From Desulfovibrio sp. TomC (GTDB taxonomy: Bacteria; Desulfobacterota; Desulfovibrionia; Desulfovibrionales; Desulfovibrionaceae), in NCBI RefSeq assembly GCF_000801335.2, contig NZ_JSEH01000033.1, forward strand, positions 1 to 39,678: DNA of 39,678 nucleotides. Reading direction: 5' to 3'. Shown piece by piece: positions 1 through 39,678 of the stretch; the stretch's first letter is position 1, and each line of letters starts with the position of its first letter. A program made the translations under genes and the position numbers. The notes below the pieces were generated by a model that had not been told where the DNA came from, searched no databases, and was given only the letters and a program-made list of their open reading frames with translations.

Positions 1-1
1 A

Positions 2-139
2 CTCAACCACCAACGGGCGCGGCCCGCAGGGAATGCCGGGGCCTTACACATGAACGAGGCCTTCAACAAGAAATCCTTTGATCCCTGTGGACTCGTGTCG
101 CTGCTCGATCAGCTACGCAGGGTGCAACATTCGGCGTGA
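2..139 (+). CDS. 3' end of an unidentified gene (partial)
   Basis: An open frame enters from the left edge and ends at TGA 137-139, giving about 45 residues with G/C-rich third positions typical of coding DNA here. The tail contains Phe-Asn-Lys-Lys-Ser-Phe-Asp-Pro-Cys and ends Gln-His-Ser-Ala. I do not recognise the family. An internal ATG at 50 could start a 29-residue peptide, but no ribosome binding site precedes it, so an incoming gene is more likely. It points toward the toxin-antitoxin pair and is convergent with it. Confidence 0.35.
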   Translation, partial: LNHQRARPAGNAGALHMNEAFNKKSFDPCGLVSLLDQLRRVQHSA

Positions 140-235
140 ATCGCCGTTGTACGGAAACGAACGTTCGGTGGTGTGGGAGGACGGCGGCCGCGAGGCCCCC
201 TCCTGCCCGATTCCGCTTCTCTCTTTGGCGGCCAG

Positions 236-1038
<803 letters not shown>

Positions 1039-1056
1039 GGCGTTCCTCCTTTAATC

Positions 1057-1097
1057 TGTACGCCTTCAAAGCGTACACATTCCCTCTTGTTTGTCAA
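1057..1097 (-). promoter_or_regulatory. Promoter and operator of the TacA/TacT-like operon
   Basis: A perfect inverted repeat, TGTACGC (1057-1063), 7-base spacer, GCGTACA (1071-1077), lies 18 bp upstream of the antitoxin ATG. On the minus strand a perfect TTGACA -35 (complement of 1092-1097) stands 16 bp from a weak TACGCT -10 that falls inside the right arm. Binding of the antitoxin-toxin complex would therefore cover the -10. The sequence elements are seen directly; the repressor assignment is inferred from the family. Confidence 0.65.
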
Positions 1098-1181
1098 TCG
1101 CCTGTTGGGATTCACTGGACAACATATCGCAATTATTGGATATGCCAAAGCAATCAATGAAGACATCGCAGACCAAGGTAT

Positions 1182-1261
1182 TCGCCGGAATTTCTTTCCA
1201 AAGTCACACTCGTATAGAAAGAAATTCCGGCGAGTTTATGTGTAAGTTACCCGCATCCTGC
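1182..1261. other. Candidate origin of transfer (oriT): 17-bp inverted repeat plus P-type nic-like site
   Basis: A perfect 17-bp inverted repeat occupies 1182-1198 and 1217-1233, with an 18-base spacer. Twenty-seven bases beyond the right arm is CATCCTG|C (1254-1261), which fits the P-type nick consensus YATCCTG|Y of RP4-like plasmids. It lies in the roughly 240-bp stretch (1039-1279) where I see no gene, about 0.95 kb before traK, whose RP4 homologue binds oriT. There is no run of T after the repeat, so it is not a typical terminator. The gap between repeat and nick is longer than in RP4 (about 8 bp), and the arms contain GGAATTTC, a motif shared with the operators at 1854-1908, so an operator role is an alternative. 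Confidence 0.45.
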
Positions 1262-1279
1262 GAGCGTGGAGGAGGCGAA

Positions 1280-1471
1280 TCAAACTGACTTCGCTAATAC
1301 AATAAACGCCTTGAACGCTTCCTGTAGCGAGACGGCAGCTGCGCAAAGCGCGGCTTTTTGAGGAGGGGGAGGCTCGCAGTTATTGGCAACCTCAATCTCG
1401 CATTTCGACAAAGCCAGACTGATTAATCGTTGAGCCTGTTCTTCAAACTCCTGCATATCGAATTTCTGCAC
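1280..1471 (-). CDS. Small hypothetical protein
   Basis: A 63-residue protein if started at GTG 1471, which has GAGG 7 bases upstream. An ATG at 1456 would give 58 residues but has no ribosome binding site. It is mostly helical in appearance (Glu-Glu-Gln-Ala-Gln-Arg-Leu-Ile; Leu-Gln-Glu-Ala-Phe-Lys-Ala-Phe) with a Pro-Pro-Pro-Pro turn and three Cys. I do not recognise a family. It lies just downstream of the cI-like regulator on the same strand and may be transcribed with it. A TTGACA-like box inside the regulator's 3' end could also serve it. Confidence 0.5.
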   Translation of the reverse strand: MQKFDMQEFEEQAQRLISLALSKCEIEVANNCEPPPPQKAALCAAAVSLQEAFKAFIVLAKSV

Positions 1472-1541
1472 ACAATTACCTCGGCGTTGGGGGCAACCAC
1501 GACGCACGACCTCTGTCGCTTTCGGCCAAAGCAGTACATTG

Positions 1542-1826
1542 TCAAGCTTGCTGTCTAGCGTTTTCCTTGGCTACGGCAAGAAGGTACGTCAAGTCCTCCC
1601 CCAAGATTTCCGCCATACGCTCTGCATCCGATACAAGTACGCCTTGTGGTTTGCCCGTGTTAGTCGCCTTTCCGCGCATGGCCGACCATTTTGCCGCTGC
1701 CGCCTTGGCAGGCGCGTCTGACCAGACCATTTTGGCAAACTCGCCCTTTTTCCAGCCTCGGGCGTCTGCACGTTTATCGACCAGCTCCACAAAGGACCGC
1801 TCTAGCAGAAATGAGAAATTTTCCAT
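1542..1826 (-). CDS. Small XRE/cI-like HTH regulator
   Basis: A 94-residue protein. The start at 1826 is chosen because GGAGG lies 6 bases upstream; the frame remains open to 1913, but that extension would run through the operator array and has no ribosome site. The stretch Leu-Val-Asp-Lys-Arg-Ala-Asp-Ala-Arg-Gly-Trp (about 15-25) followed by Lys-Gly-Glu-Phe-Ala-Lys resembles the first two helices of Cro/cI-type HTH folds, and Asp-Ala-Glu-Arg-Met-Ala-Glu-Ile-Leu-Gly resembles the closing helices. It is divergent from the HTH gene at 1935 that leads the transfer operon, with the GGAAATTCC repeats between them. I infer that it represses conjugation genes. HTH class is moderately sure; the target is inference. 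Confidence 0.7.
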   Translation of the reverse strand: MENFSFLLERSFVELVDKRADARGWKKGEFAKMVWSDAPAKAAAAKWSAMRGKATNTGKPQGVLVSDAERMAEILGEDLTYLLAVAKENARQQA

Positions 1827-1853
1827 GGTTGCCTCCGGTCCTTTGACTCTAGC

Positions 1854-1908
1854 GGAAATTCCTTCCTTGTCTAGTTGAAATTTCCTGTTGTGTAAAGAAG
1901 GAAATTCC
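1854..1908. promoter_or_regulatory. Triple operator with overlapping divergent promoters
   Basis: Three near-palindromic sites lie between the divergent regulators: GGAAATTCC at 1854-1862, GAAATTTCC at 1877-1885 and GGAAATTCC at 1900-1908. Their centres are 22-24 bp apart, about two helical turns. Rightward, TTGTCT (1867-1872), 18 bp, TGTAAA (1891-1896) is a possible promoter for the transfer operon. Leftward, TTTACA (complement of 1891-1896), 17 bp, TAGACA (complement of 1869-1874) could serve the repressor. The sites cover both. The repeats are seen directly; promoter boxes are weak and therefore tentative. Confidence 0.6.
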
Positions 1909-1934
1909 TGCAAACTCTTCCCAAGGATAAACCC

Positions 1935-2186
1935 ATGAAAGAAATCATTGATTTATTGTTCCGCCTGAAGGGGTCGCATACGGCCGTGGCCAGGGCGCTC
2001 GGCTATACCGGACGACAATACAGGAATATCAGGAAAAAAGTGGAGACTGGCCAGAGGCTGCACCCTCGCGTGGAGACCTTTATCCGCGTGAAAAGTCAGA
2101 TAATCCAAGGAAATTCCCCCGCTCGAAACATCCTCTCACTGACTCCCCCAGAAGGGACCCCCCAAGCCCGTGCAGCGAGGTCATAG
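1935..2186 (+). CDS. Small HTH regulator leading the transfer operon (Cro-like)
   Basis: An 83-residue protein with an HTH-like core (Gly-Ser-His-Thr-Ala-Val-Ala-Arg-Ala-Leu-Gly-Tyr-Thr-Gly-Arg-Gln, about 13-28) followed by a basic helix. This resembles YdaS/Cro-type folds in which a residue-skipping turn precedes the recognition helix. An AAGGA lies 9 bases before the ATG. The stop at 2184-2186 is one base before the traK start, so the two are surely cotranscribed. With the divergent cI-like gene it forms a phage-like pair of opposing regulators. The function in transfer control is inferred; the C-terminal 30 residues are Pro/Ser-rich and unremarkable. Confidence 0.7.
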   Translation: MKEIIDLLFRLKGSHTAVARALGYTGRQYRNIRKKVETGQRLHPRVETFIRVKSQIIQGNSPARNILSLTPPEGTPQARAARS

Positions 2187-2187
2187 C

Positions 2188-2511
2188 ATGGCTCGAAAAA
2201 GAAAGCGCATTCCCCGAAACATGGGACGTATCGAATTCATTGCTTGCCAGGATGTGATCGATGCCATGCGGGTGCAGGGCTATGACAACAAGAAAATTCA
2301 CGCTGCGCTGGTCAAGAAAGGCAAAGTTACCATGTCTTACGCAACCTTCTGCCACCATATGGTGCGCTTTCTCAAAGAAATCAGGGAAAGGCAAGAACAA
2401 TCCGGACATCACCCCGTGCCGATATATACGCAAAAGACCTTCAAGCAACAGGGACTTAAACAACATGGATTTTCAGTGAACAAGACCCCATCCTCCGATG
2501 AAATGATCTAG
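2188..2511 (+). CDS. traK: TraK-family oriT-binding protein
   Basis: A 107-residue basic protein. The start at 2188 follows GAGG by 8 bases. The core Gly-Arg-Ile-Glu-Phe-Ile-Ala-Cys, then a helix and Lys-Lys-Ile-His-Ala-Ala-Leu, then Met-Ser-Tyr-Ala-Thr-Phe-Cys, is the pattern of TraK-family DNA-binding domains. In RP4, TraK binds and bends DNA beside oriT and helps relaxosome assembly. The order traK-traL-traM that follows is the RP4 leader operon order, which supports the call more than similarity alone. The C-terminal tail (about 80-107) is polar and likely flexible. Confidence 0.8.
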   Translation: MARKRKRIPRNMGRIEFIACQDVIDAMRVQGYDNKKIHAALVKKGKVTMSYATFCHHMVRFLKEIRERQEQSGHHPVPIYTQKTFKQQGLKQHGFSVNKTPSSDEMI

Positions 2512-2523
2512 CAAGGAAACACT

Positions 2524-3249
2524 ATGGCCATGATACATTTCATCTTGCAGGGCAAAGGCGGCGTTGGAAAATCCCTCGTCGCTTCGTTGCTCGCGCAATA
2601 CCTGCAAGGCAAAGGTCTTCAGGTTCATTGCTTCGACACAGACCCGATCAATGCCACCCTCGCCGGGTATGAGGCTTTGGACGCCGTGGCTCTGGACATC
2701 ATGAGCGGCGACGACATCGATCCCCGCCGTTTCGACCAACTTATGGATGCGATTATCGAACTGCCCGCCGATGCCCATGTCGTGGTGGACAACGGCGCTT
2801 CCTCCTTCGTGCCGCTTGGGTCCTATCTACTGGAAAACCAGGCTCTCGAAGTCCTCGAAGAGCATGGCCATTCCGTCATGCTCCATACCGTGGTCACCGG
2901 CGGACAGGCCATTCTAGACACCCTGTCCGGTCTCAAATCTCTAGTTTCGCATTTCCCGACCACGCCTATTGTTGTTTGGCTCAACCGCTACTTCGGCGAC
3001 ATCGCCATTGATGGGAAGCGATTCGAGGAGTTTAAGATTTACTCCGAATGCGCTTCCAGCTTCCATGCCGTCATTTCCCTGCCGCACCGCAAACAAACCA
3101 CCTTCGGTCGTGACCTGGAAGAACTCTTCGCCAGACGGCAGACATTTACCGAAGCCCAGGGCTCTGCTCTTCCGATCATGGTCCGGCAGCGCCTGACCAG
3201 CTTCTGGCGGGATACTATGACCGAAATAGATCAAGCCCGTCTTTACTGA
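2524..3249 (+). CDS. traL: TraL, ParA-like ATPase of the transfer leader operon
   Basis: A 241-residue SIMIBI-class ATPase. The deviant Walker A motif Lys-Gly-Gly-Val-Gly-Lys-Ser is at residues 11-17, with the ParA signature lysine. Cys-Phe-Asp-Thr-Asp-Pro (about 37-42) is the A' motif, and Val-Val-Val-Asp-Asn-Gly is the Walker B-like strand. It sits between traK and traM as in IncP plasmids, where TraL is accessory to transfer. An AAGGAA precedes the start by 8 bases. Length fits TraL (about 240) and not a typical partition ParA operon, because no ParB gene follows. Confidence 0.85.
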   Translation: MAMIHFILQGKGGVGKSLVASLLAQYLQGKGLQVHCFDTDPINATLAGYEALDAVALDIMSGDDIDPRRFDQLMDAIIELPADAHVVVDNGASSFVPLGSYLLENQALEVLEEHGHSVMLHTVVTGGQAILDTLSGLKSLVSHFPTTPIVVWLNRYFGDIAIDGKRFEEFKIYSECASSFHAVISLPHRKQTTFGRDLEELFARRQTFTEAQGSALPIMVRQRLTSFWRDTMTEIDQARLY

Positions 3250-3258
3250 GGATCGGTC

Positions 3259-3696
3259 ATGAATGATCAGCACCCAATTGATGCCGAGACTCCGCCCGCC
3301 GTCCCTGACGGCATCGGTCTGGACCTGGAAAGCGTCCGAACCCTCCTGGCCCAGAAGCATACAACTGTGGTTGCACCGGATGATCCAGTGCTCATGTTGG
3401 TTACGCTGCAAAACGCCTTTCTGGCCGAATACGAAAAGCTCCTCGACCGGCACAACAAGGCCCTCACCGCCATGCTGGCCGACAAAACGGACGGCTACGT
3501 GGCCGAGGTGCTGACGGCCACCAAAGGACTGGCCAAGGACTTCTCCAAGGCCTCGGTAGAAAACATCCGGACGACCCTCCAGGGGCATGTCGCGGCGCTA
3601 ACCACCTTTCGGCAAAATCTCACATGGCTTGCGGCCATCGTGGCCGTCTCCGCCCTGGTCAACGTGACCGTTTTCGCCTTGCGGGCGCGAGGGTAG
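3259..3696 (+). CDS. traM: TraM-like transfer protein
   Basis: A 145-residue protein with an acidic, proline-containing N-terminus, a long amphipathic helical middle (about 45-115, possible coiled coil) and a C-terminal membrane segment (about 121-142) ending Leu-Arg-Ala-Arg-Gly. This is the layout of IncP TraM, the third gene of the leader operon. The role is accessory and poorly defined in the family. It begins 9 bp after traL (GAGGATCGGTC before ATG) and ends 2 bp before trbB. The assignment rests mainly on gene order and topology. Confidence 0.7.
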   Translation: MNDQHPIDAETPPAVPDGIGLDLESVRTLLAQKHTTVVAPDDPVLMLVTLQNAFLAEYEKLLDRHNKALTAMLADKTDGYVAEVLTATKGLAKDFSKASVENIRTTLQGHVAALTTFRQNLTWLAAIVAVSALVNVTVFALRARG

Positions 3697-3698
3697 CC

Positions 3699-4631
3699 AT
3701 GGACAGACTGCACGCGAGCCTCACGCACAATTTCGGGCCAATCATCATGGAGGCTCTCCGCGATCCGGACGTGATCGAAATCATGGTCAATCCGGACCAG
3801 ACGTTGTGGATCGAAAAGCTCGGCCAGGACATGGCCTTGCGCGGGAAGCTTGCCCCGGCCCAAAGCCGGCTCATCATCTCCCTGGTGGCCAGCGCCCTGG
3901 AAACCACGGTCACGGCGGATAGGCCTATTGTGGAGGGGGAACTGCCCCTTGACGGCAGCCGCTTCGAGGGTCTCATGCCGCCCATTGTCTCCGGGCCGTC
4001 GTTTACCATTCGCAAACGGGCCAGCCGGGTTTTCACTCTGGATGACTATGTGGCTTCAGGAATCCTGTCGCTTTCCGCCTCGGTCATCCTTGCCAAGGCC
4101 ATCGAAGCCCGGCGTAACATCTTGGTGGTAGGCGGAACCGGCTCGGGCAAGACGACGTTCGTCAACGCCATTATCGACGGCATTTCCAGGCGCTGCCCAG
4201 GTGACCGGCTCATCGTCATCGAAGACACGACTGAACTCCAATCCGCCAGTGACAACACCGTCTTTATGCGCTGTTCGGACGGCGTACCCATCCAGCGTTT
4301 GGTCAAGGTGTCCATGCGCTACCGGCCAACGCGCATCCTGGTCGGCGAAGTCCGCGACGGTTCCGCCCTGGATCTTCTCAAGGCCTGGAACACCGGGCAC
4401 CCCGGCGGCGTGGCCACGGTCCATGCCGGCAGCGCCGCCGCCGGCCTCCTTCGCTTGGAGCAGCTCATTGCCGAGGCAACCCTGGTGCCCATGCCGGCGC
4501 TCATCGCCGAAGCCGTGGATATGATCTGCTTTATCGAGCGTGCCCCGGGCGGCCGCCGCGTCTCCGACATCGCCACCATCAAAGGCTTTGATCCCGTAAC
4601 CCACACCTACGATTTGGAGCACCTATGCTGA
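3699..4631 (+). CDS. trbB: TrbB, VirB11-type secretion ATPase
   Basis: A 310-residue cytoplasmic hexameric ATPase of the P-type conjugation machine. It powers pilus assembly and the switch to DNA transfer. The Walker A Gly-Gly-Thr-Gly-Ser-Gly-Lys-Thr-Thr is at about 143-151. The Asp-box strand is Val-Ile-Glu-Asp-Thr, Walker B lies around Leu-Val-Gly-Glu-Val-Arg-Asp (about 212-218), and the His box is Thr-Val-His-Ala-Gly (about 239-243). The start at 3699 gives the usual family length; the frame is open further upstream, but that part overlaps traM. It overlaps trbC by 7 bp (ATGCTGA), indicating coupling. Confidence 0.95.
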   Translation: MDRLHASLTHNFGPIIMEALRDPDVIEIMVNPDQTLWIEKLGQDMALRGKLAPAQSRLIISLVASALETTVTADRPIVEGELPLDGSRFEGLMPPIVSGPSFTIRKRASRVFTLDDYVASGILSLSASVILAKAIEARRNILVVGGTGSGKTTFVNAIIDGISRRCPGDRLIVIEDTTELQSASDNTVFMRCSDGVPIQRLVKVSMRYRPTRILVGEVRDGSALDLLKAWNTGHPGGVATVHAGSAAAGLLRLEQLIAEATLVPMPALIAEAVDMICFIERAPGGRRVSDIATIKGFDPVTHTYDLEHLC

Positions 4632-4939
4632 AACCTGCCCTTCGGTATCTCCCCCTGGTGGCGCTCGTTCTAGTTCTGCCGGAACTGGCCCAGGCCTCGG
4701 GAGGCATTTCCGAATTCTCAAGCCCCCTGGAAAAGGTGGTCCAGACGGTCACCGGTCCGGCCGGTCGCTGGGTCTCCATCGTGGCCATGGCGCTTTGCGG
4801 CATTCTCTACATCTTCAACCGCGACGACCTGACCGGCGGCTTCAAGCTGCTTCTTGGCGTGGTCTTTGGCATCTCGTTTATCGCCTTCGCCACCAGCATC
4901 GTAGACAGCGTGTTTTCTTTCTCCGGCGCGGTGATCTGA
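4625..4939 (+). CDS. trbC: TrbC, VirB2-type pilin precursor
   Basis: A 104-residue pilin precursor. A signal sequence with a long hydrophobic core ends near Glu-Leu-Ala-Gln-Ala (about 24), followed by two membrane helices (about 46-62 and 72-95) separated by a short charged loop Asn-Arg-Asp-Asp, the VirB2/TrbC hairpin topology. In IncP plasmids the pilin is cyclised by TraF, a homologue of which is encoded at 15431. It starts inside trbB and is followed after 15 bp by trbD. Confidence 0.9.
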   Translation: MLKPALRYLPLVALVLVLPELAQASGGISEFSSPLEKVVQTVTGPAGRWVSIVAMALCGILYIFNRDDLTGGFKLLLGVVFGISFIAFATSIVDSVFSFSGAVI

Positions 4940-4954
4940 GGGGAAAAGCAGCCC

Positions 4955-5230
4955 ATGCGCACCTTGACCATCCACCAATCCCTGCACCGGCACAGCCATG
5001 TCATGGGGGCCGAACGGGAACTGGTGCTGACCTGCGGGCTTATTGCCCTGCTGGTCGGCATCGGGGGCTTGAGCCTTCTGTCCGTGGTAACGGGGTTGAC
5101 CTTCTGGGTCATGGCCGTTTTTGTCCTGCGGCGCATGGCCAAGGCCGATCCGATCATGAGCAAGGTCTGGCTCAAACACATCAAGCAACAGCTTTTCTAC
5201 CCGGCCCGGGCCGGCGTCTGGAGAAAATGA
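4955..5230 (+). CDS. trbD: TrbD, VirB3-type inner-membrane protein
   Basis: A 91-residue protein with polar N-terminus (His-Arg-His-Ser-His region), two adjacent hydrophobic segments (about 25-60) and a basic C-terminus. This is the typical TrbD/VirB3 form. It is expected to work with the TrbE ATPase at the inner membrane. The stop codon overlaps the start of trbE (ATGA), so translation is coupled. Confidence 0.9.
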   Translation: MRTLTIHQSLHRHSHVMGAERELVLTCGLIALLVGIGGLSLLSVVTGLTFWVMAVFVLRRMAKADPIMSKVWLKHIKQQLFYPARAGVWRK

Positions 5231-7641
5231 TGCTGCGGCTGCGGGACTATCGCTCCAGGATCAAAGGGCTGCCCGACCTTTTGCCGTATGCGGCCTTGAT
5301 CGCTCCCGGCGTGGTGCTATGCAAGGACGGGAGCTTGCTGGCGGCCTGGGAATTCCGGGGACAGGACACAGCCTCCAGCACACCGGAAGAACTGGCCTTC
5401 GTGTCCGCCCAGGTGAATAGCGCGGTCAAACTGCTCGGCTCCGGCTGGATGCTCCATGTAGATGCCTTGCGCAGCCGCGAACGCACCTATGCGCGTCCCG
5501 AAGAGAGCCATTTTCCCGATCCGGTGACCCGGCTTATCGACGAAGAACGCCGCCAGTTTTTCAGCGGCGACACCTGCTACAGCACCAAGGCTGTGCTCAC
5601 GGTCAGCTACAAGCCGAATCTGCAAGCGGCCAAGCTGGCCGGAGCCGCCCAGTCCGGGACCGGGCGGCGCAATCTTCTAGCGAAAAGCTTGCGGTTTTTC
5701 GAGCAGGCCTTGCTGGAACTGGAAGACGCCTTGGCCGCTGTGCTGCGCCTGGAGCGACTGGTGGAGTTCGACGACGCCGAAGAAGATGATCAGTCTGTCC
5801 GGTATTCACCGCTCCTTTCGCACATCCAGCAGTGCCTGACCGGCGAGGAACAGCCCCTCCGGGTGCCGCGAACGCCCATGTATCTGGATGCGCTCCTTGG
5901 CGGCGAAGACCTGGTCGGAGGCTTGGCCCCGCGCATTGGGAAAAAGCACATCGCGGTCCTCAGTATCGACAGTCTGCCCCAGGAGAGTTGGCCGGCCATG
6001 CTGGCCAGCCTTGATGGGCTGCAACTGCCGTATCGGTTTTCCACCCGGTTCATCTGCCTGGACCAGCTCGATGCGGCCAAGGAAATCACGGTCTACCGCA
6101 AGACCTGGCAGCAGCAAATATTCCGGTTCTTTGACCAGTTTTTTAACAACCCCAGCGCCAGGGCCAACCGGGACGCCCAACTCATGGCCGAGGATGCCGA
6201 CGAAGCCCTGGTGGAGGTGCAGTCCGGGTACGTGGGCGCGGGGTATCTCACTTCCTGCATCGTGCTTCTGCACGAATCCCCGGAGCCGCTGCACGATTGG
6301 GCGCGGGAGCTTCGTCGCGTCATCCAGACCCTGGGGTTCGGCTGCCGCATTGAATCCATCAACACCCTGGAAGCCTGGCTTGGCACCCACCCCGGCAACG
6401 GGTTTGCCAACCTCCGGCGTCCCCTGGTCAACACGCTCAATCTCGCCGATCTGCTCCCCCTGGCCAGCATCTGGTCGGGGAAAGGCTTTTGTCCCTGTCC
6501 CTTTTACCCGCCGGACTCGCCGCCGCTCATGGTCTGCACCACGGACGGTTCAACGCCGTTTCGGTTCAACCTCCATGAGGGTGACCTTGGCCACACGCTT
6601 ATTTTCGGTCCCACGGGTTCGGGCAAGTCCACGCTCCTGGCGCTGATCGCTGCCCAGTTTCGTCGCTACCCGGAAGCCCGGATATTCGCCTTCGACAAGG
6701 GCATGAGTCTTTTCCCGCTGTGCCAGGCAGCCGGCGGCAGCCATTTCGAAATCGGCAGAACAGAACTCGCTTTTGCTCCTCTCCAGCGCATTGACGTTTC
6801 CGGAACGGAACAAAGCTGGGCCGAAGGCTGGGTGGCCGATCTGGCGGAGTTGCAGGGGCTTCGTGTGTTGCCGGTCCATCGCAACGCCATCCGCACGGCC
6901 ATGAACGCCTTGCGGGAGAACCCGCCGACCATGCGCTCCCTGACCGACTTCTGGCATGTGCTTCAGAACCAGGAACTCAAGGAAGCACTCAAACAGTACA
7001 CCAAGGCCGGGGCCATGGGGCATCTGCTGGACGCCTCGTCGGATGCCCTGGACATCGCGTCGTTCATGGTCTTCGAGATTGAGGAATTGATGCAACTTGG
7101 GGACAAGAATCTGATCCCCGTGCTGCTCTATCTCTTTCATCGGATTGAAAAGGCCCTATCCGGACAGCCGGCGCTCCTCATCCTTGATGAGGCCTGGATC
7201 ATGCTCGGGCATCCGGTTTTTCGGGAAAAGGTGCGGGAGTGGCTCAAGGTCATGCGCAAGGCCAATTGCGCCGTGGTCTTGGCCACCCAGAGCCTCTCCG
7301 ACGCGGTGCGCTCCGGCATCATGGACGTACTTGTCGAATCCTGCCCCACCAAGATTCTCCTGCCCAATCTCACGGCCCGCCAAGACGGCCAGCGGGAACT
7401 GTACGCCGGCATGGGACTCAATGCCCGGCAAATCGAAATCGTGGCCACGGCCACCCCCAAACGGGATTATTACATGATCTCCCCCTCAGGGCGGCGTCTC
7501 ATACAACTCGCCTTGCAGAAAAAGACTTTGGCCTTCGTCGGGGTCTCGGACAAGGACAGCATGTCCCGGATTAAGGAACTTTGCAGTCACCACTGCCAGG
7601 ATTGGCCTTGGTTCTGGCTGCAAGAAAAAGGAGCGGCTTGA
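5227..7641 (+). CDS. trbE: TrbE, VirB4-type ATPase
   Basis: An 804-residue ATPase, the largest energy-providing subunit of the mating channel. The N-terminal half (about 1-420) is the CagE/TrbE/VirB domain, which contacts TrbD. The C-terminal half carries Walker A Gly-Pro-Thr-Gly-Ser-Gly-Lys-Ser-Thr (about 460-468) and Walker B Leu-Leu-Ile-Leu-Asp-Glu-Ala-Trp (about 648-655). The start at 5227 overlaps the trbD stop. The frame is open for 144 codons more upstream, but those codons lie within trbC and trbD and do not look coding. Length is normal for TrbE. Confidence 0.95.
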   Translation: MMLRLRDYRSRIKGLPDLLPYAALIAPGVVLCKDGSLLAAWEFRGQDTASSTPEELAFVSAQVNSAVKLLGSGWMLHVDALRSRERTYARPEESHFPDPVTRLIDEERRQFFSGDTCYSTKAVLTVSYKPNLQAAKLAGAAQSGTGRRNLLAKSLRFFEQALLELEDALAAVLRLERLVEFDDAEEDDQSVRYSPLLSHIQQCLTGEEQPLRVPRTPMYLDALLGGEDLVGGLAPRIGKKHIAVLSIDSLPQESWPAMLASLDGLQLPYRFSTRFICLDQLDAAKEITVYRKTWQQQIFRFFDQFFNNPSARANRDAQLMAEDADEALVEVQSGYVGAGYLTSCIVLLHESPEPLHDWARELRRVIQTLGFGCRIESINTLEAWLGTHPGNGFANLRRPLVNTLNLADLLPLASIWSGKGFCPCPFYPPDSPPLMVCTTDGSTPFRFNLHEGDLGHTLIFGPTGSGKSTLLALIAAQFRRYPEARIFAFDKGMSLFPLCQAAGGSHFEIGRTELAFAPLQRIDVSGTEQSWAEGWVADLAELQGLRVLPVHRNAIRTAMNALRENPPTMRSLTDFWHVLQNQELKEALKQYTKAGAMGHLLDASSDALDIASFMVFEIEELMQLGDKNLIPVLLYLFHRIEKALSGQPALLILDEAWIMLGHPVFREKVREWLKVMRKANCAVVLATQSLSDAVRSGIMDVLVESCPTKILLPNLTARQDGQRELYAGMGLNARQIEIVATATPKRDYYMISPSGRRLIQLALQKKTLAFVGVSDKDSMSRIKELCSHHCQDWPWFWLQEKGAA

Positions 7642-7643
7642 CC

Positions 7644-8465
7644 ATGAAAAGAATCCTCATGTCGTGCGGCCTTGCCATGTTGCTCGTGCTCGCAACCGTT
7701 TCTCCCGGAAACACGATGGTCGTCTACTGTACCAATTGCAGCGAGATGTTCACGCAGGCCCTGGAGCGGGTCACAAATCTGTCTCAGCTCCAGACCCTTG
7801 TTTCCCAGTATCAGGAAGCGGTGACCCAGACCATTGAGCAGATTGAAATGGTCGCCAATCAGGTCAAGCAGTACCAGAACATGGTGCAAAATACCATTAA
7901 GCTGCCGGCCCAGCTCATCAACAAGGTCACCGGTACGTTCAAGCAGTTGGCCAGCCTGACTAAGAGCCTGCAAACTCAGGCCGGCGACATTGCGGCCATG
8001 GGCAGCATCTTCACGGAAATCTATGGGGATTCTGATTTCTTGAGGGGAATCGCCAAGGCCGGAACCGGCACGACGAAGACCGTCAACGCCCAGTATCAGG
8101 CCAAGCTGGAAGAGTGGTCCTCGGAATCCCAGCGTGCCTCCAAGGCCGCCTTTCAGGTCACCGGGGAGCAGCTTGATGACCTCATGGGGAGCGCCGAGGA
8201 CTTCGACAGCCACATAAACCAGCTTCTGAGCACCCCCGAAGGCCAAATGCAGGCCCTGGAGTCGGCCAACCAACTGGCGGCCCTGCAACTCAAGGAAGCT
8301 CGTGAGCTTCGGACCCTGCTCCTCACAACCAACCAGGCGGACATCCAAGACCGGATGAAGGCGGAGAAGCAGGACGAACTGCGCTCCACATGGTGGCAGG
8401 AGATGACCAAGACCGACAAGCTCCAGGGGATCAGCGGCAAAAACCCCAAAGCCGATCCGTTCTAA
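7644..8465 (+). CDS. trbJ: TrbJ, VirB5-type pilus-associated protein
   Basis: A 273-residue periplasmic or pilus-tip protein. A signal peptide (about 1-24) is followed by Tyr-Cys-Thr-Asn-Cys-Ser, a Cys-x-x-Cys often found at the mature N-terminus of TrbJ. After it come long Gln-rich amphipathic helices, as in the VirB5 family. The start at 7644, right after trbE, is preferred because it opens with the signal peptide; GGAG lies about 12 bases upstream. trbJ directly after trbE is the order of Ti-type and related trb operons. Confidence 0.9.
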   Translation: MKRILMSCGLAMLLVLATVSPGNTMVVYCTNCSEMFTQALERVTNLSQLQTLVSQYQEAVTQTIEQIEMVANQVKQYQNMVQNTIKLPAQLINKVTGTFKQLASLTKSLQTQAGDIAAMGSIFTEIYGDSDFLRGIAKAGTGTTKTVNAQYQAKLEEWSSESQRASKAAFQVTGEQLDDLMGSAEDFDSHINQLLSTPEGQMQALESANQLAALQLKEARELRTLLLTTNQADIQDRMKAEKQDELRSTWWQEMTKTDKLQGISGKNPKADPF

Positions 8466-8477
8466 CGCCTGTGAGTT

Positions 8478-9668
8478 ATGGACATGGCCAATACGTCCCA
8501 TCAGTTCCTGATCCCAACCGCCGTGAGCGCCCTGGCGCTCCTGGCCGTGCTGGCCCTGCCGGCAAGCGTGTTGGCCGCCGGGCCGTCACCGGACGCCATC
8601 TCCCAGATTGCGCAGGAATTCTACACCAAGACGACGGCTTGGTCGGGAACGCTCAAGTCATTTGCCTTTGCCTTGTTCCGCTGGACCGTGATGCTCGAAA
8701 TCGCGCTCTTCGGCATCCGCATGGCCCTGCAACGCTCCCAGCTCCCGGATATTCTTGGCCAGTTCGTCATGACGCTTTTATTTGCCGGGTTCATCGCCGC
8801 CGTGATCAACAATTATGCGGAATGGTCCTGGAACCTGATCCATGGTCTGGCCTCCACCGCCGATTCCCTGGGCACGACCCAGACAGCGTCGGACGCGCCG
8901 CTACGCAGCGGCCTCAACCTCGTCCAAGTCATCCTGGATAAAGTCTCCATCACCTCGCCGGCCGAGTCCATCGGCTACGTCGTGGCCGCCCTGGTGGTGC
9001 TGATCTGCTTTGCGCTGATGACCGCCCAGATACTGCTGATCAAGTGCGAGGCCATGGTGGCCATGAACGCCAGCGTCATCCTGCTTGGGCTTGGCGGCTC
9101 ATCGCTTTTCAAGGAATACGCCGTAAACGTCATGCGCTACACCCTGGCCGTCGCCTTTAAGCTATTCGTCCTGCAACTGCTGCTCGGTCTTGGCATGACG
9201 TTTATCACTGACATGGAACTCTCCGAGGCCACGCTTCAGGACATCTTCGTGGTCATCGGCGTTTCCGTGGTGCTGCTCGCCTTGGTCAAAACCATTCCGG
9301 ATGTCTGCGCAGGCATCATCAATGGCTCCCATGTCACGGGCGGCCATGCCCTGGCCGCCACGGCCGGGGCGGTGCTCGGCGGCGCGGTCGGCTTTGCTGC
9401 CGGATCGGTGGCGACCGCCGCTGGAACCTCCATGGGACTGAAAAGTGTTCGCGCCGCTTCGCAACTGGCCACGGAAAGTGGAGCCAGTGGCCTCGGCAAA
9501 GTCGGCCACATGGCCCAGAGCCTTTATAGTGCCCATCAGCAAACCAAGGCCGAACACCCCCGGGCCAGCCATGCGCTGCGTTTACGCAGCAAGATGGAAT
9601 CGCGGCTCCAGGCCAAGAAGATGGAAAACTCCATGCGGGAGGAAAGCGCCGATGCCAAACCAGAATAG
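8478..9668 (+). CDS. trbL: TrbL, VirB6-type polytopic channel protein
   Basis: A 396-residue inner-membrane protein. It begins with a signal-like hydrophobic segment and has about five to six further membrane helices between residues 50 and 270, the VirB6/TrbL arrangement. A Gly/Ala-rich stretch follows (about 285-325), then a highly charged C-terminal tail rich in Lys, Arg and Glu. No trbK (entry exclusion) gene lies between trbJ and trbL, unlike Ti plasmids. A second ATG 6 bases in is an equally possible start. It overlaps trbF by 17 bp. Confidence 0.9.
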   Translation: MDMANTSHQFLIPTAVSALALLAVLALPASVLAAGPSPDAISQIAQEFYTKTTAWSGTLKSFAFALFRWTVMLEIALFGIRMALQRSQLPDILGQFVMTLLFAGFIAAVINNYAEWSWNLIHGLASTADSLGTTQTASDAPLRSGLNLVQVILDKVSITSPAESIGYVVAALVVLICFALMTAQILLIKCEAMVAMNASVILLGLGGSSLFKEYAVNVMRYTLAVAFKLFVLQLLLGLGMTFITDMELSEATLQDIFVVIGVSVVLLALVKTIPDVCAGIINGSHVTGGHALAATAGAVLGGAVGFAAGSVATAAGTSMGLKSVRAASQLATESGASGLGKVGHMAQSLYSAHQQTKAEHPRASHALRLRSKMESRLQAKKMENSMREESADAKPE

Positions 9669-10359
9669 CGTCCAGACCCTGGCCGCTGCTCCTGGCCAAA
9701 ATCCCTACTTGAATGGGCGGGAAGAATGGCTGGAACGCTACGGCAATTACATCCAGCGGGCGGCCCAATGGCGCATGATGGCCGTTTTCTGCCTGCTGCT
9801 GGCAGCAGCCTCGATTGCAGCCAACGTGATCATGGCCGCCCAGTACAAGGTGGTGCCTTACATCGTCGAGGTGGACCGGATCGGGCAGGCCGCCGCCGTC
9901 TCCCGGGCCGATCTGGCCTCGCCGGCACCGAAGCGCCTGATCCAGGCGGAGTTGGCCAACGTGATCATGAACTGGCGCACCGTGACCGCTGACCTGGATC
10001 TGCAAAAAAAGATGGTCGAGCGCCTGTCCTACTTCATGGCCGGATCAGCCAAAGGCCAGATGCGCCAATGGTACGAGGCCAACAACCCCTTTGACCGGGC
10101 CAAGGAAGGCAAGCTGGTCCAGGTTTCCATTAAAGGCTTGCCGCTGCCGGTCAGCCAGGACTCCTGGCGGGTGGAATGGACGGAAACCGTGCGCGGCCAC
10201 ACCGGGGCCGTGCTCGTCGAACCCCAGACTTTTGAGGCCACCCTGACCGTTCAGTTGCAGCCAGCCGCCACCGATGCCCAGGTGATCAAGAACCCCGGCG
10301 GCATCGCCATCACGGGCCTGTCATTTTCCAGAGTGCTGGAAGGCGCGTCCGACAAATAA
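9652..10359 (+). CDS. trbF: TrbF, VirB8-type bitopic protein
   Basis: A 235-residue protein with a short cytoplasmic N-terminus containing Asn-Pro-Tyr-Leu-Asn-Gly-Arg, one membrane helix (about 43-62) and a periplasmic NTF2-like VirB8 domain (about 80-230). The Tyr-Ile-Val-Glu-Val-Asp strand following the helix is typical. It forms part of the inner-membrane scaffold between TrbE and the TrbG/TrbI core. The start at 9652 has GGGAGG about 10 bases upstream and lies inside the end of trbL. Confidence 0.9.
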   Translation: MPNQNSVQTLAAAPGQNPYLNGREEWLERYGNYIQRAAQWRMMAVFCLLLAAASIAANVIMAAQYKVVPYIVEVDRIGQAAAVSRADLASPAPKRLIQAELANVIMNWRTVTADLDLQKKMVERLSYFMAGSAKGQMRQWYEANNPFDRAKEGKLVQVSIKGLPLPVSQDSWRVEWTETVRGHTGAVLVEPQTFEATLTVQLQPAATDAQVIKNPGGIAITGLSFSRVLEGASDK

Positions 10360-10385
10360 TCGTTGGTTGGGAGGGAGGAAATCCT

Positions 10386-11363
10386 ATGCGAAGGGAAATA
10401 GCGATCTTGGCCTGTTTGCTCTGCCTTCACGGGCAGACGGCCCTGGCCCAGGATGGCCGCGACAAGGTCACCCTGGCCCAGGCGCGAAAGACCGTGGATG
10501 TGCCGCTTGAACGACAACTTCCGGAAGACGGCGCGGGTGTTGCGGACCTGCCGGGTCCGCCTCCACCCATGCCCGATTACATTAGCGACAAGCCGGTTAA
10601 GCTCACGGCCAAGGAACGCAAGGCCTTGGAGCTGGCCGAAGACTGGGCGGCCAAGTCCGTGACCCCAAGCCGCGACGGCAATGGCCGGGTGCTTTACGTG
10701 CATGGGGCGAGCCTGCCGACGGTCATCGCCTCGCCGTTTCAGGTCTGCGACGTGGAATTGCAGCCGGGCGAAACGCTCAACGAGGTCGTGGTCGGCGACT
10801 CGGCCCGCTGGCTGGTGGATGTGAGTAAGTCCGGCTCGGGCGAGGCCGAATCCGTCCATCTGCTCATCAAGCCGGTGGATGCAGGGCTGGAAACCTCCGC
10901 CGTGGTCACCACTAACCGCCGGGTCTATCACCTGCGTCTGGTTTCCCAGCGTTCCGGCCATACGCCCTACATCGGCTTCACCTACCAGGAAGATCATGTC
11001 CGCCATTTCAAGGAGCAGGCGGCCAAGGACGCCAAGGAGAAGCTCTGGCGAACGGCCGTAGTCGGCGGCCAGGACATGGACCTCAGCAAACTCCACTTCG
11101 GTTACGGCCTCAAGGGTCGGGCCGCCTGGAAGCCGACCCAGGTTTACGACGACGGCCGCCAGACCTTCATCCGCCTTCCTGATTCCACGGCTACCGGGGA
11201 AATGCCGATCCTGCTGGTGCGGAAAGCCTCGGGCAACGTGCTGGTCAACTACCGGGTGAAGGAACGGACCATGGTCATGGACGGCCTCTTCGACCGGGTT
11301 CTTCTCATTGTCGGCGTCGGCAGCGATCAGGAGAAAATCGAAATCACACGGGAGAAAAGCTGA
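10386..11363 (+). CDS. trbG: TrbG, VirB9-type outer-membrane core protein
   Basis: A 325-residue secreted protein. A signal peptide (about 1-22, ending Thr-Ala-Leu-Ala) precedes a Pro-rich linker and the VirB9 beta-sandwich domains. The motif Tyr-His-Leu-Arg-Leu-Val-Ser (about 180-186) and the C-terminal block Tyr-Gly-Leu-Lys-Gly...Trp-Lys-Pro-Thr-Gln-Val-Tyr-Asp-Asp-Gly are family hallmarks. With TrbH and TrbI it builds the channel across the envelope. Gly-Gly-Ala-Gly-Gly spacing and GGGAGGAAAT before the ATG support the start. Its stop overlaps the trbH start by one base. Confidence 0.95.
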   Translation: MRREIAILACLLCLHGQTALAQDGRDKVTLAQARKTVDVPLERQLPEDGAGVADLPGPPPPMPDYISDKPVKLTAKERKALELAEDWAAKSVTPSRDGNGRVLYVHGASLPTVIASPFQVCDVELQPGETLNEVVVGDSARWLVDVSKSGSGEAESVHLLIKPVDAGLETSAVVTTNRRVYHLRLVSQRSGHTPYIGFTYQEDHVRHFKEQAAKDAKEKLWRTAVVGGQDMDLSKLHFGYGLKGRAAWKPTQVYDDGRQTFIRLPDSTATGEMPILLVRKASGNVLVNYRVKERTMVMDGLFDRVLLIVGVGSDQEKIEITREKS

Positions 11364-11845
11364 TGCGCATCTACTTTATATATCTCTGGCTGGGCCTTTT
11401 GCTGGCTGGCTGCGCCCCCAGGCACATCGGATCATTCAGCGCCGAGGGAGTCACGCCAAAGCAGGAGGCTATCATTGCCGAGGATGCGGCGGGCAAAATC
11501 GCTGCCGAGTATCCGCCCGGAGTGACCGCCTTACACCTGGAGCAGGCCCGGCGCGGCCATTTCGACACGGCCCTGGAATCCCGGCTTCGGGAGCGCGGGT
11601 TTCGCCTGGAAGCGTCCGGCGGATCGGGCATCTTGTCCGTGGCCTACACCCTCGACGCTATCAAGGACGAGCCGAACGTCTGGTATCTGCACGTCAAGAC
11701 TTCGGACGGGTTTTCCTTCTCCAGGGTCTACGCCCTTGGTCCCGACACCAAACCCGATGGTGGCATGGTGCAGATGGCATCCCCCGAGAAAAGGGCTTCG
11801 TCGGAATCCGAGAATGTCTCGGTGGGCAAGGTGCTCCCGCAATAG
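11363..11845 (+). CDS. trbH: TrbH-like conjugation lipoprotein
   Basis: A 160-residue lipoprotein. The signal peptide ends in the lipobox Leu-Leu-Ala-Gly-Cys with Cys17 as the lipidation site. The mature part is alpha/beta in appearance and contains Ile-Leu-Ser-Val-Ala-Tyr-Thr-Leu-Asp. Its place between trbG and trbI matches TrbH, which takes the VirB7-like position stabilising the outer-membrane core. Similarity to TrbH is judged from position, lipobox and length, not from strong sequence motifs. Confidence 0.8.
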   Translation: MRIYFIYLWLGLLLAGCAPRHIGSFSAEGVTPKQEAIIAEDAAGKIAAEYPPGVTALHLEQARRGHFDTALESRLRERGFRLEASGGSGILSVAYTLDAIKDEPNVWYLHVKTSDGFSFSRVYALGPDTKPDGGMVQMASPEKRASSESENVSVGKVLPQ

Positions 11846-11869
11846 CCTCCCGCAACCATCGGAAATACC

Positions 11870-13114
11870 ATGTCCGACAATAGCCCCAACGAATTCACGC
11901 CCCCGGGAGCCGCCGGCCTGGCCGTGGCCAGGATGAGCAAAAAACCGCTCATCCTGGTCCTCCTTGCCGGCCTCGTGCTGGCGGCGGTCCTGATCTATTC
12001 GGTCAACTTCTCTGAACGCCGGAAAAAGGATGACGCGAAACTGGCCTCAGAGGTTGCCTCGGACAAGCCGTTGCTCTCCGGGGACGTTGGGCCGGGGCTG
12101 GCGGTTTCGCCTTCCAAGGAAAAGACCCCGGCAATTCTTGAACCCCAAAAGCCGATTGTCGTCGTTGCGCCAAAGAAAAACGACCAGGCCGAGGCCTGGC
12201 GGCGGGAACAGGAGCAGCTTCGTCGCTACAAGCTGCAAGCCCAGCTCAGTGCGCTGTCTTCTCCGCTGAGTGCCAAGAAAGGGGAGCAGACTCGGCAGCC
12301 GGCCGCACAAGCGAACCCAGGAACGGACGCCCCGGAGGGCCGGCAGCAGGAGACAGGGGACGGGGCAAAGGGACTGGCGGCAAGCCTCGCCGGGCTCGCA
12401 CCCGGCGACTACAACCCGGCGGCCGACAAGGACAAGGAAGCGTTTTTCAGCCGCGCCAAGCAGCAAGGGGGAGCGGACAAGGAATGGACGCTTCCGGGCA
12501 CGCGCACGCCCGGGCAACCCTTTGAAGTCAAAACCGGCACGGTCATCCCTGGCGTCATGATCACGGGCATCAATTCCGATCTGCCCGGCTCGATCATCGC
12601 CCAGGTCAGCCAGAATGTTTTCGATACGGCCACGGGCCGCAATCTGATCATCCCCCAGGGCGCGAAGCTTTTTGGCGTCTATGACTCCCGGATCATCTAC
12701 GGTCAGTCGCGAGTGCTCGTGGCCTGGAGCCGGATTATCTTCCCGGACGGCTCGGCGATCACCTTGGGCGCCATGCCCGGCGCGGACATGAGCGGTTACG
12801 CCGGCTTCAACGACGAAGTGAACAACCACTATCTCCGTGTGTTCGGCTCCGCCGTGCTCATGTCGCTCATCTCCGGCGGCAACGCCTTCGCCATGGACTC
12901 CCTCAATGTGAAGGGGAACACCTCAAGCAACGTCCCTTCCATGCAGGATGAGATGGCCTCGGCCCTGTCCAGCCAGCTTGGCCAAACCACCACCAAGCTT
13001 CTGGAGAAAAACCTCAACATCAAGCCGACGCTGGAAATCCGACCTGGCTACCAGTTCAACATCATCGTGACCAAGGACATGGTCATGAAGGCCCCGTATG
13101 AGTCCCTTCGGTAG
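11870..13114 (+). CDS. trbI: TrbI, VirB10-type envelope-spanning protein
   Basis: A 414-residue protein. It has a short cytoplasmic N-terminus, one inner-membrane helix (about 24-45), a long charged and Pro/Gln-rich periplasmic linker (about 50-190) and the conserved VirB10 beta-barrel domain (about 210-410). The latter has Lys-Thr-Gly-Thr-Val-Ile-Pro-Gly and Ile-Ile-Pro-Gln-Gly-Ala-Lys-Leu, both family signatures. The C-terminal Gly-Tyr-Gln-Phe-Asn-Ile-Ile-Val is also typical. It ends the trb block, and the next plus-strand gene is traG after a 341-bp gap that holds the hicB-like gene. Confidence 0.95.
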   Translation: MSDNSPNEFTPPGAAGLAVARMSKKPLILVLLAGLVLAAVLIYSVNFSERRKKDDAKLASEVASDKPLLSGDVGPGLAVSPSKEKTPAILEPQKPIVVVAPKKNDQAEAWRREQEQLRRYKLQAQLSALSSPLSAKKGEQTRQPAAQANPGTDAPEGRQQETGDGAKGLAASLAGLAPGDYNPAADKDKEAFFSRAKQQGGADKEWTLPGTRTPGQPFEVKTGTVIPGVMITGINSDLPGSIIAQVSQNVFDTATGRNLIIPQGAKLFGVYDSRIIYGQSRVLVAWSRIIFPDGSAITLGAMPGADMSGYAGFNDEVNNHYLRVFGSAVLMSLISGGNAFAMDSLNVKGNTSSNVPSMQDEMASALSSQLGQTTTKLLEKNLNIKPTLEIRPGYQFNIIVTKDMVMKAPYESLR

Positions 13115-13127
13115 GCTGCGCAAGCAG

Positions 13128-13361
13128 TCAGCAGGCGTCGGTGTTCCCGGCCTGCGGGGGAACTTCAGGCGTTTTGCCCTTCAGGGCGCAGAACTCCAGA
13201 TAATCCTCGACGGAATCCGCCAAGGCTTCTTTGAGTTCGTCAAGGGTGCGTCCCTGGAAGGTGATGACATCCGCCAGATGCATGACCTCACCGTGAAATA
13301 TGCCTGCGTCCTGGTCGTACTCGCACCGCCCCTGATGCCCTTTATACGTCATAATGTTCAT
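13128..13361 (-). CDS. Orphan HicB-family antitoxin-like protein
   Basis: A 77-residue protein of the HicB type: Tyr-Lys-Gly-His-Gln-Gly-Arg-Cys-Glu-Tyr-Asp, then Phe-His-Gly-Glu-Val, Asp-Val-Ile-Thr-Phe-Gln-Gly, and Glu-Asp-Tyr-Leu-Glu-Phe-Cys. This is the partial RNase H-like fold of HicB. The start at 13361 follows AAGGAAG by 8 bases. No HicA-type mRNA interferase (about 60 residues with a dsRBD-like fold) is found on either side, so the gene stands alone, against the direction of the transfer operon. It may be a solitary regulator or a leftover of a TA pair. Confidence 0.8.
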   Translation of the reverse strand: MNIMTYKGHQGRCEYDQDAGIFHGEVMHLADVITFQGRTLDELKEALADSVEDYLEFCALKGKTPEVPPQAGNTDAC

Positions 13362-13455
13362 AGCATTGCTTCCTTGGGAGCACTTATAGAACGGCTCCAT
13401 GCGGTTGCGTCAAGGAGGAGAATCAGGCCGGCAATAAAGCCAAAGGGGAGTATCG

Positions 13456-15456
13456 GTGCCTGCTGACCGGACATACGGTCTCGGGAAGGCCAGACGCCAG
13501 CGTCGTTCCCGTTGGCCGTATCTTGTCTTCGTGGCCGTCCTGGCCACGGTCGCCATGTCCGTCGCCACCCAGCGCGTGGCCTTTCTTTATGGTTTTCAGC
13601 CCGCTCTGGGGACTCCCTTGGTCAGGGCCTTCGAGGTTTCCTGGTATCTCCCCTGGAAAATCTTCGACTGGCAGGAACATATCGCGGACCGGCACGGCCA
13701 CATCCAGAAGTCGCTGGCTATCGCCCAGGCCGTCTTCATTCTCCCCCAACTTCTGGTATTTGGCCTTTGGCTTGGTCGCCTGCGCCTGAGCGAAGGCCGC
13801 GACGATCTACACGGATCGGCCCGTTGGGCCGATGAGACCGACATCCAGTCCATGGGACTCTTTGGCGGCCAGGGCGTCTATGTCGGGGGTTGGATCAAGG
13901 CCTTTCGAGGTTTGCCCGCCCTGGGGCGCTCCCTTGTCGGAAAGCCGGCATCCGTGCAGCTCTATCTGCGTCATAGCGGGCCGGAGCACATTCTGTGTTT
14001 CGCGCCGACCAGGTCCGGCAAGGGCGTGGGACTCATCCTGCCCACGCTGCTTTCCTGGTCAGACTCCACTGTGGTCTTCGACATAAAAGGCGAGAACTGG
14101 AGCCTTACCGCCGGGTACCGGAAATCCATCGGCCATACGGTGCTCAAGTTCGATCCCTCCGACGCCACGGGTGCTTCGGCCTGCTTCAATCCCCTGGAAG
14201 AAATCCGCCTGGAGACCATCCACGCCATTCCCGACGCTCAAAATCTCGTCGGCATGATCCTGGACCCACAAGGCAAGGGGCTGGCCGACTATTGGAACAA
14301 GGCGGCTTTCGCTTTTCTCGGCGGGACGCTGCTCCACGCTCTGGTCATGGTCAGGCATAAGGAGCAGCGCACGGCAACGCTTTTTGACCTTTCCCGCACG
14401 CTGGCCGACGCCCATCGGGGCGTCCGCGAGCTGTTCCAAGAAATGCTGGACACCGATCACGCCGCCTTGCTGGATACGATTTTTCCCGACGGGCACCAGG
14501 GCCAGGACCTGCACGCCTTCATCGCCTCGGCCGCCCGGGAGATTCTCAACAAGGCCGACAACGAACTGTCCGGCGTGGTCTCCACGGCCGTGGCCAACCT
14601 GGCGCTGTACCGCGACCCGGTGGTGGCCCGGAACATCGGCCACTCGGATTTCCGCTTGGCCGACCTCATGCACCATGAAAAGCCCGTAAGCCTCTATCTG
14701 GTCATCAGCCCGGCGGACATCGACCGTCTACGCCCACTCATCCGCATTGTTGTGAACCTGCTTCTCAGCCGGGGCACGGCTCGCATGGACTTCGGCGAGA
14801 AGTCCGAAGGCGTGGCTCCGAAGCATAGACTCCTGCTGCTTCTGGATGAGTTCACCGCCCTGGGTCGTCTCGACAGCATCGAACGGGCCATCGCCTACAT
14901 GGCCGGCTACGGCATCAAGGGCTATTTCATCGTTCAGGATATCGTGCAGTTAAGCGCCGTTTACGGCAAGGACAACGGGCTTATGGCCAACTGCCATATC
15001 CGCGTGGCCTATGCCCCCAACACCATCGAGACCGCTCAGGTGCTTTCCGCCATGACCGGCAAGACCACTGTGGTGGAGAAGAGAACCTCGCTTTCAGGCT
15101 CCCGCAGCGGATCGCTTAAGAACGCCTCGGTGAGCGTCTCGGAAACCGCCCGGCCGCTGTTGACCGAAGACGAGTGCATGCGCCTGCCCGGTCCCCAAAA
15201 GGATGCCGCAGGCAAGGTCGTCGCCCCGGGCGACATGCTGCTTTTTTGCGCCGGCCGGCCGCCCATCTATGGCCGGCAGATTCTCTACTTTTTGGACCCA
15301 GTTTTCTCCCGCCGTGCAGGCATCAAACCGCCTCAGCTTTCAGACTCCCTCAACCGCGAAATTGCCATGCCACCGGTTGATAAGCCCGAGCACGACACGG
15401 CCGCTGCCGAGCCGGACAAAGACAAAGGGTATGAGAGTTATCTTGAGCGTATGTAG
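13456..15456 (+). CDS. traG: TraG, VirD4-type coupling protein
   Basis: A 666-residue type IV coupling protein that links the relaxosome to the channel and pumps DNA. It has two N-terminal membrane helices (about 16-34 and 88-108) with a periplasmic loop. Walker A Pro-Thr-Arg-Ser-Gly-Lys-Gly lies at about 183-189 and Walker B Leu-Leu-Leu-Leu-Leu-Asp-Glu-Phe at about 457-464. The Asp-Ile-Lys-Gly-Glu-Asn strand after Walker A is typical of TraG/VirD4. The GTG start at 13456 follows AGGGGAG by 5 bases. It overlaps traF by 26 bp. Confidence 0.95.
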   Translation: MPADRTYGLGKARRQRRSRWPYLVFVAVLATVAMSVATQRVAFLYGFQPALGTPLVRAFEVSWYLPWKIFDWQEHIADRHGHIQKSLAIAQAVFILPQLLVFGLWLGRLRLSEGRDDLHGSARWADETDIQSMGLFGGQGVYVGGWIKAFRGLPALGRSLVGKPASVQLYLRHSGPEHILCFAPTRSGKGVGLILPTLLSWSDSTVVFDIKGENWSLTAGYRKSIGHTVLKFDPSDATGASACFNPLEEIRLETIHAIPDAQNLVGMILDPQGKGLADYWNKAAFAFLGGTLLHALVMVRHKEQRTATLFDLSRTLADAHRGVRELFQEMLDTDHAALLDTIFPDGHQGQDLHAFIASAAREILNKADNELSGVVSTAVANLALYRDPVVARNIGHSDFRLADLMHHEKPVSLYLVISPADIDRLRPLIRIVVNLLLSRGTARMDFGEKSEGVAPKHRLLLLLDEFTALGRLDSIERAIAYMAGYGIKGYFIVQDIVQLSAVYGKDNGLMANCHIRVAYAPNTIETAQVLSAMTGKTTVVEKRTSLSGSRSGSLKNASVSVSETARPLLTEDECMRLPGPQKDAAGKVVAPGDMLLFCAGRPPIYGRQILYFLDPVFSRRAGIKPPQLSDSLNREIAMPPVDKPEHDTAAAEPDKDKGYESYLERM

Positions 15457-15958
15457 CCTGACGCTGGCTGCCTTGGGCCTCTTTTGGATCTTCAGCCTGC
15501 GGGTTAACGCCACGGCCTCAATGCCCCGAGGCGTTTATCGCCTTATCCCCGGCCTTCTGGAGCGCGACGATCTGGTCAGCTTCTGTCTGGAGGAAGGTGA
15601 TTTCGCCAATTTGGCTCTGGATCGGGGCTACCTGCGCCCCGGTTCCTGTCCCAATGGCCTGGAACCCCTGCTTAAGCGCGTCGCCGGCATACCCGGTGAT
15701 CGGCTTGAAATCAGCCAGGGCGGCATCGCGATCAATGGCCGGTTATGGCCCCAAAGCCGGGCTGTTTACCGGGATGGGCATGACCGACCGATGCCTGACG
15801 CCAAGAGCTTAAAATCGAGGACGATCCCGGATGGTCTGGTGCTGGTACTTTCCGACCGGCATCCCGGCGGCTTCGACGGGCGGTATTTTGGGTTGGTCCC
15901 CATTGCCACCCTGCAAAAGGTCGAGCCTGTATTTCTTTTGGACCCCAAAGGAGAATGA
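15431..15958 (+). CDS. traF: TraF, pilin-maturation peptidase (S26 family)
   Basis: A 175-residue membrane-bound peptidase related to leader peptidase. In IncP plasmids TraF cuts and cyclises the TrbC pilin. One N-terminal membrane helix (about 4-22) is followed by Ala-Ser-Met-Pro-Arg-Gly with nucleophile Ser30, and Leu-Lys-Arg-Val-Ala-Gly with general-base Lys82, the S26 dyad. The Arg-Ala-Val-Tyr and Gly-Arg-Tyr-Phe-Gly strand region also fits. It begins inside traG and is immediately followed by a small ORF. Confidence 0.92.
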   Translation: MRVILSVCSLTLAALGLFWIFSLRVNATASMPRGVYRLIPGLLERDDLVSFCLEEGDFANLALDRGYLRPGSCPNGLEPLLKRVAGIPGDRLEISQGGIAINGRLWPQSRAVYRDGHDRPMPDAKSLKSRTIPDGLVLVLSDRHPGGFDGRYFGLVPIATLQKVEPVFLLDPKGE

Positions 15959-15959
15959 C

Positions 15960-16148
15960 ATGGACAAGAACACTCTCATGGCGGCGGCGAATGTGGTGGA
16001 CGCCCAGGCCACGGAACTCCCTGATCTCGGCATTCCAGTCGATCCCGACGTGGCGGACTTCATGGGCGCTTTCGAAGAAACGGCCGTTGGCCTTGATGAT
16101 CTGGACGATCCCGAGGGGGACGCTACGGAGGCCGGCCATGGCCGATGA
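15960..16148 (+). CDS. Small acidic hypothetical protein
   Basis: A 62-residue acidic protein with Val-Asp-Pro-Asp-Val-Ala-Asp-Phe and Asp-Asp-Leu-Asp-Asp-Pro-Glu clusters. It starts 1 base after the traF stop, with AAAGGAG 6 bases upstream, and its 3' end overlaps the traC-like gene by 11 bp. The ribosome site and tight packing argue that it is translated. No family is recognised. Its size and charge would fit a small adaptor or DNA mimic, but nothing here proves that. Confidence 0.6.
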   Translation: MDKNTLMAAANVVDAQATELPDLGIPVDPDVADFMGAFEETAVGLDDLDDPEGDATEAGHGR

Positions 16149-18330
16149 CAAGAAAAATCGCAAACCCTTCCATGAGGAGTTTGCCGAGAAGATCATCGAA
16201 GACCTGAGGCGCGGTGTGGCCCCCTGGCAAAAGCCCTGGCAGCCCGGCGAGGTCTTTCCGCCCATGAATCCGGTTTCCGGCACGGTTTACAGCGGTATCA
16301 ACCGGGTCATGCTCTCCCGGTATAGCTTCGATGACCCGCGCTGGATGACGCTGCGGCAGGCCAACACCCTGGATTGTCGCGTCCGGAAGGGGGAGAAAGC
16401 CGAAACCATCGTCTACTGGCAATTCTCCAAGGAAGAAGCGGCCCGGGACGACGATGGCAAGCCGGTCCTGGACGGCGAAGGCAATCAGGTCATGGAGAAG
16501 GTCGAGCTGACCCGGCCCATTGTCCGTTTTTCATCGGTCTTCCATGTGAGCCAGCTTGCCGGCGAGATTCCTCCCCTGGACAAATCGTCTCTGGTGCCGC
16601 CCTGGAACCCGAACGAAAAAGCCGAGGCCATCCTCGTCAACTCCGGCGCGGTCATCAAGCACAACCAGCGCAACCGGGCCTTTTATAGCCCACACGCGGA
16701 CGAAATCTGTCTGCCGCCCAAAGACCACTTCATCGCCCAGGATGCCTATTACGCCACGGCCTTGCACGAGCTTGGGCACTGGACCGGACATGTCTCGCGC
16801 TTGGCCAGAGAATTTGGTCCGTTTGGCTCCGAAGTCTACGCCCGGGAAGAACTCCGGGCGGAAATCGCCTCTTGGATGTTTGGCCAGGACCTGGGCATCG
16901 GCCATGATCCGGGCCAGCATCTGGCCTACGTGGATTCCTGGATCAAGGCGCTTGAAAAAGACCCCTTTGAAATCGTCCGAGCCTGCCGAGACGCGGAAAA
17001 AATCAAACACTACGTGATCACTATGGAACAAAAGCAGGAACACCGCCAAGACATGGCCCAAGTGCGCGGAGAGGAAGTCGCAGCCCGCGCGCCGTTGGAT
17101 GTGCAAAGTTCCGAACAGGAAGTCATCAGGGAGCCTGCCGATCGAAAGGTCTTCCTGACGGTGCCCTACCGGGAGAAAGGTCGAGCCAAAGCTGCCGGGG
17201 CTAAATGGGCCCCCAAGGCCAAGCTTTGGTACGCACCCGAAGGCGCGGACATGGCCAAACTCAAGGCTTGGTTGCTGGAAAAAACGCCGGAGGTCGCCCC
17301 CACCATGCCGCCCCAGGCCGAATTCGCACAGGCGCTCAAGGCGGTCGGCCTCGACCTTGGCGGCCAGCAACCGATCATGGACGGGAAGATTCATCGGACG
17401 CCGCTTCTGGACGGGACAGCTGGCAAGTTGGGCGGAGCCTATGTGGGCTACCTGGACGGCATTCCGGCCGGGTTTATCCAGAACCACAAGACCGGTGAGA
17501 AGGTAAACTGGAAAGCGACTGGGCACGTCCTCTCTGACGAGCAGAAGGCGGCTCTCAGGGTCGAGGGGGAAAAACGCCGTGCCCAGCAGGAGCTTGAACG
17601 ACGCGCGCAGCAGGGAAAAGCATCCAAACGGGCGTACGCCAAGTTTATAAACGCCAAGGAGGCCGGGCCGGAGCAGGCCTATCTGGCCAAGAAAGGCGTG
17701 CCTGGCATCGGCGTCAGGGAGGACGAAAACGGAAACTTGCTCGTGCCGGGGTATGATACCTCCGGTTTCATCCATACGCTCCAGACGATTTCCCTGGATG
17801 GGAAACAGTTCGAGGCCGGAAGCTGCAAGAAAGGTACCTTCTTTCCCATTGATCCCGAGGGAAGCCTCGGCCAGGACGTGATCCTCATCGCCGAGGGCTA
17901 TGCCACAGCAGCCAGCGTGCATTTGGCCACAGGCAAGCCGGTGGTGGCCGCCTTTGATGCAGGGAACCTGGAGTCTGTGGCGGTGGCGCTACGAGAGAAG
18001 TTCCCGGATGCCCCAACTATCATCCTGGCGGATAACGATCACACTTTGTCTCCGAACGTGGGGGAGGAGAAGGCTTTGCTAGCGGCCAAGGCCGTAGGGG
18101 GGCGTGTCATCGTTCCAATGTTCACTGACCAGGAGAAGGCGCGGCAATTGACGGATTTCAACGATCTCCATGCAGCCTGCGGGCTGAAGCGAGTTAAAAG
18201 CTATGTGGAGCCGGTGATCGAAAGACTTTGCCGAGAAAGGAGGGAGGCACGGGCGGGACAGGGACAAGGCGCAAGCCATCGAATGTTCCTGACAAATCGC
18301 TCAATGTACGGACAAAATTCGATAAATTAA
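16138..18330 (+). CDS. traC: TraC-like multidomain protein: ArdC N-domain, zincin, DUF5710, Toprim
   Basis: A 730-residue protein. Residues about 8-130 match the ArdC single-strand DNA-binding domain (Pro-Trp-Gln-Lys-Pro-Trp, Tyr-Ser-Gly-Ile-Asn). A zincin-like domain follows with His-Glu-Leu-Gly-His-Trp-Thr-Gly-His at about 209-217. A DUF5710 module spans about 333-380 (Val-Pro-Tyr-Arg-Glu-Lys...Ala-Lys-Trp-Ala). A Toprim domain (about 580-690) has the metal-binding Glu in Ile-Ala-Glu-Gly-Tyr and Leu-Ala-Asp-Asn-Asp. IncP TraC proteins travel with the DNA and prime synthesis in the recipient; ArdC protects incoming DNA. The last 15 residues look unlike the rest, so the 3' end may be a fusion to flanking DNA. 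Confidence 0.85.
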   Translation: MADDKKNRKPFHEEFAEKIIEDLRRGVAPWQKPWQPGEVFPPMNPVSGTVYSGINRVMLSRYSFDDPRWMTLRQANTLDCRVRKGEKAETIVYWQFSKEEAARDDDGKPVLDGEGNQVMEKVELTRPIVRFSSVFHVSQLAGEIPPLDKSSLVPPWNPNEKAEAILVNSGAVIKHNQRNRAFYSPHADEICLPPKDHFIAQDAYYATALHELGHWTGHVSRLAREFGPFGSEVYAREELRAEIASWMFGQDLGIGHDPGQHLAYVDSWIKALEKDPFEIVRACRDAEKIKHYVITMEQKQEHRQDMAQVRGEEVAARAPLDVQSSEQEVIREPADRKVFLTVPYREKGRAKAAGAKWAPKAKLWYAPEGADMAKLKAWLLEKTPEVAPTMPPQAEFAQALKAVGLDLGGQQPIMDGKIHRTPLLDGTAGKLGGAYVGYLDGIPAGFIQNHKTGEKVNWKATGHVLSDEQKAALRVEGEKRRAQQELERRAQQGKASKRAYAKFINAKEAGPEQAYLAKKGVPGIGVREDENGNLLVPGYDTSGFIHTLQTISLDGKQFEAGSCKKGTFFPIDPEGSLGQDVILIAEGYATAASVHLATGKPVVAAFDAGNLESVAVALREKFPDAPTIILADNDHTLSPNVGEEKALLAAKAVGGRVIVPMFTDQEKARQLTDFNDLHAACGLKRVKSYVEPVIERLCRERREARAGQGQGASHRMFLTNRSMYGQNSIN

Positions 18331-18384
18331 CTTCTTATCCAGCTGTCTCGCTGCCCGTCTCTTCGCTTGAAATAACTCTCAATT

Positions 18385-18401
18385 CGTGTCGATTCTACTC
18401 G
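18385..18401. promoter_or_regulatory. Candidate upstream activator site for the ZraR-like regulator
   Basis: CGTGTCGA, T, TCTACTCG: an imperfect 17-bp palindrome (6 of 8 paired positions match). It agrees at 12 of 17 positions with the perfect palindrome at 22212-22228. Its right edge is 97 bp upstream of the sigma-54 promoter at 18498, the usual distance for NtrC-family activators. The 245 bp between traC and the next gene hold this site, the promoter and AT-rich DNA, and no gene that I can see. Confidence 0.45.
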
Positions 18402-18497
18402 GCAATGTACAGAAATTATACATGCGGTCACATGAGAGTCCTACCCTGCATCCATGTATAGCTAATTATCAATGATAGTTATGCGTTCAGTCCCTGA

Positions 18498-18513
18498 TGG
18501 AACAACATTTGCT
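18498..18513 (+). promoter_or_regulatory. Sigma-54 (RpoN) promoter
   Basis: TGGAACAACATTTGCT matches the -24/-12 consensus TGGCACG-N4-TTGCW at all but two non-essential positions, with the invariant GG and GC separated by exactly 10 bases. It lies 63 bp upstream of the small secreted protein gene, and a sigma-54 activator is encoded nearby at 18976-20346. Between promoter and gene, CCAGGG/CCCTGG (18540-18558) can form a short hairpin just before the ribosome binding site. Confidence 0.7.
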
Positions 18514-18575
18514 ATTGGCAAAGTATACAATTTGTCGGTCCAGGGCCTTCGTCCCTGGTCAAAAGGAGTGCCTTT

Positions 18576-18854
18576 ATGAAACGTGTTCTTACCCTTATCA
18601 CCTTGTCGGCCATGTTGCTGCTGGCCGGTAGCGCCTTCGCCGCCCCTACCGTGATGGGTTTCAGCGGCCCGGCCACCTCGACCGGGGGCAGCACCTCCGC
18701 TGTTTATGGACCCAATACGGGTTCCACGACAAGCACCCCTGGGTTCGGCCAGATGGGGGCGAGCGGGGTCATGAGCGGTTTCGGTCAGGCTGGTTCCACC
18801 GTGACCACGGACTCGCAGAGCTGGTTCGAATCCATGATGCCCTGGCTTTTCTAA
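18576..18854 (+). CDS. Small secreted Gly/Ser/Thr-rich protein
   Basis: A 92-residue protein with a clear Sec signal peptide (about 1-23, ending Ser-Ala-Phe-Ala-Ala). The mature part of about 69 residues is low in complexity, rich in Gly, Ser and Thr, and has no Cys. It ends in a hydrophobic, aromatic tail (Trp-Phe-Glu-Ser-Met-Met-Pro-Trp-Leu-Phe). AAAGGAG lies 8 bases before the ATG. The upstream sigma-54 promoter and activator-like palindrome suggest control by the convergent ZraSR-like pair. A truncated relative with similar composition and aromatic end lies at 24067-24228. I do not recognise a named family; a periplasmic or surface role in envelope or metal stress is inference. Confidence 0.8.
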   Translation: MKRVLTLITLSAMLLLAGSAFAAPTVMGFSGPATSTGGSTSAVYGPNTGSTTSTPGFGQMGASGVMSGFGQAGSTVTTDSQSWFESMMPWLF

Positions 18855-18917
18855 ACATCCTCCCCTGGCTTCCCTGGCAAGGTCCAAGGTCCGCCAGCGA
18901 CGGCCTCAGAGCGCTGC

Positions 18918-18956
18918 CACCCTCCTCCCAAGCCAACGGGAGGAGGGTGTTTGTTT
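18918..18956 (+). terminator. Rho-independent terminator
   Basis: A perfect 12-bp stem, CACCCTCCTCCC (18918-18929) with GGGAGGAGGGTG (18938-18949), an 8-base loop, then TTTGTTT. It ends the small secreted protein transcript before it reads into the convergent zraR-like gene. There is no T-run on the opposite strand. Confidence 0.9.
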
Positions 18957-18975
18957 CTAGAGCACCTCCACCCTA

Positions 18976-20346
18976 TTATCGCTGCAATTTCGCCAGCAGA
19001 GTCTTCCTTGTGATCCCAAGCTGCTTAGCGGCTTCGGTCTTATTGCCACCCGTCGTCTCCAGCGCCGCCAGGATTGCCTCACGCTCCACCTCCTCCAAGG
19101 GCAGAATTCCTCCTGGGCCTCGATGCGGCGACAGCTCAGTCGGTTGTCCCTCAGGCCCATGAGCTTGGTTGATACTCAACGGCAGCTCCTTCTCGGTGAC
19201 GAAGTCCCCCGGCATGAGCACGACCGCCCGCTCCACGGCGTTTTCCAGCTCGCGGACGTTGCCCGGCCAGTCATATTTGATGAGCATGTCCATGGCCTGG
19301 GGCGTGAAGCCCTTGGCGACCTTCCTGTTCGCCTCAGCGAATTTGCCCAGAAAGTGCATGGCCAAAAGCGGCACGTCCTCCCCGCGATCCCGAAGCGGTG
19401 GGACGGTGATGGCCATGACGTTGAGGCGGTAATAAAGGTCTTGCCTGAACTTTCCCGCCGCGACCTCCTTCTTGAGGTCACGGTTCGTCGCCGCCACGAT
19501 GCGCACGTCTACCCGAAGGACGTTGTCGCTCCCTACTCTTTGTATTTCCCGCTCTTGGATCACCCGGAGGAGCTTCGCCTGCATGGCGGAGGATATTTCT
19601 CCAATCTCGTCGAGAAAGATCGTCCCTTTGTTGGCCTGCATGAACCGGCCTTCGCGCCGCTTGTCAGCACCCGTGAAAGCCCCTTTCTCATGTCCAAACA
19701 GCTCCGATTCCAGAAGCGTTTCGCTTAAGGCCGCGCAGTTCACGATGACGAGGGGACCGTTCCGGCGCGGGCTGTTGAAATGAATGGCCTTGGCGACGAG
19801 TTCCTTGCCCGTGCCGGACTGGCCGGTAATGAGCACCGTCGCCTCGGAGGGCGCGACCATGGCCACCGTCTCCATGAGCCGGCGCATGGCTTCGCTACGG
19901 CCGACGATGCTCCTGGGGGCAAACGAGGAGACAAGGCGGTCCCGGAGTTCCTGGTTCTCGGCCTTAAGCGAAACATGCTCCAAGGCCCGCTCCATGGTCA
20001 TCCGGAGCAGGTCGAAATCCAGCGGCTTGGTCAGGTAGTCGTACGCCCCCGCCTTGATCGCCTCCACCGCCGATTCCACATTCGAATAGGCGGTCATGAT
20101 GAGGATGGGGATGGAGGGATTGTACGCCTTGATTTCCTTCAGCGCCTCAATGCCACCCATGACCGCCATGCGCACGTCCATGAGGATGAGGTCGAAGGGT
20201 TTTTCCCTGGCCAGCGTAACTGCCTTTGTCCCGTCGTCGGCCCCTGCCGCCTTGTATCCCCAGCCATTGATAAGGGCCAAAAGAATGGTGCGGTGCCCCT
20301 GGTCGTCGTCAACGACCAGAACGGTCGCTTTATGCTTTTCGGCCAT
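18976..20346 (-). CDS. zraR: Sigma-54-dependent response regulator, ZraR/NtrC-like
   Basis: A 456-residue activator. The receiver domain (about 6-120) has the phospho-acceptor Asp57 in Leu-Met-Asp-Val-Arg and the conserved Asp-Asp-Asp at 13-15. The AAA+ domain (about 145-370) has Walker A Gly-Gln-Ser-Gly-Thr-Gly-Lys-Glu and the sigma-54 contact loop Gly-Ala-Phe-Thr-Gly-Ala. A Fis-type HTH closes the protein (Gly-Gly-Asn-Lys-Thr-Glu-Ala-Ala-Lys-Gln-Leu-Gly). The start at 20346 opens directly on the receiver and overlaps the kinase gene by 17 bp. Open frame upstream of that lies inside the kinase gene. The class is certain; the name ZraR is by analogy, supported by the neighbouring ZraP-like gene. 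Confidence 0.9.
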   Translation of the reverse strand: MAEKHKATVLVVDDDQGHRTILLALINGWGYKAAGADDGTKAVTLAREKPFDLILMDVRMAVMGGIEALKEIKAYNPSIPILIMTAYSNVESAVEAIKAGAYDYLTKPLDFDLLRMTMERALEHVSLKAENQELRDRLVSSFAPRSIVGRSEAMRRLMETVAMVAPSEATVLITGQSGTGKELVAKAIHFNSPRRNGPLVIVNCAALSETLLESELFGHEKGAFTGADKRREGRFMQANKGTIFLDEIGEISSAMQAKLLRVIQEREIQRVGSDNVLRVDVRIVAATNRDLKKEVAAGKFRQDLYYRLNVMAITVPPLRDRGEDVPLLAMHFLGKFAEANRKVAKGFTPQAMDMLIKYDWPGNVRELENAVERAVVLMPGDFVTEKELPLSINQAHGPEGQPTELSPHRGPGGILPLEEVEREAILAALETTGGNKTEAAKQLGITRKTLLAKLQR

Positions 20347-22114
20347 GAAACGCTCCTTCCGGCCGCCCCACGGGCAGGAGGATGTTGAAGGTGGTGCCCC
20401 GGCCGGGCGTGCTCTTGACCTTGACCTCTCCCCGGTGGGCCTCAATAATCTTTTGCACAATGGCCAAGCCAAGGCCGGTGCCGGAGGATTTTGTGGTGAA
20501 GTAGGGGTTAAAGATGCTCGACAGGCTCTCGGGCGTAATCCCCTTGCCCGAATCTTCCACCTCGATCCGCACGCCCCCTCGGCCGTCGGAGGATGCCCTG
20601 ACGGCAAGCGTCCCGCCGCCTTCCATGGCCTGGATGGCGTTGAGGTATAGGTTGAGTAGGGCCTGGGTGAGGCGGTCGGGGTCGATAGCGATGACGGGCA
20701 GGCTCGCGTCCCGGTCGAAGGCGACCGTGATCTTTTTCCCTTCGGCGTCCTGGCGGACCAAGCGCAGGGAATGCTCGATGAGACCGCCCACATCCATCGG
20801 CCGCGCCTTCAGGTCCGATGACCGGGCGAAGTCCAGGAGTTCCGTGATGACCCGGTTCAGCCGGTCCACCTCTTGGGCCATGACGGCGGCAAGCTCCCGG
20901 CCATGGCTGCCCTCGGCGCACTGCCCCTCGAAATATTTGGCGAAACCCTTGATTGAGGAGAGGGGGTTTCTGATCTCGTGGGCGACGCCGGCGGCCAGGC
21001 TGCCCAGGGCGGCGAGCTTTTCCTTGCGGCGCACCTCTTCCTGGAGCCTTCTTACCTCTCCCAGGTCGCGGAAGATGAAGAGGTTACCGAGGTAGCGTCC
21101 TTCCTCGTTAAGGATTTTCGACGCGCTCAGGCTCAAGGGAATATTTTTTCCCCCGTTAAAAGAGCACTCCATATCATGTTCCAGGACAGGTTCGCCCTTG
21201 CCGATGACATCCTTAAGTCCACACCATGCTGCGGGCAGAGCCTCCTCCGGGGACTTGCCGACAATGTCGGCCGCCTTGACCCCGGAAATCCTCTCGGCCG
21301 CGCCGTTGACCACAGCCAGACGGCCGTCGCTGTCCGTGGTGATGAGTCCAACCGGGAGGTTGTTGATGATCTCTGAAGAAAAAACCCTTGTGTCCTGGAG
21401 TTGTCGTTTGGAAAATCGGTAACTTTGCGCCCAAAACAGGGTCATGACGCCGCCGACGCCAAGTAGGAGAAGAATGGCCGACAAAATGACTGTATTGCGC
21501 ATATCCTCGGCCAGGGCCGCATCAAAGGACGCGACATCAAACGCGGTGAAGACGGCCTGCTTTCCGGTCCCCTGGGAGGCGCTCGGCCCGCTCCATGGAC
21601 ACGAGACCGGCTGTCCGTTTGCGTCGCAGGAATCCAACGCATCGCATCCGGCCAGAGGTTCGAAGTAGCGGTAGACCTCAAAGGCCTTTCGCCCCCCCGG
21701 CAGGGTTGTCATCCGCCATTTTTCCTTCGCCCCGATTTCCAGCTCCCTCATCTCTTCGGGACTATGGAGTCTGGAGCCGATCTGGCCCTTGTCGCTATCG
21801 GCCAGGATCACCCCAGCCTCATTCGTCACGGCCAGATAGAGGATGTCGGGTTGTTTCGCCATCTCCTCAAGAAGCACTTGGTATTGCTCGCCTTCCCAAT
21901 GCATCCCCATGCCCGTGCGCGCTCCCGATTCAAATGCTCTGATGAAAGCTGTTCCCTTTTCAAAAAGTGTCTGGGCGGCAAGGCCTTTCTCTCGATGGGT
22001 GTTCCGCACCGCCATGACGGCGACAATTCCGGCCAGGATAATGACCGAACCGAGGTAAAGCCACGGTGGCATATTCTCTAAGAAAATGTGCCATTCCTTT
22101 GATTTTTTTTGCAT
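20330..22114 (-). CDS. zraS: Membrane sensor histidine kinase, ZraS-like
   Basis: A 594-residue kinase. Two membrane helices (about 18-36 and 219-241) enclose a periplasmic sensor of about 180 residues. This is followed by a PAS domain (about 262-360), HisKA with phospho-acceptor His379 in Val-Ala-His-Glu-Ile-Arg-Asn-Pro-Leu, and a HATPase (N box Leu-Tyr-Leu-Asn-Ala-Ile-Gln-Ala; Gly-Thr-Gly-Leu-Gly-Leu). The sensor carries a Cys cluster (Gly-Cys-Asp-Ala-Leu-Asp-Ser-Cys, then Val-Ser-Cys-Pro-Trp), a possible metal or redox site. The start at 22114 follows GGAGAAAGAAG; the upstream open frame to 22231 would run through the palindrome and has no ribosome site. Zinc or copper as signal is inferred from context only. 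Confidence 0.9.
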   Translation of the reverse strand: MQKKSKEWHIFLENMPPWLYLGSVIILAGIVAVMAVRNTHREKGLAAQTLFEKGTAFIRAFESGARTGMGMHWEGEQYQVLLEEMAKQPDILYLAVTNEAGVILADSDKGQIGSRLHSPEEMRELEIGAKEKWRMTTLPGGRKAFEVYRYFEPLAGCDALDSCDANGQPVSCPWSGPSASQGTGKQAVFTAFDVASFDAALAEDMRNTVILSAILLLLGVGGVMTLFWAQSYRFSKRQLQDTRVFSSEIINNLPVGLITTDSDGRLAVVNGAAERISGVKAADIVGKSPEEALPAAWCGLKDVIGKGEPVLEHDMECSFNGGKNIPLSLSASKILNEEGRYLGNLFIFRDLGEVRRLQEEVRRKEKLAALGSLAAGVAHEIRNPLSSIKGFAKYFEGQCAEGSHGRELAAVMAQEVDRLNRVITELLDFARSSDLKARPMDVGGLIEHSLRLVRQDAEGKKITVAFDRDASLPVIAIDPDRLTQALLNLYLNAIQAMEGGGTLAVRASSDGRGGVRIEVEDSGKGITPESLSSIFNPYFTTKSSGTGLGLAIVQKIIEAHRGEVKVKSTPGRGTTFNILLPVGRPEGAFHGRKA

Positions 22115-22211
22115 AACGACTTCTTTCTCCAGACGAATCAGCTTGGGATGGCCACCGAATGGGAAACAATAAGGCCGCCGCGTAAAAAGTAAACGGGCTT
22201 GAAAATAATTT

Positions 22212-22228
22212 CGAGTAAAATTTACTCG
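22212..22228. promoter_or_regulatory. Palindromic upstream activator site candidate
   Basis: CGAGTAAA, A, TTTACTCG is a perfect 8+1+8 palindrome in the spacer between the divergent kinase and SHOCT genes. Its right edge is 85 bp upstream of the sigma-54 promoter at 22313 and about 100 bp upstream of the kinase start. This is the expected place for binding of an NtrC-type regulator, and the site could also mediate autoregulation of the kinase-regulator operon. A degenerate copy occurs at 18385-18401. Confidence 0.6.
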
Positions 22229-22312
22229 CAAGCTCGGCGCGCCGCATCATCAGCTTCCGTCATATTGAATTTAATCATTTTATTTTAGTATGTTATCCAT
22301 TGGCTGGGGCTT

Positions 22313-22327
22313 TGGCACGTCCCTTGC
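22313..22327 (+). promoter_or_regulatory. Sigma-54 (RpoN) promoter
   Basis: TGGCACGTCCCTTGC is an exact match to the TGGCACG-N4-TTGC consensus, with GG and GC 10 bases apart. It drives the SHOCT protein gene 67 bp downstream and, before the IS element arrived, probably the whole small-protein/ZraP-like operon. It is the strongest promoter call in the window. Confidence 0.9.
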
Positions 22328-22394
22328 GGTAAGGGAATCAAACTGAGGCGATTTGAAAGATAACAACATCCCACGCTAAACCAGGAGGCCATAT

Positions 22395-22640
22395 ATGATG
22401 TGGGACTGCGGATTCCCTCTCTCCTCTCTCTGGATAGGAGGCAACGTTCTCTGGGGGCTGGGAGCGATTCTGTTGATGACCGTGCTCTTAGGGATTTTTC
22501 TTTTAGGAGCAAGGAAAACCGACAAAACCCATCGTGCCGACAGGGACGATTCCTTGGAGATCATCAAAGCGCGCCTGGCAAGGGGTGAGATCAACCAGGA
22601 AGACTACCTGGAAATCAAGAAGGTCTTGGAACAGGCGTAG
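22395..22640 (+). CDS. Small membrane protein with SHOCT domain
   Basis: An 81-residue protein. One membrane helix (about 17-38) is followed by a charged linker and a C-terminal SHOCT motif (about 52-80: Ile-Ile-Lys-Ala-Arg-Leu-Ala-Arg-Gly-Glu-Ile, then Tyr-Leu-Glu-Ile-Lys-Lys-Val-Leu). SHOCT is a short oligomerisation module often found at the ends of small membrane proteins. AGGAGG stands 8 bases before the ATG at 22395. It is the first gene after the exact sigma-54 promoter, and its stop is only 6 bp from the IS element. Confidence 0.88.
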   Translation: MMWDCGFPLSSLWIGGNVLWGLGAILLMTVLLGIFLLGARKTDKTHRADRDDSLEIIKARLARGEINQEDYLEIKKVLEQA

Positions 22641-22712
22641 AATGAGTGAGGCGGACCCGGTTTTCTTTGACACCGAATTGTGCCAGGATGATGGTCCAGG
22701 GAGGGCCAGGAA

Positions 22713-23123
22713 ATGACGAATGGGGACATGCTTGAGAGCGGTGGGCCGGGGGTGGAGACCATGGGTCCGGAGGGAGGCCGTAGGCCGACCGGAGGAACCA
22801 CGGTCGAGTGTTCGGGGCCATTGATGAAGAGCCAGCGGTGGACATCGTCCAGGAAGCGTGAGGTTGTGTTACGCATCCTGCGCGGCGAGCCTTTGAATAT
22901 GCTCTCCAGGGAACTTGGGGTCGAGATCTATCGGCTTGAGCAGTGGCGTGATGCTGCCTTGGCCGGCATGGACGAGGGACTCAAGAGTCGCATCGGTGAC
23001 CCACTCCAGGCCGAATTGGACTCAGCCATGAAGCGAATTGGCGAGTTGACCATGGAGACCGAGCTATTGTGGGCACGGGTGAGGCATCCCGGCCCTTTAG
23101 CCAAAAGGAGGTCGAAGAAATGA
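22713..23123 (+). CDS. IS3-family transposase OrfA
   Basis: A 136-residue HTH protein. The DNA-binding part starts near residue 38 (Met-Lys-Ser-Gln-Arg-Trp, then Lys-Arg-Glu-Val-Val-Leu-Arg-Ile-Leu-Arg-Gly-Glu), with a second helix Leu-Ser-Arg-Glu-Leu-Gly-Val and a leucine-zipper-like C-terminal segment. It recognises the IS ends. The first 37 residues are Gly/Pro-rich and atypical, so an internal start at residue 38 is possible. Its stop overlaps the orfB start (ATGA). Confidence 0.85.
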   Translation: MTNGDMLESGGPGVETMGPEGGRRPTGGTTVECSGPLMKSQRWTSSRKREVVLRILRGEPLNMLSRELGVEIYRLEQWRDAALAGMDEGLKSRIGDPLQAELDSAMKRIGELTMETELLWARVRHPGPLAKRRSKK

Positions 23124-24031
23124 GCTGCACGACCTCCTCAGACATCGGCAAGCCCTATGGCATCAAGCGGGTTTGTTGGATTTGGGGGCAGCCCCGTTCG
23201 TCATTTTACTCGGCTCGCCTGGGCTGCCAGTTGGAGAGGGACCGGATTCCAGCCGGGAAACGAGGACCCAAGGCCCTCATTGACGACCTGGAGTTGCTGG
23301 GTATGGTCAAGACCGATCTCGACACCTCTCCTTTCCAGGGCGAAGGTCATCGCAAGGTATGGGCGCGCCTGCGGATTCGGGATGGCGTGCGGGTCGGGCG
23401 CAAGCGGGTGTTGCGGATCATGCGCGAGAACAATCTGCTTTCTCCATCTCGTGGCCGGCGCGGCAGCGCCATTCTGCATGATGGGCAGATCGTGACCCAG
23501 GCCCCGAACGTGATGTGGGGCACTGACGGCGCAAGGGTATTCACCGTGAACGATGGCTGGGTCTGGATTTTCTCGGTGGTTGATCATTGGAATGCGGAGT
23601 GCATGGGGTCGCACGTCTGTAAGTATGGAACGCGATTCGCGGCCCTGGAGCCGATCAGCCAAGGGATCATGCCCATTGCCGGTTCGGTCGGACCCGATGC
23701 CGGGCGCGGCCTAGCCCTGCGTATGGACCACGGAACGCAATATCTGTCGGACCACTTCCTGAAACAAATCAAGTATTGGGGTGTCAGCCCGAGCTTCGCT
23801 TTCGTAGAGCAGCCGCAGACAAACGGCGTGGCTGAACGCTTCAACAAAACGCTCAAGGAGCAGGCGATCTACGGCCGGATTTTCCACTCCCTGGAAGACG
23901 TCCGCCAGGCTGTGGGGGAATTCGTTGAACGATACAATGACCAGTGGCTCGTGGAGAAAAATGGCTTCAAAAGCCCACGCCAAGCTCGACGTGATTGGCA
24001 GGCTGCCGGCAAAATGCTAACGGCGGCTTAA
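23120..24031 (+). CDS. IS3-family transposase OrfB (DDE integrase core)
   Basis: A 303-residue transposase. An HTH_21-like region (Arg-Lys-Val-Trp-Ala-Arg-Leu...Val-Leu-Arg-Ile-Met-Arg-Glu-Asn-Asn-Leu) precedes the rve core. Catalytic residues are present: Asp in Trp-Gly-Thr-Asp-Gly, Asp in Met-Asp-His-Gly-Thr-Gln-Tyr, and Glu in Asn-Gly-Val-Ala-Glu-Arg-Phe. It therefore looks active. AAAGGAGG 8 bases before the ATG inside the end of orfA suggests reinitiation. No canonical slippery heptamer is obvious. Confidence 0.92.
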   Translation: MSCTTSSDIGKPYGIKRVCWIWGQPRSSFYSARLGCQLERDRIPAGKRGPKALIDDLELLGMVKTDLDTSPFQGEGHRKVWARLRIRDGVRVGRKRVLRIMRENNLLSPSRGRRGSAILHDGQIVTQAPNVMWGTDGARVFTVNDGWVWIFSVVDHWNAECMGSHVCKYGTRFAALEPISQGIMPIAGSVGPDAGRGLALRMDHGTQYLSDHFLKQIKYWGVSPSFAFVEQPQTNGVAERFNKTLKEQAIYGRIFHSLEDVRQAVGEFVERYNDQWLVEKNGFKSPRQARRDWQAAGKMLTAA

Positions 24032-24066
24032 AGCTAAACTGTGTCCAGAAAACCGGGCGCGGTACA

Positions 24067-24228
24067 CCTCAGGGGGTGCTGTCGGCGCAGTCCGGCGGGT
24101 CTCCTGGCTGGAACTATTCCGGGTTCATGAACGGGACGCCGCCTCAGGGAACCACTCCCAGTTCCAGCTACGGATTCGGTACCATGTACAATTTCATGCT
24201 GGATTTCATGGGCGATTTCTGGCGGTAA
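24067..24228 (+). pseudogene. 3' remnant of a small secreted Gly/Ser-rich protein gene
   Basis: Immediately after the IS right end, 53 codons remain open and end at TAA 24226-24228. They encode a Gly/Ser/Pro/Thr-rich segment with an aromatic, hydrophobic tail (Met-Tyr-Asn-Phe-Met-Leu-Asp-Phe-Met-Gly-Asp-Phe-Trp-Arg). The composition and tail resemble the secreted protein at 18576. The start codon and signal peptide are missing, so the IS or an associated deletion removed the 5' part. The frame is open back into IS sequence, but that part is chance. Confidence 0.65.
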
Positions 24229-24302
24229 CCCGTCGAACAATCCAATGTTGTCAACATGCTTATCTTCCGAATGTTTTAACATCATAAGCAAGGAGAATTT
24301 CA

Positions 24303-24779
24303 ATGAACACACGCAAACACCTCGTCGGTCTGGCCCTGGTCCTGGTGGCCCTTTTGGGACTGAGCGGGCTAGCCAATGCCCAGATGGTGGGTTCCGGCAC
24401 AATGAGTGGGCAGGGTATGATGAATGGGCAGGGCATGATGGGCGGCAACATGATGACGGGCCTGACCCCGGAAAAGCAAGCAGCCGTTCAAAAAATCCAC
24501 GCCGATTTCAACGCGGTCACCGCCTCCCTGCGTCAGCAACTTACCTCCAAGCAGTACGAATTAAACGCCCAAATCTACAGCGCCACCCCTGACGACAAAA
24601 AGGTCCAGGCCCTGACCAAGGAGGTTTCCGACATGCGCGCCAAGCTCTTCGAGGCCCAGGTGGCCCTGCAAGGTCGGCTGACCAAGGAAGGCCTCCCGAC
24701 CATGGGCGGCATGGGCATGATGGGGTCGTGTATGATAGGTGGAAATGGCATGATGGGGCCGGGCATGATGAGCATGTAG
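24303..24779 (+). CDS. zraP: ZraP-like Met-rich periplasmic metal-binding protein
   Basis: A 158-residue protein of the LTXXQ/ZraP (periplasmic heavy-metal sensor) type. A signal peptide ends near residue 26 (Leu-Ala-Asn-Ala-Gln), and a first Met/Gly-rich stretch follows (about 30-52). A helical core (about 53-130) has Leu-Thr-Pro-Glu-Lys-Gln-Ala-Ala-Val-Gln-Lys-Ile, the LTxxQ motif. A second Met/Gly-rich tail (about 136-158) carries one Cys. E. coli ZraP is a zinc-bound chaperone that represses ZraSR signalling. The Met clusters here suggest copper binding. AAGGAG precedes the ATG. The IS now separates it from the sigma-54 promoter; a TGTTGTCAACA palindrome lies at 24246-24256. Confidence 0.85.
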   Translation: MNTRKHLVGLALVLVALLGLSGLANAQMVGSGTMSGQGMMNGQGMMGGNMMTGLTPEKQAAVQKIHADFNAVTASLRQQLTSKQYELNAQIYSATPDDKKVQALTKEVSDMRAKLFEAQVALQGRLTKEGLPTMGGMGMMGSCMIGGNGMMGPGMMSM

Positions 24780-24966
24780 CGCGACACGGGATAGTCACCG
24801 AAGCCGTCTGCGACGAGAGGGGGCGCGGCAACCATGCTTCGCCCCTTCCCGTACGCACTTCGCAACAAGTTGAATATTATTTGAGGGAATTGGTATGGAC
24901 AGTTAGGCCAGTCCTCTCTGCAAGGGATGAGGCAATCCGTAACTGATATTGCTCATGGAGGCTATC

Positions 24967-26991
24967 GTGTCATTTGAAAACTTGAAGATTAAACACAAAT
25001 TGACCGCTGGGTTTGGCTTGACAATTTTGCTTATGCTAGCCAGCTTTACACTGTCTTTCGTCTACTTAAAAAATATTGACTACGAGTCAATGGCAGTTAG
25101 TGAGCATTATTTGCCATACGCCTTTCAAGCCGATGCAATGGAGAAGTCATTGCTCAAGATACAGCAAGATTTCTTTGCCTTGGCGAATGATCATATGCCT
25201 GACCCTAAAAGACAACAGAGCCTGCAGGATAAAGTCGAAGAATTCAAAAAACAACTAGGACTTTTTCAGGCGATGTTCTTAGAGATGAAGAATGAAGAGT
25301 ACATAAAAAGGACTCGGGAGATTGCAACCTCTTTTGAATCGTTTCAGGCTGCTGGTCTAGCCATGATCGAGGCCTTTCATACTCAGGGTATGGAGAAAGG
25401 GCACGCTCTGAGCAAGCAATTCGACGTCCTAGCGTTGGGCCTGGAACAACAAGTGGATGCACTTCGGGAACGGCAGGCGCAAGTCGTAAAAGAGGCCGTT
25501 GGCGGCGTCACTAATTCCATAGACGCGATAAAGCTTGCCATGGCCCTGGCCGGCATTGTTGCGCTGGCTTGCGCGGCGTGCATGGCAATCCTGCTCAACA
25601 AAGGGATCGCCCGCCCGATTGCCGCGATTTCCACCCTTGCAAGGCGAGTGGCGGCGGGAGAAATGTCCTTGCGTATTGATGCCTCAGGCAGGGACGAAGT
25701 GGGGGAATTGGGGCAGGCCTTTAATTTCCTTTTAGAAAAAATCGAGTCTGCCTTGGTTTTGAACCGAGCGGTTCTGGACGCAATTCCCGACCCGGTCTAC
25801 TTGGTGGACAAGGACCACAGGGTATTTCTTGCCAACCAGGCGACGGCCCGATTCTCGGGACGCGCCATGACGGATGTCCATGGAGCCGATTGTTCGGAGT
25901 TGTTCCGTGCCGCCCGCTGCCAAGGAGATGCCTGTCCGACAAAGGATGATGCCCGAACTGCAAATCGCGGCGAGGGCATAATGACCTGCCAGCTTGCCGG
26001 TGGAACAGTCTGCTTCCAACCCTTCTCTGATACGGTTCGGGACAAGCAAGGACGAGAGATGGGGGTCATTGATGTACTGAGGGATGTCACCTCCCTGGTA
26101 CGTAAAGAAGAGGAAATTAAAGCCGGTTTCGCCCGAATGAGTGAAATCCATGTCGAGGTCGAAGAGGCTGCGGCACGTATAGCCGAGACGTCCGAAGAGA
26201 TCGCGACCCAAGTGGAGCAGGCGGCTGCCGGGGCGAAAAACCAAACAGAGCGCGTGAGCGAGACGGCAACAGCCATGGGGCAACTGCGGGAAACGATCCT
26301 TGACGTTTCGAGGAACGCCGCCGACGCTTCGAGCCAGGCCGAGCTGGCCAGAGCCAAAGCCCAGGATGGCGCGGCCATCGTGCGTGAATCCGTCCAGGCC
26401 ATAGGCACCGTGCACAGTCTTGCCGGAAAGCTCAAAACCGATGTATTCGCCTTAGGGCAACAGGCTTCGGCCATTGGCCAGATTATCGATGTCATCACGG
26501 ACATTGCGGATCAGACAAATCTTTTGGCGCTCAATGCCGCCATCGAAGCGGCGCGGGCGGGAGAGGCCGGGAGAGGATTTGCGGTGGTAGCCGATGAGGT
26601 GCGAAAGCTGGCGGAAAAAACCATGAACGCAACCACGGAGGTGAGCTCCGCCATCGCCTCCATCCAGCAAAGAGTCGAGAGCAACATACGAGGTATGGAC
26701 CAGGCTGTCGAAGCCGTCGAAACCGCAACGAACTTGGCTAATCGGTCTGGTCAAGCCTTGGAGGAGATCGTACCTCTCGTGGATACCACTTCTGACCAGG
26801 TCCGTTCCATCGCCACTGCTGCCGAGGAACAGTCCGCGACCTGTGAGGAAATCGGACGCAACGTGGATAACGTCAACGGTATTTCCCTGAAGACGGCCGA
26901 AGATATGGACCGTGCCGCCGGGGCCATCGCCAGGCTGGCGGATTTTGCCCAACGCCTTCGGAGTCTGGCAGACGCGGAGAGTGGCACGTGA
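24967..26991 (+). CDS. Methyl-accepting chemotaxis protein with PAS domain
   Basis: A 674-residue chemoreceptor. The GTG start at 24967 is preferred because GGAGG lies 5 bases upstream; TTG and ATG codons just before it have none. Membrane helices at about 12-35 and 188-210 enclose a helical-bundle sensor. HAMP is at about 212-263. A PAS domain (about 265-375) has a Cys cluster (Asp-Cys-Ser, Arg-Cys-Gln, Ala-Cys-Pro). The signalling hairpin tip ([13 protein letters not shown]) is near 515. The N-terminal 500 bp are clearly more A/T-rich than the rest, suggesting a mosaic gene. The 187 bp upstream hold no other gene that I can see. Confidence 0.95.
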
Positions 26992-27049
26992 ACCATAGCA
27001 GCAGACCATAGGGCTGCACAAAGTTGCCGTTTAACCATATGGAGGCGTC

Positions 27050-28093
27050 ATGAATGTGAAGGCACTCATCCTCGTGGGCTTGGTCGTCGTGGTTTCAGCC
27101 CTGCACTACGGCGTCGGAGGGAGCCATCCGGCCTTGCATCTGCTGCATCGTGAGTTCTATTTCATCCCCATTTTGCTGGCTGGGTTCTGGTTCGGCCTGC
27201 GCGTGGCCTTGCTCACCTCCCTGACCATCACCGTACTCTACCTTCCACCGGTTCTGGCCGGAAAGATGCTTCACGACACGCCGTCCACGGTGGTTGCCCA
27301 ACTCGCCATGTTCAACGTGGTGGCTCTGCTCATGGGGCTGTTGGAGGATCGCAGGGCCAGGGAGCAGGAGCGGCTACTCGGAGCCGAGAAGATGGCTCTT
27401 CTCGGCCGGGCCGCCGCAGCCATCGGTCTGGAAGTCAAGGATGTCGTCGTGGCCTTGCGCCGCTTGGTGCGTGAGGGGGGCGGGTTCCGCAATCCCGGTG
27501 TAGAGCCCGATGTCCTGGGCGAAATCGACCGCCTGGATCATCTCCTGTACGCTCTAGTGCGATTTATTCCATCCCATCAGTTTCCCGCCATATCCCTCGA
27601 CGTCAACGAATTGGTGATCGCCAGCGCCGCCCGTCTCCAGGGTATGGCCCACAAGGCCGGGGTCAAGCTGGTGGTGGAGAACGATCCTGCAGGTTGCCGC
27701 ACCAGGGCCGTAGCCGAGGAGTTCGGCGGCATCATCGACGCGTTGGTGAAAAACGCCGTAGAGGCCTCGCCAACTGGGGGCTCCGTCACCCTCGCCGCTG
27801 GGCGTCAGGGCCAGTTTTGTTTGATCACGGTGCGCGACAAAGGGCAGGGCGTCTCTCCGGAACATATGGATAAAATTTTTCTACCCTTTTTCAGCACAAA
27901 GCCGGGAGGCCATGGTTTGACCCTGGCCTCGACCAAAAAATTCCTCAAGGATATCGGCGGGGATATGACCGTAGAGAGCGAGCCCGGAAAGGGGGCCGCC
28001 TTCCACATGGTTATTCCCAGGGAACGGGAAGGCGACGATCCCCTCGGAGGGTTTGGGCCTAGCCTCTCCCGCAAGGCCTCTTCCAAGGGGTGA
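27050..28093 (+). CDS. Histidine-kinase-like membrane protein lacking the phospho-acceptor His
   Basis: A 347-residue protein. About four hydrophobic segments in residues 1-98 form a short membrane sensor like DUF4118/MASE-type inputs. The dimerisation helix is recognisable (Ala-Leu-Leu-Gly-Arg-Ala-Ala-Ala-Ala-Ile-Gly-Leu-Glu-Val), but the position normally held by His is Leu127 and the Asn-Pro is lost. The ATPase domain is well kept: N box Ala-Leu-Val-Lys-Asn-Ala-Val-Glu-Ala, G1 Asp-Lys-Gly-Gln-Gly-Val and G2 Gly-Gly-His-Gly-Leu. It may be a pseudokinase or act on a partner. No response regulator follows. It starts 58 bp after the chemoreceptor gene. Confidence 0.85.
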   Translation: MNVKALILVGLVVVVSALHYGVGGSHPALHLLHREFYFIPILLAGFWFGLRVALLTSLTITVLYLPPVLAGKMLHDTPSTVVAQLAMFNVVALLMGLLEDRRAREQERLLGAEKMALLGRAAAAIGLEVKDVVVALRRLVREGGGFRNPGVEPDVLGEIDRLDHLLYALVRFIPSHQFPAISLDVNELVIASAARLQGMAHKAGVKLVVENDPAGCRTRAVAEEFGGIIDALVKNAVEASPTGGSVTLAAGRQGQFCLITVRDKGQGVSPEHMDKIFLPFFSTKPGGHGLTLASTKKFLKDIGGDMTVESEPGKGAAFHMVIPREREGDDPLGGFGPSLSRKASSKG

Positions 28094-28309
28094 GAAATAT
28101 GGTCCTTCAAAAACTTGGCCCTGCCAACGCCGGAGACGAGGGCTTTCCCTTTGTCGCGACAACGGTGCCGACTCGATGGGCCATCAGGCACGTCACTTCT
28201 TCTGGTTTTATCCTCGATTCAGGTCTATTGTCGAAATAAGGCAAACCCGCCGGAAGCCCATCTGTCCAGCCTGACATGATAAGCATGCAGAATCGTTCGG
28301 GAGACAAGC

Positions 28310-30274
28310 ATGAGCGAGGATGAAACAAAACACCTATTTGAAGAAGGGACCATCATAAACGGCAAATGGACGATCCTGGATCACATCGCAACCGGCGGCA
28401 AGGGCGAGGTCTATCTTGCCAAACAGCGAGACCTGGATCGTCGGGTGGCCCTGAAGATTATATCTCGGGCCTTTCTGAAGAGCCTGGCTGACGACGAGGC
28501 TGAAATGGCGGTGGAGCTGGAACGGTTTCGACGGGAAGTTCAGGTCATGGCCCGGCTGCGTCACCCCAATATCCTCCAGGTGTTTGACTACGACCAGGTG
28601 GAGATCGATGGTTCTCCTCTGAACTATCTCGTCATGGAATACGTGCCCGGTCCCACCCTGGCCCTGACCATGCCCGAAGATGGCCTTGGGAGCGACGCGG
28701 AGACTCTCAAGAACTGGATACGACAATATTTCCTGCCCGTCTGCAACGGTATGGAGGCCGTGCACGCCCAGGGCGTCATCCACCGCGACATCAAACCCGC
28801 CAATGTGCTCATCGACGATGGGACGCCCAAAATCGCCGACTTCGGCCTGGCCGGGGGCAACGTACGCGATTGCGTGACCCAAGACCATCATATCCTCGGC
28901 ACGTTGCCCTACATGGCCGAGGAACAGTTTCTGGACTTGAACCTGGCCGACACCCGAGCCGACGTATTCTCCCTAGGCCGGGTCTTGTTCGAGGCCATGG
29001 CCGGGAAAAAAGCCCTGAAGAAAGCCAAGCCATTCGACACGGTAGGGTTGGAAAATCCGGTTAGCGACTTTCAAAAGCGCCTGGATCGAATCATCCGGCA
29101 GGCCTCGGCCAAAAATGTGGCCAAGCGCCTGCCGTCGGTCAGAACCCTGCGCCTTGCCCTGGAAGAACTCGTGGCCGAGGCCCCAACCAAGGGAGCTTAC
29201 CAGGGCGCACCACACCGAACCGTTTGGCTCGTCTCGGCCGCGATCCTGGCCGTACTTTTCGGGGGAGGGCTGCTTTACCACTTCCTGTGGCAAATGCCGT
29301 CGCGGCAGGCCGGGCAGGTGGAGTTGAAAATGGAGAAGGCTACGCCGCAGCCCTCTCCGATGCCCCAAGCCCCTGCCCAACCTGGAACGGAAACACCGCC
29401 CCCCTTGCGCCTAGCCCCGGGCGAGACGCCGCCCCAGCGTTTGGCCACACCAGACGGCTCGAAGTTTGCTCTGGTCCCCGGCGGCGAGATTTCATTGAAG
29501 AGCGATGGCGGCACCCTGGAAACCATCCAAGTCGCCCCGTTTTATATGGAAGAAACCCAAGTCACCAATCACCAGTACATCATGTTTCTCAATCGAGTAC
29601 GCAACCATATCCAGGTCAAAAAAGAAGCGGTTTACGGCGAGGACGGCCTATGGCTGCTGCTGGGGGAGGTCGCCCCGGGTTATGAGCCAATCGCCTACCG
29701 GGACGGCGAATTCGTGATGGACATGACCAATGGCGTTAACCCCGTCGTCCGGGTCACGGCCAAGGGAGCGCGGGCCTATGCCCATTTCTTCGGCCGCAGG
29801 ATACCCACCCTGGCCGAATGGGAATTGGCTAGGCAGGAGGGGGCGAAAAACGAGAAGCCGGTTTCGATCCTGCCCTTGCCAAGTCCGTTCCAACTCGTTC
29901 AGCACATGCACGCCGCGCCTGAACCTGCCCCGCCCTTATCTCCTGCCCCGGAGAACCCCACGCAAGCCACGCCGAAACAAGTCAAATCGTCCGTTTCGCC
30001 CGTGCCAAAGCCCGTGCCGACTCCGTCGGCCTCACGGCGCGAGGTCTTCCCCGTGGGCGAAGCGTCGACCAATGGGCTCGGCATCAAAGGGTTGGGAGTC
30101 AACGTCAACGAATGGACTACGGTGAAGACCGGCGCCGAAACGGAATATTTCATCGTGGGCGGCGCCAGGCCCAGCAGGACCAAGGAGCCTTATAAGCGCC
30201 AAAAATGGGAGGCCTTCGGCGATGTGGGGTTCCGCACGGTCATCCCCCTGCCCCAACCGCAAACTTCTATGTAG
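28310..30274 (+). CDS. Ser/Thr protein kinase fused to a formylglycine-enzyme-like domain
   Basis: A 654-residue membrane protein. The PknB-type kinase domain (about 18-285) is complete: Gly-loop Ala-Thr-Gly-Gly-Lys-Gly-Glu-Val, Lys49, catalytic His-Arg-Asp-Ile-Lys-Pro-Ala-Asn (about 159-166), Asp-Phe-Gly-Leu-Ala. One membrane helix (about 305-326) and a Pro-rich linker follow. The periplasmic part (about 380-650) resembles FGE/SUMF1 folds (Phe-Tyr-Met-Glu-Glu-Thr-Gln-Val-Thr, Arg-Ile-Pro-Thr-Leu-Ala-Glu-Trp-Glu, Gly-Phe-Arg-Thr-Val). It is interrupted by a Pro-rich insert at about 525-580. The FGE part is probably a sensor and not an enzyme. It forms a pair with the PP2C gene 13 bp downstream. 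The 216-bp gap before it holds nothing I can identify. Confidence 0.9.
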   Translation: MSEDETKHLFEEGTIINGKWTILDHIATGGKGEVYLAKQRDLDRRVALKIISRAFLKSLADDEAEMAVELERFRREVQVMARLRHPNILQVFDYDQVEIDGSPLNYLVMEYVPGPTLALTMPEDGLGSDAETLKNWIRQYFLPVCNGMEAVHAQGVIHRDIKPANVLIDDGTPKIADFGLAGGNVRDCVTQDHHILGTLPYMAEEQFLDLNLADTRADVFSLGRVLFEAMAGKKALKKAKPFDTVGLENPVSDFQKRLDRIIRQASAKNVAKRLPSVRTLRLALEELVAEAPTKGAYQGAPHRTVWLVSAAILAVLFGGGLLYHFLWQMPSRQAGQVELKMEKATPQPSPMPQAPAQPGTETPPPLRLAPGETPPQRLATPDGSKFALVPGGEISLKSDGGTLETIQVAPFYMEETQVTNHQYIMFLNRVRNHIQVKKEAVYGEDGLWLLLGEVAPGYEPIAYRDGEFVMDMTNGVNPVVRVTAKGARAYAHFFGRRIPTLAEWELARQEGAKNEKPVSILPLPSPFQLVQHMHAAPEPAPPLSPAPENPTQATPKQVKSSVSPVPKPVPTPSASRREVFPVGEASTNGLGIKGLGVNVNEWTTVKTGAETEYFIVGGARPSRTKEPYKRQKWEAFGDVGFRTVIPLPQPQTSM

Positions 30275-30287
30275 ATGAAGGACAGCC

Positions 30288-31001
30288 ATGCAAGCATTCG
30301 GGGCGAGCGATCAAGGACGGGTCAGACGTCAAAATCAGGACCGATTCCTGGTCAGGCAACTGCCGGACGGTTCCATGCTCCTGGCCGTGGCCGACGGTCT
30401 TGGCGGCCAGGCTGGGGGCGACGTGGCGGCCCAGGCGGTTGTTGACGCCCTGGTCCGTCTGGAACCAGGCGACGGCCCGCCCGAGTGGCTATTGGCCTTG
30501 GCCGTGGAAACGGCTGCGACCGATATCCAAGAAAAAACCTTGGCCGACCCAAAGCTGGCCGGCATGGGCTCCACCGCCACCGTTGTTTGGGTACAAAACA
30601 ATTTTGCCGTTTACGCTCACATCGGCGATAGCCGCCTCTACCTGTGGCGCAACGGCGTTTTGTCCAGGATCACTACCGACCATACCTTTCTCCAGGATTT
30701 TTTGGACGATGGCAGTCTCACACCGGAACAGATTAAGGACCATCCGTTCCGGAACATACTGGACAAGTGCGTGGGCTGCGACGGGTCCGAGCCGGACACC
30801 GGGAGCCTCGCGCTGCACGAGGGCGACGCCCTGCTTTTGTGCACTGACGGGTTATTCAAGGAGCTTCACGAGGCGGACATCGCCGCTATCATGGCCTCGG
30901 GCGCAACACCACAGGAAACGGCGACCACATTGCTCAACCAGGCTCTGGCAGCCGGCGGGCGTGACAACATCACCGTGGTCATGCTGCGGCTAACGCTTTG
31001 A
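30288..31001 (+). CDS. PP2C-type Ser/Thr protein phosphatase
   Basis: A 237-residue cytoplasmic phosphatase. Metal-binding motifs are present: Arg-Arg-Gln-Asn-Gln-Asp-Arg (about 12-18), Val-Ala-Asp-Gly-Leu-Gly-Gly (about 34-40), His-Ile-Gly-Asp-Ser-Arg, Leu-Cys-Thr-Asp-Gly-Leu, and Gly-Gly-Arg-Asp-Asn-Ile-Thr near the C-terminus. It starts 13 bp after the kinase gene, with AAGGACAGCC before the ATG, and presumably reverses that kinase, as with PknB/Stp pairs. Confidence 0.95.
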   Translation: MQAFGASDQGRVRRQNQDRFLVRQLPDGSMLLAVADGLGGQAGGDVAAQAVVDALVRLEPGDGPPEWLLALAVETAATDIQEKTLADPKLAGMGSTATVVWVQNNFAVYAHIGDSRLYLWRNGVLSRITTDHTFLQDFLDDGSLTPEQIKDHPFRNILDKCVGCDGSEPDTGSLALHEGDALLLCTDGLFKELHEADIAAIMASGATPQETATTLLNQALAAGGRDNITVVMLRLTL

Positions 31002-31032
31002 TTGGATACATCAAATTTTACCAATATTCTAT

Positions 31033-32220
31033 ATGAGCACATTGAAAATCAAATCCGCCCTTGTCTTAGGGATTCTTGTCGTCACATTTACCTTCTCTCA
31101 AGGACTTTATCGAAACAATATCAGCGCGCTGCATGACTCTCTTTTTAAGTCGATTGAAATAACCGAAGAGGTCCATGAAGCTGAAGCCTTTCATTCCGCA
31201 ATGCACTCCATGCTCATTTCTGCCTCGGCTTATGATAGAATCCATGATTATTCTTTTGAACGTGAGTACTTGAAGTACCGTGAAATCGGCGAATCCACTC
31301 TCGCAAAACTCCGCAACAGAGCAAAAATGCTGCCATCACCTGGTCATGCCAGTCACGGCGCAGATAATAGCAAATCAATCCTTGATAATCTTGCTGATAG
31401 CTTTCAGACATACAAATCAACGCTGGACAACGTTTTTAACAAGAATACCACATCCGCCCACGCGAATATATCTGCGGGAAGAAATATCTTTGACACTATT
31501 TTCCATAAATACTACGCTACACTGCATAGCACCCACAGCGATAGGCTTGATTCCATCAAGAGTGAAGCCAGTCGCATTTATAGGGAATCCAACGTCCTTT
31601 TTATTGCTCAACTCATTGCCGCCATTCTAGCTGGCATCCTCGTTGTTGTCTTTGTGGACAGAGTATTTATCAAAATATACAAACTCACGAAACAACATTC
31701 CCTCACCGATGCCCTGACTTCGTTGCACAACAGACGATATTTAGAGAAAATTATCGAGGATGAGTTCCAGGTGGACCAAAGGCCGCTGCCATCCGTGTCG
31801 GCAATCCTGTTAGACATCGACAATTTCAAACAGTATAACGATCAAAATGGGCATGTGGCGGGCGACCATCTCCTCAAGGACTTGGCCTCGGTGCTGAAGC
31901 GATCCATCCGCAAGACCGATCGACTGGTGCGTTATGGCGGGGAAGAATTTCTTGTATTGCTTCCAGAAACATCCAAAGCCGAAGCCGCAGGGGTGGCCGA
32001 AAAGATAAGGGCAGTCGTAGAGGCCAGCCAATTTCATCTTCCAGACGGCTGCCCAGCCAGTCAAGTGACGGTGAGCGTTGGTGTGGCGACCATGCCTGAG
32101 GACGCAGGCCATGTGGAGCAACTTATCAAGACGGCCGATGACCTGCTGTACCGAGCTAAAAGGGAAGGGAAGAATAGAGTCTCCGTTAGCAGCTGCGACA
32201 GCGGCGATACCGACGCTTGA
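31033..32220 (+). CDS. Membrane-bound diguanylate cyclase (GGDEF)
   Basis: A 395-residue enzyme making cyclic di-GMP. A helix at about 7-24 and another at about 190-212 enclose a helical periplasmic sensor. The GGDEF domain (about 222-388) has the active-site Gly-Gly-Glu-Glu-Phe (about 302-306). An Arg-Lys-Thr-Asp lies five residues upstream, which is the RxxD inhibitory product site. It should therefore be active and feedback-inhibited. The first two thirds are A/T-rich in codon use, unlike the GC-rich GGDEF part. No good ribosome site precedes the ATG, so the start is less sure. Confidence 0.92.
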   Translation: MSTLKIKSALVLGILVVTFTFSQGLYRNNISALHDSLFKSIEITEEVHEAEAFHSAMHSMLISASAYDRIHDYSFEREYLKYREIGESTLAKLRNRAKMLPSPGHASHGADNSKSILDNLADSFQTYKSTLDNVFNKNTTSAHANISAGRNIFDTIFHKYYATLHSTHSDRLDSIKSEASRIYRESNVLFIAQLIAAILAGILVVVFVDRVFIKIYKLTKQHSLTDALTSLHNRRYLEKIIEDEFQVDQRPLPSVSAILLDIDNFKQYNDQNGHVAGDHLLKDLASVLKRSIRKTDRLVRYGGEEFLVLLPETSKAEAAGVAEKIRAVVEASQFHLPDGCPASQVTVSVGVATMPEDAGHVEQLIKTADDLLYRAKREGKNRVSVSSCDSGDTDA

Positions 32221-32246
32221 CAACTTATTTTGTCCCGTGTTTAATA

Positions 32247-32312
32247 TCAAGCGTTGCCAAGAGGTTGCCTGAAAATTTCAGTCCTCTCGCCAAAACGAAC
32301 TGTCAAGCGTTG
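32247..32312. repeat. Direct repeat TCAAGCGTTG and nested palindrome upstream of the cus operon
   Basis: TCAAGCGTTG occurs at 32247-32256 and 32303-32312. A close inverted copy (GACGCTTGACA) overlaps the end of the cyclase gene near 32211-32221. Between the direct copies lies CTGAAA, A, TTTCAG (32269-32281), flanked by AGAGG and CCTCT, so a stem can form. In the 149 bp before the efflux operon this is the only structure I see. It may be an operator or an imperfect terminator. Confidence 0.4.
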
Positions 32313-32369
32313 GAGGTTCTCCTGTAGCGTCAGATAGCTACAAATTATTGTATGGAGTGGAGTGGTCAA

Positions 32370-33809
32370 ATGCCAATGCCCAATTGTCACGGAATGCAGG
32401 ATACCGGTTGCACGTTGGAAAAGTCGCCATCCGCGCCGAACACGCCCCGCCCGCGAATCTATGGGGCAGCACTGCTGCTGGCCCTGACTTGGTTTCTGAC
32501 CCTCCACGTCTCGGGACCGCATGCCGCTCAGATCCCCGATCTCGACGCCTACTTGGCCGAAGCCGCAGCCAACAATCCCGACATCAAAGCTGCGACCAAA
32601 CGGGCCGCCGCAGCCAAACACCGCATCCCCCAGGAAAAAAGCCTGCCCGATCCCTCGGTGTCCGTGGGCTATCAGAACGAGGGCCTGCGCTGGTACACCT
32701 ACGGCAATTCCGACGATGCCCAATGGATGGCCGGCCTGTCCCAGACCATCCCCTACCCGGGCAAGCTCATGGCCAAGGGCGACGTGGCCGCTCGCGAGGC
32801 CGACACCCTGGGCATCCAGGCCGACATCGTCCGTTTCAAGACCGAATCCCGGGTCAAGGAACTCTATTACGACTTGTTTTTGGCCTACAAAAGCCTGGAC
32901 ATTTTGGAGCGAAAGGAAAATCTGCTGGCCGGCATGGAGCAGGCCGCTCTGGCCCGTTACAGTGCGGGAGTGGGCTCCACCCAGGACGTACTCATGGCCC
33001 AATCGGAAAAGTACCTGCTGCTGGACCAGGGCGTGGCCTTGCGCCGGCAGATCACCACCCAGGAGGCCATGCTGGCCGAAGCTCTGGGCCGGCGCGCTCC
33101 CGGAGGCATCCCCAGGCCGGCCGAGCCCCCGGCCGCCCTCTATCCCCGCTCCCTGGACGAGTTGCTGGCGAAATTCGCCCCTGGCGCGCCGGAGTCGCGC
33201 TCCCGGGAAAAAATGGTGGAAGCGGCCGAGGCCAAGGTGCGCGTGGCCAAGGGCGAATTCGTGCCGGACCTGACCGTCAACGCCGGCTATGCCCGCAAGG
33301 GCTTCAAAATGGAGCGCGAAATCAAGCCCGTCGTCGAAGGAGGGGATTCATTCACTGGCCGTACCCAGAAGTGGGTGGACATGTGGACCCTTGGCGTTTC
33401 GGTGACAGTTCCCCTGTATTTTTGGTCCAAACAGATGGAAGGCCTCAAAGAGTCGAGGCAGGGGCTGGAGGCCGCCAGACAGGAACTGGAAGCCGCTCGC
33501 AACACCATCACGTCCATCGTGCGCGACAACTACGCCGTCATCAAGGCCGCCGAGAGCAGCATGAACTTGTATACGAAGTCGCTTGGGCCTCGCAGCCACC
33601 AGGATTACGACCTAGCCATGGCCCGCTACGCCGCCGGTGGCGGCGACGCCCTGACCGTGCTCACCCGACTCAAGAACCTCTTTGACTACGAAGTCGACTA
33701 CTGGACCCGGGCCGTGGACAAACAAAAGGCCGCAGCCAAATTGGAAGCCCTGCTCGGGCTGGCCCAACACGCCGAACAGACGGGCAAAACCGCAAATCAC
33801 GCGCCCTAG
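32370..33809 (+). CDS. cusC: CusC-like outer-membrane efflux protein (TolC family)
   Basis: A 479-residue TolC-family channel. A long polar leader with Cys and His precedes a hydrophobic export segment (about 34-50, ending Ala-Ala-Gln). The mature protein has the duplicated alpha-helical barrel pattern, with Leu-Pro-Asp-Pro-Ser-Val-Ser-Val-Gly (a conserved TolC strand) and Gln-Thr-Ile-Pro-Tyr-Pro-Gly-Lys-Leu. ATG 32370 is preferred because GGAG lies 7 bases before; ATG 32352 has no ribosome site. It is the first gene of the three-part efflux operon. The metal is inferred from CusA. Confidence 0.9.
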   Translation: MPMPNCHGMQDTGCTLEKSPSAPNTPRPRIYGAALLLALTWFLTLHVSGPHAAQIPDLDAYLAEAAANNPDIKAATKRAAAAKHRIPQEKSLPDPSVSVGYQNEGLRWYTYGNSDDAQWMAGLSQTIPYPGKLMAKGDVAAREADTLGIQADIVRFKTESRVKELYYDLFLAYKSLDILERKENLLAGMEQAALARYSAGVGSTQDVLMAQSEKYLLLDQGVALRRQITTQEAMLAEALGRRAPGGIPRPAEPPAALYPRSLDELLAKFAPGAPESRSREKMVEAAEAKVRVAKGEFVPDLTVNAGYARKGFKMEREIKPVVEGGDSFTGRTQKWVDMWTLGVSVTVPLYFWSKQMEGLKESRQGLEAARQELEAARNTITSIVRDNYAVIKAAESSMNLYTKSLGPRSHQDYDLAMARYAAGGGDALTVLTRLKNLFDYEVDYWTRAVDKQKAAAKLEALLGLAQHAEQTGKTANHAP

Positions 33810-33836
33810 CCGCCCCCAACCCCCGGAGAATGCCCT

Positions 33837-35120
33837 ATGCGACGCGTCTCCTTGGCCTTGTCTCTGACTCTGCTTCTGGCCGCACCAGCCTTGGCCATTG
33901 CCCAAGCCGACCATACCGGCCATGCCGCGCCGGCCCAAGCGCCGGCCACCCCGACCACATCGGGGCATGAAGGCCATGCCCCGACAGCGTCGCCTCCGGC
34001 CCCGCCCCGGCCAACCAGTCCGTCCATGCCCGGCATGCCGGGTATGCCAGCCCAGCCGCAATCCCCACAGCCGGCCCCCCAGGCCGGGCCGCCCACCATC
34101 AGCATCGGCCCAGACATTATGCGGGCCATGGGCGTGCGCACGACGCCGGTGGCCAGACAGCCCTTGCAGCGCGTCATCCGGGCCACCGGCCGGGTGGAGT
34201 TCGACGAACGCCTTCTGGCCACGGTGACGACCAAGATCGAGGGATGGGTGGAGAAACTCAATGCCGACTATACCGGCAAGCCGGTCAAGAAGGGCGAGGT
34301 GCTGGCCTCCATATACAGCCCGGAGGTCATGGCCGTGCAGTTTGAGTATCTGCGTCTGCTCGACTGGGCCGCCAAGACCTCGGCCACGTCCGGAACCGCC
34401 GACACGGGACTGGACCTCGGCGGCAAGGACGCGGCAGCTTTGCTTGCCGCCGCCAGGGAGCGCTTCAAGCTTTTCGACGTGGGTGACGCCTTCATCCGGC
34501 AACTGGAAAAAAACCGACACCCCACTCGTGATTTTCCTGTGGTGAGCCCCATAAACGGCTTCGTGGTCCGCAAGATGGTGGTTGCCGGGACTAAAGTCGC
34601 GCCCGGCGAAAAGTTGTTTGATCTAGCCGATCTGTCCACGGTGTGGGTCATCGCCGAGGTCTACGAATACGAGCTGCCCTGGGTCCAGCCGGGACGCAAC
34701 GCCGTGGTCCGCTTAAGCAACGCCCCGGACGCACAGTACCCGGCCGTGGTGGACTACATCTACCCCACCCTCTCGGAGGAAACCCGCACGGCCAAGGTCC
34801 GTTTCGTGCTCAAAAATTCCGGCGACGTGCTGCGACCGGGCATGTACGCCCGGGCCGACATCGATATTGATCTCGGCGAGCGCTTGGTTGTTCCCCGCGA
34901 GGCCATCATCGACACGGGCGAGCGGCAAGTGGTCTACGCGGAAGTTCGCCCCGGCGCGTTCGAGTTGCGGGAGGTCAAGATCGGTGCCGAAGCCAGCGGC
35001 ATGGTCGAGATCGCCGCCGGGCTCAAGGAAGGGGAAAAAGTCGCGACCGCAGCCGCCTTCCTCATCGATTCCGAGACCAGGCTCAAGGGCGGGGGCGCTA
35101 CCGGCGGGCACCAACACTAA
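33837..35120 (+). CDS. cusB: CusB-like periplasmic adaptor (membrane fusion protein)
   Basis: A 427-residue adaptor. A signal peptide (about 1-22) is followed by a His- and Met-rich N-terminus (Asp-His-Thr-Gly-His; Gly-His-Glu-Gly-His; Met-Pro-Gly-Met-Pro-Gly-Met-Pro). This is the type of metal-capture tail seen in Cu/Ag adaptors. The body has barrel-sandwich and beta-barrel domains: Gly-Trp-Val-Glu-Lys-Leu, then Val-Val-Ser-Pro-Ile-Asn-Gly, and Val-Pro-Arg-Glu-Ala-Ile-Ile. It links CusC and CusA and hands metal to CusA. GGAG precedes the start; cusA follows after 15 bp. Confidence 0.93.
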   Translation: MRRVSLALSLTLLLAAPALAIAQADHTGHAAPAQAPATPTTSGHEGHAPTASPPAPPRPTSPSMPGMPGMPAQPQSPQPAPQAGPPTISIGPDIMRAMGVRTTPVARQPLQRVIRATGRVEFDERLLATVTTKIEGWVEKLNADYTGKPVKKGEVLASIYSPEVMAVQFEYLRLLDWAAKTSATSGTADTGLDLGGKDAAALLAAARERFKLFDVGDAFIRQLEKNRHPTRDFPVVSPINGFVVRKMVVAGTKVAPGEKLFDLADLSTVWVIAEVYEYELPWVQPGRNAVVRLSNAPDAQYPAVVDYIYPTLSEETRTAKVRFVLKNSGDVLRPGMYARADIDIDLGERLVVPREAIIDTGERQVVYAEVRPGAFELREVKIGAEASGMVEIAAGLKEGEKVATAAAFLIDSETRLKGGGATGGHQH

Positions 35121-35135
35121 GCGAGAACAAATTTT

Positions 35136-38100
35136 ATGCTTATCGCCAAAATCATTAACGCCAGCGCCAAGAACGCCTTTCTGGTCATCCTGGCCACAGC
35201 CCTGCTCGTCCTGTGGGGCGTGTGGGCGCTTCGGTCCACGCCCCTGGACGCCATCCCGGACTTAAGCGACCCACAAGTCATCGTCTACACCGAATGGCCG
35301 GGTCGAAGCCCCAACCTGGTGGAGGACCAGGTCACCTATCCCATCGTCACCACCCTGCTGGCCGCCCCCAAAGTCCAGGCCGTGCGCGGCTATTCCTTTT
35401 TCGGCAGTTCGTTTATCTACGTGATCTTCCAAGAAGGCACGGACATTTACTGGGGCCGAAGCCGCGTTCTGGAATATCTGCAATCGGTCAAAAGCAAGAT
35501 ACCGGCCGATGTCACGCCCCAACTCGGCCCGGATGCCACCAGCCTCGGCTGGGGATTCTCCTACGCCCTGGAGGATCCGGACAACCGCTATGACCTGGGG
35601 CAACTGCGCTCACTACAGGATTGGAACCTCAAGCTGGCCCTGGAAAGCGTCCCCGGCGTGTCCCAGGTAGCCAGCGTCGGAGGCTACGTCAAGCAATACC
35701 AGATCACCGTGGACCCCAACCGCCTGCAAGGCTACGGCATCCCCCTGACCAAGGTCCTGGAGGCGGTAAAAAAAAGCAACAACGAGGTTGAAGGCCGGGT
35801 TCTGGAGTTCACCGGCATCGAATACATGGTGCGCGGCAAGGGCTATATAACGAGCGTCAAGGACATCGAGGATATCCCTGTGGGGGTGAGCCCCCGGGGC
35901 ACGCCTGTCTACGTCCGGGACGTGGGCAGCGTGCGGATTGGGCCGGAAATACGGCGCGGAGCCGCCGACCTCGACGGCAAGGGCGAGGTCGTGGGCGGCA
36001 TCGTGGTGGTGCGCTTCGGCGAGAACGTCCTGTCGGTCATTGAGCGGGTCAAGGAGAAAATCGAAAAAGATATCAAACCGAGCCTGCCCGAAGGGGTACG
36101 CGTCGTGCCCACCTACGACCGCTCGGACCTGATCGAGCGGTCCATCGATACGCTGACCGAAGAGATTGTGAAGCTCACCATTGCCGTCTCAGTGGTGTGC
36201 ATCGTTTTTCTCTTTCACCTGCCAAGCGCCCTGGTGGTCATCCTCACCCTGCCCGTGGCCATCCTCATCTCGTTTATCTGCATGTACTACCTGGGCGTGA
36301 CGTCTAACATCATGAGCTTGTCCGGCATCGCCATCGCCATCGGAGCCATGGTGGACGCCTCCATCATCATGGTGGAAAACGCGCACAAGCGACTGGAAGA
36401 ATGGGAAGAGTCGGGCCGCCAGGGGCCCCGCGCAACGGTCATTGTGGCTGCGGCCGCCGAGGTCGGGCCGTCACTGTTTTTTTCGCTGCTGGTCATCACT
36501 CTGGGGTTCCTGCCGGTTTTCACGCTTCAGGCCCAGGCCGGCCGGCTGTTCAAACCCCTGGCCTTCACCAAAACTTTCGCCATGCTGTTTTCCTCGTTTC
36601 TGGCCGTGACCCTGACGCCCGTGCTCATGACCATACTCATCCGAGGCAAAATCCGGCCGGAAGAGAAAAATCCCATCAGTCACGTCCTGCGCCTGATGTA
36701 TACGCCGTTCGCCCATTTAGCCCTGCGTTTTAAAAAGACGCTTCTGGTTCTGGCCCTGATGGTCCTGGTCGCCACGGCCATTCCCTTTTCGCGGCTGGGC
36801 ACGGAGTTCATGCCGCCGCTTTACGAGGGCACGCTTTTTTACATGCCCGCGACCATGCCCGGCGCTTCCATTGGCGAGGCCACAAAGCTCTTGCAGTACC
36901 AGGACGCCATGCTCAAGACCATTCCGGAAGTCGACCAGGTCTTCGGCAAGGCCGGCCGGGCAGAAACGGCCACAGACCCGGCCCCCATCGAAATGTTTGA
37001 AACCGTCATCAACCTCAAGCCCGAATCCCAGTGGCGGCCGGGCATGACCGTGGAAAAGATCAAGGCCGAGATGGATCAAAAACTGACCATGCCCGGCGTG
37101 GTCAACGCCTTCACCATGCCCATCAAAGCCCGCATCGACATGCTCTCCACCGGTATCCGCACCCCGGTCGGGGTCAAGATTCTCGGGTCGAACCTGAACA
37201 CTATCGATCACATCGGCCTGGAAATCGAGCAGGCCATTCGCGGCGTGCCCAACACCCGCAGCGTCTATGCCGAACGCGTGACCACCGGCTATTTCCTGGA
37301 TTTCAGCGTCAATCGGGAGAAGGCCGCCCGCTACGGCCTGACCGTGGGCGACGTGCAGGAGGTCATCCAATCGGCCGTGGGCGGCATGAACCTGACCACC
37401 ACAGTGGAAGGCCGCGAGCGCTATCCGGTCAATGTCCGCTATCCCCGGGAGCTTCGCGACAGCCTGGAAAAGCTGCGCCGGGTCTTGGTCCCTGTAATGA
37501 TGCCCGCCGGCAGGCGGCCAACCGAACCTGATCGCGGTGGCTTCGAAATCCCCCCGCCCTTAGGGGCCTTAGCCACGGCCACGGGAACCGTGAATATTCC
37601 CCTGGCCGAACTGGCCGATATCCAGGTGACCAAGGGACCGACCGTCATCAAAAGCGAGGCGGGGATGCTCGTCTCCTATGTCTACGTGGACTTTGCCGGC
37701 ACGGACGTCGGAACGTATGTGGACGGGGCCAAGAAAGCCGTGTCCGCCATCGAAATCCCCAATGGCTATCGGCTGGGGTGGAGCGGCGAATACGAATACC
37801 TCGTGGCCACCCATGAACGCTTGAAAATGGTTATCCCACTCACAGCTGCCCTCATCTTCATCCTGATCTATTTAAACACAGGTTCGGTGGCCAGCACCTT
37901 GATCGTCCTTTTGGCCGTGCCCTTTTCCCTGGTGGGCTCGTTCTGGTTTCTCTATCTTTTGGGCTACAACATGAGCATCGCTGTGTGGATCGGACTCATC
38001 GCCCTGGCTGGCCTTGATGCCGAGACCGGCGTGGTCATGTTGCTCTATCTTGAGTTGGCCTACGCCAAATGGCAGAAAGAGGGCCGGTTGAACAGCCGCA

Positions 38101-38342
38101 AAGACCTGGAGGACTCGATCCTGTACGGCGCAATCAAGCGCATTCGACCCAAGATCATGACCGTGACGGTCATCCTGGCTGGACTCGTGCCCATCATGTT
38201 CAGCCATGGGACCGGCTCGGACGTGATGAAGCGCATCGCGGCTCCCATGGTCGGCGGCGTCATCACCTCCACCATTCTGGAACTGCTGCTTTATCCGGCC
38301 ATCTTCGCCTTATGGAAGGGCCACAGGCTGAAGAAAGAGTAA
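35136..38342 (+). CDS. cusA: CusA-like copper/silver RND efflux pump
   Basis: A 1068-residue heavy-metal RND transporter, full family length with 12 expected membrane helices and two large periplasmic loops. The three methionines that form the Cu(I)/Ag(I) relay of E. coli CusA (M573, M623, M672) have exact counterparts: Met570 in Tyr-Met-Pro-Ala, Met620 in Ile-Glu-Met-Phe, and Met669 in Ile-Asp-Met-Leu-Ser-Thr-Gly, all with a constant offset of 3. This favours monovalent copper or silver over Zn/Co/Ni (CzcA/CnrA). Membrane Asp in Met-Val-Asp-Ala-Ser fits the proton relay. Confidence 0.96.
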   Translation: MLIAKIINASAKNAFLVILATALLVLWGVWALRSTPLDAIPDLSDPQVIVYTEWPGRSPNLVEDQVTYPIVTTLLAAPKVQAVRGYSFFGSSFIYVIFQEGTDIYWGRSRVLEYLQSVKSKIPADVTPQLGPDATSLGWGFSYALEDPDNRYDLGQLRSLQDWNLKLALESVPGVSQVASVGGYVKQYQITVDPNRLQGYGIPLTKVLEAVKKSNNEVEGRVLEFTGIEYMVRGKGYITSVKDIEDIPVGVSPRGTPVYVRDVGSVRIGPEIRRGAADLDGKGEVVGGIVVVRFGENVLSVIERVKEKIEKDIKPSLPEGVRVVPTYDRSDLIERSIDTLTEEIVKLTIAVSVVCIVFLFHLPSALVVILTLPVAILISFICMYYLGVTSNIMSLSGIAIAIGAMVDASIIMVENAHKRLEEWEESGRQGPRATVIVAAAAEVGPSLFFSLLVITLGFLPVFTLQAQAGRLFKPLAFTKTFAMLFSSFLAVTLTPVLMTILIRGKIRPEEKNPISHVLRLMYTPFAHLALRFKKTLLVLALMVLVATAIPFSRLGTEFMPPLYEGTLFYMPATMPGASIGEATKLLQYQDAMLKTIPEVDQVFGKAGRAETATDPAPIEMFETVINLKPESQWRPGMTVEKIKAEMDQKLTMPGVVNAFTMPIKARIDMLSTGIRTPVGVKILGSNLNTIDHIGLEIEQAIRGVPNTRSVYAERVTTGYFLDFSVNREKAARYGLTVGDVQEVIQSAVGGMNLTTTVEGRERYPVNVRYPRELRDSLEKLRRVLVPVMMPAGRRPTEPDRGGFEIPPPLGALATATGTVNIPLAELADIQVTKGPTVIKSEAGMLVSYVYVDFAGTDVGTYVDGAKKAVSAIEIPNGYRLGWSGEYEYLVATHERLKMVIPLTAALIFILIYLNTGSVASTLIVLLAVPFSLVGSFWFLYLLGYNMSIAVWIGLIALAGLDAETGVVMLLYLELAYAKWQKEGRLNSRKDLEDSILYGAIKRIRPKIMTVTVILAGLVPIMFSHGTGSDVMKRIAAPMVGGVITSTILELLLYPAIFALWKGHRLKKE

Positions 38343-38445
38343 AAAACCAAAGGGATATCTTTAACCTCCAAAAAACAAGAATGATTCTAAACAATTTAAC
38401 CGGGTTGAGTCTTACATGACAAACCAGCCCAGCGAGGAGAAAACC

Positions 38446-38877
38446 ATGTCCAAATCTATCCGCCGTTACGCGCTGGCCGTTACCCTTGGCATCTGCCTGA
38501 CCATGCCCTTGAAGGCCTTTTCCGCTGGCCAGGAAACCCCTGCCACACCCCACACTGGTGGTGACACGACGATGCATTCCGATAACAATATGACGAAAGG
38601 TGCCGGCATGATGATGCATGGTGCCGACATGATGATGAAAAACGATGAAAAAACGATGACGGAAGGCCACGCCATGATGATGGAGGGCCACACCATGATG
38701 AAGGAAACAAAAATGATGGACATGGCTGGCAAGAAAATGATGGAAAGTGCCGACATGATGAAAGAGGGCGGAGGTATGATGATGGAAAAGAATGAAGCAA
38801 TGAAAATGAAAGGCAAGGACATGATGATGAAAGGCATGGGTATGATGAAGGAAGGTCAATCCATGATGCACCAATAG
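38446..38877 (+). CDS. Methionine-rich periplasmic protein, probable copper binder
   Basis: A 143-residue protein with a signal peptide (about 1-27, ending Ala-Phe-Ser-Ala). By my count 36 of its residues are Met, mostly as Met-Met or Met-Met-Met blocks spaced by Lys, Glu, Gly, Ala and six His. This suits soft-metal coordination of Cu(I) or Ag(I). GAGGAG before ATG 38446 decides the start; an ATG 10 codons upstream lacks a ribosome site. It follows cusA by 103 bp and ends at a strong terminator. I know no exact family; it resembles Met-rich copper-storage or sponge proteins in composition only. Confidence 0.85.
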   Translation: MSKSIRRYALAVTLGICLTMPLKAFSAGQETPATPHTGGDTTMHSDNNMTKGAGMMMHGADMMMKNDEKTMTEGHAMMMEGHTMMKETKMMDMAGKKMMESADMMKEGGGMMMEKNEAMKMKGKDMMMKGMGMMKEGQSMMHQ

Positions 38878-38903
38878 CCAGATCCTCTTTCAAATACTCA
38901 CGA

Positions 38904-38938
38904 AAGGCGGGGAGTTGTGAAACTCCCCGCCTTTTGTT
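38904..38938 (+). terminator. Rho-independent terminator (bidirectional)
   Basis: GGCGGGGAGTT (38906-38916) pairs with AACTCCCCGCC (38921-38931) around a GTGA loop. It is extended by AA/TT and followed by TTTTGTT. It ends the cus/Met-rich transcript and, with a shorter A-tract on the other side, may also serve the convergent gene. Confidence 0.9.
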
Positions 38939-38945
38939 CCAACAT

Positions 38946-39608
38946 TCAGACCTCGACCGATTCCTTGGAAGACGATCCCTCGGCAAGTTTTCGCAGGCGC
39001 TCTTCAAGTTCCCCGGCGAGATCGATCATGGATATCTGACTTGAAGTGTCCTGTCCGGAAGAACCCCGAAGGATGACGATCCTGGCCAATTCCCGTAATG
39101 CCCCGATGGCCGCGTCAATGATGCGGCCTTGCTCCTCAACGACTTGCAAAGAATCGAGAATCTCCTGGCTCGGAGTAAAACGCCTGCAATGCCGGACCTG
39201 CCCGCCAATGATCATGTTCGCGTTGAGGAGGTAATGGGATAACGTGGCCGTGAGGGCCTTGACGGCCTCCAAGGCTGTCGCGCCTTTCTCCTGCTCCAAG
39301 ACCAATTGCTGCAGTCTGCGAGCGTGGTTGAGATACAGGCCAGTCATCAATCCGAATGCGGTGCCAAACAACACCAACGGAACCGCCATAGGGAGCATGG
39401 CGTATTCCAGGGCGAGAACGGATTGCAGGCTCCAGTCGCCGGCAAGGTCCGGAGAAGAATACCCTGGGATGGCTCCCATGGATGCCAGCAACATCACGTA
39501 GGGATGCAGCAAGAGGAAGCCAGCTATGCCCCCAAGGATCAAGCCCCAGATGGGGCGCACCCACTTTTTGCAGCCAAGCGAAACGATATCACTATCTTGT
39601 CTCTTCAT
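38946..39608 (-). CDS. Membrane protein with histidine-kinase dimerisation-like helix, no ATPase domain
   Basis: A 220-residue protein. ATG 39608 is chosen because GGGAGG lies 4 bases upstream; the frame is open 9 codons further. Two membrane segments (about 20-46 and 70-93) flank a short loop. A helix follows with Leu-Thr-Ala-Thr-Leu-Ser-His-Tyr-Leu-Leu-Asn-Ala, in which His125 sits as in a kinase H box, and a second helix (about 150-182) completes a DHp-like hairpin. The protein stops about 35 residues later, with no N, G1 or G2 boxes. It may be a phosphotransfer or regulatory remnant. It is convergent with the Met-rich gene. A promoter-like A/T-rich stretch lies at 39620-39660. Confidence 0.75.
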   Translation of the reverse strand: MKRQDSDIVSLGCKKWVRPIWGLILGGIAGFLLLHPYVMLLASMGAIPGYSSPDLAGDWSLQSVLALEYAMLPMAVPLVLFGTAFGLMTGLYLNHARRLQQLVLEQEKGATALEAVKALTATLSHYLLNANMIIGGQVRHCRRFTPSQEILDSLQVVEEQGRIIDAAIGALRELARIVILRGSSGQDTSSQISMIDLAGELEERLRKLAEGSSSKESVEV

Positions 39609-39678
39609 CCCACCTCCCTTGTTAAGTCGTAACAATACGATATAGCACGAAAAGTGTTCAATTCATGCCGAGTCGCCA

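Follow-up and report, generated by a model that had tools for sequence, protein, structure and literature searches.

A putative ZraR-type control region in the divergent spacer of a ZraSR-like pair of Desulfovibrio sp. TomC

In the genome of Desulfovibrio sp. TomC, the genes for a sensor kinase and a sigma-54 activator are flanked by two sequences resembling sigma-54 promoters, each preceded by a palindrome, which raises the question of where this activator docks on DNA and which genes it serves. The sequence studied was contig NZ_JSEH01000033.1 (39,678 bases), the whole of which is hereafter called the window. An earlier note on this DNA had read the two palindrome-promoter units as a probable regulon and had derived from them a binding motif for the regulator.

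The ZraSR-like pair and the SHOCT operon

Both genes of the pair lie on the minus strand. The sensor histidine kinase (20330..22114) passed the NCBIfam ZraS model with 541.7 bits (cut-off 479). According to Pfam, NCBIfam and alignment, the regulator (18976..20346) comprises a receiver domain, an AAA domain with the GAFTGA motif and a Fis-type HTH. With 667.6 bits it does not reach the NCBIfam ZraR cut-off of 760, yet this was the best of 115 models. We named it ZraR-like because it falls below that cut-off though 295 of 449 aligned positions (66%) are identical to E. coli ZraR, with which it has the recognition helix GITRKTLLAKL in common. Its best solved-structure match by sequence is also ZraR (1ojl). 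By these comparisons, the pair is ZraSR-like. A tblastn search with the AAA part of the regulator confirmed the statement of the earlier note that it is the only sigma-54 activator in the window. The search of plasmid DNA returned only distant matches, to ZraR/ZraS-type or other activators, and none covered more than 80% of the query.

The first gene of the operon (22395..22640, plus strand) encodes a small membrane protein with a C-terminal SHOCT domain (Pfam); its membrane helix was called by eye, as were the signal peptides and the limits of the insertion sequence. On the same strand, 24303..24779 encodes a ZraP-like periplasmic protein of the Pfam family Metal_resist (it shares 45 of 123 residues with E. 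coli ZraP), for which NCBIfam ZraP was the best model at 85.7 bits against a cut-off of 200. An IS3-like insertion within the operon (approximately 22656..24057, plus strand) separates this gene from the promoter. It has imperfect inverted ends (CCCGGTTTTCT and AGAAAACCGGG), and the best model of its transposase was the IS3 family with 138.9 bits, under the cut-off of 160. In relatives, orthologs of the SHOCT gene adjoin the kinase gene, and the zraP-type gene lies behind SHOCT in the same direction. The order in close relatives is zraP or a similar gene, small secreted genes and SHOCT, divergent from kinase and regulator; further relatives vary. At the position of the insertion, in the gap between SHOCT and zraP, relatives carry two or three small genes for secreted Gly/aromatic-rich proteins. 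Behind the insertion, an open stretch that ends in LDFMGDFWR is perhaps a remnant; a profile did not find it.

The surroundings of the locus include conjugation genes at 3600-15500, of which TrbE (4795-7641) was called by model and the rest by eye. At 32348-38877 follow CusA/CzcA-type efflux genes (CusA and the adaptor by model) with a Met-rich small protein. Together, these two stretches look like a mobile metal-resistance region. At 28310-31001, a gene that looks PP2C-like by eye comes after a protein kinase gene with an FGE-sulfatase-like part, an order also present in the contig of Desulfovibrio sp. DV.

The intergenic region and its conservation

The divergent spacer of the pair holds a predicted tandem ZraR box and a sigma-54 promoter. 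Box 1, identified by pattern search, alignment and its E. coli counterparts, is the perfect palindrome CGAGTAAAATTTACTCG at 22212..22228 (no strand assigned; 8/8 pairs matched). It was the sole match with at most three mismatches in the 39,678 bases, and one or more such matches arose in 4 of 100 shuffles. Motif search and alignment placed the promoter of the SHOCT gene, TGGCACGTCCCTTGC, at 22313..22327 on the plus strand; it is the only exact sigma-54 match in the window and lies 85 bp downstream of box 1. This unit of box and promoter is far beyond chance. Seven intergenic regions were aligned, at most six of them distinct since the rows of contig C37 of the same genome and of genome G010 look identical, and the letters CGAGT and TTACTCG of box 1 as well as TGGCAC and TTGC of the promoter were invariant in all seven rows.

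The same alignment revealed a second element, CGCGTAAAAAGTAAACG at 22179..22195 (plus strand), whose core GTAAAAAGTAAAC at 22182-22194 was likewise invariant in 7/7 rows. The earlier note had described a single palindromic site for this promoter; box 1 holds, and this second element had been overlooked. The centres of its 17-bp frame and of box 1 are 33 bp apart. Box pairs 33-34 bp apart were observed at L043, L046 and L050, and L120 reads CGAGTAAAAAGTAAACG at the position of the second element, 34 bp from its own box 1. As in E. coli, two elements in tandem make up the predicted enhancer at 22179-22228. That the second of these elements is non-palindromic counts against this region being a ZraR-type control region.

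When the TomC genome was searched for the box pattern with up to three mismatches, five places were obtained, fewer than with the reversed control (11). Because of these counts, the loose pattern alone is uninformative genome-wide, while the tight pattern is informative; the best two matches (0 and 2 mismatches) were the two SHOCT operons. A box core with 0-2 mismatches precedes an exact sigma-54 site by 84-87 bp in the window, C37, G001, G009/L021, G010, G012/L027 and G013/L020, each of these paired labels being judged one genome. The composite GAGT-N7-ACTC followed by a sigma-54 site was found at eight places in 6 of the 14 genus genomes, and nowhere with the reversed control. The kinase was also searched for in these 14 genomes, at E <=1e-60 and with 95 candidates scored in each. 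Seven copies at 68-100% identity were confined to the six composite-bearing genomes, with a composite place beside each of the seven; the conservation of the palindrome near orthologous genes, whose absence the earlier note had set as its refutation test, was thus found. None of the 14 copies at 45-48% identity, in 13 genomes, had the composite. The eighth place (G013, Desulfovibrio sp. DV, L121:7036-7592) belongs to a second SHOCT operon, which has box and sigma-54 site but no kinase or regulator match within the 16 kb read; the pair is about 17 kb away. This operon would be controlled at a distance and would offer a precedent for more than one target. Among 348 genomes of the order, the composite occurred at nine places in seven genomes (control: 2), eight of which were SHOCT operons. 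The ninth, in G046, lies within a 265-codon frame and was taken as chance.

The type of box was then compared with the recognition helix in 39 scored regions, using the patterns GRGTAA-N3-TTACYC and GRTTAA-N3-TTAAYC, both of which were written after inspecting the same loci and have 10 of 12 positions in common, so that a score of 10 on the pattern of the other class is frequent. With helix ITRKTL[L/Q]AK, 12 of 13 regions carried the first pattern at 11 or 12 of 12 positions (shuffle p <=0.005). The remaining one, L056, had no box upstream of the kinase, which also counts against the ZraR reading of the window site. Among 15 regions with helix ITRTTL[N/D]NK, six had the full second pattern, four scored 11 and five scored 10 (p 0.055-0.09); the L044 site of this class scored 11 on both patterns. 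Neither pattern was found in the nine regions with ITRKT[L/M]H (p at least 0.195 for the first and at least 0.285 for the second), some of which carry GGGTAAA...GTTAC-like sites (by eye). L031 fell outside all helix classes and L055 was scored without a helix row. Eight other kinase-bearing loci were left unscored by class: an earlier box search had given no box at L045, L048, L049, L059, L064 and L065, a T-like box at L053 and a G-like one at L061. Across the relatives compared, box type appears to track the recognition helix. This rule rests on few events because three changes suffice for four helix labels in a tree of 41 regulators, which retained the helix columns. The tree joins Solidesulfovibrio with Enterobacterales (support 99/95). 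The ZraR group spans phyla (L022-L026, L056, L062, L063, L099 and the window), which suggests horizontal transfer.

The 22212 palindrome might instead act as an RNA hairpin, a terminator or attenuator directed towards the kinase gene, and not as a protein-binding site. A weak terminator-like match was indeed present on the minus strand (1 against 0.5 in shuffles), but the hairpin would have just three G-C pairs, and relatives break its inner pairs (GAGTAAAGCCTACTC) and keep the outer CGAGT/ACTCG and the distance to the sigma-54 site. The link between box type and regulator helix also argues against a hairpin, which we regard as highly improbable. We read 22212-22228 as a ZraR box because its conservation is tied to the kinase, the E. 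coli boxes are alike and the box type tracks the recognition helix. Most probably, a ZraR-type regulator of envelope/metal stress docks on the DNA at this palindrome.

We estimate at roughly 0.88 the probability that 22115-22394, the intergenic region, forms a ZraR-type control region that works as proposed here. The observed basis is the sequence, its conservation and the helix identity with E. coli ZraR, from which we infer binding, phosphorylation, activation and signal. The ZraS-like kinase would sense envelope or metal stress, as in E. coli, and would phosphorylate the ZraR-like activator. Judging by conservation, the activator would bind the tandem pair 22179-22195 and 22212-22228, and its AAA domain would open the sigma-54 polymerase at 22313, which would turn on the SHOCT gene. 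The operon continues in relatives through the small secreted genes to zraP; the IS3-like element interrupts the window copy. Since the kinase gene, too, has the boxes upstream of it, autoregulation is possible, but no sigma-54-like site faces this gene. The proposed signal is drawn by analogy with E. coli, and the strong decrease of zraP under copper reported for D. alaskensis (PMC8836040) counts against it.

The box of the window could also be served mainly by a paralog, leaving the window copy redundant. Contig C37 (L115) carries another ZraSR-like pair with its own box and SHOCT operon, and its regulator, which is 92% identical and has the same helix, should read the same box as the window regulator. 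On the other hand, the window pair is intact and adjoins its box, and we find such a takeover unlikely. Cross-talk between the C37 pair and the window pair is possible. A third ZraSR-like pair, on contig C15 (L143), has 66% identity for the regulator and 44-46% for the kinase, and the helix ITRATLHKK. It served as a check of the helix comparison within the TomC genome: upstream of it an exact sigma-54 site is present, but every box candidate had at least 5 mismatches of 14. G004 has the same helix, likewise without a box.

With the control region at 22115-22394 read as ZraR-type, a sulfate reducer now has exact boxes for a ZraR-type regulon. Solidesulfovibrio, whose regulators share a clade with those of Enterobacterales, has the E. 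coli-type box too. The comparison of three classes of recognition helix and DNA site is testable with native proteins.

The second candidate promoter at 18498

The second unit was described accurately in its parts by the earlier note. Its box, CGTGTCGATTCTACTCG at 18385..18401 (no strand assigned; pattern search and shuffles), is degenerate, with 6/8 pairs and four mismatches, and is the only other site in the window with at most four. The candidate promoter TGGAACAACATTTGC at 18498..18512 (plus strand; motif search, matrix and shuffles) has one mismatch to the sigma-54 motif, and the spacing of 97 bp, like the 85 bp of the first unit, agrees with the coordinates. As behind 22313, a small gene follows, at 18576..18854 on the plus strand; this open reading frame encodes a Gly/Ser/Thr-rich protein of 92 aa with a signal peptide called by eye. 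An inverted repeat, ATGTA-N9-TACAT, was seen by eye at 18405-18423, between the degenerate box and the promoter.

Does this unit belong to the same regulator, or is it a chance resemblance, with a different promoter or a different activator driving the 18576 gene? Scored with a matrix built from 42 published intergenic sigma-54 sites of E. coli, the promoters at 22313 (14.1) and 18498 (14.0) ranked second and third; the first rank went to 31320, an intragenic site on the minus strand. The score of 18498 falls within the range of the 42 E. coli sites (8.4-22.8), but the A at its fourth position was seen in none of them. Sigma-54-like sites with up to two mismatches were at chance level in the window (41 vs. 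49.6 in shuffles), and those with up to one mismatch numbered 5 vs. 3.5 (40 shuffles). The core of the box at 18386 ranked third of 39,664 positions when the box matrix contained the window's own box; with a matrix of 13 sites from which that box was excluded, it scored 9.7 vs. 25.4 for box 1. Of 400 block-shuffled windows, just one held a pair as good as 18385/18498, the thresholds having been fixed post hoc at the observed scores. Also against chance, the half-site TACTC with a promoter occurred at four places in the TomC genome (control: 2), namely 18396, 22223, C37 and C8, the last overlapping a coding frame. The four mismatches of the box speak for chance, as does the lack of a tandem element near 18385, where the best match had 5 of 13 mismatches. 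The search for a sigma-70-like site upstream of the 18576 gene found none, which says little as shuffles give 0.4.

The small gene itself had no Pfam or NCBIfam family and no match in plasmids. Matches at E <=0.05 were found in 13 of 59 genomes, TomC included, and no clear homolog was present in the 58 others (best E 0.011). A relationship to the small secreted genes that separate SHOCT from zraP in relatives was not supported, as most of 19 pairwise comparisons, several of them of near-copies, did not beat shuffles; L117_9294 and its L021 copy beat all 200. Within the TomC genome, a profile of four small secreted proteins did not find the 18576 protein at E <=1. This lack of a clear homolog in genomes, plasmids and profile also favors chance resemblance, to which we give even odds. 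The alternative, a weaker second target of the same regulator, falls slightly short of that. The proposed regulon and binding motif are retained for 22212/22313, given its kinase-tied conservation and a box that follows the helix, and were not established for 18385/18498, where the shuffles are suggestive and both clear homolog and tandem element are lacking. More tentatively still, the change of helix from ITRKTLLAK to ITRTTLNNK may switch base 3 of the half-site from G to T/C and ITRKT[L/M]H may read an asymmetric site, a helix-to-DNA code, with the window regulator having in addition gained the orphan secreted-protein gene 18576.

Comparison with known systems

ZraR-type stress switches are already known from E. 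coli and Desulfovibrio, and the window system adds another member. E. coli ZraR was reportedly footprinted long ago. We take DVU3382, DVU3381 and DVU3384 of D. vulgaris to be ZraS, ZraR and ZraP. The motif is not new in kind, given two similar E. coli boxes and a published ZraR consensus (PMC7657598). In the literature searched, the terms ZraR and SHOCT, or ZraR and GAGTAAA, gave nothing relevant, which says only that they do not meet there. In D. vulgaris, DVU3381 is listed as a sigma-54 response regulator of the 'envelope stress response' with targets DVU3382-DVU3381 and DVU3384 (PMC4641369), and it is among the regulators in a gel-shift figure of motif validation (PMC3333781). Like the window, it is a sigma-54 regulator system of a sulfate reducer, whose reported targets are its own pair and DVU3384 (PMC4641369). 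Unlike the window, the Nitratidesulfovibrio locus L037, related to that of D. vulgaris, has helix TRKTLHAK and no GAGTAAA-type palindrome.

In E. coli, ZraR is reported to bind the zraP/zraSR spacer (PMC8249747) and sigma-54 to be bound at zraP and zraS (PMC4591121). Targets may extend beyond these genes, as ChIP-exo added mgtA (PMC7657598) and binding to the rsd and rmf promoters was reported in vitro (PMC10003395). A sigma-54 site of its own serves zraS in E. coli (PMC4591121), in which the window kinase gene differs. The window also differs by its IS-split operon, by its SHOCT gene, absent from the annotated neighbours of E. coli zraSR, and by the PAS stretch of its kinase, absent from the E. 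coli kinase. In E. coli K-12, two similar boxes lie 31 bp apart between zraP and zraS, and, by eye, the one nearer in letters departs from box 1 of the window at 2 of 17 positions. As in the E. coli ZraSR-ZraP system, a kinase and a sigma-54 activator stand beside a divergent target, putatively of zraP type, with a sigma-54 promoter.
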